DNA of 64,000 bases from positions 819,783 to 883,782 of the forward strand of contig NZ_JACOFU010000002.1 of the NCBI RefSeq assembly GCF_014284275.1. Direction: 5' to 3'. The DNA comes from Affinundibacterium amnicola. GTDB taxonomy: Bacteria > Pseudomonadota > Gammaproteobacteria > Burkholderiales > Burkholderiaceae_D. This document shows, one piece after another, positions 1 to 64,000 of this stretch; position 1 is the first letter of the stretch; every line of letters begins with the position of its first letter. Made by a program: the position numbers and the translations under genes. The notes under the pieces were generated by a model. That model had not been told where the DNA came from and did no database searches. It was given only the letters and a program-made list of their open reading frames with translations.

Positions 1-154
1 ACAATGCGACTGGCATCGCTTGTTGCATAGTCCAGCCTTGGCTATAGACCAAAGCTGGCACGGCAAGCATACCCCCACCTGCACCGGTTAAGCCCATAAT
101 TAAGCCAACCAGGCAACCGATCAAAACAATTAGTAGTAGCGCGAGTAAGCTCAT
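1..154 (-). CDS. TauE/SafE-family sulfite/anion exporter, N-terminal fragment
   Basis: This gene runs off the left edge; only the first 51 codons are present. The translation starts MSLLALLLIVLIGCLVGLIM and continues LTGAGGGMLAVPALVYS. A hydrophobic first helix followed by a glycine-rich G-x-G-G-G-M/x-x-x-P-A-L segment is the hallmark of the TauE/SafE (DUF81) membrane exporters. The family exports sulfite, sulfoacetate or related anions across the inner membrane. It is divergent from the neighbouring metallo-hydrolase gene (363) and the DUF2892 gene, a combination seen in bacterial persulfide/sulfite detoxification loci. The substrate is inferred from that context only. Confidence 0.75.
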   Translation of the reverse strand, partial: MSLLALLLIVLIGCLVGLIMGLTGAGGGMLAVPALVYSQGWTMQQAMPVAL

Positions 155-362
155 TACTTTGGCATGGAAGAGTAAAAATTCAAAAGCGGTAGTGTATTCA
201 ATAAAAAAGGAAGCAGCGCGTCTTTCAAGAGCATCATTATGTGGCAAATCAAAACAAAGCGAAACGATTGTGGTTTCAAAGCGAGATCACAGAATTTATC
301 TTGCATTCAAAAACTAGTTTGCTATGATTGATCATCCCTATTTTTAGCTCGCCTTGCACCGC

Positions 363-1223
363 ATGAAACCACAGATACAAAGTTTTTTTGATTCCAACAC
401 CTGCACCGTGAGTTATCTGGTTTTTGATCAGATTGGTGGCCACGCAGCAATTATCGACCCAGTACTCGATTACGATCACAAATCGGGTCGCAGCAAAACA
501 GTCTCTGCAGACAAACTCTTATTCGCTCTGCGTGAACATCAACTCAAGCTCAGCTGGATTTTGGAAACACATGCCCATGCCGATCATTTATCCGCCGCGC
601 ATTATCTGCAACAACAAGCTGGCGGAAAAATCGCGATAGGTGCACACATCCATCAAGTACAAAATGTTTTCAAAAAAATTTTCCATTTAGAACCTGAGTT
701 CGCAATCGATGGCTCACAGTTTGATTATTTATTTCAAGAAGATGAAATCTTCACGATAGGTCAACTAAGTGCTAAGGCTTTATTTGTACCAGGACATACG
801 CCAGCCGATATGGCCTACCAAATCGATGATGTGATCTTTGTCGGTGACACTTTATTCATGCCAGATGTTGGCACGGCGCGTTGTGATTTCCCTGGTGGTG
901 ATGCGAAGATGTTATTTGCCTCAATCCAAAAGCTTCTGGCTTTTCCTGATGATACGCGACTTTTCATGTGTCATGACTATCCACCAAACGGACGTGAAGT
1001 CGCATTTCAAACCACAGTTGCAGCGCAAAAGAAAAATAATATTCACGTACACGATGGTGTAAGCGAAGCTGAGTTTGTCGCGATGCGCAGCGCCCGCGAT
1101 GCGACGCTCGATATGCCTTTATTGATTTTACCCGCGGTACAGATCAATATACGTGCGGGAAATCTGCCGCCGCCAGAAGCCAATGGAATCAGTTATTTAA
1201 AGATTCCTTTCAATGGAATTTAA
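363..1223 (+). CDS. MBL-fold metallo-hydrolase, persulfide dioxygenase (ETHE1/Blh) type
   Basis: The protein (286 aa from the ATG at 363) has the metallo-beta-lactamase signature THAHADH at about residue 70, a later GHTPAD metal-binding histidine segment, and VGDTLF with the bridging aspartate. This arrangement, with FPGGDA and CHDYPP towards the C-terminus, matches the ETHE1/Blh branch. Those enzymes oxidise glutathione persulfide to sulfite with a mononuclear iron in the cytoplasm. The divergent TauE/SafE gene and downstream DUF2892 gene fit a sulfide/persulfide detoxification unit in which sulfite is exported. An in-frame TTG lies nine bases upstream (354), but the ATG is the more likely start; no strong ribosome-binding site is visible for either. 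Glyoxalase II is an alternative reading, less likely given the context. Confidence 0.85.
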   Translation: MKPQIQSFFDSNTCTVSYLVFDQIGGHAAIIDPVLDYDHKSGRSKTVSADKLLFALREHQLKLSWILETHAHADHLSAAHYLQQQAGGKIAIGAHIHQVQNVFKKIFHLEPEFAIDGSQFDYLFQEDEIFTIGQLSAKALFVPGHTPADMAYQIDDVIFVGDTLFMPDVGTARCDFPGGDAKMLFASIQKLLAFPDDTRLFMCHDYPPNGREVAFQTTVAAQKKNNIHVHDGVSEAEFVAMRSARDATLDMPLLILPAVQINIRAGNLPPPEANGISYLKIPFNGI

Positions 1224-1321
1224 GGCTCGACAAGGACATTGATTCGCAGATACGTTTTCAGCTTCAGCATTTCGCGGTAATTTTTCGTCGTATTTTTCAC
1301 TTAACAATTCAGGAGAGCACC

Positions 1322-1510
1322 ATGAAAGTCAATGTCGGAAGTACTGATCGCTTAATTCGTGTCGTAGTTGGTGTCGCTTTAATCGCTGCGGCAGTCACGG
1401 GCTATATTGGTATGTGGGGTTATATCGGCATCGTACCAATTTTAACTGGCACCTTACGCTTTTGCCCAGCCTATATGCCATTTGGAATTTCCACCTGCAG
1501 TAAAGATTAG
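1322..1510 (+). CDS. DUF2892 small membrane protein
   Basis: A 62-residue protein with the DUF2892 pattern: a short polar N-terminus (VGSTDRLIRVVVG), two hydrophobic helices (about residues 12-28 and 31-45), then a cysteine pair CPAYMPFGISTC. The family occurs alone or fused to rhodanese (as in YgaP) and is linked to sulfur metabolism, although its biochemical role is unproven. A good ribosome-binding site (AGGAG) lies just upstream of the ATG. It lies about 100 bp downstream of the persulfide-dioxygenase-type gene and is probably co-transcribed with it. Confidence 0.8.
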   Translation: MKVNVGSTDRLIRVVVGVALIAAAVTGYIGMWGYIGIVPILTGTLRFCPAYMPFGISTCSKD

Positions 1511-1557
1511 CCAACAAGATTTAGTCCGATTGAACATAAATTAATTCAGGAGTACGC

Positions 1558-2706
1558 ATGAGCTTCAGCATCCCCAATGCAAATCCGTCTAATCCGATTC
1601 GCCGTATCGCCATCAGCACAGGCGGCGGTGATGCACCGGGGTTAAACGCGGTCATTCGCGCGGTAGTGCTGGCAGCATTACAGCGCGGTTGGGAATGTTT
1701 TGGAATTCGTGAAGGATTTAACGGCATTCTGCGACCAGATCGTTTTCCGATAGATGGTGTGTTTGCGATCAGTAAAGATCAAGTCCGTGGTATCAATCAT
1801 TTAGGTGGCACCATACTAGGCACCACCAATCACGGCAATCCTATGCGCTTTGTGATGAAAAATGCGGACGGTAGTGAATACGAAGTTGATCGTACCGATG
1901 ACATCATTCAACATCTGCGCGCGATGGAAATTGATGCTTTAATTTGTATTGGTGGCGATGGCACTTTAACCATCGCACATGCGCTGCATCAACGCGGCTT
2001 AGCACAGGGGCTGCGTGTGATTGGCGTACCCAAAACCATCGACAATGATTTAGATAAAACCTACACGACGTTTGGATTTGATACCGCAGTCGCTTTTGCC
2101 ACGGAATGCATTGATCGCCTGCATAGCACCGCTGAAAGTCATCGCCGAATTATGGTAGTCGAGGTGATGGGTCGTTATGCAGGCTGGATCGCTTTGCACG
2201 CCGGCATGGCGAGTACCGCACATGCGATCCTGATTCCGGAAATTCCTTACGATATCCACCAAGTTGCACAAAAAATTCATGCCCGTACCAAGGCTGGTCG
2301 CCACTACAGTATCGTGGTGGTCGCTGAAGGCGCCCAAGCGAAGGATGGTCAGCGCGTTTTGGAAGAACAAGCGCGCGTGGGCGGCGTCGAACGTTTGGGC
2401 GGTGTTGGTGAACAACTAGCACATCAACTCGAAGCGATCACAGGAAAGGAAGCCCGCGCTGTTGTGCTCGGCCATTTATTACGTGGCGGCAGCCCAACCT
2501 CATTTGATCGCTTATCGGCAATGCGTTTCGGCGCGGCTGCGGTGAGAGCCTTAGATGAAGGGCACTCCGGCATCATGGTCGCCTTAGCTTTTCCGAATGT
2601 GGAATATGTTAACCTAGCTGAAGTGGCAGGCCGGATGAAAGCAGTTCCTTTGGACGGTGACACCATACAAACCGGACGCGACATTGGCATTTGTTTTGGT
2701 GACTAA
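1558..2706 (+). CDS. pfkA: 6-phosphofructokinase, group with GGDGT and PKTIDND
   Basis: A 382-residue phosphofructokinase that phosphorylates fructose 6-phosphate at C1 in glycolysis. The nucleotide-binding start (STGGGDAPGLN) lies near residue 21, GGDGT at 132-136, the catalytic PKTIDND at 158-164, and MGRYAGW plus LGHLLRGG further on. The residues that separate donor preference are mixed. Glycine in GGDGT is typical of ATP use, while lysine in PKTIDND is shared with pyrophosphate-dependent enzymes. The combination is known from actinobacterial ATP-dependent enzymes, so ATP is the more likely donor here. AGGAG precedes the start. It would consume hexose phosphate made by the maltose genes elsewhere in the window. 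Confidence 0.92.
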   Translation: MSFSIPNANPSNPIRRIAISTGGGDAPGLNAVIRAVVLAALQRGWECFGIREGFNGILRPDRFPIDGVFAISKDQVRGINHLGGTILGTTNHGNPMRFVMKNADGSEYEVDRTDDIIQHLRAMEIDALICIGGDGTLTIAHALHQRGLAQGLRVIGVPKTIDNDLDKTYTTFGFDTAVAFATECIDRLHSTAESHRRIMVVEVMGRYAGWIALHAGMASTAHAILIPEIPYDIHQVAQKIHARTKAGRHYSIVVVAEGAQAKDGQRVLEEQARVGGVERLGGVGEQLAHQLEAITGKEARAVVLGHLLRGGSPTSFDRLSAMRFGAAAVRALDEGHSGIMVALAFPNVEYVNLAEVAGRMKAVPLDGDTIQTGRDIGICFGD

Positions 2707-2803
2707 GATACTGCTGACCATCACCAATTAATTATTTAAAGAAGCATCAAACTAAGCACCCAAATAATCGCATAACGAATCGCCGTATTGTCTTGCGAAT
2801 GCA

Positions 2804-5800
2804 TCACGTATGATCCTGCATAAACTGTTCAAATTGCCCGGCGCTTAAAGGTCGGGCGAAGAAGTATCCTTGTACCTCATCACACTGATGCGCACGCAAA
2901 AATGCTGTTTGTTCTTCAGTTTCAACACCTTCGGCAATTGTTCGCATACCTAAACTTCTCGCCATGCTAATCACCGCGCTGATGATGGCTTTATCTTCTG
3001 GATCGCTACCAATATCGCGCACAAAAGTTTGATCAATTTTTAGTTTAGAAACTTTGAATTTTTTCAAATAACTCAGCGAAGAATAACCTGTACCAAAATC
3101 ATCAATCGCCATCCGGACACCGCGTTGATGCAAGTCATTCATAATCGCGATTGCACCGGGCGGATCAATCATCGCAACCCCCTCGGTCAATTCTAATTCT
3201 AAGAAGCTTGCTGCCAATCGTGATTCACGTAAAATTTGCGATACTGTGCCAGGCAAATCGGTATGACGAAATTGAATCGCCGATAAATTCACCGCAACAC
3301 TCAAGGTATTCCAGCCACGCTCATGCCAGCTTTGTATCTGTGACACTGCCGTGCGTAAAACCCATTCACCAATCGCCAAAATCAAACCAGTTTCTTCTGC
3401 AACTGGAATAAATTCGGCTGGTGACACCGATCCCATTTCTGGATGATGCCAGCGCAAGAGCGCTTCCACACCCAATACACGACCACTTTGCAATTCTATC
3501 TGCGGTTGGTACACCACTTGCAGTTGATCGCGCTCTAAGGCATAACGCAATGCATTCACCAACTCTAAATGACGACCAGAACGCGCCTGCATTTCTTGTG
3601 TAAAGAAGCGGAAATTATTCCGCCCATCTTGCTTCGCCCGATACATCGCTGTGTCGGCATTACGCAATAAAGTTTCCAAATCCTCGCCATCTTCGGGATA
3701 AACCGCAATACCAATCGATGCGGATACATTCAAATCATATTGGCCAATCACATAGGATTGGTTCACTGTATACAATAATTTTTCTGCGACTTTTTCTGCA
3801 CCAACTTCATCAACACCAGATAGCAGCAAAATGAATTCATCGCCACCCAAACGAGAAATCACATCGTCTTCACGCAACACATCACGCAAGCGACGTGATA
3901 GTTCAATCAAAAGAGCGTCACCCGTACTATGTCCGAGCGAATCATTGATATTTTTAAAGTGGTCTAAATCAAAAAATATCAATGCTAAGTTGGTGCCTTT
4001 TCGTTTAGCGGAATTAATCGAAAACTGAGATCGTTCTTCTAGCAACACGCGATTTGGTAAGCCAGTCAGTACATCGTAATGCGCCAAATATTGAATTCTT
4101 TCTTCGGTTCGTTTCTTTTCGGTGATATCTTCCTGCAGAGATAAGAAATGGGTGATCACGCCATTTGCATCACGCACAGGAGAAATATGCGCCAACTCAA
4201 TATACTCTCTGCCGTCCTTATAGCGATTCACCAATTCGCCTTGCCAACTTTCACCTTTGCGCAAGTGATCCCACATTTCTTCATAAGTAAATAATGGTGT
4301 TTTACCCGACTGTAAAATACTGGGTCGTTGCCCCATCACCTGTTCTAAAGAAGTGCCCGTCTTTTCAACAAAAGCCTGATTCACATATTCAATTCTGGCA
4401 TCTGTATCAGTAATAATAATGATATTCGGGCTCTGTTCAACTGCCTGTGACAATTTACGTAAATTACTTTCTGTTCTGTGTTTATCTATCGCAATCGCCA
4501 AAAAGTGAGCCGCCATTTCTAACATGCTCAAATGCCAGGCTTCAGGCTTACTTGGCACCGCATGGTAGATCGCAAAGGCACCAAGTATGCGATTACTCGA
4601 TGAACGTATCGGCTCGGACCAACACGCTGCCAGTTTTGCACTCTTTGCTAACTCTCTAAACTCAAACCAATACGGATGATTATCTATGTCTTCCACAATT
4701 GTGGTCTCACCAGTTGACATGGCATGTCCACATGAACCAATACCATCACCAATCGGAAGCCCGTCAATCGCTTCAGAAAAAAAAGTAGGTAAACCTGGTA
4801 CGGCACCAACTCGTAGATGAACGCCATCGTTATCCAATAACACGATAGAGCAAATACTCGCCGGCATGACCGCTTCTAAATGCTGAACCACTTCCATAAA
4901 AATATGCTGAAGCGATTTTTCACTATTAATTTGCTCGAGCATAAAACTACGCAGAACTTCGGTCTGCCTCGAACGCTTACGTCCTGCCTCAAGTTCAAAT
5001 CGGTTTAAGGCAAAACTTAAATCCATCGCCAGCTCAACTAACAGCGTCTGAATTTCTTTATCGAAGGCGTTGACTGTTCCGGCAAACACATTAATTACGC
5101 CATACACAGCGCCATTTTTAAACAAAGGAATCGCTGCAGAAGCTGACCAAGCATGTTGTTGCGCCATCATCAGCCATTCTGTGTCTTCGCAGTCGTTAGC
5201 GAAATCCTGAGACCACGTGGCAACGGCATCTCGCATCGCGATTATGCTGATATGCGCTGGCATCTTACTGTCAGCATCAATACTAGTAGCGGCTTCAACT
5301 TCGACTTCACCATGCATAGGAAATTGACTGCGTTCAAGAATTTCTAATCCAGCACCATTCGCCGCAATCGGCATAATCGCCTTTTTTTCGGCAGAATAAA
5401 TTCCTATCCATGCCATTTGTATGCCAGCGTATTGCACCATGTCACTGCAAATCTGTTGAAACAATTCGTGTTCCGAGTGGCTACGCACAATCGCCTGATT
5501 ACACTGACTCAGGACATTATAAAATTGCGTCAGCCTTTGATTGCGCAACTCGACTTTCTGCCTGCGCGCTTCTATGGTCGCCAGCGCTGTATGAGCGACC
5601 GCCACCAATCCTAAAACGCTGCGATTCAATTTATCCGGTACTGAAATTGGTTCAGAAAAATCTCCACTGCCCAATTTATCCAGATGTGCACGTATATGAG
5701 AAATCGGGGCTCCCAAAGTGAACTGCAAACTTTGATAAGCGCGCCATAGCAAGGCAATCATCAAAATGCTAATGACCACAACCAAAATACGTAATTGCAT

Positions 5801-6451
5801 TGCCACTGCTTGTGCATGCTCTACAGTCGCTAAGGTGCGCGCTTCCATCATTTGATGGTATTGGGCAATCGGCCACATGATGCTTGCTTTGGCGGTGCGA
5901 TAATCATTATTGGTTAGCAATGCCAGCGCGGGTGCTGGGCTTTTCGGATTTGCCATGAATTGCGCCTGTGCCAGATCCATCGCCTGTAGTTCCAACACGC
6001 GCAAGCGGTCAGAATTATCCAGTGCCAATTGCAATTTAGCGAACTCCGTCGCACTGATATTCGCTTGCTGCATTAATTCTCGGAAAGGAATTTTCTTCCC
6101 GCTAGATGCTCTTGGCCTTTGATTATCCGCCAATACCAAATCCCAATAAATCTCGTGATAATTCAATGGTCGCTCAGCCTGACCATTACGAATAGCAACG
6201 ATTTCATCGTAATACTGGCGGTAAATAGCTTGTCCTGAGGTCACATACGCTCTTGCCATCCGGGTCAAATCTTCTGAAGATTGGCGCAATTCATTGCCCA
6301 AGGCGTGCGCCGAAAAACGTAAATCATTGGCGGTATCTACGCGCTTTTCCGCTTGAACATAAATCGTAAAAGCGACAAAAAAAGCCAGAATCATGACCAA
6401 GCTTAGCCAAAAATTTCGCGTGAATCTCAACAAGTTATAAGTAGCAATCAT
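2804..6451 (-). CDS. Membrane sensor with GAF, PAS, GGDEF and EAL domains
   Basis: From the ATG at 6451 the protein has 1215 residues; a GTG at 6499 would add 16. It starts with a transmembrane helix (about 15-33), a periplasmic helical region, a second helix (about 220-240) and a HAMP-like segment. Then come two GAF-like domains (about 315-480 and 510-660), a PAS domain (about 670-790), GGDEF and EAL. The cyclase motif GGDEF is intact at 869-873 and the phosphodiesterase motif EAL at 996-998; LRWHHP, DDFGTGYSSL and KIDQTFV are also conserved. Both making and breaking of cyclic di-GMP are therefore possible. The input signal is unknown. It ends convergently to pfkA with no obvious terminator between them. 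Confidence 0.9.
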   Translation of the reverse strand: MIATYNLLRFTRNFWLSLVMILAFFVAFTIYVQAEKRVDTANDLRFSAHALGNELRQSSEDLTRMARAYVTSGQAIYRQYYDEIVAIRNGQAERPLNYHEIYWDLVLADNQRPRASSGKKIPFRELMQQANISATEFAKLQLALDNSDRLRVLELQAMDLAQAQFMANPKSPAPALALLTNNDYRTAKASIMWPIAQYHQMMEARTLATVEHAQAVAMQLRILVVVISILMIALLWRAYQSLQFTLGAPISHIRAHLDKLGSGDFSEPISVPDKLNRSVLGLVAVAHTALATIEARRQKVELRNQRLTQFYNVLSQCNQAIVRSHSEHELFQQICSDMVQYAGIQMAWIGIYSAEKKAIMPIAANGAGLEILERSQFPMHGEVEVEAATSIDADSKMPAHISIIAMRDAVATWSQDFANDCEDTEWLMMAQQHAWSASAAIPLFKNGAVYGVINVFAGTVNAFDKEIQTLLVELAMDLSFALNRFELEAGRKRSRQTEVLRSFMLEQINSEKSLQHIFMEVVQHLEAVMPASICSIVLLDNDGVHLRVGAVPGLPTFFSEAIDGLPIGDGIGSCGHAMSTGETTIVEDIDNHPYWFEFRELAKSAKLAACWSEPIRSSSNRILGAFAIYHAVPSKPEAWHLSMLEMAAHFLAIAIDKHRTESNLRKLSQAVEQSPNIIIITDTDARIEYVNQAFVEKTGTSLEQVMGQRPSILQSGKTPLFTYEEMWDHLRKGESWQGELVNRYKDGREYIELAHISPVRDANGVITHFLSLQEDITEKKRTEERIQYLAHYDVLTGLPNRVLLEERSQFSINSAKRKGTNLALIFFDLDHFKNINDSLGHSTGDALLIELSRRLRDVLREDDVISRLGGDEFILLLSGVDEVGAEKVAEKLLYTVNQSYVIGQYDLNVSASIGIAVYPEDGEDLETLLRNADTAMYRAKQDGRNNFRFFTQEMQARSGRHLELVNALRYALERDQLQVVYQPQIELQSGRVLGVEALLRWHHPEMGSVSPAEFIPVAEETGLILAIGEWVLRTAVSQIQSWHERGWNTLSVAVNLSAIQFRHTDLPGTVSQILRESRLAASFLELELTEGVAMIDPPGAIAIMNDLHQRGVRMAIDDFGTGYSSLSYLKKFKVSKLKIDQTFVRDIGSDPEDKAIISAVISMARSLGMRTIAEGVETEEQTAFLRAHQCDEVQGYFFARPLSAGQFEQFMQDHT

Positions 6452-6726
6452 TGGCTTTATCGTTTGAGAATAATATCCCTGTATAGCGCAAATAGTCACT
6501 GTGCCGGATCACAACTTCGCTCACACGAACACGGAAGTTCTCTCACTTATTTATAACAGCTTGAGGTTCAGCTACCTTGATCGAAAACAAGAAGCATGTC
6601 CAGTTAACGTGTGCAAAACAACAACAAGATTAAATTCTCTTGGAATACAAAGAAAATCATGCTGCAACGCGCATCTGGATCAATAAATTCTCTCCAGATC
6701 ACAAGCCAACCCAATAAGGCAAGCAT
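6452..6726. other. Intergenic region between two minus-strand genes
   Basis: About 360 bp separate the sensor gene start from the CorC-type gene end. Apart from the terminator at 6727-6755, I see no gene, repeat or clear operator. The part next to 6451 should hold the promoter of the sensor gene, but no convincing -35/-10 pair stands out. Confidence 0.4.
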
Positions 6727-6755
6727 AAAAAAAGGATGCCGAATCACTGGCATCC
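6727..6755 (-). terminator. Rho-independent terminator of the CorC-type gene
   Basis: A perfect 7-bp stem (GGATGCC / GGCATCC) with an 8-nt loop is flanked on the left by seven A. On the minus strand this reads as hairpin plus T7, placed about 60 bp after the stop codon of the gene at 6813-8129. Confidence 0.85.
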
Positions 6756-6812
6756 CTCTTGGGTCTTGATTGTGCTAACTAGTTATTCTCCCGGAAAAGC
6801 ATCAATAGCACC

Positions 6813-8129
6813 TTAATGTCCATCATCAGCTTGCCCTACTTTAGGATGCACCCTGACCAGAATAATTCTCGGTCCATTCATTTTTTTTACCACGACATCA
6901 AATTGCGGGAATTCTATCTTCTGACCTTCTTCTGGCAAATCACCCAATACCTGCATAATCAGGCCACCAATTGATTCAACTTCTTCGTTGTCGAGATCAA
7001 TTCCCAACGCGATACCCAAGGTAAATAAGGGCAAGCTCCCCTTACCAATCAAGGTACCGTCATCTAACAAAGTCCAGTCATTATCGTTCTGACGGAATTC
7101 ATCACGAATTTGTCCTACCAATGCACTTAACAAATTATCCAAGGTCAAAAAGCCAACTGGCTTACTATCGCGATAGCCAACCATCGCAAAATGCGGCGCG
7201 CCTTTACGGAAACGACGGAATAATTCTAATGCTGGCATATTCGGCGGCACATATTCGACATGGCGCAAATGCTTGCTCAAATCATCCAAAGACTTACCAC
7301 TTTGTTCAGCTAAGAATAGGTCCTTCAAATGCAGCATACCCAATACCGTTTCTCCATCACTATCGATGTATGGGTAACGGCTAAATCGGTTACGTGCTGC
7401 GCTTGCCATATTTTCTTCCAGGCTGGCGTCTTTATACATAGCAACCACTTCGTTAATCGGGCGCATCAGGTCAGAGATTTCAAGGTCGCCAAAGTCGAGC
7501 ATCTGCGCCATGATGCTCCATTCATCTGGCGTAAGCTTTTTACTGGCGTGACTACCACGCAAAATCATTTTTAATTCTTCAGGAGAGTAATGCGCGTCAC
7601 TACCGTGGCTGGCGTCTAGGCCCAACCAACTTAACAGGGTGTTCGAGCTTTTGTTCAAGACCCAGATAGCTGGGAACATAATCCAATAGAACAAATATAA
7701 AGCAGGCGCCGTCCACAGCGATACGCGCTCAGGAGTGCGAATCGCCATTGACTTCGGTGCTAACTCGCCGACCACAATGTGTAAGAATGAAATAACAAAA
7801 AAAGCAAAAAATAAGGAAATTCTATGTATCCATTCAGCCGAATCAATTCCAATGGCAATCAATAATGGCTCTAACAATCGCGCAAATGCTGGTTCACCGA
7901 CCCAACCTAAACCCAAAGAGGCAAGCGTGATACCGAGCTGGCAAGCAGATAAATAGGCATCGAGATTTTGATGTACAGCGATCAGTAAACGTCCACGTAA
8001 GCCGCCAACTTTGGCCAAACTACGCACCCGTGTTGCTCGCAATTTGACCAGTCCAAATTCGGCCGCCACAAAAAAACCATTCAGTAGCACCAGAAAAATT
8101 GCTGCGACTATATACAAAATATTATCCAA
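6813..8129 (-). CDS. HlyC/CorC (CNNM) family transporter with CBS domains
   Basis: The 438-residue protein has the full architecture of this family. A DUF21/CNNM transmembrane domain (about 1-190) contains LLNGFFVAAEFGLVKLR. A CBS pair (about 210-335) includes MRPINEVVAMYKD and LHLKDLF. A C-terminal CorC_HlyC domain (about 345-430) carries ESIGGLIMQVLGDLPEEGQ. Members are inner-membrane proteins linked to magnesium or cobalt efflux or homeostasis; the exact ion cannot be read from sequence. It is transcribed divergently from the TPR gene and ends at a clear terminator. Confidence 0.9.
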   Translation of the reverse strand: MDNILYIVAAIFLVLLNGFFVAAEFGLVKLRATRVRSLAKVGGLRGRLLIAVHQNLDAYLSACQLGITLASLGLGWVGEPAFARLLEPLLIAIGIDSAEWIHRISLFFAFFVISFLHIVVGELAPKSMAIRTPERVSLWTAPALYLFYWIMFPAIWVLNKSSNTLLSWLGLDASHGSDAHYSPEELKMILRGSHASKKLTPDEWSIMAQMLDFGDLEISDLMRPINEVVAMYKDASLEENMASAARNRFSRYPYIDSDGETVLGMLHLKDLFLAEQSGKSLDDLSKHLRHVEYVPPNMPALELFRRFRKGAPHFAMVGYRDSKPVGFLTLDNLLSALVGQIRDEFRQNDNDWTLLDDGTLIGKGSLPLFTLGIALGIDLDNEEVESIGGLIMQVLGDLPEEGQKIEFPQFDVVVKKMNGPRIILVRVHPKVGQADDGH

Positions 8130-8419
8130 CGCCTTGCTTTCAAAAAATATACAAGCCTCTACTTTACCCTAGAAATACGACGGCTCTGTGGCAAAAATCC
8201 CGGAATACCTGTGGCAAATTGATTTACATCTTCTTCAATGACTTTTCGGATTGTCGGAATGTTGTACGCGGAAATCTCCGTTCACCCCGGATTTTCGTCA
8301 TTTCATGAATGTTAAATTCTGTGTCATCGCATTTACGTTGACAATCGTTAATGCAAAAGTGACACTCTTGATCGCACGAATCGCCAGCCTTGTTTTTTAT
8401 TTTTATCTGGAAAGACTTC

Positions 8420-9409
8420 ATGAAAACTAAGCACAGTTTCTCTACATTATTCGCACTAATTTGCCTGAGTACAGGTAGCCACATTGCGCAAGCGCATGAA
8501 TATGAGGCTTTAATCAAAGCAAAAAAATATGCGGAAGTTGAAAAAGCGGTCAGCCTGAAACTGACGACAGAACCCAATAACCCCGATGCCTTAGTCGCTA
8601 AGACAGAACTCATTCTGATCGAAGGCAAAGAAAATCGTCTTGATGAAGCAGCCAAAATTGCTGAGCAATGCATTGCTTATAATGCCAAAAATTCTGAATG
8701 CCACGAAGCTTTAGGTAATGTGCTGGGGACTAAAGCAATGCGCGGTGGCGTGATGTCTGCAATTAGTTACGTTGGCAAAATTCGCGACTCGTTCAAAAAA
8801 GCCATAGAATTGAATCCCAATAATTTCAGTGCACGCAGTTCCCTCATGCAATTCTATTTGCAAGCACCAGGCTTTGTTGGCGGCGGTAAGGATAAAGCGA
8901 AAGATTTGATTGTTGAGACGATCAAAATCAGCCCGTCGGCAGGCGCCCTACTGCAAGCCTCACTGGATCTGTATGAAGAGAATTTTGATCGTGCAAGCTC
9001 GGTTGCATTAGCCGTCAACACCTCGCAATCCGAATCACTGGCTAAGCATCAAAGAAATGTTTTATCGAATATCGGCCACGCACTCATTAGCGAAAAAAAG
9101 ATGGCGCAAGCGGAAAAAATCTTCCAAGAATTATGCAACCGATTTCCAGACTCAATTCATGGTTTTTATGGTTTAGGTAAAACCTTGCAAGAGCAAGGCA
9201 AAGTCAAAGACGCATTGCCACATTTAGAAAAATCATTAGCGATCGAAGCCAATGCCAATGTGTTGTATCGATTAGGCAAAGCTTGGCAAAGTTTGGGGGA
9301 TAAAGTGAAAGCCATTGCTGCATTTGAAAAAGCATTGAGCTTTAAGCCTGAACTAGCCAAGAAAACCAAAGCAGACGCAGAAGAGCAACTAAAAGCCTTG
9401 CGCGGCTAA
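8420..9409 (+). CDS. Exported tetratricopeptide-repeat protein
   Basis: The start at ATG 8420 places a clean signal peptide at the N-terminus (MKTKHSF, hydrophobic core, cleavage after IAQA); an in-frame TTG at 8390 would spoil it. The mature part of about 305 residues is alpha-helical with TPR units. They are clearest at the C-terminus: GFYGLGKTLQEQGKVKDALP, then LYRLGKAWQSLGDKVKAIAA, and at about 95-135 with ALGNVLGT and IELNPNN. It is probably a periplasmic scaffold. No enzymatic motif is visible and no specific partner can be named from the neighbours. Confidence 0.8.
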   Translation: MKTKHSFSTLFALICLSTGSHIAQAHEYEALIKAKKYAEVEKAVSLKLTTEPNNPDALVAKTELILIEGKENRLDEAAKIAEQCIAYNAKNSECHEALGNVLGTKAMRGGVMSAISYVGKIRDSFKKAIELNPNNFSARSSLMQFYLQAPGFVGGGKDKAKDLIVETIKISPSAGALLQASLDLYEENFDRASSVALAVNTSQSESLAKHQRNVLSNIGHALISEKKMAQAEKIFQELCNRFPDSIHGFYGLGKTLQEQGKVKDALPHLEKSLAIEANANVLYRLGKAWQSLGDKVKAIAAFEKALSFKPELAKKTKADAEEQLKALRG

Positions 9410-9485
9410 TGATCAATATTTAGCAAAGCAATTTTGCTCGTTCAAACTGCCGATTAGAAAAGTAGTTTGACAAGCATCAAGTAAA

Positions 9486-9519
9486 GCCTGAAAAGACGTT
9501 CTCAAGCGACTTTTCAGGC
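9486..9519. repeat. Perfect inverted repeat, 10-bp arms
   Basis: GCCTGAAAAG and its exact complement CTTTTCAGGC are separated by 14 nt. The hairpin lies 77 bp after the TPR gene and just before the YitT gene. It has no following T-run on either strand, so it is either a weak terminator of the TPR gene or a leader structure of the next gene. Confidence 0.6.
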
Positions 9520-9574
9520 AGCAAGCAATCTACAATGCGTGTTCTGCCATCATCTGCACCGTGTTTGCCTTGCT

Positions 9575-10207
9575 ATGAAATCTGCGATGTCTACCCCACC
9601 ACGTCCACCTGTTGCTGTCCCACATAATTTGTTTGAAGATGTGTTGGCAATTTTTACCGGAACCTTGCTGGTATCACTTGGTGTCGCACTATTTAATCAA
9701 GCTGAATTGTTCACTGGCGGCACCGCAGGGCTTGCGTTCTTAATTCATTACGCCAGCGATTACTCATTTGGTAGCGTATTTTTCGTATTGAACTTGCCGT
9801 TCTATTGGCTAGCCTGGAAACGTATGGGTTGGCGCTTCACGCTCAAAACTTTTATCTCGGTTGGCTTGGTGTCTGTCATGTCAGGCTTGCATCCTAAAAT
9901 GGTTCAACTAAGTCAACTCACACCGTTCTATGTCGCCTTAATTGGTGGTTCCTTAATGGGTGTCGGCTTTATCGTCTTGTTCCGCCATCAAGCTAGCTTG
10001 GGTGGCATTAATATCCTAACGCTCTATCTGCAAGAAAAACATGGCTTACGCGCTGGAAAAATGCAAATGGGTATTGATCTTTGCATCGTACTGGCATCGT
10101 TCTTACTTGTATCACCAATCGCGATGTTAGCTTCGGTCCTTGGCGCCGTCGTGTTAAATCTGGCAATTATGTTGAATCATCGTCCGGGTAGATACTTGGC
10201 TGTCTGA
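9575..10207 (+). CDS. YitT-family membrane protein
   Basis: Starting at the ATG at 9575 (a GTG at 9539 and an ATG at 9587 are alternatives; none has a good ribosome-binding site), the product has about 210 residues and five or six hydrophobic segments. The motif ELFTGGTAGLAFLIHY and the later RHQASLGGINILTLYL are the two characteristic glycine-rich loops of the YitT/DUF161 family. These are inner-membrane proteins of unsettled function, probably transporters. The short C-terminal DUF2179 domain seen in many Bacillus members is absent, as is usual in proteobacteria. Confidence 0.8.
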   Translation: MKSAMSTPPRPPVAVPHNLFEDVLAIFTGTLLVSLGVALFNQAELFTGGTAGLAFLIHYASDYSFGSVFFVLNLPFYWLAWKRMGWRFTLKTFISVGLVSVMSGLHPKMVQLSQLTPFYVALIGGSLMGVGFIVLFRHQASLGGINILTLYLQEKHGLRAGKMQMGIDLCIVLASFLLVSPIAMLASVLGAVVLNLAIMLNHRPGRYLAV

Positions 10208-10384
10208 TGCTGATCACATCAATTCACGTATATAAATTCATCTAAATTCATCTAAATTCGTTGGAATATTTCCTCTAAGTTTTGCCCATATTTAAAGCAG
10301 TGGCAAAATACCCGTGTAAAATCGGTGTGCTAAGCACCGCCTACAGAAGCGCTGCAATCCATCACTCCAACCGAGGAAACCCAG

Positions 10385-11509
10385 ATGAATCAAGTCGTCA
10401 TCAGCGGCACAGGTCTATACACGCCCACCGAATCGATCTCTAATCAAGAATTAATCGCCAGTTTTAACGCTTATGTTGCGCAATTCAACCAAAATAATGC
10501 CGCTGCCATTGCCGCCAGCGAAATCACCGCATTAGAACCATCAAGTGAAGCGTTTATTGAAAAAGCATCTGGTATCAAATCACGCTATGTGATCAATAAA
10601 GCGGGCGTACTGGATATCAACCGCATGGTGCCGCATATCGCCGAACGCAGCGATGATGAACCATCAATTATGTGTGAAATGGCAGTCGCCGCAGCCAAGC
10701 AAGCACTAGAACGTGCCGGTAAAACCGCAGCCGATGTCGATGCGGTAATTTGCGCAGCAAGCAATATGCAACGCGCATATCCAGCAATGGCAGTAGAAAT
10801 CCAAAACGCACTTGGTATCGATGGCTACGGCTACGACATCAATGTCGCTTGCTCATCAGCTACCTTTGGTATTCAAGCTGCGATGAGTGCCATCCAAAGT
10901 GGGCAAGCGCGCGCTGTCTTGGTCGTGAACCCTGAAATCACTAGCGGCCATTTGAACTGGCGTGATCGCGACAGTCATTTCATCTTTGGTGATGCCTGCA
11001 CCGCGATTCTATTAGAGCGTGCTGACCTAGCAACGTCTTCACACCAATTTGCGATTTTGGGAATGAAGCTAAAAACGCAATTCTCCAATAACATCCGCAA
11101 CAATTTCGGTTTTTTAAATCGTGCTGATGAGACTGGCGTTGGCAAAGTGGACAAATTATTTCGCCAACAAGGTCGCAAAGTATTTAAAGAAGTTTGTCCC
11201 ATGGCCGCCGAAACCATTACCACAACGGTTCAAGCTGCGGGCTTAGATGTGAATGCTGTTCAACGCTTTTGGTTACATCAAGCCAATTTGAATATGAATC
11301 TTTTAATTGCACGTTTGATTTTGGGACGTGATGCAACAACAGAAGAATCACCAACGATTCTCGATACCTATGCCAATACCTCCTCGGCTGGCTCCATCAT
11401 CGCTTTCCACAAACATCAAGATGATTTAGCGAAAGAAGCTATCGGTGTCATTTGTTCTTTTGGTGCCGGCTATTCGATAGGCTGTGTCGTGGTAAAAAAG
11501 CTCAGCTAA
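10385..11509 (+). CDS. FabH-like beta-ketoacyl-ACP synthase III
   Basis: A 374-residue thiolase-fold condensing enzyme. The KAS III triad is complete: Cys156 in [10 protein letters not shown], His298 in WLHQANLN, and Asn331 in YANTSS. It is longer than canonical FabH (about 320 aa) because of an insertion near residues 30-75 (FNAYVAQFN to KSRYV). This resembles the second FabH-type enzyme of pseudomonads, which condenses medium-chain acyl-CoA from beta-oxidation with malonyl-ACP. That substrate is family-based inference. A strong ribosome-binding site (GAGGAAA) precedes the start. The gene stands alone and ends at a terminator, so it is not part of a fatty-acid operon. Confidence 0.88.
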
Positions 11510-11530
11510 GGTCTACTTTATTTCATCAAC

Positions 11531-11565
11531 AAAAAAGCGCCAGCCCTTCAAGGCTGGCGCTTTTT
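11531..11565. terminator. Bidirectional terminator between convergent genes
   Basis: A perfect 9-bp GC-rich stem (GCGCCAGCC / GGCTGGCGC) with a 6-nt loop has A6 on its left and T5 on its right. It can stop the synthase transcript on the plus strand and the DsbA-like transcript on the minus strand. Confidence 0.92.
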
Positions 11566-11579
11566 CTTAGAGCTTCAGA

Positions 11580-12290
11580 TTATTTCGCTGCATTAGCTTT
11601 ATCTTTTTGTGCAGTAGCGACTAACCAATCCAAAACAGGGAACAAGGCTTGATTCGCTTGTTCTTCACTAGGGCGTCCATGTTCGCTACCAGCCATTGAT
11701 GGCGAAGTTTGAAAACGCCCATCAACGATCAAGGTCGGCCAAGAGTTAATTTCGTAATCGGACATCACGCGTGGAGCACGCGCTTGCTTCGTTTTGATCG
11801 TAAAAGAATTATAGGCACTGAAAAACGCAGCCTTATCAATCGACGTTTTATTGATGAAATCACGTACTTGCTCATCGGTCATCAAACGATTGCGCTGAGC
11901 GTGATAAGCATCGAAAACTTGATTTTGTAATTCATCTGCCTTACCTATTGCATCAAGCGCAAAGAATAATTTTTGCTGCGTTTCCGCACCCGGGTTCAGA
12001 ACATGAATACGTTTAAATGAAATTTTATCGCCCTGCTTTTTCACCCATTCCGCAAGGCTAGGTTCCAGGTGATGACAGAAGTGACAATAGTAAGCAAAAA
12101 ATTCGATGACTTCGATTTTATTCCCCGCATTGGCTGCTTGCGGTTGCGATAGCAATCGATATTCCTTACCCGCTTCTGGTTTAAGAATGCTGGCATGGGT
12201 AGTCAGGTTCAGCAAACCCAAACCTGTTCCTGCCATGAATTGTGAAAAGCGACGTCTGTTGATTTGTATAGGCGACATATTTTTATCCAT
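11580..12290 (-). CDS. DsbA-family thiol:disulfide oxidoreductase
   Basis: About 236 residues from the ATG at 12290 (other starts: TTG 12302, ATG 12278). The N-terminus carries RRRFSQFMAGTGLGLLNL, a twin-arginine-like or Sec export signal. The thioredoxin fold has the active site CHFC within EFFAYYCHFCHHLEP and the cis-proline in NSWPTL. It should act in the periplasm as a disulfide donor. The CHFC dipeptide differs from the CPHC of E. coli DsbA, so its redox potential may differ. No DsbB is adjacent. Confidence 0.88.
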   Translation of the reverse strand: MDKNMSPIQINRRRFSQFMAGTGLGLLNLTTHASILKPEAGKEYRLLSQPQAANAGNKIEVIEFFAYYCHFCHHLEPSLAEWVKKQGDKISFKRIHVLNPGAETQQKLFFALDAIGKADELQNQVFDAYHAQRNRLMTDEQVRDFINKTSIDKAAFFSAYNSFTIKTKQARAPRVMSDYEINSWPTLIVDGRFQTSPSMAGSEHGRPSEEQANQALFPVLDWLVATAQKDKANAAK

Positions 12291-12342
12291 AGAAGCAAAC
12301 AAAAAAGTCAGTATAAACGCAAATGCCGATTCAGGTCAGCGC

Positions 12343-13977
12343 TTAAGAGTGACGTTTAACACCTATCCACGCGCCATATGCAGGCAAGGATAAGCGTGCA
12401 TCGTCCTTCTGCCCCGCTAAGCCATGACCAGTTAAGGCGATGGCGTCTTGAATTAGGGGCCACTCGAAGCTTTGCGCTTGTGAGGATAAATTAAATACAG
12501 CCACCAAAGGCGGGGCGCCGTCAGATTGCCGACTCAATGCCAGTAAAGGTTCTGGCACATCATAAAACTGAATATCGCCACGCAAAAGTTGCGGGATACT
12601 CTTACGCCAGCGCATCACGCGACGCGCAAAATGCAAAGCTGATTCTGAATCTTTATCTTGCTCTGCAACAGCCAAAGCTAGATGCTCTTCTGGTACTGGC
12701 AACCAGGGCTTGGCGACAGAAAATCCAGCATTCTGTTCGGCACTATCCCAAACCATCGGCGTGCGGCATCCATCTCTGCCTTTGGATTCGGGCCAAAAAG
12801 TAATACCAACAGGGTCTTGTAAATCTTCGTAGCTAAGCACAGCTTCGGTCAATCCAAGTTCATCACCTTGATATAAACAAGGCGTGCCTTTTAATGCCAA
12901 TTGTAAGGTCAAAATCATCTTCGCAAATGCTGGCCCTGCATCGCGCCCGCCCCAACGGGTATTCACACGCACCACATCGTGATTGCCTACTGACCACGAG
13001 GCACAAGCATCTTTAACACGAGTCTCAAACGCTTCGACCTGACGCCGTATATGCGCAGCAGAAAATTCTGTGGTCAACAAATTAAAGCTATACGCCATGT
13101 GCAAACGTTGATCACCTTCGGTATATTGCGCCATCACTTCGAGCGCATCGTCCGCACCGACTTCACCAATCGAAATTGCTTGATACTCGTCCAGCAAAAC
13201 GCGGACTTTTTCTAAGAAAATCAAATTCTCTGGACGAGAATTATCAAACACATGGGCTTGCATGCCATACGGGTTCGAAGCTGCAACATTGACTGTATTG
13301 CGTTTTTCCGCGACTGGATTATCCCGCAATTGCTGATCATGAAAATGATAAATACAGGCATCCATACGGAAACCATCGACCCCACGCTCCAGCCAGAATC
13401 GCATGTTTTCCAGATGCGCTTGCTGCACTTCTGGGTGATGAAAATTCATATCCGGCTGGCTCGTGAGAAAATTATGCAGATAATATTGGCAGCGACGCGT
13501 ATCCCACTGCCACGCGGAACCACCAAAAATCGATAACCAATTATTCGGTGGAGTGCCATCGGTTTTTGGATCTGCCCAGACATACCAATCTGCTTTAGGA
13601 TTGTGGCGATTGCTGCGACTTTCGATAAACCAAGGGTGGGTCTCTGCTGTATGTGACAAGACTTGATCGATCATTAGCTTCAAACCTAATGCATGCGCGC
13701 GCGCGATCAAGGCATCGAAATCAGACAAGCTACCGAACAAAGGATCAACATCGCAATAATCTGCAACATCGTAACCAAAATCTTTCATCGGCGAAGTAAA
13801 AAATGGTGAGATCCAAACGATGTCCACGCCAAGACTGGCAATGTAGTCTAATTTCTCAGTAATTCCTGGCAGATCACCAATTCCGTCACCATTACTGTCT
13901 TTAAAACTACGCGGATAAACTTGATAGATGACGGCTTCGCGCCACCAATTTGGATTCTGAGAAGACATAAGATGCAT
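12343..13977 (-). CDS. GH13 alpha-glucosidase (oligo-1,6-glucosidase type), cytoplasmic
   Basis: A 544-residue GH13 enzyme without a signal peptide (WWREAVIYQVYPRSF start). The catalytic residues are visible: nucleophile Asp206 in DGFRMDAC, acid/base Glu272 in ISIGEVG, and Asp334 in VGNHDVVR. The SNGDGIGDL loop is typical of the exo-acting alpha-glucosidase group. It would release glucose from the ends of imported maltodextrins. Two nearby ATGs (13977, 13968) are possible starts. It follows the GH65 and pgmB genes on the same strand, but a terminator at 14058-14091 lies between, so it may be expressed separately or by read-through. Confidence 0.9.
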   Translation of the reverse strand: MHLMSSQNPNWWREAVIYQVYPRSFKDSNGDGIGDLPGITEKLDYIASLGVDIVWISPFFTSPMKDFGYDVADYCDVDPLFGSLSDFDALIARAHALGLKLMIDQVLSHTAETHPWFIESRSNRHNPKADWYVWADPKTDGTPPNNWLSIFGGSAWQWDTRRCQYYLHNFLTSQPDMNFHHPEVQQAHLENMRFWLERGVDGFRMDACIYHFHDQQLRDNPVAEKRNTVNVAASNPYGMQAHVFDNSRPENLIFLEKVRVLLDEYQAISIGEVGADDALEVMAQYTEGDQRLHMAYSFNLLTTEFSAAHIRRQVEAFETRVKDACASWSVGNHDVVRVNTRWGGRDAGPAFAKMILTLQLALKGTPCLYQGDELGLTEAVLSYEDLQDPVGITFWPESKGRDGCRTPMVWDSAEQNAGFSVAKPWLPVPEEHLALAVAEQDKDSESALHFARRVMRWRKSIPQLLRGDIQFYDVPEPLLALSRQSDGAPPLVAVFNLSSQAQSFEWPLIQDAIALTGHGLAGQKDDARLSLPAYGAWIGVKRHS

Positions 13978-14305
13978 TGCGATTCGACAAATGAAAATAA
14001 TACGAAAGACCGTTGTTGGCTAAATGCATTCCCGCAACAACTGAGCAGATACCAGATAAAAAAAGCCCCTCACTTACTCTCGTAAGGAGGGAGCCGAAAC
14101 TCATCACCGAGCTGATTACCCCTCCGATGTGAGCAAGAAATACAGTACTAGACTTCAAATAAAATCAACACAAAATCATCGCTTTTTGCAGGCTACCTAT
14201 TTCCGTCATTCAGCGAGAAAAAACATCGCATGTAATTGAATTACACTAAATTTGTTTCCTCACTTTTAACCTTATCACTCAATTCTTGAGAAAGCAATTC
14301 TAAAT
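13978..14305. other. Intergenic region between GH65 and GH13 genes
   Basis: It holds a terminator (14058-14091) and a small perfect palindrome, TGTAATT-G-AATTACA, at 14231-14245, which could be a binding site or chance AT-rich symmetry. No gene and no copy of the maltose operator were found here. Confidence 0.4.
14058..14091 (-). terminator. Terminator after the GH65 gene
   Basis: Read on the minus strand, a two-part stem (GAGGG... CCCTC and CTTAC/GTAAG, with one bulged base) closes a 4-nt loop and is followed by a T7 run (the A-run 14058-14064). It lies about 215 bp after the GH65 stop codon and 80 bp before the GH13 start. Confidence 0.75.
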
Positions 14306-16618
14306 TTAACGAGCAACAGTCAAAATTTGACGCGCTTGTAATTTTTTCTCAGCGCCCAAAACCCTCAAGCGCAATCCAATATCCGATTCATTTTCAATAA
14401 TAATTGCATTTGCCGCAACAGACACTTTCAACAAGGCACCACGGAAAGTAATACGGAAAGAATAGCCCTGCCACTGCTTAGGTAAACTAGGGTTTAAATG
14501 CAGAGCGCCTTGTTGCACGCGCACACCGCCAAAGCCTTCAACCACGGACATCCAAGTGCCGGCCATCGACGTGATATGCAAGCCATCATCAGTATCGTGG
14601 TTGTAATCATCGAGATCCAAACGCGCAGTCCGCAGATAAAATTTGTACGCCAAATCTTCATATCCCAGCGACGACGCCAAGATAGAATGAATACACGGCG
14701 ACAGCGAAGATTCATGCACGGTCAAAGGCTCATAGAAATCAAAATTTTTCTTGAGTGTCTCTTTGTTGTAGTTCGCTTCAAAGGTATAAATGCCCTGCAA
14801 AACATCGGCTTGCTTGATGTAGCACGAGCGCAAAATTCTATCCCATGACCAGTTTTTATGAATTGGATATTCGCCTTTAGGAATCGCTGACATCGGCAAC
14901 AATTCTTTATCCATAAAACCATCGTGCTGAATAAACACGCCGGTTGGCGCATCGACTGGCAAAACAATTTTTGCGGCAACATCGGCCCAGATCGTTTCCT
15001 CGTCTTCGTGCCCGCCCAATTGGGTCTTCGCTACGATTTCGGCGTAGCGCACTGGATCGCTCGCTTTGACTTGGGCTAAAGACTCGCGTGTGTAATTCAG
15101 AGTCCATTGCGCCAACAAATTGGTGTACCAATTATTGTTGACGTTGTTTTCGTATTCATTTGGCCCCGTCACACCCAACATGATGTAGCCATTACGACGG
15201 TCTGACCATTGCACGCGTTGACGCCAAAAACGAGAAATCGCGATCAAGACTTCTAGTCCGTATTCCGCCAGATAGCCAAGATCACCCGTGTGATTGATGT
15301 AGTTGTAAATCGCAAAACTCATCGCGCCATTACGGTGAATTTCTTCGAAGGTAATTTCCCATTCGTTATGACACTCTTCGCCATTGATGGTCACCATAGG
15401 ATACAAGGCAGCGCCATGTTTGAAGCCCAGCTTGGCGGCATTCTCGATCGCGCGACCAAGATGCTTGTAGCGATACACGAGCAATTGACGTGCGACTTTA
15501 GGGTCCGCAGTTTTCAAATAGAACGGTAAACAATATGCTTCGGTATCCCAGTAAGTGACGCCGCCGTATTTCTCGCCGGTGAAGCCTTTCGGGCCGATGT
15601 TCAAGCGTTCATCTTCACCTGTATAGGTTTGATTCATTTGCAGAATATTGAAGCGGATCGCTTGCTGGGCGGCGACATCGCCATCAATCGTGATATCGCA
15701 TTCCGCCCATTTTTTCGCCCATGCTGCACGCTGCTCGCTCAGCATTTTTTCAAAGCCTTTTACCTGAGCAGCCGCTGCACTTGCTTGTGCTGTGGTTTGT
15801 ATCGTCGCTTTCTCTGCATACAGTGATGAAATCACGGCGACGTATTTAATCAAGCTAACAGACTGCCCCTGCGCGATATCAACATGCACGATATTTGCGA
15901 CAAATTTTTCTTTCGATACAGGTTCAGCTTGTAAAGCCTGAGGCGCGCCATCAATTTCCAAAGATAATGAAAATGCTGTCGCTACATGAAATGCTGTCTT
16001 CTTTGTTTCGCCCGTAATCGCTGCAACACCGGCTTCTGCTGTACGTGAAATCTCCACCCAAAACTGTTCATCGTAGTTGGAGTCTTGATTCACTACATTC
16101 AAATCCAGCAAAGGCGTAAAAGTCAGTTTTCCGCTGAAATTCAAAGCTTTAACCGTATAACGAATCACCGCATTGTCAGTATCAACAATGCTAGTAAAAC
16201 GCGTAGACTGCACTTCGATTTGCTTACCTGATGCCAGAGTCGCCACAAAGCTGCGTTGCAAGAGTCCTTCTTGCATGTTCAATACACGCTTAAAATTCGC
16301 TACGCTAGCGGTTGCCAAATCAAGTTCTTCGCCATCGACGTTGACATTAATACCTATCCAATTGGTCGCATTGAGCACCTTCGCGAAATATTCTGGATAA
16401 CCGTTTTTCCACCAGCCGACACGCGTTTTATCTGGGTAATAAACGCCAGCCACATAGCTACCGCGCAAACTGCTGCCGCTATATTTTTCTTCAAAATTAG
16501 CGCGCTGGCCCATCTTGCCATTGCCTATCGAAAAGATACTTTCGGAGATACGATGCAAAGCAGGATCAAAGCCTTCTTCGATAATATTCCACGGGTCTTT
16601 TTTGATGTAATCTCTCAT
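14306..16618 (-). CDS. GH65 maltose phosphorylase-type enzyme
   Basis: A 770-residue family GH65 protein. The general acid is Glu488 in the motif TGPNEY; the surrounding VNNNWYTN and the KYGGVTYWDTEAYCLPF segment are diagnostic. The family splits alpha-linked glucose disaccharides with inorganic phosphate, giving beta-glucose 1-phosphate and glucose. The adjacent beta-phosphoglucomutase gene makes maltose the likely substrate, although trehalose or kojibiose phosphorylases share the fold. There is no signal peptide, so it acts in the cytoplasm. It follows pgmB by 208 bp, in which a palindromic repeat sits. It is likely controlled by the operators at 17611-17656. Confidence 0.88.
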   Translation of the reverse strand: MRDYIKKDPWNIIEEGFDPALHRISESIFSIGNGKMGQRANFEEKYSGSSLRGSYVAGVYYPDKTRVGWWKNGYPEYFAKVLNATNWIGINVNVDGEELDLATASVANFKRVLNMQEGLLQRSFVATLASGKQIEVQSTRFTSIVDTDNAVIRYTVKALNFSGKLTFTPLLDLNVVNQDSNYDEQFWVEISRTAEAGVAAITGETKKTAFHVATAFSLSLEIDGAPQALQAEPVSKEKFVANIVHVDIAQGQSVSLIKYVAVISSLYAEKATIQTTAQASAAAAQVKGFEKMLSEQRAAWAKKWAECDITIDGDVAAQQAIRFNILQMNQTYTGEDERLNIGPKGFTGEKYGGVTYWDTEAYCLPFYLKTADPKVARQLLVYRYKHLGRAIENAAKLGFKHGAALYPMVTINGEECHNEWEITFEEIHRNGAMSFAIYNYINHTGDLGYLAEYGLEVLIAISRFWRQRVQWSDRRNGYIMLGVTGPNEYENNVNNNWYTNLLAQWTLNYTRESLAQVKASDPVRYAEIVAKTQLGGHEDEETIWADVAAKIVLPVDAPTGVFIQHDGFMDKELLPMSAIPKGEYPIHKNWSWDRILRSCYIKQADVLQGIYTFEANYNKETLKKNFDFYEPLTVHESSLSPCIHSILASSLGYEDLAYKFYLRTARLDLDDYNHDTDDGLHITSMAGTWMSVVEGFGGVRVQQGALHLNPSLPKQWQGYSFRITFRGALLKVSVAANAIIIENESDIGLRLRVLGAEKKLQARQILTVAR

Positions 16619-16756
16619 TGCTATTTCGTCCGTCTTGGTTTATTCGTTGACTGTTTTTTGGCTATTTTTGTGACTGCTTTTTGTGACTATTTGTGCTTCT
16701 CGCCCATCCCCTTCTAGACATAGCCTATCTACACAAGTCAGAGCGCCACTAAAAGT

Positions 16757-16884
16757 CCCCTCCCTTTCAAGGGGGAGGGCTAGGGTGGGAATGGGTTATA
16801 GTGAGGCAATCAGCAACCTATGTCGCTCAGCTAAAACCCATCCCCAACCCAGCCTTCCCCATTTCATAAAACTTCGTGGGAAGG
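16757..16884. repeat. Palindromic interspersed repeat overlapping the 3' end of pgmB
   Basis: Two GC-rich arms face each other. One is at 16772-16797 and the other at 16835-16860; they match at 22 of 26 positions as inverted copies. Each arm is preceded by its own short hairpin (CCCTCCC with GGGAGGG on the left, CCTTCCC with GGGAAGG on the right). The composition is far more G/C-rich and strand-biased than the surroundings. This form is like small non-coding palindromic repeats scattered in Burkholderiales genomes. The right part lies inside the pgmB coding sequence. Confidence 0.75.
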
Positions 16885-17549
16885 AGTATTTCATCGCGCG
16901 CCAACACATCTGCGATGCTCAAGCCCGCAAAGTTCGGCAACACCAAATTCGCCTGATCCAATACCGCAGCACTCCCGATACCCACCACTTTCATGCCAGC
17001 GTTACGTGCCGCCTGCACACCTGCCACCGCGTCTTCAAACACAATGCACGCGCTAGCAGGTACCGCTAATTCTTCCGCCGCTTTTAAGAACACTTCAGGA
17101 TCTGGTTTGGCTTTACTAACTTTATTGCCATCAACAATCGCATCGAATTGATCGAGCAACTGTATGCGCTCCAAAATCAAGACCGCATTTTTACTTGCCG
17201 ATCCCAGCGCCACTTTGATACCCTGCGCGCGCACTGAAGTCAAAAACTCCGCAGCACCTGGCAAAATCTCCTCCGACCCGATTTGCTGTATGTATTCCAG
17301 ATACCAGCCATTCTTACGCACCAAAGCCGCATCAAATTCCGCGTCATCAAGTTGCTTACCACCCAAGCGCAAAATCAATTTCAAAGACTCAACCCGACTG
17401 ACACCTTTAAGCTGCTCATTGTCATGCTCAGTAAAATCAAAACCCAAACTATTCGCCAAGCGCTTCCAAGCCAGATAGTGATACTTCGCGGTATCCACAA
17501 TCACACCATCGAGGTCAAAAATGCAGGCTGGTTTCATAGACTTACTCAT
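16827..17549 (-). CDS. pgmB: Beta-phosphoglucomutase
   Basis: A 240-residue HAD-superfamily protein that converts beta-glucose 1-phosphate to glucose 6-phosphate. The phosphorylated aspartate motif FDLDGVIVDT lies at residues 11-20. Numbered from the second ATG (17537) the two aspartates become Asp8 and Asp10, as in the Lactococcus enzyme, so that start is an alternative. GSASKN, SKAKPDPEVF and FEDAVAGVQAA complete the HAD motifs. It forms the natural pair with the GH65 phosphorylase. The last 15-20 residues (ending KAGLGMGFS) are encoded by the palindromic repeat at 16757-16884 and are probably not ancestral. Confidence 0.93.
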   Translation of the reverse strand: MSKSMKPACIFDLDGVIVDTAKYHYLAWKRLANSLGFDFTEHDNEQLKGVSRVESLKLILRLGGKQLDDAEFDAALVRKNGWYLEYIQQIGSEEILPGAAEFLTSVRAQGIKVALGSASKNAVLILERIQLLDQFDAIVDGNKVSKAKPDPEVFLKAAEELAVPASACIVFEDAVAGVQAARNAGMKVVGIGSAAVLDQANLVLPNFAGLSIADVLARDEILLPTKFYEMGKAGLGMGFS

Positions 17550-17610
17550 CTTCTGGAAAATTAAAAAGCGCTAATTGAATGATTTTTTGAAAACTTTTAA
17601 GGGATTAATT

Positions 17611-17656
17611 CAAAGCGCTTTGGATTGATTTCCAGTTTAATTCAAAGCGCTTTGAA
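17611..17656. promoter_or_regulatory. Paired LacI-type operators upstream of pgmB
   Basis: Two copies of CAAAGCGCTTTG occur at 17611-17622 and 17643-17654, the second inside the perfect palindrome TTCAAAGCGCTTTGAA (17641-17656). Their centres are 32 bp apart, about three helical turns, so dimers would bind on the same face. Both are preceded by TTAATT. A weaker third core (AAGCGCT at 17566-17572) sits 20 bp before the pgmB start. The CG-centred palindrome is the form recognised by LacI-family repressors. The same core is found before the TonB receptor gene. The rest of 17550-17852 shows no gene. Confidence 0.85.
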
Positions 17657-17852
17657 AAGTAAAGCAAAAAACGCGAGGTTTTGTTGTTTTGTGGAATTGG
17701 AGGGATGAAGTGCGCTTTGGGCTAAGGGCGATATCAATACCCAATCGGTGTTACAAGACTCTCCGAGCATTTGAAGCATCATTGTGATTTTTACATTTAT
17801 GTGTTAACTTCAGTTTCTTTCACATTAAAACAAGTAAGGCGTCGCGAGCCAA

Positions 17853-18872
17853 ATGTCACTTCCCACAGCTGTTTTCCTCGACACCAGCATACTAGCTGGC
17901 CAGCAGTACAACTTCTCTTCGACCGCCCTTACGACGTTCATTCCCTTAGCCCAGAAACACACTTTGAAGCTCCTGTTACCTGAACCAACAGAGAGCGAAG
18001 TGATGCGTCAGATCCGCGAACGTTCACAAGAAGCACTAAAGGCACTCGAAGACGCGCGGCGGAAGGCTCCATTCTTGGCTAAGTGGAAGCACTTCCCTCT
18101 AAAGCAAACTTCATACATTGCCGACAGGGAGGTCATGCGCATAGCTAAAACTGAATGGGAAGAATTCCTAAAGAATTTCAATCTCATCAAACTCGACTAT
18201 AGCAGCGTTAATCTAGCAACTGTTATGCAGTGGTATGACCGCATTACCCCTCCATTTCGGGAGGGGAAGAAGCGAAAAGAGTTTCCTGACGCCTTCGCAA
18301 TCGCAATCATCGAAGCACACGCACTCAAGACGGGAGACACCATAGCCGTAGTGTCTGAAGACACAGACATGAAGTTTGCATGTGACCGCTTTCCCTCGCT
18401 GCTGTATTTCAAATCACTTCCTGCACTAACTGAATTATTGCTTAGCGACAGCGAGAAACTCGATAAGATCCGTAAGTCCCTCCTCGATGACTTAAGCGCA
18501 CTCGAAGAAGCCGCATTCAATTCAGCTAATGAACTTGGCTACTATCACGGAGACCGTGAGTACAAGGTAAAAAGAACAAAGCTGCACGGGGTCTCTGTTT
18601 ACGATGTTCGCGTAGTCGGGATCGGAGCAGGTGAATGCACCATAACCTTTGATTGCGAGCTTGAAGCGGAGCATCTGCTCGAATGGAGCCATTGGGACTA
18701 CTACCGCGACGAATATCACGAAGAGGAAGCTTGGGTAAATGAAAATGCTTCATTCGGCGGCACGGCGAAGGTTGCACTTGATCCAAAAACAGGTGCTATT
18801 GCCAACGTAACGTATTTCGATTTGGAAACTGGTGATATTGAAGTCAATGAGAGTCCACGGCGGAGATGGTGA
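17853..18872 (+). CDS. PIN-domain protein with an uncharacterised C-terminal domain
   Basis: A 339-residue soluble protein. Residues 1-185 look like a PIN nuclease domain of the former DUF4935 group. Acidic residues are placed as expected: Asp10 in VFLDTSILA, Glu47/Glu49, Asp146 in EFPDAFAIAII, and Asp170/Asp172 in VVSEDTD. Residues 200-339 are beta-rich and acidic (HWDYYRDEYHEEEAW); I do not recognise them. Stand-alone PIN proteins of this kind could cleave RNA, but no antitoxin gene is adjacent. The gene sits alone between the maltose operators and an esterase-like gene. Confidence 0.65.
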   Translation: MSLPTAVFLDTSILAGQQYNFSSTALTTFIPLAQKHTLKLLLPEPTESEVMRQIRERSQEALKALEDARRKAPFLAKWKHFPLKQTSYIADREVMRIAKTEWEEFLKNFNLIKLDYSSVNLATVMQWYDRITPPFREGKKRKEFPDAFAIAIIEAHALKTGDTIAVVSEDTDMKFACDRFPSLLYFKSLPALTELLLSDSEKLDKIRKSLLDDLSALEEAAFNSANELGYYHGDREYKVKRTKLHGVSVYDVRVVGIGAGECTITFDCELEAEHLLEWSHWDYYRDEYHEEEAWVNENASFGGTAKVALDPKTGAIANVTYFDLETGDIEVNESPRRRW

Positions 18873-18947
18873 CGTCGCCCCCTGTTCCGTCGAAAGGGAC
18901 GTCCATATCAAACATTAGACCTAAAATTACACAACCCCAATCAAACA

Positions 18948-19799
18948 ATGAAGAAAACAAAAACACTCATTCTCCTTCTCTGCACCGCCCTGACAAGCTG
19001 CACCACAGTCTCTCAACAACACGAACTAATAGAAAACGCCAAGCCATTGGCCCGCGACATCTTCAATGCTGTTTCACCTAATCAATTTGAGAGCGCCAGC
19101 TTTACGTCTTCACGCGGCGTGCAATTGCCCTATCGCTTACTGCGGCCATCAAAACTAATTCCAGGAAAAATTTATCCGCTCGTAGTACAACTGCATGGAT
19201 CAGCAGGAGTTGGGATTGACAACTTGAGCCAGCTAGAGCGAATGGCCAAGAGTTGGGCTATGCCGGATGTTCGCGATCGGTATCAGGCGTTTATTTTGAT
19301 TCCACAGTTTTCAATCAGAAGCGCAAATTATGGTGCGGCTTCGCCAGATCAACATGCCGTTCCCTCATCAATGCTGAACGACACAGTAGAGTTAATCAAT
19401 CAATTTAGCGCAGAAAATCCCGTGGATAAATCTCGCATCTATGCCACGGGATTTTCTATGGGAGGCTCGGCAGCATGGTTACTTCCTGTGACCTCACCTG
19501 GGTTGTTTGCTGGTATTGTTCCCATGTCTGGCATCGCGCCTTCAAATTCTCAAGCGATCAATTTTGCTAAGCTGCCTGTACTCGTAATTCACGGCAACGC
19601 GGATATGGAAAATCCAATTACTGCTGACAGACGATTTGCCCAAGCGATTGCTAGTCATGGTGGGCAGCAAATCACATTGAGAGAATATAAAGGATTGGAA
19701 CATCAGCTGCCTGCCGATATCTATCCGGGATTTTGGTGGCGCGATTGGTTATTCAGTCAGCAGCTTAAATCATCTCATTCCAACCCTAGCCCCAAATAA
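18948..19799 (+). CDS. Alpha/beta-hydrolase lipoprotein (esterase/depolymerase-like)
   Basis: The 283-residue protein begins with a lipoprotein signal (lipobox LTSC, Cys18). The mature part is an alpha/beta-hydrolase of the feruloyl-esterase / polyhydroxybutyrate-depolymerase-like group. It has an oxyanion-forming QLHGSAG, nucleophile Ser170 in GFSMGG, Asp219 in HGNADMENP and His252 in LEHQLP. It would be anchored in the envelope and cleave an ester or peptide-like bond; the substrate is unknown. No direct partner is visible nearby. Confidence 0.78.
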   Translation: MKKTKTLILLLCTALTSCTTVSQQHELIENAKPLARDIFNAVSPNQFESASFTSSRGVQLPYRLLRPSKLIPGKIYPLVVQLHGSAGVGIDNLSQLERMAKSWAMPDVRDRYQAFILIPQFSIRSANYGAASPDQHAVPSSMLNDTVELINQFSAENPVDKSRIYATGFSMGGSAAWLLPVTSPGLFAGIVPMSGIAPSNSQAINFAKLPVLVIHGNADMENPITADRRFAQAIASHGGQQITLREYKGLEHQLPADIYPGFWWRDWLFSQQLKSSHSNPSPK

Positions 19800-19986
19800 G
19801 CAATGCGCATGACAAACTCATATTGTTTGAGCATCATCAGAAATATTGAACTTCACTGCCAACAATTAACTACCGTTAGTCAAAGCAGTTTTCATCCATT
19901 TCAATAATTAAAGCAAGCGCTACGGTGCATTTTCGAACACAACAATTGTTTAGAAATGCAATACAACTTTCCAAACAAGTCAGACC

Positions 19987-20871
19987 TCACAATTTCGTCA
20001 CCGCGGTTTCAAGAAAAGTCTCTAATTCATGAAGGCGTTCGAATACTTTCATGATTTTTCCATCGGTGCCGACGATGAGATGCGTCGGGTAGGCTCCCAG
20101 TTTAAGTTCATTTTGAATATAGCTTTGCATCTTTGGAACCACTGCGTACTTCAAAGGCTGCGCTTCCAAGAACTTAATTAATTCGGCTTGCGGGTCGAGG
20201 GCTAAGCTCAAGAATTGAACTCTAGGATTGTCTTGATACAACTCAACCAACTTATTCGCTTGAGGGAATTCTTCAATACATGCTGTGCACTTGATGAACC
20301 AAGTTTTAACGACCGTTAATTTACCGAGTAAGCTATTTTGATTGTGTGCTTTACCGTTGATATCAAACACATCCATATTGGGAAGAGGTTTTCCTTGCAT
20401 GTAAAAATAGCCGAGTTCTGTTTGCGCTATGCGAGCAGAAGTACGTCTTATACTTTGCATTGAATTATCCATATTATCTAAGACATACAAACGATAAACG
20501 TCACTCGGCTCAGCTGTCTTTAACTTAATTGCGATAAGCTTAGCTTCACTCATTTTCTTTAGAAAATTTTCCTTATCCAACACGGTCGAATTCACATCAA
20601 GTCCGATGAATTCTTTGCCAAGACGAATATTGTAGTAGGTGTAGTTCCACCATTGTTGAAAGTCCTTGGTCAACTCTTTCAATTCTATTTCCGGCTCCAA
20701 ATTCACATACTTGTTGTCATACTCATTCACGGAGGACGCCTCAACTTTTTCCGCAACAGCATTTGCGATTTGCCGCGCCAAACATTGAGCGCTACATGAC
20801 AACAAAAAAACCGATAGAACGATTGGGGCGATAAGCGATGTAAGCAAAGTTTTCCTCCGCGGCGTCAACAT
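19987..20871 (-). CDS. TlpA/AhpC-TSA-type thioredoxin-like protein
   Basis: A 294-residue exported protein with a hydrophobic N-terminus ending in LLSCSAQC (possible lipoprotein or cleaved signal). Residues 40-160 are a helical domain without recognised function. Residues 165-294 are a thioredoxin fold with the CTAC active site at 195-198 (TWFIKCTACIEEFP) and a cis-proline in GAYPTHLIV. Such TlpA-like proteins are usually periplasmic thiol reductases. The gene is divergent from a VOC gene and has no cytochrome-biogenesis genes beside it, so its partner is unknown. Confidence 0.8.
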   Translation of the reverse strand: MLTPRRKTLLTSLIAPIVLSVFLLSCSAQCLARQIANAVAEKVEASSVNEYDNKYVNLEPEIELKELTKDFQQWWNYTYYNIRLGKEFIGLDVNSTVLDKENFLKKMSEAKLIAIKLKTAEPSDVYRLYVLDNMDNSMQSIRRTSARIAQTELGYFYMQGKPLPNMDVFDINGKAHNQNSLLGKLTVVKTWFIKCTACIEEFPQANKLVELYQDNPRVQFLSLALDPQAELIKFLEAQPLKYAVVPKMQSYIQNELKLGAYPTHLIVGTDGKIMKVFERLHELETFLETAVTKL

Positions 20872-21037
20872 GAACGGGCATTCACAAAATTTTATTTCTT
20901 AATAAATTGAAAATTACCACTTAAAATATCAAGCCGCAACAATTTCAAACGACAAATCTATTCTCCGATCGATGTTGTTTCCGTTTTATTGTGGGATGAT
21001 GTCTACCTATTCAACAATCATTTTTAGGAGTGCTAAC

Positions 21038-21424
21038 ATGAAACGAGTGACCGGCGTTGGCGGTATATTTTTCAAAGCCAAAGATGCGCCTGCATTACAT
21101 GCTTGGTACAAGCAACATCTAGGAATTGATGTTCAGACCTGGGGTGGAACCGCTTTCAGTTGGTCTGATAGTGAAGGTAAGCCGGTTGGAGGCACCACGA
21201 TTTGGTCTATCGGTTCGCATGAAAGCGACACCTTTGCACCCAGCTCAGCACCTTTCATGATCAACTATCGGGTCGACGACTTACATGGCTTGGTCAAACT
21301 ATTAAAAGAAGAAGGCTGCAATGTGCTGGAAAAAATTGATGAATCTGAATACGGTAAATTTGCTTGGGTGATTGATCCTGAAGGGAACAAAGTTGAACTT
21401 TGGCAGCCGCCTTTAGGTCAATAA
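21038..21424 (+). CDS. VOC (glyoxalase/dioxygenase) superfamily protein
   Basis: Translated from the ATG at 21038, which has AGGAG 8 bp upstream; an in-frame start at 20972 would add 22 unlikely residues. The 128-residue protein has the paired beta-alpha-beta-beta-beta halves of VOC proteins. They are clear in FFKAKDAPALHAWYKQHLG at the start and KFAWVIDPEGNKVELWQPP at the end. The glutamate of VELW is the usual metal ligand. Single-module VOC proteins act as dimers; the substrate cannot be predicted. Confidence 0.85.
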   Translation: MKRVTGVGGIFFKAKDAPALHAWYKQHLGIDVQTWGGTAFSWSDSEGKPVGGTTIWSIGSHESDTFAPSSAPFMINYRVDDLHGLVKLLKEEGCNVLEKIDESEYGKFAWVIDPEGNKVELWQPPLGQ

Positions 21425-21451
21425 ACGCAGCGAACTCAAAATATCTTACTC

Positions 21452-21859
21452 ATGTCAACATCTCTTGTTTCGGTTGCCGGACGCTTCTCAGTATTTATCG
21501 CAGTCTCACTAATCACCTTCATTGCCATCTTGTACTGCGTTACTCGCCATCGCACACAGCGCCCTCGTACTTTAACGGTAATGGCAGTGGCAAGCGTCGT
21601 CGTGGTTGGTGGTATGGTATTTGCCAAGTTGGGCAACAATGCCGGATTAGCTTGGTGGATTTACTACACAGTGCCGGCGCTAACAACCTTGCTTCTACCG
21701 CCAATCGTTTTTAAATTTCATCGTAAAGAATTACTGCAATACTTAGTACTCGCTTTTCTATCTTCACCCGTGATTCATGTGGTGTTTTCATTTTTATTTG
21801 ATTGGCACGAATATATGCCATTTATTCGCGTGCCTTCACTGCAATCTCTGCTTGCATGA
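21452..21859 (+). CDS. Small membrane protein of unknown function
   Basis: A 135-residue protein with four predicted transmembrane helices (about 8-28, 41-60, 66-86, 96-118) and short loops. I do not recognise a family. It starts 27 bp after the VOC gene and is probably co-transcribed with it. Charged residues (HRTQRPR, KFHRKE) between helices suggest positive loops on the cytoplasmic side. Confidence 0.6.
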   Translation: MSTSLVSVAGRFSVFIAVSLITFIAILYCVTRHRTQRPRTLTVMAVASVVVVGGMVFAKLGNNAGLAWWIYYTVPALTTLLLPPIVFKFHRKELLQYLVLAFLSSPVIHVVFSFLFDWHEYMPFIRVPSLQSLLA

Positions 21860-21930
21860 TCGAATACTGATAAGAAAAATCACCTCGCATACTATAATGC
21901 GACTCCATTCATATCAAAGAGTAATTCATT

Positions 21931-22239
21931 ATGATAGATGCACTGATCGCTGGACGCCTATATGGCATTGCAGAACAAAGAACAGGTCATGCGGGTTCGG
22001 CTTATGTGACTTGCAAAGTTAAAGCAATGACCGATGATGGCGATGGCATTATTTGTAATGTGATCGCATTTAACGACACGGTGCGAGAAACTTTGCTGCA
22101 GCTGGAAGATGGCGCTAGTTTAAGTTTATCTGGCGCCTTAACGCCGAAAGTGTGGACAGACAAGCAGGGCAATGCGCGCCCGGCTTTGGATTTGGTTGCG
22201 CATAGCATACAAGATTTGGCTTTTGCCGAACGCAAATAA
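21931..22239 (+). CDS. Short OB-fold single-stranded-DNA-binding-like protein
   Basis: A 102-residue protein made of one OB fold. It resembles the N-terminal part of SSB/PriB proteins: MIDALIAGRLYG, then VTCKVKAMT, CNVIAFNDTVRETLLQL, and LSGALTPKVWTDKQGNARPALDLVA. The glycine- and proline-rich acidic tail of SSB is absent. Betaproteobacteria often carry such short second SSB-like proteins. Binding of single-stranded nucleic acid is inferred from fold. It is followed directly by a terminator. Confidence 0.75.
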   Translation: MIDALIAGRLYGIAEQRTGHAGSAYVTCKVKAMTDDGDGIICNVIAFNDTVRETLLQLEDGASLSLSGALTPKVWTDKQGNARPALDLVAHSIQDLAFAERK

Positions 22240-22270
22240 AAAAACGGCGACTAAGAAACGTCGCCGCTTT
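22238..22270. terminator. Bidirectional terminator
   Basis: A 7-bp stem CGGCGAC / GTCGCCG with an 8-nt loop is flanked by A7 on the left and a CTTTT on the right. It lies between the convergent SSB-like gene and the glycine-zipper gene and can serve both. Confidence 0.85.
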
Positions 22271-22292
22271 TCAAAATTACTCGACAAACGAC

Positions 22293-22988
22293 TTAGTCAT
22301 TACTGACCAAGCGACCATCCACTAATTTAACGCGATCACCACTACGCCAATCTGGCTTATTTTCTGGCGTGAAGGTACGGATATCACCATTCTCCATTTT
22401 CACCCGAACTTCATAAGTAGTACGCGTATTGCGGCTTTTTTCGATTTCATTTCCTGCATAACCACCACCAACAGCACCTGCAACGGTGGCTAACTTACGA
22501 CCATTACCACCACCGATTTGATTGCCGATGACACCACCGAGAACAGCACCTGCAACAGCACCAACGCCACTCCCCTTTTCTGCCTTTTGTTCCACACTGC
22601 GCACAGATTCGACTACGCCACATTGACTACAAATAGGCTTCTCAACTTTTTCTGCAACTGCATTTGAAGAATTTTGCTGCGCTGTTTTTGGCACTGTTTT
22701 TGGCGCACTGTTTTTTGCAACTGGCACTGTAGGAGATTTTGCCACTTCCTTGTCGCTAGATTTATCATTTGTATCCACAAGCAAAGTATTTGCAGAGCTG
22801 CTTGCCGGTGCTGGCGAAGTTGGTTCGGCTAAATTTGTTGCAACATTTTCTGCTTCAGGTTTAGGCTCACCTTTGGTGCTCGGCAAAAGCCCAGTCATTG
22901 CAGCAACACCAACCAAACTAAATACGATTACCGAACCTGCGGCAACTGCGATCAAGGGATGTAAAGACTTTTTTTGGATATCGCTCAT
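22293..22988 (-). CDS. Glycine-zipper 2TM-domain envelope protein (SlyB-like)
   Basis: A 231-residue protein with a short cytoplasmic start, one hydrophobic helix (about 12-34) and a long Pro/Ser/Ala/Lys linker (about 38-115). A CSQC pair and then a glycine-zipper hairpin GVGAVAGAVLGGVIGNQIGG and GGGYAGNEIEK (about 140-182) follow. The C-terminal part (TTYEVRVKMENGDIRTF) is the usual beta-rich end. Related proteins contribute to envelope integrity. The linker would span the periplasm. Confidence 0.82.
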   Translation of the reverse strand: MSDIQKKSLHPLIAVAAGSVIVFSLVGVAAMTGLLPSTKGEPKPEAENVATNLAEPTSPAPASSSANTLLVDTNDKSSDKEVAKSPTVPVAKNSAPKTVPKTAQQNSSNAVAEKVEKPICSQCGVVESVRSVEQKAEKGSGVGAVAGAVLGGVIGNQIGGGNGRKLATVAGAVGGGYAGNEIEKSRNTRTTYEVRVKMENGDIRTFTPENKPDWRSGDRVKLVDGRLVSND

Positions 22989-23055
22989 TTGCTACTCTCT
23001 TTGTAATAAGGGTGAGATTGTAACGGTAATGATCACCGCCTGGTTGACCTAAGGC

Positions 23056-23098
23056 GAATTCTAGCTTGCAATGTACTTATAAAAAATAACTAGAATTC
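23056..23098. promoter_or_regulatory. Inverted repeat in the divergent promoter region
   Basis: GAATTCTAG (23056-23064) and its exact complement CTAGAATTC (23090-23098) flank a 25-bp AT-rich spacer containing TTATAAA. They lie in the 206-bp region between the divergent glycine-zipper and prolyl-oligopeptidase genes. The symmetric arms could bind a dimeric regulator; the identity is unknown. Confidence 0.4.
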
Positions 23099-23194
23099 AA
23101 TGCAAAACTCTCTTAAGATGCAAGTCTTATCGCTTAGATATTACTGTGTAAATATTACTGTTTTACTTTTACTGATCTACTTACAAGGATTCTT

Positions 23195-25357
23195 ATGTCC
23201 CTCAATCATTGGTCTGTGCTAGGAGCATCTTTCGTGATCGCCGTGAGTTCAGCAACCACCGTCAATTCTCAAACTGCATCAACACAAACAACGCCTGCTG
23301 CCAGCATGCCAGTTCCGCCCATTGCCGCCAAATCTAATTGGTCGGAAGTTCGCCACGGTGAAACCGTAAGCGATGACTATCGTTGGTTACAAAAGAAAGA
23401 AGACCCTAAGGTCATCGATTATTTGAATGCAGAAAACTCCTACACGCAAGCAATGACGTCTGGAGTGCAAGCACTCGCTGATAAATTGTTTGCGGAGACC
23501 AAAGGCCGTATGAAAGAGACCGACTTGTCGGTGCCTGTACGACGCGGCAAGTATTATTACTATTCTCGCACCGAGGCTGGCAAACAGTATGGCATTAATT
23601 GCCGCCGTCTGGCAGATGCCAAACTCAACTACGACGAAAAAGCCGTTGAGGAAATTCTGTTAGATCAAAATGAATTAGCCAAAGGGCAGAAATTCTTTAT
23701 GGTTGCGGGCACTTCTGTGAGCCCCGATGATCGCTATCTCGCCTACTTGACGGACACCACTGGTTACCGTCAATTCAAATTGCAAATCAAAGATTTGAAA
23801 ACCGGTGAACTACTGAAAGATACAGCTGAGCGCGTGACCAGTATGGCGTGGGCGGCAGATAACAAAACGATGTTCTATGTACAAGAAGATGCCACAACCA
23901 AGCGCTCTGATCGCCTGTTCCGTTTTAGCTTGGGCGATAAAGCGACCGAAATTTATCATGAGAAAGTTGAACAATTCGGTATTGGCATTGGCACCAGTCG
24001 TGATCGAAAATTCATCCAATTACAAGCCTATGCAACTGACACCAGCGAAGCATGGTTACTGCCTGCGAATCAACCACAAGCTAATTTCAAATCCGTTTTA
24101 GGGCGCGAAAAAGGTCATCGTTACAATGTTGAACATCGCGATGGCAGTTTGTTTATTCGTACCAACAAGAACGCTAAAAACTTCCGCATTGTGACTGCAC
24201 CGTTTGCCAATCCGGTTGAAAAAAATTGGAAAGAAATCGTCAAACATGATGACAAGGTACTAGTTGGGAACTATGAAGTTTTCCGTGATTACTTGGCCGT
24301 CACAGAAAAAACCCAGGCCTTAAACCGTACTCGCATCTTTAATTTCAAAACCAAGCAATGGAAGAGCGTGCAGTTTAACGACGAAGTGTATTTAGCCAAT
24401 AGCGCAGGCACACCAGAATTTACAGCACAAAAACTGCGTATGTCCTATCAATCACCAACCACACCACCGATGGTGATGGACGTGAATATGGCCACTGGCG
24501 AACGCAGCATCTTGAAGCAACAAGAAGTTGTCGGCGGCTTTGATGCCAGCAAGTACGAAGCGCGTCGCTTATGGGCAACGGCTAAAGATGGTGTGAAGGT
24601 TCCGTTGTGGGCTGTGTATAAAAAAGGCGTGAAATTCGATGGCACTGCGCCTACGCTTCTGTATTCATATGGCAGCTATGGCATTTCCACCGAAGCGACA
24701 TTTGCCTTGAGTCGTCTGAGCTTACTCGATCGTGGTGTGATTTACGTACAAGCACACATTCGTGGTGGCACGGATCTAGGTGAACGTTGGCACGAAGATG
24801 GCATGTTGATGAAGAAGAAAAACACCTTCACCGACTTTATCGCCGCTGCAGAATTTCTGATTCAAGAAAAATGGACCAGTAAAGACAAGTTAATTATTCA
24901 AGGCGGTAGCGCTGGTGGTTTATTGATGGGTGCAGTAGTCAACATGCGTCCTGATTTATTCAAAGCGGTTCACGCAGCCGTACCATTTGTTGACGTCATG
25001 AATACCATGATGGATTCCAGCCTGCCCTTAACGACAGGTGAATATTTAGAATGGGGCGATCCAAATAATAAGGCAGCATACGATTACATGCGCAGCTATT
25101 CTCCGTATGACAATATCGAGAAAAAAGCGTATCCAGCGATGTTGGTGACAACGGGTCTGAACGACAGTCAGGTCATGTATTGGGAACCAGCAAAGTACGT
25201 TGCGAAATTGCGTGCACACAAAACAGACAGCAATCCTTTGCTGTTAAAAACCAATATGGCGGCCGGACATGGCGGCGCTTCAGGTCGTTATGATGCAATC
25301 AAAGAAGGCGCGTTTAACTTTGCATGGATGTTGTCGCAGTGGGGTATTAAAGAGTAG
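23195..25357 (+). CDS. Prolyl oligopeptidase family serine peptidase (S9A), exported
   Basis: A 720-residue protein with a signal peptide (about 1-25) and AAGGA before the start. The N-terminal part begins PPIAAKSNWSEVRHGETVSDDYRWL, followed by a beta-propeller. The C-terminal alpha/beta-hydrolase domain holds the triad Ser572 (GGSAGGLL), Asp657 (GLNDSQV) and His692 (AAGHGG). It should cleave short peptides after proline, or basic residues if it is oligopeptidase B-like. Export suggests use of peptides from outside the cell. A strong terminator follows. Confidence 0.92.
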   Translation: MSLNHWSVLGASFVIAVSSATTVNSQTASTQTTPAASMPVPPIAAKSNWSEVRHGETVSDDYRWLQKKEDPKVIDYLNAENSYTQAMTSGVQALADKLFAETKGRMKETDLSVPVRRGKYYYYSRTEAGKQYGINCRRLADAKLNYDEKAVEEILLDQNELAKGQKFFMVAGTSVSPDDRYLAYLTDTTGYRQFKLQIKDLKTGELLKDTAERVTSMAWAADNKTMFYVQEDATTKRSDRLFRFSLGDKATEIYHEKVEQFGIGIGTSRDRKFIQLQAYATDTSEAWLLPANQPQANFKSVLGREKGHRYNVEHRDGSLFIRTNKNAKNFRIVTAPFANPVEKNWKEIVKHDDKVLVGNYEVFRDYLAVTEKTQALNRTRIFNFKTKQWKSVQFNDEVYLANSAGTPEFTAQKLRMSYQSPTTPPMVMDVNMATGERSILKQQEVVGGFDASKYEARRLWATAKDGVKVPLWAVYKKGVKFDGTAPTLLYSYGSYGISTEATFALSRLSLLDRGVIYVQAHIRGGTDLGERWHEDGMLMKKKNTFTDFIAAAEFLIQEKWTSKDKLIIQGGSAGGLLMGAVVNMRPDLFKAVHAAVPFVDVMNTMMDSSLPLTTGEYLEWGDPNNKAAYDYMRSYSPYDNIEKKAYPAMLVTTGLNDSQVMYWEPAKYVAKLRAHKTDSNPLLLKTNMAAGHGGASGRYDAIKEGAFNFAWMLSQWGIKE

Positions 25358-25469
25358 GCTTTGGACTGGCGTGAGATATCTACACAAAGTAAACAATTCA
25401 GAGATGTTGAATTCCTAAAATTTAGGAATCAAAAAATTTGTTAAAGTTCTCACGTACATGAACAAACAA

Positions 25470-25507
25470 CACAGGGAAATCCAACACGGATTTCCCTGTG
25501 TTTTTTT
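25470..25507 (+). terminator. Strong terminator after the S9 peptidase
   Basis: A perfect 13-bp stem (CACAGGGAAATCC / GGATTTCCCTGTG), a 5-nt loop and T7. It lies 113 bp after the stop codon. The remaining bases of the 315-bp gap (to 25672) show no gene or other clear signal. Confidence 0.95.
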
Positions 25508-25672
25508 ATTTGTGCAGCTGACTTTTACCTAAAAGGACTAGCACTTTTGCAGCGATCTGAATCAATGTACTGATCTGTTTAAACCAGCTCAACTAGCGAA
25601 CGAAGGCATCAAAAAAAAATCAATGAATCATTAAGTTAATGTACATTTATAATGTCAACATAGAATGATAAT

Positions 25673-26347
25673 ATGAAATTATCGCAAACGAAAATATCCT
25701 TCGTTGTGATTTTCATTAAGAAATTCAATCTATTTTTACATGGGAAAATTAATGCAAGATTCTTTTTTTATGACAGCGTGGTTTCAACTGCTGTGTTGCC
25801 GGTATCAACATTTTCAGTCGAAACCAATTCCACACAAGCAAGCTCAACTGAAACTATTTCGCAAGACACTTCAATCGCAAGTATCTTAGAGCAGCTTCAA
25901 TCGATTACATCATCTGCAGAGAAATTGGCGCTAGAAAACGCCAACTTAGAGCTAAGTTTATTAATTGAACCTACCTATCCTCCCGATGACGATACGAGCC
26001 CTAAATCAGAGGCTGCAATTCATGGCATTAGCGTAAAGCCCGGCGTAAATTTGAATAATTTGGGCAGAGAAATTGTTGCGACTTTTTCTTCAGTAGCGGC
26101 AGCATTCTCTAGTGTGGGTGCGACGCCAGTAATTACATCAGCAAATGACGGAACACATATGCCAGGTTCACAGCACTATGTGAATCAAGCGATCGACTTA
26201 CGAGCAAATAATATTTCAAGCAGTTCTGCCAACACCATAGTCAATGCACTAAGAGCCTCACTCGGCTCCAGCTATTTTGTTCAATATGAATCGTTTCCCT
26301 CCAATCCAACAAATAATCACATTCATATCCAAACAGTGAAGAAATAA
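25673..26347 (+). CDS. Secreted protein with an M15-peptidase-like C-terminal domain
   Basis: A 224-residue protein. An N-terminal hydrophobic segment and a Ser/Thr-rich linker (to about residue 110) lead to a domain with the layout of D,D-peptidase/hedgehog-type M15 folds. It has a His/Asp pair in GSQHYVNQAIDLR (about 166-178) and a final NHIHIQ. The usual SxHxxGxAxD motif is recognisable, but Asn replaces the glycine. Zinc ligands His, Asp and His are thus in place, so cell-wall peptide cleavage is possible. The exact start is uncertain and no ribosome-binding site is obvious. Function is inferred from motif only. Confidence 0.55.
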   Translation: MKLSQTKISFVVIFIKKFNLFLHGKINARFFFYDSVVSTAVLPVSTFSVETNSTQASSTETISQDTSIASILEQLQSITSSAEKLALENANLELSLLIEPTYPPDDDTSPKSEAAIHGISVKPGVNLNNLGREIVATFSSVAAAFSSVGATPVITSANDGTHMPGSQHYVNQAIDLRANNISSSSANTIVNALRASLGSSYFVQYESFPSNPTNNHIHIQTVKK

Positions 26348-26454
26348 ACTATCTTTTATCAGGTATCTGAAATTTCCCTCCCGAGCAATATTCACACAAT
26401 CTCAATTATTGTTCGGGATTTATGCAAATCAAATCATTGTTATGTGAACTCACC

Positions 26455-26940
26455 ATGAATAATTCCAATCTGAAATCTATTTACTGTATCGCCATCAGCT
26501 TAATTTTTTTAGGTTTTACTTGGCCAAGTAGTGCATCAGAAAAAAATACTCATCTACCAGCAGGTTGGTCTATATTGCCAAAAGAAAAATCCACTAAAGA
26601 TGGAAACGTGGAGATAGAAGGATTCTTTTCTGGTTCGACAATAAAAGCAAAAGCGATACTGGTCGAAAACAAAGCTACGAACACATTTGGATTGGCCGTT
26701 GTAACGCGCCCAAATCAGATCGCAATGATTGTTAAAACTTTCAAAGACATTGTCGCGAACCCACCAAGTCTGAGTGTGATCAAACCAGGTAAATATCATC
26801 CGACATGTTTACCAGAAGTGAAAAAATGCAGCGCGATTATTGTAAAAAATCAGGCTATTGGCCTGACTTTTGAAGAGGCCAGTGGTCAAATAATTTACTT
26901 TAACAAAAATAAATTCAAAGTAGTGCATGTCACCGACTAG
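26455..26940 (+). CDS. Exported protein of unknown function
   Basis: From the ATG at 26455 (an in-frame upstream ATG at 26422 is less likely) the 161-residue product has a signal peptide with a probable cleavage after SSASE. The mature part is basic, with two cysteines in TCLPEVKKCSA that may form a disulfide. I recognise no family. The 277 bp after it, up to the glycosyltransferase gene, hold no convincing gene. Confidence 0.55.
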   Translation: MNNSNLKSIYCIAISLIFLGFTWPSSASEKNTHLPAGWSILPKEKSTKDGNVEIEGFFSGSTIKAKAILVENKATNTFGLAVVTRPNQIAMIVKTFKDIVANPPSLSVIKPGKYHPTCLPEVKKCSAIIVKNQAIGLTFEEASGQIIYFNKNKFKVVHVTD

Positions 26941-27217
26941 ACAAATCTTCCACTGCTCCTTAATTGAACTTTTTTCATCAAGCTTTAATGTCTTCTCGAG
27001 ACCTCCGAACAACCGTCGCGAGCAGTCGAAGTTTGAATTGAGAAACGCACCAATACTAGAGCCCAGTGAGCATCGCAGATTCAAAATTCGTCCGTGCAGA
27101 GGCTTCTTTTTAGTACGACTATGTCGGAATGGATTGACTGTATGGCGATGCCAAATCGACGCCCAGCTTTATCCTCAACTTTGAAGCTGCTAAGCAATTT
27201 CTAAACTACGAATAAAA

Positions 27218-28171
27218 ATGAGCATCTTTGTCAGTGTAGCGTCATATTGCGACGACCTATTAGATTCCACCATCGAATCGATTTTTCAACAAGCAGACAA
27301 TCCTAACGAAATTTTTGTTGGTGTTATTGATCAAAACTTTCAACGAAATATACGTATTTCTATGTCAAAGTACGCTCACCATGTCCGCTACGTGCATATC
27401 GATTTTCGAGAGTCACGTGGCGTTTGCTGGGCACGAAACCTTGCAAGCACTTTATATCAAAATGAAGATTGGTATTTTCAAATCGATGCCCACACTCTGT
27501 TCGATAAAGCTTGGGATAGCTACCTCATTTCGCTTGCCAAATCCTGCCAACACATCAACAGCAAAGTTATCCTGTCATCATATCCAAATCCGTTCATTAT
27601 TGAGAACGGCCAATTTAAAAAGAAACCTATCTGGGACCGCGTAATCGTTCATGCACTTGATGCCAACAGTTCATTCAATGAAAAATCAGCATTTCTACAG
27701 TTCAGAGGAATAAGTATTGATAGACGTGAGCCAATAATTGGCGGTCATTTAGCAGCTGGAAATATTTTTGCACGAGGTGACCTATTTCACGAAGTTCCCT
27801 ATGATCCTTTTCTGTACTTTCGTGAAGAAGAACAATCATTGTCAGTGCGAAGCTTTACGCATGGTTGGAGCATTTTTCACTACGCTAATATTCCGGTGTA
27901 TCACCTCTATTCCCAAGCGAATGCCGTAGATAAGTCAAAAACCTTGCATTGGGATATGACACATCAGGAACAAAGAATAAATAACTGCTGTGTAAAATAC
28001 AATGAAATCTCGAAAGCACGATTCAACATCCTTATGTCTGATTCCAGTAATTTAGGAATTTATGGGCATGGTCGGATGCGCACGCTAAAGGACTATGCTG
28101 CATGCTTTGGCATTGACTATATTCAAAGACAAATATCTCCAATTGCCTACGTGCATAATCAGGATAGATAA
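27218..28171 (+). CDS. GT60-like (GlcNAc-transferase family) glycosyltransferase
   Basis: A 317-residue GT-A-fold protein. It opens with MSIFVSVASYCDDLLDSTIE, continues with RESRGVCWARNLA, and has the nucleotide-sugar/metal motif in YFQIDAHTLF (Asp-x-His at about residue 91). EPIIGGHLAAGNIFARGDLF and YDPFLYFREEEQSLSVR follow. This pattern belongs to the family that includes the Skp1 GlcNAc-transferase of Dictyostelium (GT60). The bacterial members are little studied; acceptor and sugar are unknown. No other surface-polysaccharide gene is adjacent. A terminator follows. Confidence 0.72.
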   Translation: MSIFVSVASYCDDLLDSTIESIFQQADNPNEIFVGVIDQNFQRNIRISMSKYAHHVRYVHIDFRESRGVCWARNLASTLYQNEDWYFQIDAHTLFDKAWDSYLISLAKSCQHINSKVILSSYPNPFIIENGQFKKKPIWDRVIVHALDANSSFNEKSAFLQFRGISIDRREPIIGGHLAAGNIFARGDLFHEVPYDPFLYFREEEQSLSVRSFTHGWSIFHYANIPVYHLYSQANAVDKSKTLHWDMTHQEQRINNCCVKYNEISKARFNILMSDSSNLGIYGHGRMRTLKDYAACFGIDYIQRQISPIAYVHNQDR

Positions 28172-28294
28172 AACAAAAATTTACTGAATCACAAATGAGC
28201 GCAATTCTCAATGTAAGCAGAATCCAATTGTGCATCTATATGTTCATTAAACTTCTAGCACGCTCAATATTCCGCTTCTTTTTCACAGTTTTCC

Positions 28295-28324
28295 AATGCC
28301 AGCCTCCGAGCTGGCATTTTTTTT
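28295..28324 (+). terminator. Terminator after the glycosyltransferase gene
   Basis: AATGCCAGC / GCTGGCATT, a perfect 9-bp stem with a 6-nt loop, continues into a T-rich run (T8 in total). It is about 125 bp after the stop codon. Confidence 0.9.
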
Positions 28325-28482
28325 GCATGAGAGTTACAGCGTGCGAATTTAAAACAACGACTATTAAATAAATATTGATAAAAATAGACTTTTATTTGCT
28401 CATACATTACTCTCCATTGCCAAACAATGCTTAAAAAGCTTGACTTAAAAATATAAAATTTCATATCTTCCGGGAGCATCAC

Positions 28483-29697
28483 ATGAGCATCGCAACACAA
28501 ATCAAAACTTGGGCAGGCAATAATCTTCCTTTTATCTTTGCCATCCTACGCACCGTCAAACCAAACCTGGTACTCAAAGAATTTGCCTTGATCACGCGTT
28601 TTAGTGATGTACAGGAAGCACTATCGCGTCCGAATGCGCTGGGTGTAACTTACGCAGAAAAGATGGGCAAGATTACAGCAGGAAGTAATTTTTTTCTGGG
28701 CATGGACGACACACCAAGCTATACCCGTGATGTATCCAATATGCGCTTGGTAGTACGGCGCGCAGATGTTAGTCAAATCATCACCCCCATGGTTGAGCAA
28801 TTTGCGCAACAGCTGGTCAATAGGGCCACAGGTAAAATAGAAATGGTGAGTCAACTCAGTAGCATCGTACCCTGCCAATTCAGCGCAGCATATTTAGGAA
28901 TTGCGGGTCCTAGCCAGAAAGAATTATTTGACTGGACCAGCAGCATGTTTGCCTATCTGTTTTACCCAAATAATCCGCCAGAGGTCGATCAAGCCGCGCT
29001 CGCCAATAGTGTAAAAACTTGCGCCTATCTCGATCAACTCATTGCACAACGAAAACAAGCAGCGGAATCTGGCACAAACATCGATGACATCATTGGCCGG
29101 TGCTTACAACTACAGGCAAGTGGTACACCGGGGATGAGTGATCTGGAAATCCGTAACAATCTCATTGGTATCATCATCGGTTTGATGCCAACAACCTCCA
29201 AATGTGCTGTTTTAGTGATTGATTATTTACTCGACCATCCAGCATTACTCGCCCAAGCACAAGCCGCGGCACTACAAGATGACAATGAAAAACTCCGGAA
29301 ATTTATGCTTGAAGCTTTGCGTTTTAATAGCTTTGGTGCAGGGATCTTTCGGATTGCGAATGAAGATTACGTGATTGCTAGCGGTAGCATGCGCTCCAAA
29401 AAAATCAAGAAGGGCACGAAGGTTTTAGTCGCTTTGCAATCTGCCATGCTAGACGGCCGCGAACTCGATGATCCAAAATCTTTCCGCCTTGATCGTCCTG
29501 ATTATCAATACATGCACTTCGGCTACGGCATGCATACCTGCTTCGGACAATACATCAATATGGTGCAAATTCCGATGATCGTGAAATCCTTACTTCGTTG
29601 TAAAAACTTACGCCGAGCCGCAGGTGAAGAAGGCAAAGTACGCTACCAAAACAGTTTTCCTGTCAGCCTGCATCTGGAATTTGATCCAGCATCTTGA
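28483..29697 (+). CDS. Cytochrome P450
   Basis: A 404-residue P450. The heme-binding loop is FGYGMHTCFGQ with Cys353 as the axial ligand, and the K-helix ExxR is Glu277-Arg280 (LEALRF). The I-helix region (GIIIGLMPTTSK) lacks the usual acid/alcohol pair and instead has PTTS. That may mean unusual oxygen activation or a peroxide shunt. It has no membrane anchor. The start follows a weak GGGAG. It is followed by the patatin gene 105 bp downstream, possibly co-transcribed. The substrate is unknown; redox partners are not encoded nearby. Confidence 0.88.
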   Translation: MSIATQIKTWAGNNLPFIFAILRTVKPNLVLKEFALITRFSDVQEALSRPNALGVTYAEKMGKITAGSNFFLGMDDTPSYTRDVSNMRLVVRRADVSQIITPMVEQFAQQLVNRATGKIEMVSQLSSIVPCQFSAAYLGIAGPSQKELFDWTSSMFAYLFYPNNPPEVDQAALANSVKTCAYLDQLIAQRKQAAESGTNIDDIIGRCLQLQASGTPGMSDLEIRNNLIGIIIGLMPTTSKCAVLVIDYLLDHPALLAQAQAAALQDDNEKLRKFMLEALRFNSFGAGIFRIANEDYVIASGSMRSKKIKKGTKVLVALQSAMLDGRELDDPKSFRLDRPDYQYMHFGYGMHTCFGQYINMVQIPMIVKSLLRCKNLRRAAGEEGKVRYQNSFPVSLHLEFDPAS

Positions 29698-29728
29698 ACA
29701 TTTTCTTGATGCTTTTTTTGCATCAGTA

Positions 29729-29762
29729 ATACATCAATAGATACATCAATCGATACCTCAAT
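29729..29762. repeat. Short tandem repeat, about three 12-bp units
   Basis: ATACATCAATAG, ATACATCAATCG and ATACCTCAAT follow each other in the P450-patatin intergenic gap. The degree of identity is high but the copy number is low; no function can be assigned. Confidence 0.55.
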
Positions 29763-29802
29763 TGTTAAATGACGAAGTAAAGCAAATTGAAAGTGCCAGA
29801 TC

Positions 29803-32130
29803 ATGCATAACAAGCACCAGCTCATGCAAGAGGTTTTTCAAGCAGAACTTGAAGAGATCAATAAACGCAAATTCTTAGATAGTGATGGCAATCTGCTCAA
29901 CCGTCACGAACAAGAACTCGTCGATTTTGATCGCATCTTACTTCCTGCAGAAAAACGCTCGTCAATTCTCAACGAAGTGCTTGATGAAATCAACAACACA
30001 CAAGCGGCATGGAACGCGGACAACACTGTGGCACATCGTGGCTTGGTCGGTTTAGCGTTCTCTGGTGGTGGCATACGTTCAGCGACGGTGAACCTTGGCA
30101 TCTTGCAAGGTTTGCGTAAAATTGGCTTACTCAGGGCGGTCGATTATTTATCCACAGTATCTGGTGGCGGTTACATCGGCTCTTGTTACAGCGCGGTACA
30201 AGCGCTGGAGGCTAAGCAATTAGATGCGAATAATACATTCAAGCCCGATGGCATCAACCAAACACAAGCACACGACGCACTGTTCGGACATCAGCCTGGC
30301 GTGCCAGAAAATGCGGTCTTCCGGCACTTACGGAACAATGCCAATTACATGGCACCTGGCGGCATAATCGATGTCCTGCGCGTGCCTAGCGTGTTCTTAC
30401 GCGGCATGGTGATTAATTTTTTAATCGTCTTCCCCTTACTACTCATATTGGCGGCAATCAGTGTGTTGTTGATGTCTACAACATGGGACGTGCGCCAACA
30501 ACTTACATCGTTGTTAAGTCAAATTCATTTACCAAGCACCGAGAAATTTGCAATCACGCTATCCATACTCTATGCAACGATAGCAATCTATCTTGTATCT
30601 CCTCTGGCAAATATGACGTTGCAAGCAAAGCCGGCAACATCAAAACCTGGACTTCAACCCAACGCCAATAGCGTCAACGATCTCAACAATATGGGCTGGA
30701 ATAATCGAAACAAAGCAACCCGTTTACTGGGCTGGTGTATTGCGGCAATTTTTATCAGTGCGGCCATTGAATTACAGCCCATTGCAATTGCATTGTATGG
30801 AAGCGAAGTGGATCGTCGATTGAGTTTTCAATCGCTGGTACTATTAGGTAGTTTTTCTGCATTCGGCCTGAGCTTCTTAGCTGCTAAGCTCTTACCCAAA
30901 ATAGCCAGTCTGGCATCGCGCATGACGATCTACATCTTAGGTCTGATCGGCTTTGCTGTCTTCTGGTTGTTCTATCTGCATTTATGCAATGACTTACTAC
31001 GTGCAAGCCAATTGCAGCAGAGCGGTTTTATGTGGATTAGTCCACTCGGCTTTATCAGCATCGCCTTCATTTTGTCGCTGATTAATCATTTTACCGGCAA
31101 CATTAACTTTACCAGTTTTAGTTGTTTTTATCGTGATCGTCTAAGTAAAGCATATATTTTTGGTTTAAATCGAGACGGCAAAATTCAACAGGCTGACGAT
31201 CTTAAGCTATCTGAACTAGATTCGACATTTGCCCCCTACCATTTGCTCAATTGCACCTTAAATTTGAGTCGCACCAGCCAAGCCTATTGCGATGATAGAC
31301 GAGGTGATTTTTTCTTCTTCAGCAAACGTTTTATTGGTAGCGTCAGCACAACTTATTGCACCACCGAAGAATTAGAAGCGCAAAATCCAGAACTCAATCT
31401 GGCGACCGCCATGGCGATTTCAGCCGCTGCGGTCGCACCCAATCTCGGCAAGAGTACGATCAAGCCATTAGTCTTTATTTTAGGCATGCTCAATATTCGC
31501 TACGATTATTGGCTAGCAAACCCAGCTTGGATCAACAACAAAAGAACAATTAATAGCCGTCCCGGCTCCAGTTATTTTTTACGCGAACTCGCCAGCAATC
31601 TTAATGCTGAAACCGCCTACATTAATTTAACCGATGGCGGCCATATCGAAAATCTCGGTATGTATGAATTGATACGACGTGAATGCCGATTAATTATTGC
31701 GGGTGATAGTGAAGAAGATTTAGGCCTTACTTTTTCTAGTCTGGCAGATGTGATTCGATTAGTACAAATTGACTTTGGTGTCATTATTGTGATGGATGGC
31801 CTAGATGCGATTCGTAACGGCAAACAGCATTATGCGATTGGGACTATTTATTACTGTAATGAGAAAGTCGGCAAATTAATTTATCTGAAGACTTCTTTAA
31901 TCGGCGACTTTAGTCTGCGTGATAGTTTGGCTCCTGATGCCTATCTATCCTCACGCTTACGCGATGACGACTTGGGCTTTGATCATAATGCCTATATCGC
32001 ACATTACAAAACACAAGATCCAAGCTTCCCGCATCAATCGTCGGCGAATCAATTTTATGATGAAACACAATTCGAATGCTATCGCTCATTAGGATTTCAA
32101 ATTGCGACCAATTCGCTAGGACGTCGCTGA
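29803..32130 (+). CDS. Membrane-bound patatin-like phospholipase
   Basis: A 775-residue protein with a split patatin domain. The oxyanion loop FSGGGIRSA (about 86-94) and nucleophile Ser120 in STVSGGGYIGS lie in the N-terminal half. The catalytic Asp611 in LTDGGHIENLG lies in the C-terminal half. Between them is a large insert with several transmembrane helices (about 205-230, 245-265, 305-325, 340-360, 375-400, 410-430). The nucleophile elbow is SGGG rather than GxSxG with a bulky residue, as is common in patatins. It likely hydrolyses acyl esters at the inner membrane. It follows the P450 gene and precedes the MNIO block by 385 bp. Confidence 0.82.
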   Translation: MHNKHQLMQEVFQAELEEINKRKFLDSDGNLLNRHEQELVDFDRILLPAEKRSSILNEVLDEINNTQAAWNADNTVAHRGLVGLAFSGGGIRSATVNLGILQGLRKIGLLRAVDYLSTVSGGGYIGSCYSAVQALEAKQLDANNTFKPDGINQTQAHDALFGHQPGVPENAVFRHLRNNANYMAPGGIIDVLRVPSVFLRGMVINFLIVFPLLLILAAISVLLMSTTWDVRQQLTSLLSQIHLPSTEKFAITLSILYATIAIYLVSPLANMTLQAKPATSKPGLQPNANSVNDLNNMGWNNRNKATRLLGWCIAAIFISAAIELQPIAIALYGSEVDRRLSFQSLVLLGSFSAFGLSFLAAKLLPKIASLASRMTIYILGLIGFAVFWLFYLHLCNDLLRASQLQQSGFMWISPLGFISIAFILSLINHFTGNINFTSFSCFYRDRLSKAYIFGLNRDGKIQQADDLKLSELDSTFAPYHLLNCTLNLSRTSQAYCDDRRGDFFFFSKRFIGSVSTTYCTTEELEAQNPELNLATAMAISAAAVAPNLGKSTIKPLVFILGMLNIRYDYWLANPAWINNKRTINSRPGSSYFLRELASNLNAETAYINLTDGGHIENLGMYELIRRECRLIIAGDSEEDLGLTFSSLADVIRLVQIDFGVIIVMDGLDAIRNGKQHYAIGTIYYCNEKVGKLIYLKTSLIGDFSLRDSLAPDAYLSSRLRDDDLGFDHNAYIAHYKTQDPSFPHQSSANQFYDETQFECYRSLGFQIATNSLGRR

Positions 32131-32178
32131 ACATTCTTAGAAATGTTTGAGTAGCAAAGCCATCATATCCACATGCAA

Positions 32179-32323
32179 TCGATCATTCAAATGCATGAAT
32201 GATCGAAGTTTGCCGCCTTGTGCAGAATTCTGCACAGCCTGATGACCTTCATGATGAGTGCACCTCGCTTAAGAATCTTCATCCGATATTTCTTCACACG
32301 TAATCAGAAATGAGCTTACGTGT
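32179..32323. promoter_or_regulatory. Three inverted repeats upstream of the MNIO block
   Basis: The 385-bp gap 32131-32515 contains three perfect symmetric elements. A 10-bp-arm repeat (TCGATCATTC / GAATGATCGA, 32179-32206) is followed by an 18-bp uninterrupted palindrome TGTGCAGAATTCTGCACA (32219-32236). The third, ACACGTAA / TTACGTGT (32296-32323), has a 12-nt spacer. None carries a T-run typical of terminators. They are placed 190-340 bp before the start at 32516 and look like operator sites. No gene was found in the gap. Confidence 0.6.
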
Positions 32324-32515
32324 AATGCAAATAAAAACCTGCTTTTTTTGAGCTTCGCCAGCCAGCAATAGCCACAAATAGCCACAATTTTATTTGGCAC
32401 AAAAAATGCTAAAGCATCTATACGAGCAGATATCGCTTCTCAACTAACAACACAATCAACCAGCGATTCTTATCGTTTTGTTTTGATAGTTCTAAGAAAA
32501 TTGGGGGAAGTTCAA

Positions 32516-33859
32516 ATGCCAAATCAAAGTATTGTGGTGCAGGCAAATCAAACTTGGTCAGATACAGGAATACTCATCACTGCAAACAGCGCAGTCACGA
32601 TCAGTTTTCAAACTGGTGCGTGGACTGCAGATCCGCAAACAAATCAACACCAACTATACGGCCCTGCTGGCAACGCACAAATTATTATTCCGCCAACGCA
32701 AGCACGCTATCCTTTAGTGGGTGCGCCTATGGGCGCTCTCGTTGGGCGAATCGGTGACAATCCGGTATTCTTAATCGGTGCCGGGCCAACTGAATTACCC
32801 ACTGGTCAAAGCGGGAATTTAGCGCTATGCATTAACGATGATATCCACGCGGCTTATGGTTTAGGGCTGGCAGATAATCTGGGAGCGATTAGTGTCTTCA
32901 TTTATAACAGCAACACGCTGCCAGATTTATCAACGGCACTGGTTCATGAACCAGCACAAACGTCACCAGCTGCACCCACAACGACTTTGGGACCACTTGA
33001 ATATTTCATCGGGACTTGGACTAATAAGCTCACGGACACCGATGGTCTGCCCTACTCCTACAATGTCATGCCCTTACCGCAGGTCGATCCCAGCTCGCCG
33101 ACTGGCTACATCTTAAAAAACTTTGCTTATTACGAAGAACTTACTTTCAGCGCGATACATGGTGGCGCGCCCAATCGAGGTGGATTAGGCACACAAAACT
33201 GCAACGTTTTGCTTTATGAGCAGCGGGTGTATTTTGCCGAAGGGCCAAACAAGAACGCCTTGGTACACGCGGAAAACGGATCGCTGTTATTCATCAATGA
33301 TCAGCCACAAATACTCGGCCCCTATGGCAATGGCGATCAAGCTGGCATTGGTAATCGAACTATTAGCAACAGTGTCCCACCGACGCAGCAATTTAATATT
33401 ATCAAACAAGTTTCTGTACCACACGGGAATTCAATCTTGGCTGCGGGCACGTATCAAAAACAGGCAGGTGCGCCAATTATTCCAGCGCTTTCCACGTTAC
33501 CCGAAGGCGTGGTGACAACACAGTATTCACAGATGGATCCCGTTGCGAATCCTAATCCAAGTTATACACTCAATCCCAATCAAGCTTTAGCAGATGCATT
33601 ACTCACAGCACCTGTCACAGCGTTTTTCACGCTCCAAGTCAGTAGCAAAAACGGCGGTGGCGCGGTCACCAATATCGGTTTCGAACAACAACATGCGAAT
33701 GTCGAAATGTATTCCTGTACTTACTGGTTAGAAGCATTAAACAATGCCGCAGAATTCACCCAGCTCCAATATTCACAAACCATACTAATGCGCTTGCCAA
33801 TAGGTGATGGTTTTGTTGATTTTCCACATGTTACAAGCAATACCTTAACTAAGACCTAG
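32516..33859 (+). CDS. Protein with a LecA-like lectin domain and lipocalin-like domain
   Basis: Start at ATG 32516, preceded by GGGGGAAG; 447 residues, no signal peptide. Residues 1-140 resemble the PA-IL (LecA) galactose-binding lectin: VVQANQTWSDTGILITA, LYGPAG, MGALVGRIGDNP and AISVFIYNS. This is followed by a linker rich in Ala/Pro/Thr. The second part starts LGPLEYFIGTWTN, as in lipocalin-like heme- or fatty-acid-binding proteins, and runs to about 440. Both assignments rest on recalled motifs. The protein stands first in the block with the ferritin-like and MNIO genes, 85 bp before the next start, so it may deliver or recognise a ligand for them. Confidence 0.6.
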   Translation: MPNQSIVVQANQTWSDTGILITANSAVTISFQTGAWTADPQTNQHQLYGPAGNAQIIIPPTQARYPLVGAPMGALVGRIGDNPVFLIGAGPTELPTGQSGNLALCINDDIHAAYGLGLADNLGAISVFIYNSNTLPDLSTALVHEPAQTSPAAPTTTLGPLEYFIGTWTNKLTDTDGLPYSYNVMPLPQVDPSSPTGYILKNFAYYEELTFSAIHGGAPNRGGLGTQNCNVLLYEQRVYFAEGPNKNALVHAENGSLLFINDQPQILGPYGNGDQAGIGNRTISNSVPPTQQFNIIKQVSVPHGNSILAAGTYQKQAGAPIIPALSTLPEGVVTTQYSQMDPVANPNPSYTLNPNQALADALLTAPVTAFFTLQVSSKNGGGAVTNIGFEQQHANVEMYSCTYWLEALNNAAEFTQLQYSQTILMRLPIGDGFVDFPHVTSNTLTKT

Positions 33860-33944
33860 GGCATGTTGACCTAGTCAAAACCACATTAGCTTCCACAAAG
33901 TACCTCCACACTTCACCGCTATATTTATGCAGAAAGGTTCTACG

Positions 33945-35624
33945 ATGTCTTCTAAGCCTACCCACAATGCGCAACAGTTTCCTGCAGATCGTTCAGCGCT
34001 GCATCAGTTGTTGCAACTTGCCGTTGAGGTCGAATTGTTCACCATCCCGCTATACATGTCCTCGCTTTACTCAATACGAGGTATGTATCCAAGTTCGTCT
34101 ACCAGCCAAAATCTGTGGCCGGGAATAAAGCCAAACCCGAATGTTAGCAGTCCAAATCAGTATGCCTATAATGCCATCTTTAGCGTCTATATACAGGAAA
34201 TGCTGCATCTGCAATTGGCCAGCAATTTATGTACAGCCGTTGGCTTCACACCAAAGTTTCCCGCACTTGATTACACCTCATTTGGCAGCTCAATTCCTTG
34301 CATCGGCGATTTAAAAACAGTCAAGGGATATGAGGATGTACAAGTAAAACTTGGCCCACTAGATCGCAATCAAATCAAACTATTTTTAGCGATTGAGATG
34401 CCAGACTGGGAAGCGAACAACGACGGACATCTGCGCCCTGCCACACCATTTCCCACAGACGCTGGTGGCAAGCCGGTGATGCCGGCAGCATTTGGTTCTA
34501 TCGGACACCTGTATCACTGTATAGAACAGTATTTTGACATCATGTATGACGACAAAATGAGCTTATGGGAAAAACTATTCACACCCAATTCTGTGCAAGT
34601 TGACATGTTCAATTTCAAATCAGCTAGTGCGCAACATCCCACCAGAGAGTATCCGCTTTTTCCAGTCACGATCCCCAGCGATGCAACTGCAAAACAAGCA
34701 CGCAAAACCGCACAAGAAATGATCACCGCCATTCTTGATCAAGGCGAAGGAGCGCAAGCTAACTCCGAGGTGCCAAATCGCTTCGTTCCAGCTGAAAAAA
34801 GAATGGAGAAAGACGAAACTAAGAGTAATGCCATCGTTCGTGCACAATGGGATAAACAAAGTCATTATGATCGTTTTGCGTTAGTTGCATCTTGGTTAGA
34901 TATGATAGAAACTTGGCCAAACTGGCTAGCGACGCGCCCTGCAAATGCAGCGTGGACCGCGGACGATCTACTGCTTGAACCGCAAGAAGCAACACCAGCG
35001 GAACTCGCTGCGGCACAAGCCCGCGCGGATGCAATGAACAATCCAGCTACCGCCGCAGAAATAGATAATGCACTAAGTCATAGTTATTGCAATTTATTAT
35101 CTGCGATCGAATCAAGTTGGAGTAACGCGAAAATCAGCTTTCCCGCTGCTGCTATGCAAGCCTTATCGACTCGCGTTGCGACCGTGTGGGCCACTGGTGG
35201 TGCGCCTAGCTTTACGCCAGTGACACCGAATGTCATCGGTAGTAACGCACATGCTTGCCAAGGTCTGGATCCCAACTCACCGGGAGCCAATAGTTGTGCC
35301 AATGCGGTAATTCATACTTGCGCAGGCTCAAATAGTTGCGCTAATCAGGGTGGATGTGGTTATCCACCCGCTGAAAGTTTACCGGATTTCAATTCAGCCG
35401 CAGGCAACGGAGGATGCGGTGCACCGATTCCAGATGCACAAATTTTCCATGGCACCAATCCACCAGTGTCGGTCGATGGAAATCAAATCAGTGCCACCAA
35501 TGGACAAAGTGTTTACGACACGGCTTGGCAAGTTTTTCAGGCTCGATTTGCAAGTAATCCCGCCGTCAAAAATGCCCAAAAACCCGTACCCAATAATTTA
35601 CGTATCGTACTCCCACCAAGCTAA
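33945..35624 (+). CDS. VioB/RebD-type ferritin-like protein with cysteine-rich C-terminal tail
   Basis: The start at 33945 has AAAGG 7 bp upstream; the ATG at 33927 would add six residues. The first ~290 of 559 residues form a ferritin-like domain of the iminophenyl-pyruvate dimer synthase (VioB) type. Carboxylate/histidine ligands are visible in VEVELFTIPLY, YIQEMLHLQLA and LYHCIEQYFD. Residues 438-491 hold six cysteines: Cys438, 451, 459, 465, 471 and 491, in CQGL, NSCAN, HTCAGSNSCANQGGCGYP and GGCG. Such Cys-Gly/Asn-Ser patterns are typical of peptides modified by DUF692 (MNIO) enzymes. The MNIO gene begins 34 bp downstream, so this protein is the likely substrate. That link is inference. 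Confidence 0.7.
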   Translation: MSSKPTHNAQQFPADRSALHQLLQLAVEVELFTIPLYMSSLYSIRGMYPSSSTSQNLWPGIKPNPNVSSPNQYAYNAIFSVYIQEMLHLQLASNLCTAVGFTPKFPALDYTSFGSSIPCIGDLKTVKGYEDVQVKLGPLDRNQIKLFLAIEMPDWEANNDGHLRPATPFPTDAGGKPVMPAAFGSIGHLYHCIEQYFDIMYDDKMSLWEKLFTPNSVQVDMFNFKSASAQHPTREYPLFPVTIPSDATAKQARKTAQEMITAILDQGEGAQANSEVPNRFVPAEKRMEKDETKSNAIVRAQWDKQSHYDRFALVASWLDMIETWPNWLATRPANAAWTADDLLLEPQEATPAELAAAQARADAMNNPATAAEIDNALSHSYCNLLSAIESSWSNAKISFPAAAMQALSTRVATVWATGGAPSFTPVTPNVIGSNAHACQGLDPNSPGANSCANAVIHTCAGSNSCANQGGCGYPPAESLPDFNSAAGNGGCGAPIPDAQIFHGTNPPVSVDGNQISATNGQSVYDTAWQVFQARFASNPAVKNAQKPVPNNLRIVLPPS

Positions 35625-35658
35625 GCGCTGATCATATTTGCGTCATATTCTGATTACT

Positions 35659-36618
35659 ATGTACGATAAGAAATCATCGGAAAAGCTGAACTCCTACGCC
35701 ACTCCCATGCCCAATCTTGGGTATGGGATAGGATTACGCCATTGTCATTTTCAAGATGTACTGCAATATCAAGCAGGGCAAAAAATTAATGGGCACTATG
35801 CGCCCGATTGGTTAGAAGTGATCACAGAAAACCTAATGGATGATCATGGTCACACACGTCAGATGCTGCGCCGTATTGCAGCGATTTATCCATTGGTTTT
35901 TCACGGCGTTTCACTCTCTATTGGTAGCAGTGAGCCACTCAACTTTGCCTACCTAGATAAACTTAAAAATTTATGTGAAGAGTTTTCACCGGTTTGGATA
36001 TCCGATCATTTATGTTGGACTGGTATCGGCAGCATCAATAGCCATGATCTATTACCAATGCCTTTACATCAAACCAGTTTAGATTACCTGATCTCAAGGG
36101 TTCATCAGGTGCAAGACTATTTAGGAAGACGTTTGATTTTAGAGAACCCGAGTAGTTATCTACATTACTTGGAATCCGATATCTCCGAATGGAATTATCT
36201 GAATGCGCTGTGCGACGCAACTGGCGCGGGGATACTCTTAGATATCAATAATGTCTATGTTTCTGCATTCAATTTAGGTTTCGACCCACGTGACTACATT
36301 CAAAATATCACACCAAAACACATCGTACAAATCCATCTCGCTGGCCCTCGTCATTGCGGCACCCACATCATTGATACACATGATAGTCCAGTGCCCGATA
36401 TCGTCTGGCAGCTATACACTGAACTGATTCAAAGGACTGGTTTAGTCAGCACTTTATTGGAATGGGATGCGAACATTCCTGATTTTGCAACGCTGATGAA
36501 TGAGCTGGCAAAAGCGCGACAACAATTATCATCGACAACATCAACCGAATCTGCTGAACAGTCATTCAGCAAGGAGTTCAACACCGATCCATTGCTGGCA
36601 GCGAATCTATGCGTCTGA
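35659..36618 (+). CDS. DUF692 multinuclear non-heme iron enzyme (MNIO, BufB-like)
   Basis: About 319 residues from the ATG at 35659 (a TTG at 35638 is possible). The TIM-barrel motifs of the DUF692 family follow in order: YGIGLRHCH, FHGVSLSIGSSEPLN, WISDHLCW, LENPSSYL, LLDINNVYVSAFNLGFDP, IHLAGP, DTHDSPVPD and LEWDANIP. The histidine, aspartate and glutamate residues in these motifs bind two or three iron ions. Family members oxidise cysteine in RiPP precursors, for example to oxazolone/thioamide, thiooxazole or excised carbon products. The gene overlaps the DUF2063 partner gene by 10 bp. Confidence 0.93.
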   Translation: MYDKKSSEKLNSYATPMPNLGYGIGLRHCHFQDVLQYQAGQKINGHYAPDWLEVITENLMDDHGHTRQMLRRIAAIYPLVFHGVSLSIGSSEPLNFAYLDKLKNLCEEFSPVWISDHLCWTGIGSINSHDLLPMPLHQTSLDYLISRVHQVQDYLGRRLILENPSSYLHYLESDISEWNYLNALCDATGAGILLDINNVYVSAFNLGFDPRDYIQNITPKHIVQIHLAGPRHCGTHIIDTHDSPVPDIVWQLYTELIQRTGLVSTLLEWDANIPDFATLMNELAKARQQLSSTTSTESAEQSFSKEFNTDPLLAANLCV

Positions 36619-37505
36619 GTATCAAACACTTGCAGCAACAAATGCTAGCGCATATCACTGGCACACCTGAGGCTAAGTTTATGCAAGCTGAACTTATGCA
36701 TGCTGATTCAGACAAAAAGACATCTGAAAATATTCAAACGCATCAGTTATTACGCCCCAATAGCTATTTAAATCCCACGCAAGCGCTGGCAATTTATCAA
36801 CTCGCATTTACCGCACGTCTACTCGATTGTCTGCGAGCCGATTTTCCCATCTTGCGACAACATTTAGGTGATCCATTATTCCATCACTTTGCAACAGAAT
36901 ATCTCAAGGCATTTCCACCAAATTCCTATAGCTTATTTGATCTAGGCGAACACTTTGCGGATTACCTCCAACAAACTTGCCCCGATCTCAGTTCGCTCGA
37001 TGAAGCGGATCAGATGATTTATTTACTACCTATAGAAATCGCAAGAGCAGAACGCATGCGGGTATCAGCTTTACGTGCCAAAGGCACAGAGGGATTGACG
37101 CTGCTTGAACCTGATTATCATCATCTTCCACAATTAAAAAGAATCTCTCTGACATCGCCTGATGTCTGTAGCGTGATGACAGCGCAAGCAAGCTTGCTTC
37201 ACTGGTTCAATCAAAATAGCATTGAACAAAACAGCGAGGACTGTCGTCGCATTTACCTTGCGATAAGCCGCTGCAATTATCGTGTTACCACCGATCCGAT
37301 TGAGCAATGGCAGTATGATTTTTTGCAAGTCCTGAAAGAAGCCCATCCATCATCGATTTTCCTCGAAGACCTGATCGCACAGTTAGCAAACAGATGTCGA
37401 TACGATGTCGATATGATTTATGCGCGTCTGGCACTTTGGCTACCAGTAGCAATCAGTCGTGCTTATATCCTTGTCGAGTTGAATAACTGCGAACATACTG
37501 ATTAG
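36609..37505 (+). CDS. DUF2063 partner protein (BufC-like) of the MNIO enzyme
   Basis: A 298-residue protein. The N-terminal half (about 45-140) is the DUF2063 domain, once called putative DNA-binding: QALAIYQLAFTARLLDCLRADFPILRQHLGD, then FHHFATEYLKAFPPNSYSLFDLGEHFADYL. In known MNIO systems this protein binds the precursor and brings it to the DUF692 enzyme. The 10-bp overlap with the MNIO gene suggests translational coupling and 1:1 production. The C-terminal part (about 200-298) is the usual winged-helix-like region. It is followed 35 bp later by an XpaC-like gene. Confidence 0.9.
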   Translation: MRLSIKHLQQQMLAHITGTPEAKFMQAELMHADSDKKTSENIQTHQLLRPNSYLNPTQALAIYQLAFTARLLDCLRADFPILRQHLGDPLFHHFATEYLKAFPPNSYSLFDLGEHFADYLQQTCPDLSSLDEADQMIYLLPIEIARAERMRVSALRAKGTEGLTLLEPDYHHLPQLKRISLTSPDVCSVMTAQASLLHWFNQNSIEQNSEDCRRIYLAISRCNYRVTTDPIEQWQYDFLQVLKEAHPSSIFLEDLIAQLANRCRYDVDMIYARLALWLPVAISRAYILVELNNCEHTD

Positions 37506-37540
37506 ATTTTTTCTATTCGGCAGAAAAAGTAAGGATGAAA

Positions 37541-38455
37541 ATGCCTATAGTTCGGTGCTATCATGCACGCAAGTTCTTTTGTCATCGTGTCCTTATGCAA
37601 CCTTCTGATCCTCGTTCTGATCCTCGCTTTGTTTCATCAAGTCGACCACTCAATCGCCGGACGACACGCGTGCCATCAAATGTAAAACAAGATCTCAACC
37701 CTGCGGTGAAACGTCAACTTGCAGCGATCAAAGCAAAGCACGCACTTGGCTTGCCACTGTTTGATCAAATTCAGATACGGACTGCTCCGACCAGTGCAAG
37801 GCAATATAATTTCAAACAAATTTTCCAGCTTTTAATACTGACCAGTTCCGCATTCGGAATTTTGTTGGCAGCAATTCAGCGATCTACTTTCCTCGCTGGT
37901 GTAAGTGGTTTGGTGTTACTGGTGTTTGGTGTCTGGTATGGGATTTCGCGACACAAGGGATCGCAGCACCTATCTGTGCAGACAGATACTTCACATCTAT
38001 TTGCATTCCAAAGCTTGAGCGCATTTGATCGCGCAATCGCTGCGTTCTACGAAGAGCAGCATGAGCCAACAAACTTAAAAAATGATCTTCCGCTTCAAGC
38101 GAAATTTGATGAGTTGAAAACGCTCTTGCAGGCGATCAAAGCTCAATTTGTGCGTATCCATCAACTTGTTACCAACGCGAACGATATCGGTGAACTCAGC
38201 TTTGATGATCGCTTTTATTTGAACGAATGTTTGCAACGATATCTTCCAGATAGCCTTGAAAGCTATTTGCGCGTGCCAGCGCAGGCGCGTTCGACACACA
38301 CTGTACAAAATGAACAAACGGCATTGGATTTACTACTTAATCAATTACAGCTCTTACATACAGAAATCGATCAAAGAGAACAGCTGCTAACAAAAAACGC
38401 TGCTGAGCAATTAGTGCGTCAGCAGCGTTTTTTAGAAATGAAAAGTCGACAATGA
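37541..38455 (+). CDS. XpaC-like membrane protein (TelA-associated)
   Basis: About 304 residues; the ATG at 37541 has AAGG six bases upstream, whereas the ATG at 37535 abuts it. A basic, disordered start (to about 85) precedes two adjacent transmembrane helices (about 94-135). A helical coiled region (about 165-304) ends in QNEQTALDLLLNQLQLLHTEIDQREQL. This layout resembles the XpaC family, which is commonly encoded with TelA, present here at 39204-40406. The match is moderate. It may share a transcript with the MNIO genes. A bidirectional terminator lies inside its last 20 codons. Confidence 0.6.
   Translation: MPIVRCYHARKFFCHRVLMQPSDPRSDPRFVSSSRPLNRRTTRVPSNVKQDLNPAVKRQLAAIKAKHALGLPLFDQIQIRTAPTSARQYNFKQIFQLLILTSSAFGILLAAIQRSTFLAGVSGLVLLVFGVWYGISRHKGSQHLSVQTDTSHLFAFQSLSAFDRAIAAFYEEQHEPTNLKNDLPLQAKFDELKTLLQAIKAQFVRIHQLVTNANDIGELSFDDRFYLNECLQRYLPDSLESYLRVPAQARSTHTVQNEQTALDLLLNQLQLLHTEIDQREQLLTKNAAEQLVRQQRFLEMKSRQ
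38392..38433. terminator. Bidirectional terminator inside the 3' end of the XpaC-like gene
   Basis: A6-CGCTGCTGA (38392-38406) and TCAGCAGCG-T6 (38419-38433) form a 15-bp perfect inverted repeat with a 12-nt loop. The stop codon of the gene lies only at 38453-38455, so the hairpin is translated. It can terminate the plus-strand transcript and the minus-strand yiaA/B transcript, whose gene ends at 38492. Confidence 0.85.
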
Positions 38456-38491
38456 AAAGTCAACTTAGTCGTTCATTACTGGCTCAGTCAA

Positions 38492-38941
38492 TTAAGAAGC
38501 TTGTACTTCGTTCGTCGTCACATCAGCACGCGCCATCAAATCCGCTTCATGTGCATCACGAATCGTTTTTGCCAACGTAAAAGTGGTACTAATCAAAAAT
38601 AGCCAGCTCACAAGCATGTAGTTTTTTTCCGCTGCTGGTATATTCATACGCCAGAGTCCCCAGGCAGTCAATAAAATCGCTGCGGCAAAAGCGACCCACA
38701 CCGTCATCACCCATGATGCTGTATCAACTTGTCCATCGCGATTATCGCGTATCATTTTGGCGACGGCAAAGCATGCAAATAGGCTAAAAAACAAACCCAG
38801 TGCGACGAAAGCGCGGTCTAGTTCTTGGCCTGGCAATTGAATTGTGCCCGTCGCACACGCGACAACGGCGATACCGAATGAAAGCCAAACCTGCAAGCGC
38901 CAAGCATTACTGTCACGATGCATGATGTATTGTGTTGCCAT
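38492..38941 (-). CDS. YiaA/YiaB-family inner-membrane protein
   Basis: A 149-residue protein with four transmembrane helices arranged as two related pairs. LQVWLSFGIAVVACATGTIQLPG plus ALGLFFSLFACFAVAKMIRDNRDG are followed by WVMTVWVAFAAAILLTAWGLW plus LVSWLFLISTTFTLAKTIRDAHEA. The recurring AKxIRD end is the YiaAB two-helix domain signature. The function is unknown; the family often sits near TelA and stress genes, as here. Confidence 0.88.
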   Translation of the reverse strand: MATQYIMHRDSNAWRLQVWLSFGIAVVACATGTIQLPGQELDRAFVALGLFFSLFACFAVAKMIRDNRDGQVDTASWVMTVWVAFAAAILLTAWGLWRMNIPAAEKNYMLVSWLFLISTTFTLAKTIRDAHEADLMARADVTTNEVQAS

Positions 38942-38996
38942 AGTTATTTCCCCTTTTTCGAGCGTATTGCGTTTGAGTTAGAAACAAGGAACTAAG

Positions 38997-39033
38997 TTTA
39001 ACTTAACTTAATTTAATTTAACTTAATTCAATT
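38997..39033. repeat. AT-rich 5-bp-periodic repeat
   Basis: TTTAACTTAACTTAATTTAA and the following bases repeat TTAAC/TTAAT-type units about seven times. The tract lies upstream of yiaA/B (minus strand), immediately beside the MITE insertion site. Confidence 0.6.
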
Positions 39034-39039
39034 CAGATT

Positions 39040-39166
39040 TAGGACCTACGCAAAATTGCGCTGGCTAGGCGGGAAGCCGAAGACAGTACGGTTGCTTGGC
39101 CTGCCCCTGCGAAGGCAGGGGGCGAGGCGAACCAACAACGCCGGCGTCTGTTTTGCGTAAGTCCTA
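39040..39166. mobile_element. MITE-like element, 127 bp, with 5-bp target duplication
   Basis: The element starts TAGGACCTACGCAAAA and ends with the inverse of TAGGACTTACGCAAAA, so the 16-bp terminal repeats differ at one base. It is flanked by the direct duplication AGATT (39035-39039 and 39167-39171). The inside is GC-rich, has a hairpin CCCCTGC / GCAGGGG, and encodes no protein. It lies between the YiaA/B and TelA genes. The parent transposase is not in this window. Confidence 0.85.
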
Positions 39167-39203
39167 AGATTATTACGAATCCCAAGCTTCTTACATTATT
39201 GCA

Positions 39204-40406
39204 CTACAAAGCAACCGGACCAGATAATTCTACCCGCGTTGCTTCGCGTACTTGCTGTTGACGATGCTTATCGAGATAGTGCTCTGCCTTTTGCAATTGC
39301 TGTTGTAGGACATGATTATTTTGTCCCATCACTTCAATCGCCTTAGAACGGAAAGTGTCCATGGCATCCATGGCTTTAAAAGTTTGCTCAAACATCTCTT
39401 TCAATTTATCAATTCCCAACATAGGATTTTGCGCAAACTGCCCTACCTTATCGGTATGTTGATTTAATTGACGCCCCGTTTCGGCGATCAGATTTTCTAT
39501 CGTGCTGTTAATGCCACTCAGCGCATCCATCACTTTGATTTGATTTCCTGTCGCTCTGGCAAGCGTTTGTGCAACGGCTAGCGCACTCATGCCTGTTGTC
39601 GCGACACGACTGCATCCATTCATCATCTCGCGTCCGGTTTTCTTCAATACGTCTAGCGCGAGATAGCCGTTAGTACAGACCGCTTGTTGGGTCAACATAT
39701 CTTGCAAATTTTGACGCGCATAAAACAGCACTTCTTGCTCCAAAGCTTGTGCACGTGCTGCATCTGTCATTCTTAAGGACTGCACACGTTCCTGCAAACG
39801 ACGATCCAATGTCTCTGCAAAATGCATGGCGCTATTGAGCTTTTGCATTGCCTCCCATAGCTTCAAACGAGTCGCCTCGATATCGAGTACATCACGTTGC
39901 ATATCGTCACGTGCTGCATATAATTGCTGCATACTTTTTTGCAATTGCCCTGCTGCACCTTGATATTTACGGAAATAGCTTTGCAATTTATTCCCATATG
40001 GGATCAGTCCCAATAATTTCTTTGGTTGAAACAAGTCGCCTTCTTTACCAGGATTAAGCTGATCCAAATGCGTACGCATTTCTTGAATCGCTTGGTAAGC
40101 AGAACTATCTTCCATTCCCATAAAATTCGCTTGCATCAATCTCCCCTGCATCAGAGCCGAAGCAATGGAAATCTCTTCACGTCCTAAAGCGAACGCGCTA
40201 TCAAGCCGCGTTTTAAATTCAGCGCTTTGCACATCTTCAGTTAACAAAGCTTGCATAAACCGCTCTACTTGTTCTTCGACCGCTGTTTTGAGCTCGTCTG
40301 TTAATGGCGCTGCTGTTTTTGCGACTTGTTCACTCACAGGCGTAATCAGTTCTGGTGCTTGTAAAACAAATGGGTTGCTGGTATCACTAGCAATTTGCTG
40401 GTTCAT
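39204..40406 (-). CDS. TelA-family (toxic anion resistance) protein
   Basis: A 400-residue cytoplasmic, mostly helical protein. Core TelA features are GLIPYGNKLQSYFRKYQGAAGQL, the helical segment DVLDIEATRLKLWEAMQKL, and YLALDVLKKTGREMMNGCSRVATTGMSAL. These proteins are linked to tellurite and other envelope stresses, although the biochemical action is not known. It lies close to YiaA/B on the same strand and to the XpaC-like gene, a frequent combination. Confidence 0.9.
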   Translation of the reverse strand: MNQQIASDTSNPFVLQAPELITPVSEQVAKTAAPLTDELKTAVEEQVERFMQALLTEDVQSAEFKTRLDSAFALGREEISIASALMQGRLMQANFMGMEDSSAYQAIQEMRTHLDQLNPGKEGDLFQPKKLLGLIPYGNKLQSYFRKYQGAAGQLQKSMQQLYAARDDMQRDVLDIEATRLKLWEAMQKLNSAMHFAETLDRRLQERVQSLRMTDAARAQALEQEVLFYARQNLQDMLTQQAVCTNGYLALDVLKKTGREMMNGCSRVATTGMSALAVAQTLARATGNQIKVMDALSGINSTIENLIAETGRQLNQHTDKVGQFAQNPMLGIDKLKEMFEQTFKAMDAMDTFRSKAIEVMGQNNHVLQQQLQKAEHYLDKHRQQQVREATRVELSGPVAL

Positions 40407-40702
40407 CTTTACCCTTTCGGTGAGATTTAAAACAATGGCAATTTAAATTGAATATACTGGAATAGCAATCAAATATTTTCTGGTCAGATTCGAGTATTTG
40501 ATCTTAAGAATTTGACTAAGCGAGAGTTTGAAATCCTTTTTCACTTATTGCCACATTGCGATTAATAGTTTCATGCCTTCGTAAAAAAGGTGTCTCAATA
40601 CGATACTAGTCGCGGAAATTTATCCGCAGTCCAGGGCATGTGGAGGACGTTTGCTTGTAAAATGGAAAAGTACGCTTATGCGAATCTACTCCCTATCTGG
40701 CT

Positions 40703-42313
40703 ATGCGCCCTGCAAATAAACTCAAACTCAGTATCGCGATTCTGTTCTTACTCTGTCTATTTACTTATTTAGACCGACCATTTCCCACATCACGCACGGT
40801 CTATGACAGCGTGCCAATGCCAACCACAAGTGAAGGCAATCTTCAAGCAAGTTTTGAATTTCTGTCAGCGGACAAAAAGAATGCGCAATCTTGGTCATTG
40901 CCTAACTATATAGCGTCGGTCACCGCAGAACATCCGCAAAAAACGGGTGCTTATATTTTAGAAAATGGATTTGAAGCCCTGCTTGCTCGCGCCTGGCTTG
41001 CCGATCATGCGACGACCAGTATCGAGGTGCAATACTTCATCTGGAGTAATGACAATATCGGCACACTCGCCTCTGAGGCTTTAATCCGTGCCGCCAATCG
41101 TGGGGTGAAAGTACGGGTGATTGTCGACGATTTATTAATCGAGGCAGAAGATAAAACCTTGCTGGCATTAGCCAAACACCCAAATGTGGAAATCCGTATC
41201 TACAATCCTAAACATCAGGTCGGCACAAATATTGGCAAGCGCTTATGGAATATCATCGCGGATTTTAAATCGGCAAATCAACGCATGCACGATAAGACCT
41301 TTGTCGTCGATGGTGTGGTCGCGATTACCGGCGGTCGAAATATGGCGAGTGAATACTTTAACTTTCACCATGAAGCGAATTTTCGCGACAGAGATGTGCT
41401 GATACTTGGCAATGCCGTGACAAAAGTCAGCGGCAACTTCAATAACTTCTGGCAACACCCCTTGAGTGTTCCTGTTGAAACCATCTTTGCCGAACATCGT
41501 TTCATGCGGGCATCGACAGAAATCAGCAATCAAGAAGTTGCAGGAATCTATGAGCAATTACATGCCTATGCAAATCTCGACAGCAATTTTGAGCCCGCCC
41601 TCAAGCAAGCGATACGTAGTATTCCTGAATCTTTCGAGCGCTTGTCAAAAGAGATCGTCTGGACTGATGTGGAGTTCATTCACGATATTCCAGGAAAAAA
41701 TCGCCTTACGGATTTACAAGGCGGTGGTGACAGTACCCGCGCTTTAGCGACGCTGGTCAATCAGGCACAACAAGAAATATTGATACAGTCTCCCTATCTG
41801 GTGTTATCCGACAGAGCCATCGCGATGATCAAGAGCAGTTTGCAACGTGGCGTCAAGATCACCATCAATACCAATTCTTTAGCCTCTACGGATAATTTAC
41901 AGGCATTCAGCGGCTATCGTAATCAACGCAAAGAATTATTAAAAATGGGCGTGAGAATATTTGAATTTCGGCCAGATGCAGAAAGTCGTGGCAAGCTACT
42001 CAATTCCCCAGTCATCGACAAATACAAGCCCGCTGTGTTTAGCTTGCATGCCAAATCCATGGTAATCGACAACAAAATCGCCTACATAGGCACATTTAAT
42101 TTTGATCCACGATCAGAAAACTTGAACACCGAAGTCGGTGTGATCATTCGCAATCAAGAATTATCCAAACAACTTGCACAGGCAATTGAACAAGATCTCA
42201 AGCCCGGCAATAGTTGGAACGCGCAAGTTGATAATCCCGACCAATATGTGTCAACTTCCAAACGATTTCAGGTTTGGCTGATGCAATTATTACCACTACG
42301 CCCCATCCTGTAA
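40703..42313 (+). CDS. Phospholipase-D-type phosphatidyltransferase (cardiolipin synthase C-like)
   Basis: A 536-residue protein with an N-terminal membrane helix (about 7-22) and two HKD motifs: His196-Lys198 in RMHDKTFVVD and His449-Lys451 in SLHAKSMVID. The pieces EVQYFIWSNDNIG, VRVIVDDLL, ITGGRNMASEYF and IGTFNFDPRSENLNTE are those of the ClsC/YmdC group. These make cardiolipin from phosphatidylglycerol and phosphatidylethanolamine. The partner protein YmdB is not adjacent. No clear ribosome-binding site is seen; about 300 bp upstream hold nothing recognisable. Confidence 0.87.
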   Translation: MRPANKLKLSIAILFLLCLFTYLDRPFPTSRTVYDSVPMPTTSEGNLQASFEFLSADKKNAQSWSLPNYIASVTAEHPQKTGAYILENGFEALLARAWLADHATTSIEVQYFIWSNDNIGTLASEALIRAANRGVKVRVIVDDLLIEAEDKTLLALAKHPNVEIRIYNPKHQVGTNIGKRLWNIIADFKSANQRMHDKTFVVDGVVAITGGRNMASEYFNFHHEANFRDRDVLILGNAVTKVSGNFNNFWQHPLSVPVETIFAEHRFMRASTEISNQEVAGIYEQLHAYANLDSNFEPALKQAIRSIPESFERLSKEIVWTDVEFIHDIPGKNRLTDLQGGGDSTRALATLVNQAQQEILIQSPYLVLSDRAIAMIKSSLQRGVKITINTNSLASTDNLQAFSGYRNQRKELLKMGVRIFEFRPDAESRGKLLNSPVIDKYKPAVFSLHAKSMVIDNKIAYIGTFNFDPRSENLNTEVGVIIRNQELSKQLAQAIEQDLKPGNSWNAQVDNPDQYVSTSKRFQVWLMQLLPLRPIL

Positions 42314-42520
42314 CTGACATGTAAAAATAAGATTTACACGTAAAAAATAACTCGAAAAATGCACCGAAAAATCAGGCGCTACGGACAAGCAAAAAAATTA
42401 TTGCTATTCATAAAAGACTTGCACATTTTTTAGTCCGTTTTAATCGAAGAATCTTGCCTCAAGGATATAGAAGGCATAAATCGTGCTAGCATAAGATGCA
42501 AACTTCACGAAGGTGGCATC

Positions 42521-44293
42521 ATGACAGATCGCATCGAGCAAGATGAGGAGCAGCACAAGGCAGTCGATGATCGCTATCGCTTGTTAGTCGATGGCATCGC
42601 AGATTATGCGATCATCATGCTCGATCCAGCTGGTCATATCCAAAGTTGGAATGCTGGTGCAAGACAGATTTTGGGCTATTCTCAGGAGCAAGTTTTAGCG
42701 CAGCCCATGTTATCGCTGTATTCCGAAGAGATATTGAACAATCACTTTTCGCCTTCACTATTAAACCATGTCGCCCAGCATGGGCATTACGAGGTTGACA
42801 CTTGGTTACGCAGACAAGATGGTTCTGAGTTCTGGGCGAATGTGTTGATCACCGCTTTATTTCAAACCGATGGAACATTAATTGGCTATAGCCAAATCAT
42901 CAAAGATTTGAGTGAACGACGCCGCATAGATGAGCGCTTTCGACGCGTAGTTGAATCGGCGCCGAATGCGATGGTAATGGTCAATCATCATGGCTGTATT
43001 GAAATGGTGAATACGCAGGCCGAACGGCTCTTCAACTATAGTCGTGCAGAGATGTTGGGACAAAAAATAGAGATCCTGGTACCAGAACGTTTTCGCCACG
43101 GACATCCAGTAAAACGCGATATGTTTTTGCATGCACCGCAATCACGACCAATGGGAGCTGGGCGAGATTTGTTTGGCAGACGCAAAGACGGCAGTGAATT
43201 CCCTATCGAGATTGGCCTCAATCCAATTGAAACGGATGAAGGTATGATGGTTCTATCTTCCATCGTCGATATCTCCGAACGCAAACGCCTGGAAGAACGC
43301 TTTCGTCGTGTGGTCGAATCTGCACCAAATGCAATGGTCATGGTGAATTCGCAAGGCAGGATAGAAATGGTCAATACCCAAGCCGAGCTGCTATTCCATT
43401 ACACCCGTGCAGAATTACTTGGTCAGTTAATCGAAATTTTGGTACCTGAACGGTTTAGACATGAACACCCAGGCAAGCGCCACCAATTTTTCGGCGACTT
43501 GCAGTCACGTCCTATGGGTGCTGGTCGCGATTTATTCGGTCGTCGCAAAGATGGTAGCGAGTTCCCTATCGAAATCGGTCTCAATCCTATCGAGACCGAA
43601 GATGGCATGATGGTGTTATCGTCTATCGTTGACATTTCAGATCGCAAACAAAAAGAGTTACGAATTCAAGAAGCGCTCACTGAGAAAGACGTCTTACTTG
43701 GTGAAATTCATCACAGAGTCAAAAACAATTTGCAAGTGGTGCATAGCTTACTCAGTCTGCAATCCTCACTGATCAATGACGAAGCGGTCAGAAATATGTT
43801 GATGGATAGCCAGAACCGGATTCAATCGATGGCACTGATCCATCAAACACTGTATCAATCCAATAATTTTGCCCGCGTTGATTTCGCTGACTTCTTAGAA
43901 GCGCTGATTCCGACGCTGGTGAATTCCTATTCAGTATCAGGAAAAAATATCACGTTGGCGGTGAATGTCGATGAAGTTTATCTGCCAATCAACTCGGCAA
44001 TTCCTTGTGGCTTACTGATCAATGAATTAATTACGAATGCACTCAAGCATGCGTTTACAGAGCGTAACGAAGGCAAAATCAGCGTTTCTTTGTCGGCCAA
44101 CGACAACAAAGAAATTCAATTGCGTATTAGCGATGATGGCAACGGTATCCCAGACCATTTAAATTTAGATGAAGTCGAGACTTTGGGCTTGCGACTGGTC
44201 AACCTGCTCTCGCAACAATTAAACGGTGTATTGCGCATACAACGCCAGCATCCGACAGAGTTTGTATTAAGCTTTCCGCTGACAGAGCACTAG
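42521..44293 (+). CDS. Triple-PAS histidine kinase (HisKA_2 type)
   Basis: A 590-residue soluble sensor kinase. PAS 1 (about 18-135) precedes PAS 2 (about 138-257) and PAS 3 (259-378), which are tandem copies 121 codons apart. The copies share long identical blocks such as SRPMGAGRDLFGRRKDGSEF and IEIGLNPIET. A HisKA_2 dimerisation helix, EIHHRVKNNLQVVHSLLSLQ (phospho-acceptor His near 397), and an HATPase domain (NELITNALKHAF, SDDGNGI, LGLRLVNLL) complete it. It has no transmembrane segment. The response regulator gene begins 36 bp later, so they form a two-component pair. Confidence 0.92.
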   Translation: MTDRIEQDEEQHKAVDDRYRLLVDGIADYAIIMLDPAGHIQSWNAGARQILGYSQEQVLAQPMLSLYSEEILNNHFSPSLLNHVAQHGHYEVDTWLRRQDGSEFWANVLITALFQTDGTLIGYSQIIKDLSERRRIDERFRRVVESAPNAMVMVNHHGCIEMVNTQAERLFNYSRAEMLGQKIEILVPERFRHGHPVKRDMFLHAPQSRPMGAGRDLFGRRKDGSEFPIEIGLNPIETDEGMMVLSSIVDISERKRLEERFRRVVESAPNAMVMVNSQGRIEMVNTQAELLFHYTRAELLGQLIEILVPERFRHEHPGKRHQFFGDLQSRPMGAGRDLFGRRKDGSEFPIEIGLNPIETEDGMMVLSSIVDISDRKQKELRIQEALTEKDVLLGEIHHRVKNNLQVVHSLLSLQSSLINDEAVRNMLMDSQNRIQSMALIHQTLYQSNNFARVDFADFLEALIPTLVNSYSVSGKNITLAVNVDEVYLPINSAIPCGLLINELITNALKHAFTERNEGKISVSLSANDNKEIQLRISDDGNGIPDHLNLDEVETLGLRLVNLLSQQLNGVLRIQRQHPTEFVLSFPLTEH

Positions 44294-44329
44294 ACCAACA
44301 CTCAGCAGACACTAAGTGAGGACATCACC

Positions 44330-46462
44330 ATGCTAACACGTGTACTAATCGTCGAAGACGAGAGCATCGTAGCACTTGATCTGCAACGACGCCTGATTCG
44401 CCTTGGCTATGATGTGCCGCGTGTCGCCGCCAGTTGCGAACAGACTATCAAAGCGATACAAGAAACCTTGCCGCATATCGTGCTGATGGACATCAATATT
44501 TCTGGCGACATCGATGGCATCGACACCGCAGCCAAAATTGATTTACCCGTTATTTTTCTGACCGCCTATTCCGAGGAAAGCACCTTACAACGAGCTAAAG
44601 CCAGCAAGCCTTACGGCTATTTGGTCAAACCATTTTCAGAGCGGGAATTACATGCCACGATACAGATGGCACTGGAACGACATCAAGTCGAAACCCGTTT
44701 AAAGATGAGCGAAAATCTGCTGGCGGTCGCTTACGCAAAAATGGAAAGCGCCAAGCGTGATTTAGAAGTACATGCAGCAGAACTGTACAAGGAAAAACAA
44801 CGTCTGGAAGTCACACTCAATTCTATCGGTGATGGTGTCATCACCACAGACCATTCCGGCAATGTCACTTACCTTAATCCAGTCGCTGAAAGAAAAACTG
44901 GCTGGTCATGTATTGAAGCAATGGGAGTTCCCGTCGCAAAAGTCTTAACGCTCATAGACGAAGAAACGCAGGAATCGACCATTTCTCCGATAGAGGCGAC
45001 GCTGAGAACTGGTCAAGTGACGGGCATGGCGCATAAGAGTGTTCTGGTCAATCGCAATGGCACGAAGTTTTCGATTGAAGACTCAACCGCACCAATGTTA
45101 GACCGCAATGAGCAAATTATTGGCGCAGTAGTCGTATTTCATGATGTTAGCGAAACTAAACGTCTGGCAGATGAAATGACCTATCAAGCCACGCATGATG
45201 AACTCACTGATTTAGTCAATCGCCGCGAATTTGAAAAGCGCTTACAGAAAGCGGTTCAAGGCAGCATCCTGCATCAACAACAACATGCGCTCGCCTATCT
45301 TGATCTCGACCAATTTAAGATCGTCAACGACACCTGTGGTCATAATGCGGGTGATGAATTACTACGTCAAATTACGGGGCTCTTACGCTTGGCATTACGC
45401 GCAAACGACACCTTGGCGCGCCTTGGCGGTGACGAATTTGGCGTGCTACTGGAAACTTGTCCACCGTATGTTGCCTTACAAATTTCGGAAAAATTACGCA
45501 ATATCATCGGCGACTTCCATTTCAGTTGGGACGGTAAAACTTTTCCTATTAGTGTCAGTATCGGACTGGTCAGTTTTGGTGGACAAGAAGCCGAACGTCA
45601 GGGCGTTAATGAAATCTTGCGTTTTGCGGATTCCGCTTGCTACACCGCTAAAGATCTTGGTCGCAATCGCATTCATATCTATCAACCCGAAGATAATGCC
45701 ATCACCAAACGGCATGGCGAGTTAGATTGGTATACCAAGATTTGCAGCGCTTTAGCAGAAAATCGCATGGTATTGTACGCACAGAAAATAGTGTCATTAA
45801 ATCCATCGGCGGATGAGCAAGTGCAGGCACATGTAGAAATACTGCTGCGACTAATTAATGCCGAGGGTAAGGTGATTCCACCTATGGCATTTATTCCCGC
45901 GGCAGAACGCTATGGTTTAATGCCCGAAATTGATCGCTGGGTGATACGACATGCATTTGCCCATATCGCCCAATTAGAAACACCTGAGAACGCCTTGTTC
46001 TCTATCAACCTCTCGGGCGGCAGTTTGAATGATGAGAAAACTTTAAATTACATCTACGAGCAACTTGCGATCAGTGGTGCTAGGCCTGAAAGTATCTGTT
46101 TTGAAATCACCGAAACCGCAGCGATCGCCAACCTGCTAAACGCCCGTGCGTTTATCCTCAGCTTAAAAGAAAAAGGCTGCTACTTCGCCTTAGATGATTT
46201 TGGTAGCGGCATGTCCTCATTCGCTTATCTCAAACATTTACCGGTTGATTTCTTAAAAATTGACGGTTGCTTTGTCAAAGATATTATTAGCGATACTGTT
46301 GACGCCGCGATGGTCGATGCCATCAATAAAATCGGTCACGTGATGGGACTAAAAACCATAGCCGAGTTTGCTGAAAATCAGGAAATCATCGATCAACTGC
46401 GAGTGATGGGAATTGATTACGCACAGGGCTATGGCGTTGCTTATCCTGAACCTTTGGTTTGA
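44330..46462 (+). CDS. Response regulator with PAS, GGDEF and degenerate EAL domains
   Basis: A 710-residue protein. The receiver domain (1-120) has Asp54 in VLMDIN as phosphorylation site and the conserved LVKPF lysine. It is followed by a coiled segment, PAS (about 155-285), GGDEF at 366-370 (intact: ARLGGDEFG), and an EAL-type domain. The EAL motif itself reads EIL (503-505), while FEITETAAI, LDDFGSGMSSFAYLK and FLKIDG are kept. Cyclase activity is likely; phosphodiesterase activity is uncertain. Phosphorylation by the upstream kinase would control it. It converges, with only 13 bp between, on the ATP-grasp gene. Confidence 0.92.
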   Translation: MLTRVLIVEDESIVALDLQRRLIRLGYDVPRVAASCEQTIKAIQETLPHIVLMDINISGDIDGIDTAAKIDLPVIFLTAYSEESTLQRAKASKPYGYLVKPFSERELHATIQMALERHQVETRLKMSENLLAVAYAKMESAKRDLEVHAAELYKEKQRLEVTLNSIGDGVITTDHSGNVTYLNPVAERKTGWSCIEAMGVPVAKVLTLIDEETQESTISPIEATLRTGQVTGMAHKSVLVNRNGTKFSIEDSTAPMLDRNEQIIGAVVVFHDVSETKRLADEMTYQATHDELTDLVNRREFEKRLQKAVQGSILHQQQHALAYLDLDQFKIVNDTCGHNAGDELLRQITGLLRLALRANDTLARLGGDEFGVLLETCPPYVALQISEKLRNIIGDFHFSWDGKTFPISVSIGLVSFGGQEAERQGVNEILRFADSACYTAKDLGRNRIHIYQPEDNAITKRHGELDWYTKICSALAENRMVLYAQKIVSLNPSADEQVQAHVEILLRLINAEGKVIPPMAFIPAAERYGLMPEIDRWVIRHAFAHIAQLETPENALFSINLSGGSLNDEKTLNYIYEQLAISGARPESICFEITETAAIANLLNARAFILSLKEKGCYFALDDFGSGMSSFAYLKHLPVDFLKIDGCFVKDIISDTVDAAMVDAINKIGHVMGLKTIAEFAENQEIIDQLRVMGIDYAQGYGVAYPEPLV

Positions 46463-46475
46463 TAAGCATCCAAAG

Positions 46476-47867
46476 TTAGCAAAGGATTGCGTGCATTTTT
46501 TGCGGATTATCGGTCAAATCTTTATCACTAATGGTATACACCGGTGCGAAGCCACCACCCGGCGTGCGAAAGTTAGTCGTCTGCCCCTGATACAAGCGTG
46601 CTGCGGTCCACTGCACTTGCCCGTTATAAGTGTATTGGCGAATATCAAATTTCATTTGCGCTGGCAATTCGGGCGATCCTGAAATCCGTTCGCCTGGCGT
46701 AATAATGCTTTGCGCGATGTAATCACCAGCCAGAATTTCTTCCCAGACGCGCTTAGTTAATTTATCACCGCGATAAGTTGCGCGACCACCATAACCCGCA
46801 TTCGGCTTAAAGAATAAATGTCGGCGCTTAGCCCACAATCGTTCGGCTTGATCAGGCTTTACAATTTCAGTACCAGGAATATTCGCTAACAAACACGCTT
46901 GCACTTCTGTACTCACACCCAATGCTTGCAATTGCTGTGGATCGGTCCAGATCACCAAATTACGTTTATCGGCAAATAATGCATGCGCTTGTGGATTTGG
47001 CGTTAATACGATGGCATCAGCGAGATAAGCTTGTCTTAATGCGTTCGTGTTGGAATGTTCTAAATAGAAATCTGTCAGTCGGTTATACACTAAATCAATC
47101 TTGCAATGGCCATGCCATAAACCACCATCGCGCCAACTCAAATCTTCTGGTGCAGTAATCACTGCATGGATACCAAATCGTGAAAATAGCTGCTGAAAAA
47201 GTAAAAATTCAGGATACAAATATTGCTCTGTTGGTGCATCATCGACGATCGCAATGGTGCTCAGTTCAGGTGACAATTTGGTGGCGTGCTCACTTTGCCC
47301 CAGCGCCCACTCTTGGCGAAACATCTTGATAATGTCTTGCTCAAATGCCTGCACGGTTGAATGGTCATGCACAATATCGTCCATTACCGCACAACAAGCC
47401 CGCTGAGACCGCGCTAGCACCGCGTTTAGCATGGCACCACCAGCATTCGTATTCACCTCAATCAAGCCGATTTTTTCATCATGCACATGAAAATCGTAAC
47501 CAAAGAAAACCCCTTTCACCGCCTGATTTTCATGCTGTGCAATTGCTGGCGCATCGCGCAAAATCTTTTCGCGAAATGCCGGCATCGCCACCACAGTTTC
47601 TATCGCCTGAATTACCGCTGCCATGGCGCGTTGCTGGCTTGCCGAAACAAACACCGGCTGAGCGGAAAATACATGCGGACAACGTTGCTCAATTAAATCA
47701 AAAATCTCAGGCGCAGCAAGCTCAACTTTGAGCGCTTGCTTTAATGCGCCATCAGGTAAGCTCAAACAAAAACATTGGCTATTGAGTTTTTGTATGGTTT
47801 TCGCCGCATCTTCATTCGTACCACACACATGACACACTTCCGACGCTAGCTTATCTGTTGAATTCAT
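46476..47867 (-). CDS. ATP-grasp-like enzyme of unknown function
   Basis: A 463-residue cytoplasmic protein. A CHVCG pair at the N-terminus is followed by a helical region. The ATP-grasp parts appear in unusual places: the magnesium-type motif GLIEVNTNAGG near residue 140, and the lysine/glycine loop FFKPNAGYGGRATYRG near 345. An EEILAGDYIAQSII segment, typical of the nucleotide-binding end, follows. This order suggests a permuted ATP-grasp similar to peptide or glutathionylspermidine synthetases. It is the last of three closely packed genes (DUF1801 and a membrane protein upstream). The substrate is unknown. Confidence 0.6.
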   Translation of the reverse strand: MNSTDKLASEVCHVCGTNEDAAKTIQKLNSQCFCLSLPDGALKQALKVELAAPEIFDLIEQRCPHVFSAQPVFVSASQQRAMAAVIQAIETVVAMPAFREKILRDAPAIAQHENQAVKGVFFGYDFHVHDEKIGLIEVNTNAGGAMLNAVLARSQRACCAVMDDIVHDHSTVQAFEQDIIKMFRQEWALGQSEHATKLSPELSTIAIVDDAPTEQYLYPEFLLFQQLFSRFGIHAVITAPEDLSWRDGGLWHGHCKIDLVYNRLTDFYLEHSNTNALRQAYLADAIVLTPNPQAHALFADKRNLVIWTDPQQLQALGVSTEVQACLLANIPGTEIVKPDQAERLWAKRRHLFFKPNAGYGGRATYRGDKLTKRVWEEILAGDYIAQSIITPGERISGSPELPAQMKFDIRQYTYNGQVQWTAARLYQGQTTNFRTPGGGFAPVYTISDKDLTDNPQKMHAILC

Positions 47868-47878
47868 TTTGATTTAAT

Positions 47879-48268
47879 TTATGTTGATAGGGAATGCTGG
47901 TGTGCCAGCTTCACATAATGCATGAGATGTTTGCTTTCGATATCAGCGATAGTCACCAATTTAATGTGTCGACGAAACTTTCCCTTACCTTCTAACACGC
48001 CAAATTGATCAGGCAAATTCGCCCCTTCGCCAAATTCCAAAGATACGTGATTCGCATACACAAAGATGCCACAAAACGCTTCTTCTTCAGCGAATAAAAT
48101 TCCACCATACTTCACTTCTTCTTTGATGACGACATCATTAGACTTATTCACGTTAAGGATTTTTTTACGTATTGTCTGTACCAATTCATAGTGTGCAGAA
48201 TTAGTCAGGCTCAAATCTTGCAAAAACAATGTGACACGGTTTTCAGCTTCGTTTGTATTCTTGCTCAT
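47879..48268 (-). CDS. DUF1801-family protein
   Basis: A 129-residue protein with the DUF1801 (YdhG-like) pattern: HYELVQTIRKKILN, then EEVKYGGILFAEEEAFCGIFVYANHVSLEFGEGANLPD, and HIKLVTIADIESK. Family members fold like SRPBCC-neighbouring small alpha/beta proteins and have no proven role. Its start overlaps the stop of the upstream membrane-protein gene by 4 bp (ATGA), and 11 bp separate it from the ATP-grasp gene, so the three are one operon. Confidence 0.82.
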   Translation of the reverse strand: MSKNTNEAENRVTLFLQDLSLTNSAHYELVQTIRKKILNVNKSNDVVIKEEVKYGGILFAEEEAFCGIFVYANHVSLEFGEGANLPDQFGVLEGKGKFRRHIKLVTIADIESKHLMHYVKLAHQHSLST

Positions 48269-48699
48269 GATAACTCACTCCATACTTGACTTAATCCTAT
48301 CGCATGCACCGCTGCCAGCAACAAGCAAATCGCTGAGCTGATCCACCAAAACATATCACTGTTTCCGACGAAGAATGGTTTTAACCAAGGAAATGCTAAG
48401 CCACGCGCAATAAACACAATAATCAAGCCAAGCAGAACCACCCGCCGTAGAGGTAAGGGCATGATTACCCCCGCCGCTGACAAGGCATACGCAGAACACA
48501 TCAATAATGCGACGCCGACAATTGCAGCCATCATTAATGGTTGCGTATGTCCACGATTCAGCATTGCGATTACAGCATCGCCTGCACCTAACAGACGAAA
48601 TAAAGGCGCTCCCCAGATGATGCACGCAAAGTGCAAAAGTGCCGCAAAAAAAGTGCCGGCGGCGGCGAATAGCAAATAGATATTTATGGAGTTAGTCAT
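48265..48699 (-). CDS. Four-helix membrane protein
   Basis: A 144-residue protein with four hydrophobic segments (about 7-30, 52-76, 82-103, 113-138) and the short motif GHTQPLMMAAI in the second loop. It is first in the operon with the DUF1801 and ATP-grasp genes. GAGAG precedes the start. I know no function for this family. Confidence 0.7.
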   Translation of the reverse strand: MTNSINIYLLFAAAGTFFAALLHFACIIWGAPLFRLLGAGDAVIAMLNRGHTQPLMMAAIVGVALLMCSAYALSAAGVIMPLPLRRVVLLGLIIVFIARGLAFPWLKPFFVGNSDMFWWISSAICLLLAAVHAIGLSQVWSELS

Positions 48700-48772
48700 T
48701 AGTTCGTTCTCTCGAAATCAATCTCCGCACAGATTGCACTACAAAAACCTATCGTCAATTCTAAATCTCAAG

Positions 48773-49642
48773 TCATGATGGATTAACATTTTTGCTTAAG
48801 GTGATAAGTTCTCGAATGCAGACGTCTTGATCAATCCAACGCGTTTCGCGTGGTATTTTTTCGATACAAGCAGTCACTTTTTTTACATCCAATAAGCGAT
48901 TTTTCATTTGAGTCACTTGGCAGTCAAGCGCCCAAGTAGTGGGCCACGTGCCGCCAGCACCCGTTAAGGCTCCGACCAACTCACATTCATCCTCTATGTA
49001 TTTTTTCCAACCGCGTTGTTGCAACTCTATGCCAGAAAGGATACGCGATTCAATATAAGGCCTGCCATTACTGCCTTGCGTGTTAGATAGTAAGCGTAAT
49101 AATTTTTCAAACTGTAACTGCAAAGCAGGCGTAAGTTGATCTAATTCTTCGCTTAGTACATATGCTGTATGCATGGCGCTACCTTCAGGCCAGCACGCTT
49201 TGCCTTGGCAATTTTCCTTTTCTTGGAGTCGTTTCATTTCATTGGCAATCCATGTCGAAAGCATCTTCTCCTGCGACCGGAATCGCTCAAGTATGCACTT
49301 CTCAGACTTGCATTCGACTAGTTTCTTCCGCCAGTCTTTTTGTTGACCGAACAAAACTTGCGGATCGCGAGTTTGCACTTCAACCTTTTGATAGAGATCA
49401 CGCAACTTACTTTCAGCAGCCATAATTTCAGGACTGGCACACATCATTTTTTTCAAATCTGATTGGATGACGGCACAATTAAGGCTGACAAAACCATTTG
49501 TATTAGAGACACTTTTAGAGGCACCTGGCGATTTGGGCGCTAGGGATTGCAACGCCAAATTCGTATGCTCTTGCGCGCCAATATTCGATGCGAAAGCTAG
49601 GCTGATGATGAGCAGATATTGCACTAAGCGTAGTGATTTCAT
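48773..49642 (-). CDS. Exported protein with LprI-like (DUF1311) domains
   Basis: A 289-residue protein with a signal peptide (cleavage near NIGAQE). Residues about 55-130 match the LprI N-terminal/DUF1311 pattern: MMCASPEIMAAESKLRDLYQKV, FGQQKDWRKKLVECKSEKCILERF. A second, divergent copy may be present near 180-260: LQQRGWKKYIEDECELVGAL, WALDCQVTQMKNRL. Conserved cysteines should pair in the periplasm. LprI of mycobacteria inhibits lysozyme; that function cannot be assumed here. Confidence 0.75.
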   Translation of the reverse strand: MKSLRLVQYLLIISLAFASNIGAQEHTNLALQSLAPKSPGASKSVSNTNGFVSLNCAVIQSDLKKMMCASPEIMAAESKLRDLYQKVEVQTRDPQVLFGQQKDWRKKLVECKSEKCILERFRSQEKMLSTWIANEMKRLQEKENCQGKACWPEGSAMHTAYVLSEELDQLTPALQLQFEKLLRLLSNTQGSNGRPYIESRILSGIELQQRGWKKYIEDECELVGALTGAGGTWPTTWALDCQVTQMKNRLLDVKKVTACIEKIPRETRWIDQDVCIRELITLSKNVNPS

Positions 49643-49755
49643 TTGCTATGATGGGTCAGAGTAAATTGCTTGTATTAGCGACGTTCAGTTAGATTATCTC
49701 CAGCTAATTCGATTTGCCGGTTTATATTTCGCGACAAAGGCCGAATTTTGAAAAT

Positions 49756-50184
49756 TTACTTTTTCTCGTCTCGCAACTTTGCCATCGCTTGTACCATTTC
49801 TTTTTGCATCACCGGCATAATCTCTGCCATATACACGCCAAATTTCTTCATCGCACTTGCACCTTCTTTTGATTCGTAGAAAGTTGCGATGGCGTTTAAC
49901 TCTTCGGCAGTGAATACCTTGACCATTTTTTCTTTTGACACCGCCTCGAGAAATTCCACACGTACGATACTTCGCATATCTTTCAAGAATTTCTCTCGTT
50001 GATCCGCTGGCATCTGCTGGGCGACCGATGCAAAAGCATCGTCTAGCATGGTCGCCATAGGCACGCTTTTCAAATAACGGTCAGCGGCTTTCGCGCGTAA
50101 TTCAGGACTGTCTTGCGCCATCGTCACAGAAGAAAAAGTAGTACAGACGGCAAACAAACCAATAACTAGGTAGCTTAATTTCAT
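49756..50184 (-). CDS. DUF2059 periplasmic protein
   Basis: A 142-residue helical protein with a signal peptide (cleavage after TMAQ). The conserved block FTAEELNAIATFYESKEGASAMKKFGVYM is characteristic of DUF2059. The family is widespread in proteobacteria and functionally uncharacterised. It stands alone, about 80 bp upstream of the next gene on the same strand. Confidence 0.85.
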   Translation of the reverse strand: MKLSYLVIGLFAVCTTFSSVTMAQDSPELRAKAADRYLKSVPMATMLDDAFASVAQQMPADQREKFLKDMRSIVRVEFLEAVSKEKMVKVFTAEELNAIATFYESKEGASAMKKFGVYMAEIMPVMQKEMVQAMAKLRDEKK

Positions 50185-50266
50185 TTTGCGATGTCCAATT
50201 AATTTAAAACAGATATTTTACAGAATTACTATCAAATTAAAAAATTATTAATATTAGTAAAAATCA

Positions 50267-50623
50267 TTATCCCAATTGAGATTGCTTAAATGCCCGCAAC
50301 CACCCGCCGGTCAAAACAAAACGCGGAAAATTAATCCACTGTTCCAATAGGAGACGCGTGATCGCATTCAGTTTTCCGGAAAATGGAATCGATGGTAAAG
50401 ACTCGATCGCGTGACCACGTCCTTGCAATGCCAAGGACAAAGCCATCAAGGCAAGAGAAAAGAATAGACCAATCGACGTCCACTGCACGAAACTAAGCAC
50501 GACACCCACATTACCCAGTAAAAATAGCGGCACGGCGACGATGTGGATTAAGAGATTTTTGCGTGAGCGATGATATAAATGATAGCCGTCCCACTGCCAA
50601 CGGACGAGTTCAACTAAGCGCAT
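50267..50623 (-). CDS. Mpo1/DUF962-like membrane protein
   Basis: The start at 50623 has GAGGA eight or nine bases upstream; a TTG at 50638 overlaps that site. The 118-residue product has conserved histidines in YHLYHRSRKNLLIHIVAVPLF and LQGRGHAIE, with two membrane helices between. This matches the DUF962 family, whose yeast member Mpo1 is a non-heme iron dioxygenase acting on 2-hydroxy fatty acids. Activity of this bacterial protein is inferred only. Confidence 0.7.
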   Translation of the reverse strand: MRLVELVRWQWDGYHLYHRSRKNLLIHIVAVPLFLLGNVGVVLSFVQWTSIGLFFSLALMALSLALQGRGHAIESLPSIPFSGKLNAITRLLLEQWINFPRFVLTGGWLRAFKQSQLG

Positions 50624-50770
50624 ATGCTTTTTCCTCAATTTAAATCATGTTAGTGTCAACAAAGACTCACCATAATACTTGAGAGAAAGAACACAAACAA
50701 TGCAAGCGTTTATGCAGAAATTGGTGCACTGATAGTGCAAAGAAATTTCTTCGTAATGGAAAATCTGGGT

Positions 50771-51769
50771 TCAACTCACCGTCTCACCAGCAATCAAAAC
50801 TGGTTGCCATAAGACCTGTAACTCCGACGGAGGCGTACCATTCTGTAGCGCCAACAGCATCTCTACCATTTTCTTACCAGCAAGATCAGGATTAGGCTGC
50901 TCTATCGTGGTGACATTGTAGCCAGCCAAAGAATCTTCCATCTTACCCCACACGATGATGGACATTTGCTTGCCAATTGCGATACCTGCATCTAACAGAG
51001 CACGCATCGCGCCGACGCCTGCCATGTGGTTATCGACGATCACTGCACTTGGCGGCGCGGAGCTCGCCAATAACTGTTGCATGGCAGCGTAACCACCACG
51101 TCGATCATTCGAATTATCTTTGAGATAATCGGGATTTGGCTGTAAGCCAGCATCGCGCATCACAGATTGAAAACTATCAAAACGCTGACGTGCAAAATTC
51201 ATCTCTAACGGCGCACTCATTAAAGCAATACGCTGATGTCCGTAGGCGAGTAAATGTTCAACGGCAACTCGCATGCCGCTTTCATTATCGTAATCGAACC
51301 AGGCATGTGGTTCATTAACGCGGGTACGACCATGTGCAACAAAAGGCAAACCATGTTTGGCCAGATAGGCGACGCGTTCGTCATACAATTTGGTGCGACC
51401 AACAATCAAACCATCGACGCGACGCTCTTTCACCATATGTTTATAAGCGCGTAACTCATTTTCCGGTGACACAGGCGCCATGATTAAATCCATTTGGCGA
51501 CCTTCCAATGCTTCCACCATGCCACCGACAATTTGCATGAACATAGGATCAGCCAAATCGTTGGCGATCAGCGCATGAATGATACCGATCACATTGGTAC
51601 GCCCAGATGCCAAGCTACGCGCCATTGGATTGGGACGATAGCCAAATTGCTCAGCGGCTTCTAAAACACGTTGACGAGTTCGTGCGCTCACTTCTGGATA
51701 GCCGTTTAAAGCACGGCTAACGGTCGTTTCTGAGATGCCAAGATTTTGTGCCAGACTTTTGAGATTCAT
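50771..51769 (-). CDS. LacI-family transcriptional regulator of the maltodextrin genes
   Basis: A 332-residue regulator with an N-terminal helix-turn-helix (MNLKSLAQNLGISETTVSRA, 1-20), a hinge region RPNPMARSLASG, and a periplasmic-binding-protein-like sensor (about 60-332; IVDNHMAGVGAMRAL). It is the last gene of the row of envelope maltodextrin genes. The operators at 17611-17656 and 63688-63732 have the palindromic CG centre expected for this family and are its probable targets. The inducer is likely maltose or a related sugar. There is no experimental basis in the sequence. Confidence 0.88.
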   Translation of the reverse strand: MNLKSLAQNLGISETTVSRALNGYPEVSARTRQRVLEAAEQFGYRPNPMARSLASGRTNVIGIIHALIANDLADPMFMQIVGGMVEALEGRQMDLIMAPVSPENELRAYKHMVKERRVDGLIVGRTKLYDERVAYLAKHGLPFVAHGRTRVNEPHAWFDYDNESGMRVAVEHLLAYGHQRIALMSAPLEMNFARQRFDSFQSVMRDAGLQPNPDYLKDNSNDRRGGYAAMQQLLASSAPPSAVIVDNHMAGVGAMRALLDAGIAIGKQMSIIVWGKMEDSLAGYNVTTIEQPNPDLAGKKMVEMLLALQNGTPPSELQVLWQPVLIAGETVS

Positions 51770-51901
51770 GGTGCCAATTCAGTATTGATGACTACAGGCG
51801 ACTTGCAAAAAAACGAAGTGTAATAGGATGCAGCATACAGGACAAGAGCTTTTTCCCTCGCCTTTGCAGATCATCAACTTCACCAAATCAGAGCATCTTA
51901 A

Positions 51902-54352
51902 TCACCAATTCACACGAATTAAATTCGCTGATTTTGCACTTCCGCGGACTTGTGCTGTGAGCAGCTTACGACTAGAGTCCCAGTCAAATTTCACTGTTTT
52001 TCCATCCAAAGTCACTTGCTGCGGTACCTGTTCCACATTATGCACATACAAAGCGATCTGCTTGTTTAAGGCTTTCATCTTGCGTCCATTCTGCTGACGA
52101 AGTTGAATTTGTAGTGAAGATTGACCGTTTGCTTGTGCTTGAAACTTGCTAGAAAAATGATGAATACGGAAGCGTTCTTGTTGATATGCTTGCGCTGTCA
52201 GACCATCATCCTCGTACATGGTTCCCTGACTCTGCTCAGTTGCGGCGTCGTGATAGTAATGCAGTGCTAAATCTTTCTCGTTATAAAACTGTGTGCTTTG
52301 CATAGGCATAGCCATAGGAATAAATGCCCCAGCGCGTACAAATACGGGAATATGCTCTTCACGCACTTTCACGGTATGCGTCTTACCACCGGCATAAACC
52401 TGTCCAGTGTAAAAATCTATCCACGTGCCAGAAGGGAATACCACCTCAGCCTGTTGTTGCCCCGCTTGCATAATCGGTTGCACTAAGAAATCATTGCCCC
52501 ACAAATAGGATGTCGAATGCGCGCGCAGTTTTGCATTCTCCGGCTCAGCAAAAAACAGCGGGCGCATCAAAGGCAAACCCTGCTGCTGATTTTCAAATGC
52601 CAGCGTGTAATTGTAAGGCAGCAAGCGGTAACGTAATTCGATAGCAGCCTTGGCTAACTGTTTGGCCTTTGCAGCACGGAAGATAGGTTCAGATGCGACC
52701 TCTTCTTGTGCATGTGGGCGGAAGATAGGTTGAAACACACCGTACTGCAACCAACGTGCATACAGTTCGTCATCCAGATTTGCACCGGCAAATCCACCTA
52801 AATCCGAATGCATATACGCTAAACCTTGCATCCCCATTTGCAGTGCAATCTCAGGCTGCGAGCGAAGACCACCCCAAGTGCGATTCACATCGCCAGACCA
52901 GGGAATCAAACCAAAGCGTTGCGAGCCAGAATAACCTGCACGCATCAAAATGAATGGCCGTTGTGTTGGGAAATCTTTCTGATAGCCTTGTGCGACGAGC
53001 TTCGCCCATTCATGTCCATAGATATTGTGCACTTGATCTGCACCTAGTTGACCATTCGCATGACGGAGCTCACTAGGATGCACTTCTGGTTCGCCAAGAT
53101 CGCCCCACACGCCAGCAACACCTTGCTGCGCCAAGTCTTTATAGATATTCCAAAACCAGTCACGAGCCTTCGGTTGGAACAGATCAATCAATCCCGTATT
53201 ACCAAAATAGAAGTCATAGGTGAATGGCTTACCAGCCTGATCGGTTGCCAGAATGTTTTCCTGTACTGCTTCTTGCCAACGATTCGAGGTCGTCAATATA
53301 AAAGGCTCAGTGATGAGTACGGTCTTCACACCTTGCTGATTAAAATCCGCGATCATGCCTTTCGGATTCTTAAAATTATCTTGATCAAAGGCGAGATTGC
53401 CCATCGTGCCTTTGACTTCTTTACCAAACCAATACAGATCAAAAATAATCGCATCGACAGGAATTTGTTCTGCACGATATTTTGCGATCACCTGACCTGC
53501 CTCAGCCTCTGAATGATAACCAAAGCGGCTGGCGAAATTACCAAACGCCCAGCGCGGTGGCAGCGGCTGGCGCCCTGTTAGCTGGGTGTAATTGGCGACC
53601 ACACTCGCCCAAGACTTGCCAGCGATAATTTGATAAGTCTTACGCCCACCTATGGTTTCGTAACTGAGTGAATTATCCTTGGTGCTGTCAAGATCGAGCG
53701 TGCCGATTGCGGCATTATCAAAATGGATGCCATACATCTTGGATGAATACACCAGTGGAATCGCAAAGTTCATTTGACTCGATTGTTCTTCGTAGCCGTA
53801 ATGCGCCTTATTGTAGAGCGGCAAGCGATGACCACGACGATTCATTCCTAGTGCACGCGCACCTGCGCCGTACAGAGCTTCCTGCGCATCTAAATTAAAG
53901 CTGATGCGCTCTTTATTTTTCTCGACAGTATCAATTTTCTCGTAACCGAGTTTTTCAGAGGTCAGCAACTTACCCTGATAAAAATAGCTGATTTGAAACG
54001 GTGCTTTTTGTATGCGCACCGAGATCCCGGAACTCACATAATCGATCTGTTGTGCAGTCTCCTGAAACTGCATTTTGACTTTTTGCGGCTTCCCCACCAC
54101 CGCATGCGATTGCTGATCAAATGGCGTAAGCACTTCACCTTTAGGAATAAAGCGCGTTTCAAAAACTTCCGTTGAGTACGGTGTAATCTGATATTGCCCA
54201 TCATTGGTCGTGATGCTTATATGCGATGGGCTATGCTTTACTTGCAATACCTGACGTTGCGGATTTTGCGCGTAAGCAGATACGCTGAAAGTGAGCGTCA
54301 AAGCCGCGCTAATTAAATTGGCAGATCGAGAATAGCGAGGAAATTGTTTCAT
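51902..54352 (-). CDS. Exported GH31 alpha-glucosidase
   Basis: An 816-residue protein with a signal peptide (cleavage near AYAQ). The GH31 barrel contains the nucleophile Asp418 in GVWGDLGEPEVH and the acid/base Asp488 in WSGDVNRTW, followed by HSDLGGFAG. N-terminal and C-terminal beta domains (DUF5110-like) are present. It would remove alpha-linked glucose from dextrins in the periplasm. Its start overlaps the stop of the amylase gene by 4 bp, indicating translational coupling. Confidence 0.9.
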   Translation of the reverse strand: MKQFPRYSRSANLISAALTLTFSVSAYAQNPQRQVLQVKHSPSHISITTNDGQYQITPYSTEVFETRFIPKGEVLTPFDQQSHAVVGKPQKVKMQFQETAQQIDYVSSGISVRIQKAPFQISYFYQGKLLTSEKLGYEKIDTVEKNKERISFNLDAQEALYGAGARALGMNRRGHRLPLYNKAHYGYEEQSSQMNFAIPLVYSSKMYGIHFDNAAIGTLDLDSTKDNSLSYETIGGRKTYQIIAGKSWASVVANYTQLTGRQPLPPRWAFGNFASRFGYHSEAEAGQVIAKYRAEQIPVDAIIFDLYWFGKEVKGTMGNLAFDQDNFKNPKGMIADFNQQGVKTVLITEPFILTTSNRWQEAVQENILATDQAGKPFTYDFYFGNTGLIDLFQPKARDWFWNIYKDLAQQGVAGVWGDLGEPEVHPSELRHANGQLGADQVHNIYGHEWAKLVAQGYQKDFPTQRPFILMRAGYSGSQRFGLIPWSGDVNRTWGGLRSQPEIALQMGMQGLAYMHSDLGGFAGANLDDELYARWLQYGVFQPIFRPHAQEEVASEPIFRAAKAKQLAKAAIELRYRLLPYNYTLAFENQQQGLPLMRPLFFAEPENAKLRAHSTSYLWGNDFLVQPIMQAGQQQAEVVFPSGTWIDFYTGQVYAGGKTHTVKVREEHIPVFVRAGAFIPMAMPMQSTQFYNEKDLALHYYHDAATEQSQGTMYEDDGLTAQAYQQERFRIHHFSSKFQAQANGQSSLQIQLRQQNGRKMKALNKQIALYVHNVEQVPQQVTLDGKTVKFDWDSSRKLLTAQVRGSAKSANLIRVNW

Positions 54353-56073
54353 GGTTTACCCAAAAGAATAATCGCGTGTTTACCTGGAAGTTCGACTTTG
54401 CCGGATTGAACAATCACGCTTTGACCAGAGTAATAATCCTTTACACGCTCACCATCCTGAAATACTGGCGCAACAGTAATCGTATGCGTTTTTGCCAAAG
54501 GTAAATCAAGCGCAACGACGACATGATCACGCACACCATCTTTTTGATAGCTGCGTTTGAAGATGTAAGGAGAGACTGAAAGTTGTTGATGTACACCCAT
54601 GCCGACAGATACATGTGCGGCACGGAATTGGCCTAGCTTTTGCCAATGTGTGAGCAAATCGCGATAAGTTGGCGAGTCTTTATATGTGTGCGGTACTTGC
54701 TTGGTTTGTAAAGCGAGTGGTCTATCTTTTTGCAATACAGACCAGTCCATCATAGCTCGCAACTTGGCATCACCTTGCGCTTCGGCGATATTTAACAAAC
54801 GCGCGATTTCATCACCATAATAAATCTGTACTGAGCCAGGTGTTAACATCAACTTAGTCGCCGATTCAAATGGGCGCTGGCGTGCTGGATCAAACGGGCT
54901 ACCATCATCATGCGAACTGATGTAATTCAATACCGAATAGCCTTTGAGATCGTTCTGCAAGTAATTGGCATAGCGGCTGAACAAAGTTTCGTATTCTAAG
55001 TGTGCATCCGATCTAAAGCTGAAATTAATCATGCTATCAAAACCGTTCGCATAATAATTGACGCGGCTACCGCCATCCATTCTGAATTGCAAACCATCAC
55101 TGATAGGATAGTTGTAAGCTTCTGCGGTCATAAAGAAGGGATCATCACTGAGCTTCTTCTTCGGATTGGCTTTTTTCCATTCTTCAAAAGCCGCACTCGC
55201 TTCTTGCTTCAATTCTTTCCAAACCGATGCTTCCACATGCTTAACCGTATCAACACGAAAACCATCAATGCCATATTTGCGTATCCAATCAGTATGCCAT
55301 TTCATCAAATAGTAACGAGGTGCGCGTGGGAAACCCGTGCGCGCAAAATACACATCCAACTCTTTTACCTCGCGTTCATAGCGCCCTTCTTGCTTCCACT
55401 TTTGCGCTAATTGCGGTGGTAGATCGACTGGCTTATCGCTCTCGGTCAAGATGTCGGGCAGATTTTTTACCAAAGTACATTTGATCGCACCATCAGCCGT
55501 TTTGTAATCGCAAGTCGGTTCAGCGCGCACCCAGTCGGCAGGCCAGACAGTATCAGTCGCAGTGACTGGTCCGATGTGATTCATCACCACATCCAACAGA
55601 ATTCGTATGCCATGCTGATGTGCGACCTCGACTAGTTTTTTAAAATCTTTTTCGCTGCCAAGATTCGCATCAACTTTGGTAAAGTCTTTGGTCCAATACC
55701 CATGAAAACCATACGACTTGCCAGTGCCTTCATCGGTTCCCTCATGGATTTGCTCCACCGGTGGCGTAATCCATAGAGCATTCACACCCAAGCGACTAAA
55801 GTAGCCGTCCTGAATTTTGGCAATCACCCCTTGCAAATCGCCGCCCATAAAACCACGCAAGGGAGCAGCATCAGCTAGGCGACCATACGCCAGATCATTT
55901 TTCTTATCGGCATTATGAAAACGATCCGTCAGTAAGAAATAAACGGTCGCGTTTTCCCATAAAAATGGCTTCTTATTCGCTTTACCAATCTCCGCAGCAT
56001 TGGTGTTTTGAGTCAAGCCCAAACCCATTAGCGACAAACAGATCAAAGCCGTATTTAAGGTCTTACTTTGCAT
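54349..56073 (-). CDS. Exported GH13 alpha-amylase
   Basis: A 574-residue protein with a signal peptide (cleavage after TNAAE). The GH13 catalytic set is complete: Asp275 in GFRVDTVKH, Glu318 in MTAEAYN, and Asp389 in SSHDDGSP; LDVVMNHIG precedes them. Cysteines in EPTCDYKTADGAIKC may form a disulfide. It would cut maltodextrins or starch in the periplasm or outside. It lies 118 bp after the MFS gene, a gap with a tandem repeat. Confidence 0.9.
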   Translation of the reverse strand: MQSKTLNTALICLSLMGLGLTQNTNAAEIGKANKKPFLWENATVYFLLTDRFHNADKKNDLAYGRLADAAPLRGFMGGDLQGVIAKIQDGYFSRLGVNALWITPPVEQIHEGTDEGTGKSYGFHGYWTKDFTKVDANLGSEKDFKKLVEVAHQHGIRILLDVVMNHIGPVTATDTVWPADWVRAEPTCDYKTADGAIKCTLVKNLPDILTESDKPVDLPPQLAQKWKQEGRYEREVKELDVYFARTGFPRAPRYYLMKWHTDWIRKYGIDGFRVDTVKHVEASVWKELKQEASAAFEEWKKANPKKKLSDDPFFMTAEAYNYPISDGLQFRMDGGSRVNYYANGFDSMINFSFRSDAHLEYETLFSRYANYLQNDLKGYSVLNYISSHDDGSPFDPARQRPFESATKLMLTPGSVQIYYGDEIARLLNIAEAQGDAKLRAMMDWSVLQKDRPLALQTKQVPHTYKDSPTYRDLLTHWQKLGQFRAAHVSVGMGVHQQLSVSPYIFKRSYQKDGVRDHVVVALDLPLAKTHTITVAPVFQDGERVKDYYSGQSVIVQSGKVELPGKHAIILLGKP

Positions 56074-56135
56074 GGGAAGACTTCCTATCTATCAATCAAT
56101 TAGTACTGTCGGTAGATTACAAACCAAGATTTGCA

Positions 56136-56178
56136 TTCACAATTTGGCTCACAATTTGGTTCACAATTTGGTTCACAA
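56136..56178. repeat. 12-bp tandem repeat before the amylase gene
   Basis: The unit TTCACAATTTGG is repeated 3.6 times with one changed base (CTCACAATTTGG). It occupies 43 of the 118 bp between the MFS transporter stop and the amylase start. Its length is a whole number of codons, but it is not translated in either gene. Confidence 0.85.
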
Positions 56179-56191
56179 GATCGTTTGCGAA

Positions 56192-57520
56192 CTATTTTGC
56201 AATCACTTTCTCAACATCGTCCTTTACAAACAAAGTCAAGACACCCGCCAATACCATGCAAGCGCCGCCTAACATCAACACCTTGACCGATTGATTGGCA
56301 AAGAAGTGCTTCAAAATTGCGCCCAACACCACACCTGCAACAATCTGCGGAATCACCACAAAAAAGTTAAACAAGCCTAAGTAATAACCCATTTTATTCG
56401 CAGGCAAAGCACCCGCCAGAATTGCATAGGGCATCGTCAAGATACTTGCCCAAGCAATACCAACACCCACCATAGGCAGTAGTAACATGTGTTTATTGGT
56501 AATCGCAAAAATGCTGATTAAACTAAAACCACCTATCACCAAACACATTAAATGAACAAACTTACGACTAGTCATTTTTGCTAACATCGGCAGTATGAAT
56601 GCCGCAATCGCAGAAACACCACCATACATCGCGAACATAATGCCTACCCAATTACCCGCGTCCTGATAGGCACTTGATTGCGCATCGCTTGATTGAAACA
56701 CGCCAGACGCAACTGAAGGTGTCGTATAAACCCACATCGCGAACATCGCGACCCAGGTAAAAAACTGAACGAGTGCAAGCTGTATCATGGTCTTAGGCAT
56801 TTTGAAGAAGCCACCCAAGATTTCTTTCACCGCATGCAGCATGCCCTTGTTCGCGGCACGCTCAGCCAAAAATGCATCCATATCGGAGGGAGCGTCTTCT
56901 TTACTTAACAAGACTGTCCATAACACTGCAAGAAAATATACGCTGCCACCAATATAGAAAGAGTAGCGAACAGTATCGGGAATCGCGCCGTTCACTGGAA
57001 CATTGCTCACACCTAGATAGTCGGTAAAAATGGTTGGCAGCAAAGAGGCGACAACACCGCCACAACCGATGAAAAAAGTTTGCATCGCAAAACCACCTGT
57101 TTGCTGACTCGCATCTAACTTATCACCGACGAATGCACGGAACGGTTCCATCGACACATTGATCGATGCATCCATCAGCCACAACACAAACACCGCCATC
57201 CAAAGCGCGCTGGAATTAGGCATCAAGAACATCGCAATGGAGGCCAACACAGAACCGATAAAGAAAAATGGACGACGGCGTCCCCAAGTCGGGTGCCAGG
57301 TGCGATCACTCAAATAGCCAATTACGGGCTGCACCAACAAACCGGTAATCGGAGCCGCTAACCACAGAATCGACAAACTATCGATATCGGCACCCAGCGT
57401 CGAGAAAATACGGCTGGTATTGGTATTTTGCAGCGCAAAGCCAAATTGAATACCGAAAAAGCCGAAGCTCATATGCCAGAGCTGCCAGAACGACAGTTTT
57501 GGTTTTGCTAGTTGATGCAT
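56192..57520 (-). CDS. MFS maltose/maltodextrin transporter (SLC45/MalY-like)
   Basis: A 442-residue protein with 12 transmembrane helices. The N-terminal FGFFGIQFGFALQNTNTSRIF and the loop GYLSDRTWHPTWGRRRPFFFIG are typical of the GPH/SLC45 sucrose-maltose type symporters. In Caulobacter and Xanthomonas a related carrier takes up maltose with protons in a cluster with a TonB receptor. The place between the antiporter and the amylase genes supports this role. Confidence 0.88.
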   Translation of the reverse strand: MHQLAKPKLSFWQLWHMSFGFFGIQFGFALQNTNTSRIFSTLGADIDSLSILWLAAPITGLLVQPVIGYLSDRTWHPTWGRRRPFFFIGSVLASIAMFLMPNSSALWMAVFVLWLMDASINVSMEPFRAFVGDKLDASQQTGGFAMQTFFIGCGGVVASLLPTIFTDYLGVSNVPVNGAIPDTVRYSFYIGGSVYFLAVLWTVLLSKEDAPSDMDAFLAERAANKGMLHAVKEILGGFFKMPKTMIQLALVQFFTWVAMFAMWVYTTPSVASGVFQSSDAQSSAYQDAGNWVGIMFAMYGGVSAIAAFILPMLAKMTSRKFVHLMCLVIGGFSLISIFAITNKHMLLLPMVGVGIAWASILTMPYAILAGALPANKMGYYLGLFNFFVVIPQIVAGVVLGAILKHFFANQSVKVLMLGGACMVLAGVLTLFVKDDVEKVIAK

Positions 57521-57599
57521 AAGTGTCCCCTCAAAAATTCGGTAGTTTATTTATGTTCAGTTATCTATTTTAAAAATCTGTAGCGTGTCAAAACTAGTG

Positions 57600-58802
57600 C
57601 TAAGAACTGCGTCCTATCAGCTCTCGTAAGCGCCTTAATTTTGGCTGCACCACTGGCACGGTTAACATGGTGCTGGCAATCGCCATCAGCAATAAAGCAG
57701 TAAACGTGGCATTGGTGATGATGGCTTTATCTAACAAAATATTAGCGAAGATAATCATAATCAAAGCCTTAGTTTGTAATAGCCAACCAATGATGCTGGC
57801 CTCGCCTTTTTGCCATTTCAGTACACGCCCTGCGATTTGTATGCCGATCAATTTTCCGCAGATCGAAGCTACCAATAGCGCAAACGCTGCAATAAAAACG
57901 CTTGCGCCACCCATGGTCCAATTGGTTTTTAAACCTGTGCTCAAGAAAAACACCGGCATCATCACCAGCAAAACATGGTGGCGTAGCGCATCCATTTTTT
58001 CTTGATTAAACCAAACCGCATCCATCACCGCACCCGCTAAAAATGCCCCGACCATAAAATGCAAACCGGCCCAATCTGCGGCAAAAGCGCAGATCGCCAA
58101 CCAAATCAAGGCGACATACCAACGATCTTGTTCTTGCAAACGCAGCATTATTTTTCTAAATAACCAAGCGGCAAAACTAAATAAAATCAGAAACACGACT
58201 TGGCGACCAACTCGCGTCCAATCGAGCAAAATCAGTGCTAACACACCCCAGATCGCAATATCATCCACACTGGCGTAACGCAAAATTCTCTGGCCTAAAG
58301 GTTCACGCAGAATATGCATTTTCTCCATCAACAAGATAAGGATAGGCAGCGCAGTTACCGCACATGACATCCCAATTCCCAATACGAACTGCCACGATAA
58401 AGCTTTCTCACCTATCCAGCCCGCCATAGGCAGCATCCCTAAGGCGACCAAACTACCGGCGATCAAAGGCACGCCCAACGCCAATCCTGCTGTAATACCG
58501 CTTTCGCGCTTATGCTCCCAAGCTTGTTTCAAATCAAGCTCAACGCCCGCGATCATCACAAAGATCATCACCGCCCATAAGGCGATGCCGTTTAAGTGCT
58601 GAACTACCACTGGATTAAAAACAAATTGATACACCTCAGGTAAAGCATTACCCAATACGCCAGGCCCAAGCAAAATGCCGGTAATAATTTGTACGACTAC
58701 CAAAGGGGCGAAGTAGTCGGTTTTTCCAACCCGCCAGATCAAATAAGGTACGCTAAAAATCACCAGCATTGCGATCAAAAAGATTTCAGTGTTGCTCATC
58801 AT
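57600..58802 (-). CDS. CPA2-family cation:proton antiporter
   Basis: A 400-residue protein with about 12 helices. CPA2 motifs are ITGILLGPGVLG near residue 40, FVMIAGVELDLKQAW near 83, SCAVTALPILILLMEK near 150, and ASVDDIAIWG near 180. The Asp pair of the last motif is the ion site of electrogenic members. It starts 21 bp after the halogenase gene and is probably co-transcribed with it. No C-terminal RCK domain is present. Why an antiporter sits in this cluster is not clear. Confidence 0.88.
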   Translation of the reverse strand: MMSNTEIFLIAMLVIFSVPYLIWRVGKTDYFAPLVVVQIITGILLGPGVLGNALPEVYQFVFNPVVVQHLNGIALWAVMIFVMIAGVELDLKQAWEHKRESGITAGLALGVPLIAGSLVALGMLPMAGWIGEKALSWQFVLGIGMSCAVTALPILILLMEKMHILREPLGQRILRYASVDDIAIWGVLALILLDWTRVGRQVVFLILFSFAAWLFRKIMLRLQEQDRWYVALIWLAICAFAADWAGLHFMVGAFLAGAVMDAVWFNQEKMDALRHHVLLVMMPVFFLSTGLKTNWTMGGASVFIAAFALLVASICGKLIGIQIAGRVLKWQKGEASIIGWLLQTKALIMIIFANILLDKAIITNATFTALLLMAIASTMLTVPVVQPKLRRLRELIGRSS

Positions 58803-58823
58803 AGCGATTCCATTTCAAGGAGA

Positions 58824-60335
58824 TTATTGTCGTGGAGCTGCACAATTTTTTGCAATATACGCAGCGTGTTCTGGCATCACCTTAACGCATTTTGCGATCA
58901 CATCACGGACACTTTCTAGATATTCCAGCGTATCGGCCTCGGTCTGCAAATTCACCAAGGAATGGAAGCTTTCGACTGGCATATTTTGCCCCTCAAGAAC
59001 TTGTAACCAACCGACTTCGGCAAACAACTCATCATCTATCCGTAGCAAGCGACCACTGGCGCGATACATTTCCATCTTATGCGTTAAGGATTCGGGCACG
59101 GCCATCTCTGCGCAGTTTTTCCAAAACGCAGAATCCTCACGCTGATTCAGTTTGTAATGCAAGATCACGAAATCGCGGATGCGTTCGTACTCGAACTTGC
59201 TTTGACGGTTGTATTCATTGATATCAATTTGATTGAATACTTTGCCTGGGAAGAAGCTAATCAATCGGGCAATCGCTGTTTGAATCAAATGAATACTGGT
59301 TGACTCTAATGGCTCTAAAAATCCACTTGCTAAGCCAATCGCTACCACATTTTTATTCCAACATTGCTTACGCATACCGGTTGTAAACTTCAACAAACGT
59401 GGCGCGGCCAAGGGCTTGCCATCCAAATTCGCCAACAGGGTCGCAGCCGCTTCATCTTCGCTGGTAAATTGACTGCAAAAAACATGACCATTGCCGATAC
59501 GATGTTGTAGCGGAATGCGCCATTGCCAACCTGCTTTATGTGCAGTCGAGCGGGTGTAAGGCGTCAAGACGGGTGCCGACTCACAAGGCACCGCTAAAGC
59601 ACGATCACAAGGCAAGAAATGTGTCCAATCCTCATAGCCGGTCTTCAATGTTTGCTCGATCAATAAGCCGCGGAAACCTGAACAATCAATGAACAATTCG
59701 CCAGCGATCACTTCGCCATTTTCTAGTACGACCGACTCAATGAAATCATCGGCCTCACGTTGCTTAACTTGAGTGATTTTTCCTTCTGTACGCACCACGC
59801 CTAATTTCTCGGCGTACTTACGTAAAAATTTCGCATACAAACTAGCATCAAAATGATAGGCATGGGCGATTTGATTTAAGGGCGAATTTTCTACTTCATG
59901 ATTCGCTGGCATGAATTTATTTGCCTTCGCGGCCATTCTAGTAATCGAATATTCTTCGAGTGGCGCGACCTTGCCTTGCTGATGAAACTTCTGCCAATAC
60001 TGATCAAAACGTACGGTATAAGTGTCTTGACCAATGCTGCCAAAACCATGCATATAACGATCACCGAGCTTGCCCCAGTTAACAAACTCAATACCTAATT
60101 TAAAGGTGCCTTGGGTCTCACGTAAAAACTCGTTTTCATCGATACCTAAAACATGATTGAAGCGTTGTATCATCGGTATCGTCGCTTCACCCACACCAAC
60201 GATGCCGATTTCATCGGACTCAATAACACGAATCTTAACTTGCCCTTGCAATGTTTTGGCTAATGCGGCAGCGGTCATCCACCCTGAAGTGCCACCGCCA
60301 ACAATCACCACATCTTGAATTAATGCATTATTCAT
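58824..60335 (-). CDS. Flavin-dependent (tryptophan-type) halogenase
   Basis: A 503-residue protein. The FAD motif GGGTSG lies at 13-18. The catalytic lysine is Lys79 in GTFKLGIEF, the same number as in PrnA and RebH, and the WxWxIP motif is at 270-275 (WQWRIP). The carboxylate is in FLEPLESTSIHL. All key residues of an active halogenase are therefore present. Similar genes are often found next to TonB receptors in sugar-utilisation clusters of Xanthomonas and Caulobacter relatives; their substrates are mostly unknown. A flavin reductase is not adjacent. Confidence 0.9.
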   Translation of the reverse strand: MNNALIQDVVIVGGGTSGWMTAAALAKTLQGQVKIRVIESDEIGIVGVGEATIPMIQRFNHVLGIDENEFLRETQGTFKLGIEFVNWGKLGDRYMHGFGSIGQDTYTVRFDQYWQKFHQQGKVAPLEEYSITRMAAKANKFMPANHEVENSPLNQIAHAYHFDASLYAKFLRKYAEKLGVVRTEGKITQVKQREADDFIESVVLENGEVIAGELFIDCSGFRGLLIEQTLKTGYEDWTHFLPCDRALAVPCESAPVLTPYTRSTAHKAGWQWRIPLQHRIGNGHVFCSQFTSEDEAAATLLANLDGKPLAAPRLLKFTTGMRKQCWNKNVVAIGLASGFLEPLESTSIHLIQTAIARLISFFPGKVFNQIDINEYNRQSKFEYERIRDFVILHYKLNQREDSAFWKNCAEMAVPESLTHKMEMYRASGRLLRIDDELFAEVGWLQVLEGQNMPVESFHSLVNLQTEADTLEYLESVRDVIAKCVKVMPEHAAYIAKNCAAPRQ

Positions 60336-60500
60336 CTTGAGCTCTCACGCAAAAAAGAATTGATGGAAAATCGCTTTTTTCAATTTCATAAGAACCTCAG
60401 TGTACTGCAGAGTATTCCGCGAAACGCATTGATAAAACACATTTTCATCAAGTCTTTTATTTGAGTCATGCTGATGATCAGATCAACAAAACTCAGGGGT

Positions 60501-60534
60501 AAAAAAAAGACCCCTGCCATGCCGCGCAGGGGTC
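60501..60534 (-). terminator. Terminator after the TonB receptor gene
   Basis: On the minus strand a 9-bp stem (GACCCCTGC / GCAGGGGTC) with an 8-nt loop is followed by T8 (A8 at 60501-60508). It is 15 bp past the receptor stop codon. It should separate high receptor expression from the halogenase and following genes. Confidence 0.9.
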
Positions 60535-60549
60535 CTTATTCAGTTCAAA

Positions 60550-63384
60550 TTAGAACTTGTAGTTTGCGCCGAACAAGTACGTTCTACCGTAAGTCACTTT
60601 ATTGGTGATCACGTTAGGATCTGTGTTGTATTCCTGGAATGGTGTGTTATTCCAGTTATTCGCTTGCACCAACAAAGACAAACCTTTCAACCAGCCAGAT
60701 TGGAACTCATAGGATGCTTGCAAATCAACCAGCGTTTCACCCTTGACCATCGTCAACTGCATATTGTCTTGATAGTCGCTAACTTGACCCAAGAAGTCAG
60801 AACGCTTACGTGCTGCCCAAGCAACTTGGAAGCCGTTTTTCTCGTAGTACAGACGCAAGTTGCTGACTTTCTTCGACAAACCTGGCAATGGAATGTTCAA
60901 GGACGTTACCGCAACATTACCGAAGCCAAAACCTGGCAAAGTAATTTGACTAGAGGTATCCGAGTGATTCAACATCGCACCGAAACCATCGAGGTAAGAA
61001 CTGATCATATTGAACGGTACGTTCACAGCCATTTCAAAACCACGGATACTACCGCCTTCGCCATTACGTGGAGAGGTCAACAAACCAACCGTTGATCCTT
61101 TGTATGCGCCAGTCAAAGGCAATGGTGTTTTTGCGCTGACAAACGGTGCAAAATCAAACGTCGTTGGTGAACGATAGATGTAGGTATCTAAAGATTTGTA
61201 GAAACCAGCAAAGCTGAAATAACCCTTGTTACCAAAATATTTTTCATAGGACAAATCCAAGGCTTTTGCCATAAACGGCTTCAAGTTTGGATTACCACCA
61301 CTACCGGTCAAGATAGGATTATTACCTTGCGTAGTCACGCCGAATGCTTGGCTTGCACGCATATCGTCCATGTTGGCACGCGACATAATCTTGCCTGCGC
61401 CCACACGGAAGAACTGATCGTTACCAAGGTTAAACGACACGTTCAAACTAGGCAGAATATTGGAATACGATGTACCACCACCAACCACGCTAGATGGGCA
61501 AGTTGCAGCAGTAATACCTGTGCAGTTTGCCAGATCAACTTGGTTACCTGTGGAAGACTGATTCGTATGGACGAATTGCACACCAACATTGCCGCGATAG
61601 TTCAAGCCCATCAACTCGCCATCCAAGTCACCCATCGCATAAGCAGTGGTGACTTTTTCGTGCACAGACCAATCTTTTGCCAACACAGAAGCATCGACCC
61701 AGCGTGCCAAATCATAAATTGGACCTAAAGAACCTTCTGGATCAAATGAGACAATAGGCAAACCAGTTGTGCCAGCAATACCGACTTCAGAACCTGGTAC
61801 GGTTGCAGTTGCATAACCGCTCGTGCCTTTTACAACGAGGCGACCTTCTTGACCAGAGCGAATCTTTTCACGATCCGTTCCATTCACACCAAAACGCGCA
61901 GTCACGATAGGACCAAAATCCACATCACGGCTAGCTGTCAAACGGAAGCTAGTGACCTTATCATCCACTGTTGGCAAAGCCACATAACCAGCTTGTGGTG
62001 AGTTTACACCGCCGCCCCAACCATTCACGTCTGTCAATTTAGCGACATTACGATCACCAAAATTCAAACTCGTTGTGTACTTCACATCATTGAAGTTGCC
62101 ACCATTAAAACCTGTGTAGCTAATCGAGGACAGACCTGTTGCGTTACCCGGCTGACCTGCAGTTGTTTCATAACGCGACGCATCTTTTTTCGCTTTGGAA
62201 TAAGCCAAATCTGCGTTCAATGTCCATTCATCCACTTTCAAATCACTATTCCAACCGATGGATGTGAACTTATCTTTTGCAGATTCTTTATGGTTACGAA
62301 CGACACCTTTGTAGTTACTGAAAGTACCTGCTGTCACTACGCCGTTAACGATCGTTGCATTGGACAATACGCCGTCTGGATCATAGCCGCCTGCAGAGCC
62401 GGCAATCGCACCTTCCAAACCTGTCTTTTTCAAGCTAGAGCTACCAGCCGAGTAGAAAAAGTCCACTGTCGACTTAAAGTTTTTGTTCGGTTTAAATTGC
62501 AAGGTCGCTGATGCACCATCGCGATCACTCTTACTTGTTTCAGTATCCGCACCGAAACCACCAATCGTCTTTACCTTCGCGCCGTTGTAGTCAACTTCTG
62601 GAGACCAACCACCCCAAGTATTAAAACGTTGCTGCGCGCCGCCATCTTCTTTAAATTTCGTAAAGCCTAAGGACAAACCTATCGTACGATCTGCAAACTG
62701 ATCCACATACGAAAATGAAATGCGGTCGCCACTACCTTCAGAGGCGGTTTGCACGCCAGTACGTTGTTTGCGGTATGCAGCGGATACGACTTGTTTACCG
62801 AAATCGAGTGGTTTCAAAGTATTCAAATCAATCGTTGCCGCTAAGCCTTGACCGATCAAAGATGCATCTGGTGTTTTGTAGATCAATACTGAACCCATCA
62901 ATTCAGCTGGGAACAAATCGAATTCAGGCGCACGTGCATTACCTGTAGAAGCTTGTTCACGACCATTCAACAATGAACCATTAAAGGATGGTGATAAACC
63001 ACGCACGCTAATATCGGCAGCCTTACCAGAAGAACGGCTACGCTGTGCTGTCACACCTGGCAAACGCGAGATCGATTCAGCAACGCTAGAATCTGGCAAT
63101 TTACCGATATCTTCTGCGGAAATCGCTTCCACGATAGAAGATGAATTTTTCTTCAAGGAAATCGCTGCTTCAATACCGCGACGAATACCTGTAACAACAA
63201 CCGTTTCTGTAACGGCTTGACCTTCTACTTTCGCTGCTTCTTTTGCAGGCTCAGCCTGTTGCGCGTAGACAGCGCCTGAACTCAACGCCAGCATCACCGC
63301 ACATCCAGCAGCAATTGGGGTTAATTTGACCATCGCTCGGTTCAGATTCGAACTCTGCTGGCGTTTGCTTAAATTCAGTTCCAT
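60550..63384 (-). CDS. TonB-dependent receptor for maltodextrin (MalA-like)
   Basis: A 944-residue outer-membrane receptor. Start at 63384 with GGAG nine bases upstream; signal peptide to about residue 41 (VYAQ). The TonB box is ETVVVTG (60-66). The plug domain contains SAEDIGKLPDSSVAESISRL and GVTAQRSRSSGKAADISVRG, characteristic of the Caulobacter/Xanthomonas-type oligosaccharide receptors. The barrel ends in YGRTYLFGANYKF with a terminal aromatic residue. The predicted cargo, maltodextrin, follows from the adjacent enzymes and operators. Confidence 0.92.
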   Translation of the reverse strand: MELNLSKRQQSSNLNRAMVKLTPIAAGCAVMLALSSGAVYAQQAEPAKEAAKVEGQAVTETVVVTGIRRGIEAAISLKKNSSSIVEAISAEDIGKLPDSSVAESISRLPGVTAQRSRSSGKAADISVRGLSPSFNGSLLNGREQASTGNARAPEFDLFPAELMGSVLIYKTPDASLIGQGLAATIDLNTLKPLDFGKQVVSAAYRKQRTGVQTASEGSGDRISFSYVDQFADRTIGLSLGFTKFKEDGGAQQRFNTWGGWSPEVDYNGAKVKTIGGFGADTETSKSDRDGASATLQFKPNKNFKSTVDFFYSAGSSSLKKTGLEGAIAGSAGGYDPDGVLSNATIVNGVVTAGTFSNYKGVVRNHKESAKDKFTSIGWNSDLKVDEWTLNADLAYSKAKKDASRYETTAGQPGNATGLSSISYTGFNGGNFNDVKYTTSLNFGDRNVAKLTDVNGWGGGVNSPQAGYVALPTVDDKVTSFRLTASRDVDFGPIVTARFGVNGTDREKIRSGQEGRLVVKGTSGYATATVPGSEVGIAGTTGLPIVSFDPEGSLGPIYDLARWVDASVLAKDWSVHEKVTTAYAMGDLDGELMGLNYRGNVGVQFVHTNQSSTGNQVDLANCTGITAATCPSSVVGGGTSYSNILPSLNVSFNLGNDQFFRVGAGKIMSRANMDDMRASQAFGVTTQGNNPILTGSGGNPNLKPFMAKALDLSYEKYFGNKGYFSFAGFYKSLDTYIYRSPTTFDFAPFVSAKTPLPLTGAYKGSTVGLLTSPRNGEGGSIRGFEMAVNVPFNMISSYLDGFGAMLNHSDTSSQITLPGFGFGNVAVTSLNIPLPGLSKKVSNLRLYYEKNGFQVAWAARKRSDFLGQVSDYQDNMQLTMVKGETLVDLQASYEFQSGWLKGLSLLVQANNWNNTPFQEYNTDPNVITNKVTYGRTYLFGANYKF

Positions 63385-63418
63385 TTAAATCTCCAAATAT
63401 TTTTATGACTGCAATCTA

Positions 63419-63427
63419 GGGGGGGGG
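63419..63427. repeat. Nine-base G/C homopolymer in the receptor leader
   Basis: A run of nine G (nine C in the transcript) lies 35 bp before the receptor start codon, in an otherwise AT-rich leader. Such tracts are prone to slippage. Confidence 0.9.
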
Positions 63428-63615
63428 AGGAAATTAACAATACATCTTATTTTTCAGCATCGAATTCGAATCAACAAACTTTTGGTCTAAATTCAAATCT
63501 TGGCTCAAGTTTGTACCAAAACTAAATTTAGTGTCAATCATAAAAAGCGAAGATTTAAGTAAGTTTCTATCCCTCACTATGAGGATATTTACTACTACGT
63601 GGCTTGAAAACCACA

Positions 63616-63643
63616 ATTATGAGCAAATAAGTTATGTAGTCAA
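63616..63643 (-). promoter_or_regulatory. Candidate promoter of the TonB receptor gene
   Basis: On the minus strand TTGACT (63643-63638) and CATAAT (63621-63616) are separated by 16 bp, a near-consensus sigma-70 pair. The -35 box is part of a small inverted repeat (ATGTAG / CTACAT, 63634-63650). The leader would be about 225 nt. The two operators lie upstream, so other promoters nearer to them are possible (TAAAAT at 63677-63672). Confidence 0.5.
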
Positions 63644-63687
63644 ACTACATTTTTACACTTTCATTGCAAAGATTTTACCAGAAAATT

Positions 63688-63732
63688 CAAAGCGCTTTGT
63701 ATTTTTCCGTCGATTTTATTCAAAGCGCTTTA
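63688..63732. promoter_or_regulatory. Paired LacI-type operators upstream of the TonB receptor gene
   Basis: CAAAGCGCTTTG at 63688-63699 and CAAAGCGCTTTA at 63721-63732 have centres 33 bp apart. They use the same core, and almost the same spacing, as the pair before pgmB. Both are preceded by ATT. This shared arrangement supports coordinated control of the uptake and cytoplasmic halves of the pathway. Confidence 0.85.
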
Positions 63733-63878
63733 AGTATTGCATTCAATAATTCGCAAACGGCCTTAGATCAAATGAAAATCCACGCAATATTTGTTCAATA
63801 GAGAAATTTCAGCACTGCATATGGAAACAGTCTAGAAGCATTTTTTTGTTTCGCCCATAAAAAAACCGCGAACTGAAC

Positions 63879-64000
63879 TGACCCCAGAAAGTTGGACAGT
63901 TTGTTGGCTAGGCATGCAAGGGCTGATTTCTGTATTGCACAGGACTCAGCCCTTTTAGTTTCAGTTTGATCCTATCGTGATTATAGTAGTGAATGTATTC
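63879..64000 (-). mobile_element. IS3-family (IS150-group-like) element, terminal part
   Basis: The end of an insertion sequence begins with TGACCCCAGAAAGTTGGACA, a terminal repeat of the IS150-like type, and continues past the window edge. The transposase C-terminus is encoded just inside. The other end and a target duplication cannot be seen. Confidence 0.82.
63908..64000 (-). CDS. IS3-family transposase OrfB, C-terminal fragment
   Basis: Only the last 30 codons are in the window. The translation contains YIHYYNHDRIKLKLKGLSP and ends QPLHA. The pattern Y-x-x-x-R-x-x-x-x-L-K-G-x-S-P is the standard end of IS150-type integrase-like transposases. Whether the gene is intact cannot be judged. 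Confidence 0.85.
   Translation of the reverse strand, partial: EYIHYYNHDRIKLKLKGLSPVQYRNQPLHA

Follow-up and report, generated by a model that had tools for sequence, protein, structure and literature searches.

Small metal-binding peptides are the known products of MNIO enzymes, and the locus described here raises the question of what such an enzyme and its DUF2063 partner modify when the gene directly upstream encodes a ferritin-like protein. In the window, the whole stretch of 64,000 nucleotides that was analysed, ORF and profile scans place PF12902, MNIO (PF05114) and DUF2063 genes in tandem at 33945-37505, with the following features:

33945..35624, + strand: 559-aa ferritin-like (PF12902) protein whose body, residues 14-424, resembles PDB 3hl1
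35250..35429, + strand: Buf2-bufferin-like Cys segment, residues 436-495; predicted MNIO substrate
35442..35621, + strand: C-terminal cap, residues 500-559, hairpin plus helix; candidate recognition element
35659..36618, + strand: MNIO (DUF692, BufB family), predicted cysteine oxidase
36609..37505, + strand: DUF2063 partner (BufC/HvfC type, PME-type 1), with a predicted C-terminal RRE-like domain

The ferritin-like ORF begins with the ATG at 33945, or else at 33927, and ends at 35624, and its product scores 104.2 bits against PF12902 (cut-off 22.3). The MNIO gene starts with the ATG at 35659, in a frame open from the TTG at 35638, and ends at 36618; the score of its product is 327.7 bits against PF05114 and 330.1 bits against the NCBIfam model NF050167 ‘MNIO_BufB’, above the cut-off of 310. 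The third protein reaches 62.2 bits against PF09836 (cut-off 27.2). The overlap of 10 bp between the DUF692 and DUF2063 genes that had been described in the initial annotation was confirmed by these scans (36609-36618), and the six tail cysteines attributed to the 559-residue protein are indeed located at positions 438, 451, 459, 465, 471 and 491. Since the gaps before, within and after the block measure just 85, 34 and 29 bp, a separate precursor is excluded from the block. The DoxX gene of bufferin clusters is likewise absent, as had been stated: the scanned neighbours of the window block are not DoxX, and a DoxX query against all ORFs of 22 loci carrying the same gene trio gave 0 matches.

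The ferritin-like body belongs to the PF12902 group by its score and its ferritin-like fold, and is closest to CC_0557 of Caulobacter (PDB 3hl1). The earlier designation ‘VioB-type’, after the iminophenyl-pyruvate dimer synthase VioB, thus applies to the PF12902 domain and to nothing beyond it. Frames of 1005-1228 aa in this group, which we take to be VioB-like by length only, were found in the sample without the Cys motif and without an adjacent MNIO. Conservation was evaluated in an alignment of the window protein with 64 of 120 fetched homologues (779 matches in all), in which E30, E85, H88, E151, E268 and H307 are invariant (65/65). In most of the 120 homologues, 110 in number, the ferritin helix-1 motif begins no later than residue 60 (median 35; later in 3, not found in 7), so near the N-terminus that a signal peptide ahead of it has no room; by this measure, no indication of a Sec signal peptide was obtained for the substrate.

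Conservation is high in the Cys segment, 60 of the 559 residues containing 13 of the 45 invariant columns. Cys 438, 459, 465, 471 and 491 are present in all 65 aligned sequences and Cys 451 in 59, the four remaining cysteines of the window protein not being invariant, and the pattern with x5, x5 spacing recurs in 120/120 fetched homologues. In the AlphaFold2 model the segment appears at low confidence and nearly without secondary structure, while the cap at 500-559 folds with good confidence; its sequence is conserved, with R553 invariant in 65/65. The proposal that the C-terminal tail serves as substrate is therefore narrowed: the segment at residues ~436-495 is supported in this role, and the folded cap follows it. 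Pfam and NCBIfam scans of the segment gave no match. By profile-profile comparison, however, the segment is Buf2-bufferin-like: hhalign against a profile of 11 Buf2 precursors, all of one bacterial family, returned a probability of 84.8 and a score of 31.4 over 30 columns, compared with 29.7 between Buf1 and Buf2 and at most 25.3 for 200 permutations in which the Cys columns were kept. Moreover, a search of every ORF in the 22 loci with the Buf2 HMM matched ferritin-like proteins only, 5 of the 22 at E <= 1, the window protein and 16 others being missed.

Linkage of the motif with an MNIO was present in every sampled case. Among 195 genomes of the same family, 36 contain 56 PF12902 ORFs; the Cys motif occurs in 18/18 of those with an MNIO within 2 kb and in 0/38 of the others, and both kinds co-occur in 13 of the 36 genomes. 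The carriers belong to 5 genera, one of which supplies 10 of the 18, so these counts are not independent. In a phylum sample of 398 genomes, with the window's own genome removed, the motif was observed in 2/2 proteins with a near MNIO versus 0/14 others. The conservation of the tail cysteines on which the first reading depended thus holds in all sampled proteins whose gene has an MNIO no more than 2 kb away. The order ferritin-like protein, MNIO, DUF2063, on one strand, was found in 22/22 loci, of which 20 had been chosen for a near MNIO, gene order and DUF2063 presence not being selection criteria, and two (L006 and L107, a Pseudoalteromonas plasmid) via the ferritin-like protein alone. L004 and L005, which nearly duplicate the window and L037, respectively, were not counted separately. 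The trio occurs in five genera within the family, in two further families of the phylum and on one Gammaproteobacteria plasmid, the single record examined among 80 matching plasmid records; viral contigs scanned with query P0095 gave 0 relatives. In 16 loci the ferritin-like frames measure 559-789 aa from stop to stop, and distances between ferritin bodies correlate with those between their MNIOs (r = 0.91; 0/2000 permutations as high). This test used ferritin-linked rows only, in a trimming that preceded the BLAST-based one of the MNIO tree. A single origin of the fusion was considered and rejected: the ferritin-domain tree requires 2 changes, and the carriers are not clearly united in a single clade. 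This tree is poorly resolved, 14 of its 32 rows being less than half filled, and of the 38 non-carriers it includes 16; the others had no match or fewer than 150 residues. Three Cys-rich PF12902 proteins (L081-L083; 11-12 tail cysteines, no adjacent MNIO) were also rejected as motif carriers, their tails being CDGSH-like by eye instead.

In the MNIO tree, the 16 ferritin-linked enzymes analysed group in a single branch (100/99) that falls on the Buf2 side, apart from the Buf1 MNIOs, with which the second MNIO of the host genome groups; that genome has a second, complete cluster, of Buf1 type (L002). Of the 22 loci with a ferritin-linked MNIO the tree comprised 16, six from genus g6 being omitted, along with 11 Buf2 and 9 Buf1 loci, with rows trimmed by BLAST; the 20 comparison loci were hand-picked and their precursors assigned by eye, and L123, with no assigned precursor, was left out. 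Among 21 Buf1-, Buf2- and ferritin-linked MNIOs, 43 columns are invariant (start residue excluded), including H89, H124, E169, D202, H233, D246, H248 and E275 in the numbering of the 326-aa ORF from TTG 35638. By its PF05114 and NF050167 scores the enzyme belongs to the BufB branch of the MNIO superfamily, and the His, Asp and Glu residues of the putative catalytic site are conserved in it. Regarding the partner, whose gene follows the MNIO in 22/22 trio loci, a PDB sequence search gave 0 matches and the NCBIfam HvfC model 27.1 bits, far under the cut-off of 142. Its predicted fold (pLDDT 80) matches NGO1945 and TglI, the best PDB matches being 3dee (E 2e-5) and the TglHI partner chain 8hi7_A/8hci_A, and the PF09836 score together with this model assigns it to PME-type 1, a DUF2063 domain plus a predicted RRE domain.

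A precursor hidden beside the block was sought among 306 small ORFs with at least four cysteines within 3 kb outside the 22 trios. Similar ones formed 43 groups of at least two, 40 confined to a single genus and three spanning two genera. One of the three, present in the window, L006, L037 and L038, lies antisense to a common heme-binding gene, as read from the letters, and each of the other two depends on one weak match (E 3e-4); all three were rejected. No plausible candidate recurs in the 22 loci, which agrees well with the initial annotation. A PDB sequence search with the heme-binding neighbour gave 0 matches. The 20 proteins encoded next to the trio, from 10 loci, are for the most part unlike each other (caspase/TPR, P450s, tRNA synthetase, Hsp70, AlkZ and tricorn protease among them, with band 7 in two loci), and reading a function from them was abandoned.

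The presence of a bufferin-like stretch beside two predicted modifying genes implies that a metal-binding group is likely built onto the enzyme rather than onto a small peptide for export. In the mechanism that we consider probable, the MNIO and its DUF2063 partner would oxidise cysteines of the built-in Buf2-like segment in the upstream-encoded ferritin-like protein, and the oxidised segment would then serve as a metal-binding module, likely remaining attached to the protein in the cytosol. The identity of the segment as the MNIO substrate is the firmest part and appears very likely. The product is rather likely a 5-thiooxazole derived from Cys, as made by related enzymes of BufB/HvfB type. 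The group may bind copper or iron and supply, tune or buffer the metal of the ferritin-like site, a possibility held with less conviction. Because no sign of a Sec leader was obtained, the partner would need a different recognition site on the protein, and the conserved cap is a candidate for it, albeit a doubtful one. Continued attachment of the segment is suggested by the presence of the cap and by a partial scan of the neighbours, in which no protease or exporter genes recurred. In another explanation, the ferritin-like oxidase is a second tailoring enzyme that acts on its own MNIO-modified segment, and the peptide is later cut out as a metallophore; borosins are enzyme-plus-core RiPP precursors of this kind, and for the present protein we consider such a fate unlikely.

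It is also improbable that the ferritin-like body acts as a scaffold or store, with the segment as a tethered cytosolic bufferin against copper and no catalytic role. The Buf2-like segment and the Buf2-side MNIO are consistent with this view, as is the improved growth conferred by bufferins under copper excess, according to PMC12452194; however, the six body residues are invariant as for a working metal site, DoxX is missing from the 22 loci, and no sigma-factor or NrsF gene was found among the 20 scanned neighbours. A still less probable explanation is that the Cys segment remains unmodified, as a zinc, iron-sulphur or disulphide element, and that the substrate of the MNIO pair is another, unrecognised one. 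PF12902 proteins with a different Cys-rich extension do exist, as in L081-L083, but these CDGSH-like proteins have no adjacent MNIO, and the complete linkage of motif and MNIO in the samples, the Buf2 similarity and the lack of a plausible recurring short Cys ORF all argue against it. Finally, a chance neighbourhood of an ordinary ferritin-like gene and an unrelated bufferin maturase pair without its precursor, for which the second, complete Buf1 cluster in the genome might speak, is hardly credible, being already contradicted by the conservation of the trio across families and on a plasmid and by the correlated distances.

Oxidation of a segment that stays on the protein, the preferred reading, carries further consequences. 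MNIO modification of proteins has been proposed before on few cases; here one whole MNIO branch is tied to one protein family, with no exception in the examined samples. This provides a compact three-gene system in which to ask if protein-bound metal sites are among the products of MNIOs, and by what means a DUF2063/RRE partner would locate a substrate without the signal-peptide leader of known bufferin-type systems. In a bolder and more tentative form, these proteins would be cytosolic ferritin-like enzymes with a permanent, MNIO-installed (thiooxazole-type) protein-derived cofactor beside a carboxylate di-metal site, and the dedicated MNIO branch would have evolved from the machinery of exported copper-buffer peptides and come to recognise a folded enzyme in place of the Sec leader. 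If true, this would represent a new kind of protein-derived cofactor and would account for part of the MNIO clusters without a visible small precursor.

Compared with known systems, the PF12902 protein CC_0557 (3hl1, 317 aa) stops where the Cys segment starts in the window protein. The Buf2 (BUF_6/12Cys) bufABC cassettes, the ‘Cys-Lys’ captophorins, share the substrate-MNIO-DUF2063 order and the BufB-type MNIO, their partner also has an RRE-like fold, predicted here, and the ferritin-like core CxG...C..HxCxGxNxCxxQGGC resembles their core CxGxNSCKG..CK..xNxCKGxNxCKGxG. They differ in that the present substrate is ferritin-like, shows no sign of a signal peptide, carries its segment ahead of a folded cap, has no DoxX gene nearby and, at 559 aa, is longer than Buf2 precursors of 51-367 aa (PMC12452194). 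In known PME-type 1 systems the Sec signal peptide is the leader, as described in PMC13419390 and PMC12452194, and the former reports that HvfBC modifies its precursor poorly once the signal peptide is absent. HvfABC oxazolin and fontiphorin, thiooxazole captophorins, similarly involve an MNIO and PME1 acting on cysteines, as predicted here, whereas their EGKCG-type repeats occur in short exported peptides (PMC13097082 and PMC13419390). Bufferin fusions are also known, namely MerC|Buf1, MerC|Buf2, Buf1|Cytochrom_C|FGE-sulfatase and Buf_EGKCG|EF-hand, the large Buf1 and Buf2 fusions being described as few instances (PMC12452194); the terms ‘ferritin’ and ‘VioB’ have 0 occurrences in the main text of that paper, and in the papers accessible the ferritin-like MNIO-linked family is not among the few fusions reported, nor do ‘FMP-type’ terms occur there. 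As here, a bufferin-type domain is joined in them to another metal-related protein, but the MerC fusions are membrane-bound with a periplasmic bufferin part, unlike a ferritin-like body without signal peptide and with its own MNIO branch. A comparable arrangement is seen in the TIGR04222 proteins (PMC12452194), which are long, lie beside MNIOs and have a C-proximal Cys segment proposed as substrate; these are membrane proteins, PME-type 2 where a partner was found and mostly from Actinomycetota, whereas the new element here is a predicted dedicated MNIO cassette of PME-type 1 for a cytosolic protein of ferritin-like fold.

It can be observed that the arrangement described in the initial annotation, three tandem genes including one for a Cys-rich ferritin-like protein, is present in the window, where the following features were located.

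28483-32130, + strand: cytochrome P450 and patatin-like protein, upstream of the trio
32483-33859, + strand: heme-binding FMP-type protein (NF040572, 244.4 bits against a cut-off of 150), directly upstream of the trio
33945-37505: the trio, comprising genes for a ferritin-like protein (PF12902, 559 aa, six Cys within residues 438-491), an MNIO (PF05114; NCBIfam "MNIO family bufferin maturase", 330.1 bits against a cut-off of 310) and a DUF2063 protein, the last overlapping the MNIO gene by 10 bp
50771-63384, - strand: consecutive genes for a LacI regulator, a GH31 protein, an alpha-amylase, an MFS protein, a member of the tryptophan halogenase family (PF04820, 655 bits) and a TonB receptor

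The host is close to Undibacterium: its ferritin-like protein shares 98% identity with that of an Oxalobacteraceae assembly, 87% with the U. baiyunense protein and 79% with the U. seohonense protein. Its genome contains one PF12902 gene and two MNIOs. Because the second MNIO (locus L002, G000:C12:468567-472358, outside the window, which spans G000:C12:819783-883782) is located in an ordinary Buf1 cluster, with a DUF2282-type precursor, MNIO, partner and DoxX-type genes named by eye, the trio MNIO is distinct from the standard bufferin enzyme of this genome. A homologue of the FMP-type protein lies near the trio in five of 22 trio loci, namely the window, L006, L037 and, in opposite orientation, L038 and L039; a PDB sequence search returned no relative of it. 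The order of the P450 and patatin-like genes is kept in L004 and L037, and two P450 genes are convergent to the trio in L103. The row at 50771-63384 looks like a sugar-uptake locus including a halogenase-family flavoprotein.

In the genomes sampled, the tail Cys are present wherever an MNIO adjoins. Within the host's GTDB family, 36 of 195 genomes contain PF12902, as 56 ORFs, and 33 of the 36 have an MNIO. Measured from the edge of the PF12902 domain match to the edge of the MNIO domain match, the Cys motif is present in 18/18 PF12902 ORFs lying no more than 2 kb from an MNIO versus 0/38 of the remainder, for which the Fisher p of 5e-15 is overstated, 10 of the 18 carriers (five genera overall) being from one genus. 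Since 13 of the 36 genomes hold PF12902 proteins both with and without the motif, the contrast is visible inside single genomes. In a phylum-wide sample of 398 genomes, PF12902 was found in 17, including the window's own, apart from which two have an adjacent MNIO, with the motif in 2/2, and 14 have neither (three of these being partial or weak matches). The same trio is found on a Pseudoalteromonas piscicida plasmid, chosen by the full-length match of its ferritin-like protein. The gene order ferritin-like, MNIO, DUF2063 on one strand is observed in 22/22 loci; 20 of these were pre-selected for a near MNIO, which leaves the gene order and the presence of DUF2063 as the informative elements. 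A search over 5.8 billion proteins, with 7995 candidates scored, gave 779 homologues at E <= 1e-5, of which 120 were fetched, from sources including Methylobacter, Undibacterium, Caulobacter, Pseudoduganella, Chromobacterium, Myxococcus and Polyangiales. Both the core C-x5-C-x5-C and the C-x3-GGC motif are present in 120/120, viewed as protein sequences alone. When 64 of them were aligned with the window protein (65 rows), Cys 438, 459, 465, 471 and 491 were found in 65/65, likewise E30, E85, H88, E151, E268 and H307, and Cys 451 in 59/65. In PF12902 proteins of L081, L082 and L083 (frames of 661-732 aa), the ferritin-like domain is instead extended C-terminally by a Cys-rich stretch of another kind, with CDGSH-like motifs (CRCGQSKNKPFCDQSH).

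No plausible short Cys-rich substrate gene accompanies the trio, in line with the initial annotation: the window block leaves no space for an additional gene, and no plausible candidate recurs across the 22 loci. The precursor scan took in small ORFs carrying four or more Cys, up to 3 kb away and outside the 22 trios; among the 306 such ORFs there are 43 groups of similar ORFs, 40 confined to one genus and three spanning two. As precursors these three were rejected: one reads antisense to a neighbour gene common to its loci, and the other two depend on weak single matches. When every ORF in the 22 loci was scanned, the Buf1 and Buf2 profiles matched nothing besides ferritin-like proteins, apart from one ORF at a Buf1 E of 0.16, taken as noise. 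The Buf2 profile matched those of L038 (8.6e-6), L039 (6e-4), L101 (0.004), L107 (0.017) and L037 (0.93); the window protein is absent from these matches. Of 21 comparison MNIO loci in the same family (L002 and 20 hand-chosen ones), 20 show a short precursor of Buf1 or Buf2 type immediately upstream, as assigned by eye. The reported lack of DoxX also holds, the DoxX query matching nothing in the 22 loci.

The segment (residues ~436-495) is unrecognised by Pfam and NCBIfam, and no NCBIfam model (June 2026) exceeds its cut-off for the window ferritin-like protein or its homologues P0005, P0071, P0095 and P0115. In profile-profile comparison with 11 Buf2 precursors, the segment gave a probability of 84.8 and a score of 31.4 over 30 columns, the accepted pair Buf1-Buf2 giving 79.1 and 29.7 as a benchmark. 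Because this score lies above those for Buf1 (probability 19.5, score 22.8), CDGSH-like tails (score 7.1) and 200 Buf2 column permutations in which Cys stayed in place (score at most 25.3), the segment is best read as a Buf2-bufferin-like domain. In the MNIO tree, 16 ferritin-linked MNIOs group together as a single branch (100/99), which falls on the Buf2 side (100/98); the eleven Buf2 MNIOs do not make a single branch, and nine Buf1 MNIOs make up the other side. Distances between ferritin-like bodies correlate with those between MNIOs (r 0.91, 16 loci; 0/2000 permutations as high). In the ferritin-domain tree the carriers are not seen as one clear clade. The bodies of L038, L039 and L101 are the most distant, and this trio variant also gives the strongest Buf2 hit (E 8.6e-6, in L038); it may have acquired its Buf2 segment in a second capture event. 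Linkage, the lack of a separate substrate and the profile comparison thus support the earlier proposal of an enzyme-borne Cys segment as predicted MNIO substrate, and sharpen it to a Buf2-like domain.

BufB/HvfB-type MNIOs with PME-type 1 partners are described as converting Cys to copper-binding 5-thiooxazoles (PMC13097082, PMC13419390), and by analogy the MNIO and DUF2063 partner would convert Cys of the ferritin-like protein likewise. In the oxazolin system the signal peptide is described as the leader, its removal strongly lowering modification (PMC13419390), and PME-type 1 partners are linked to signal-peptide substrates (PMC12452194). Unlike in these systems, the putative ferritin-like substrate shows no indication of a Sec signal peptide; for this reason, and because the DoxX query matched nothing in the 22 loci, the predicted modified product is expected to remain cytosolic, with the segment on the protein. 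The predicted modified segment might provide metal for the ferritin-like site, form another metal centre or buffer copper; a built-in metal module is the reading that we place first. LodA-type oxidases carry a protein-derived quinone, an interesting counterpart to a modified protein in the present context. Fungal PF12902 genes are reported to adjoin lodA/lodB-like genes (PMC4417212).

MNIOs have been proposed to modify proteins too, with a few bufferin fusions listed (PMC12452194), in a main text from which "ferritin" and "VioB" are absent. Searches of open-access PMC text brought up no recognisable description of the ferritin-like/MNIO/DUF2063 family, although an earlier listing in supplementary tables is possible. 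The trio is not classed as a bufferin because a signal peptide and a short precursor, both looked for, were not found; judged from sequence, it would nevertheless work like a Buf2 bufferin cassette.
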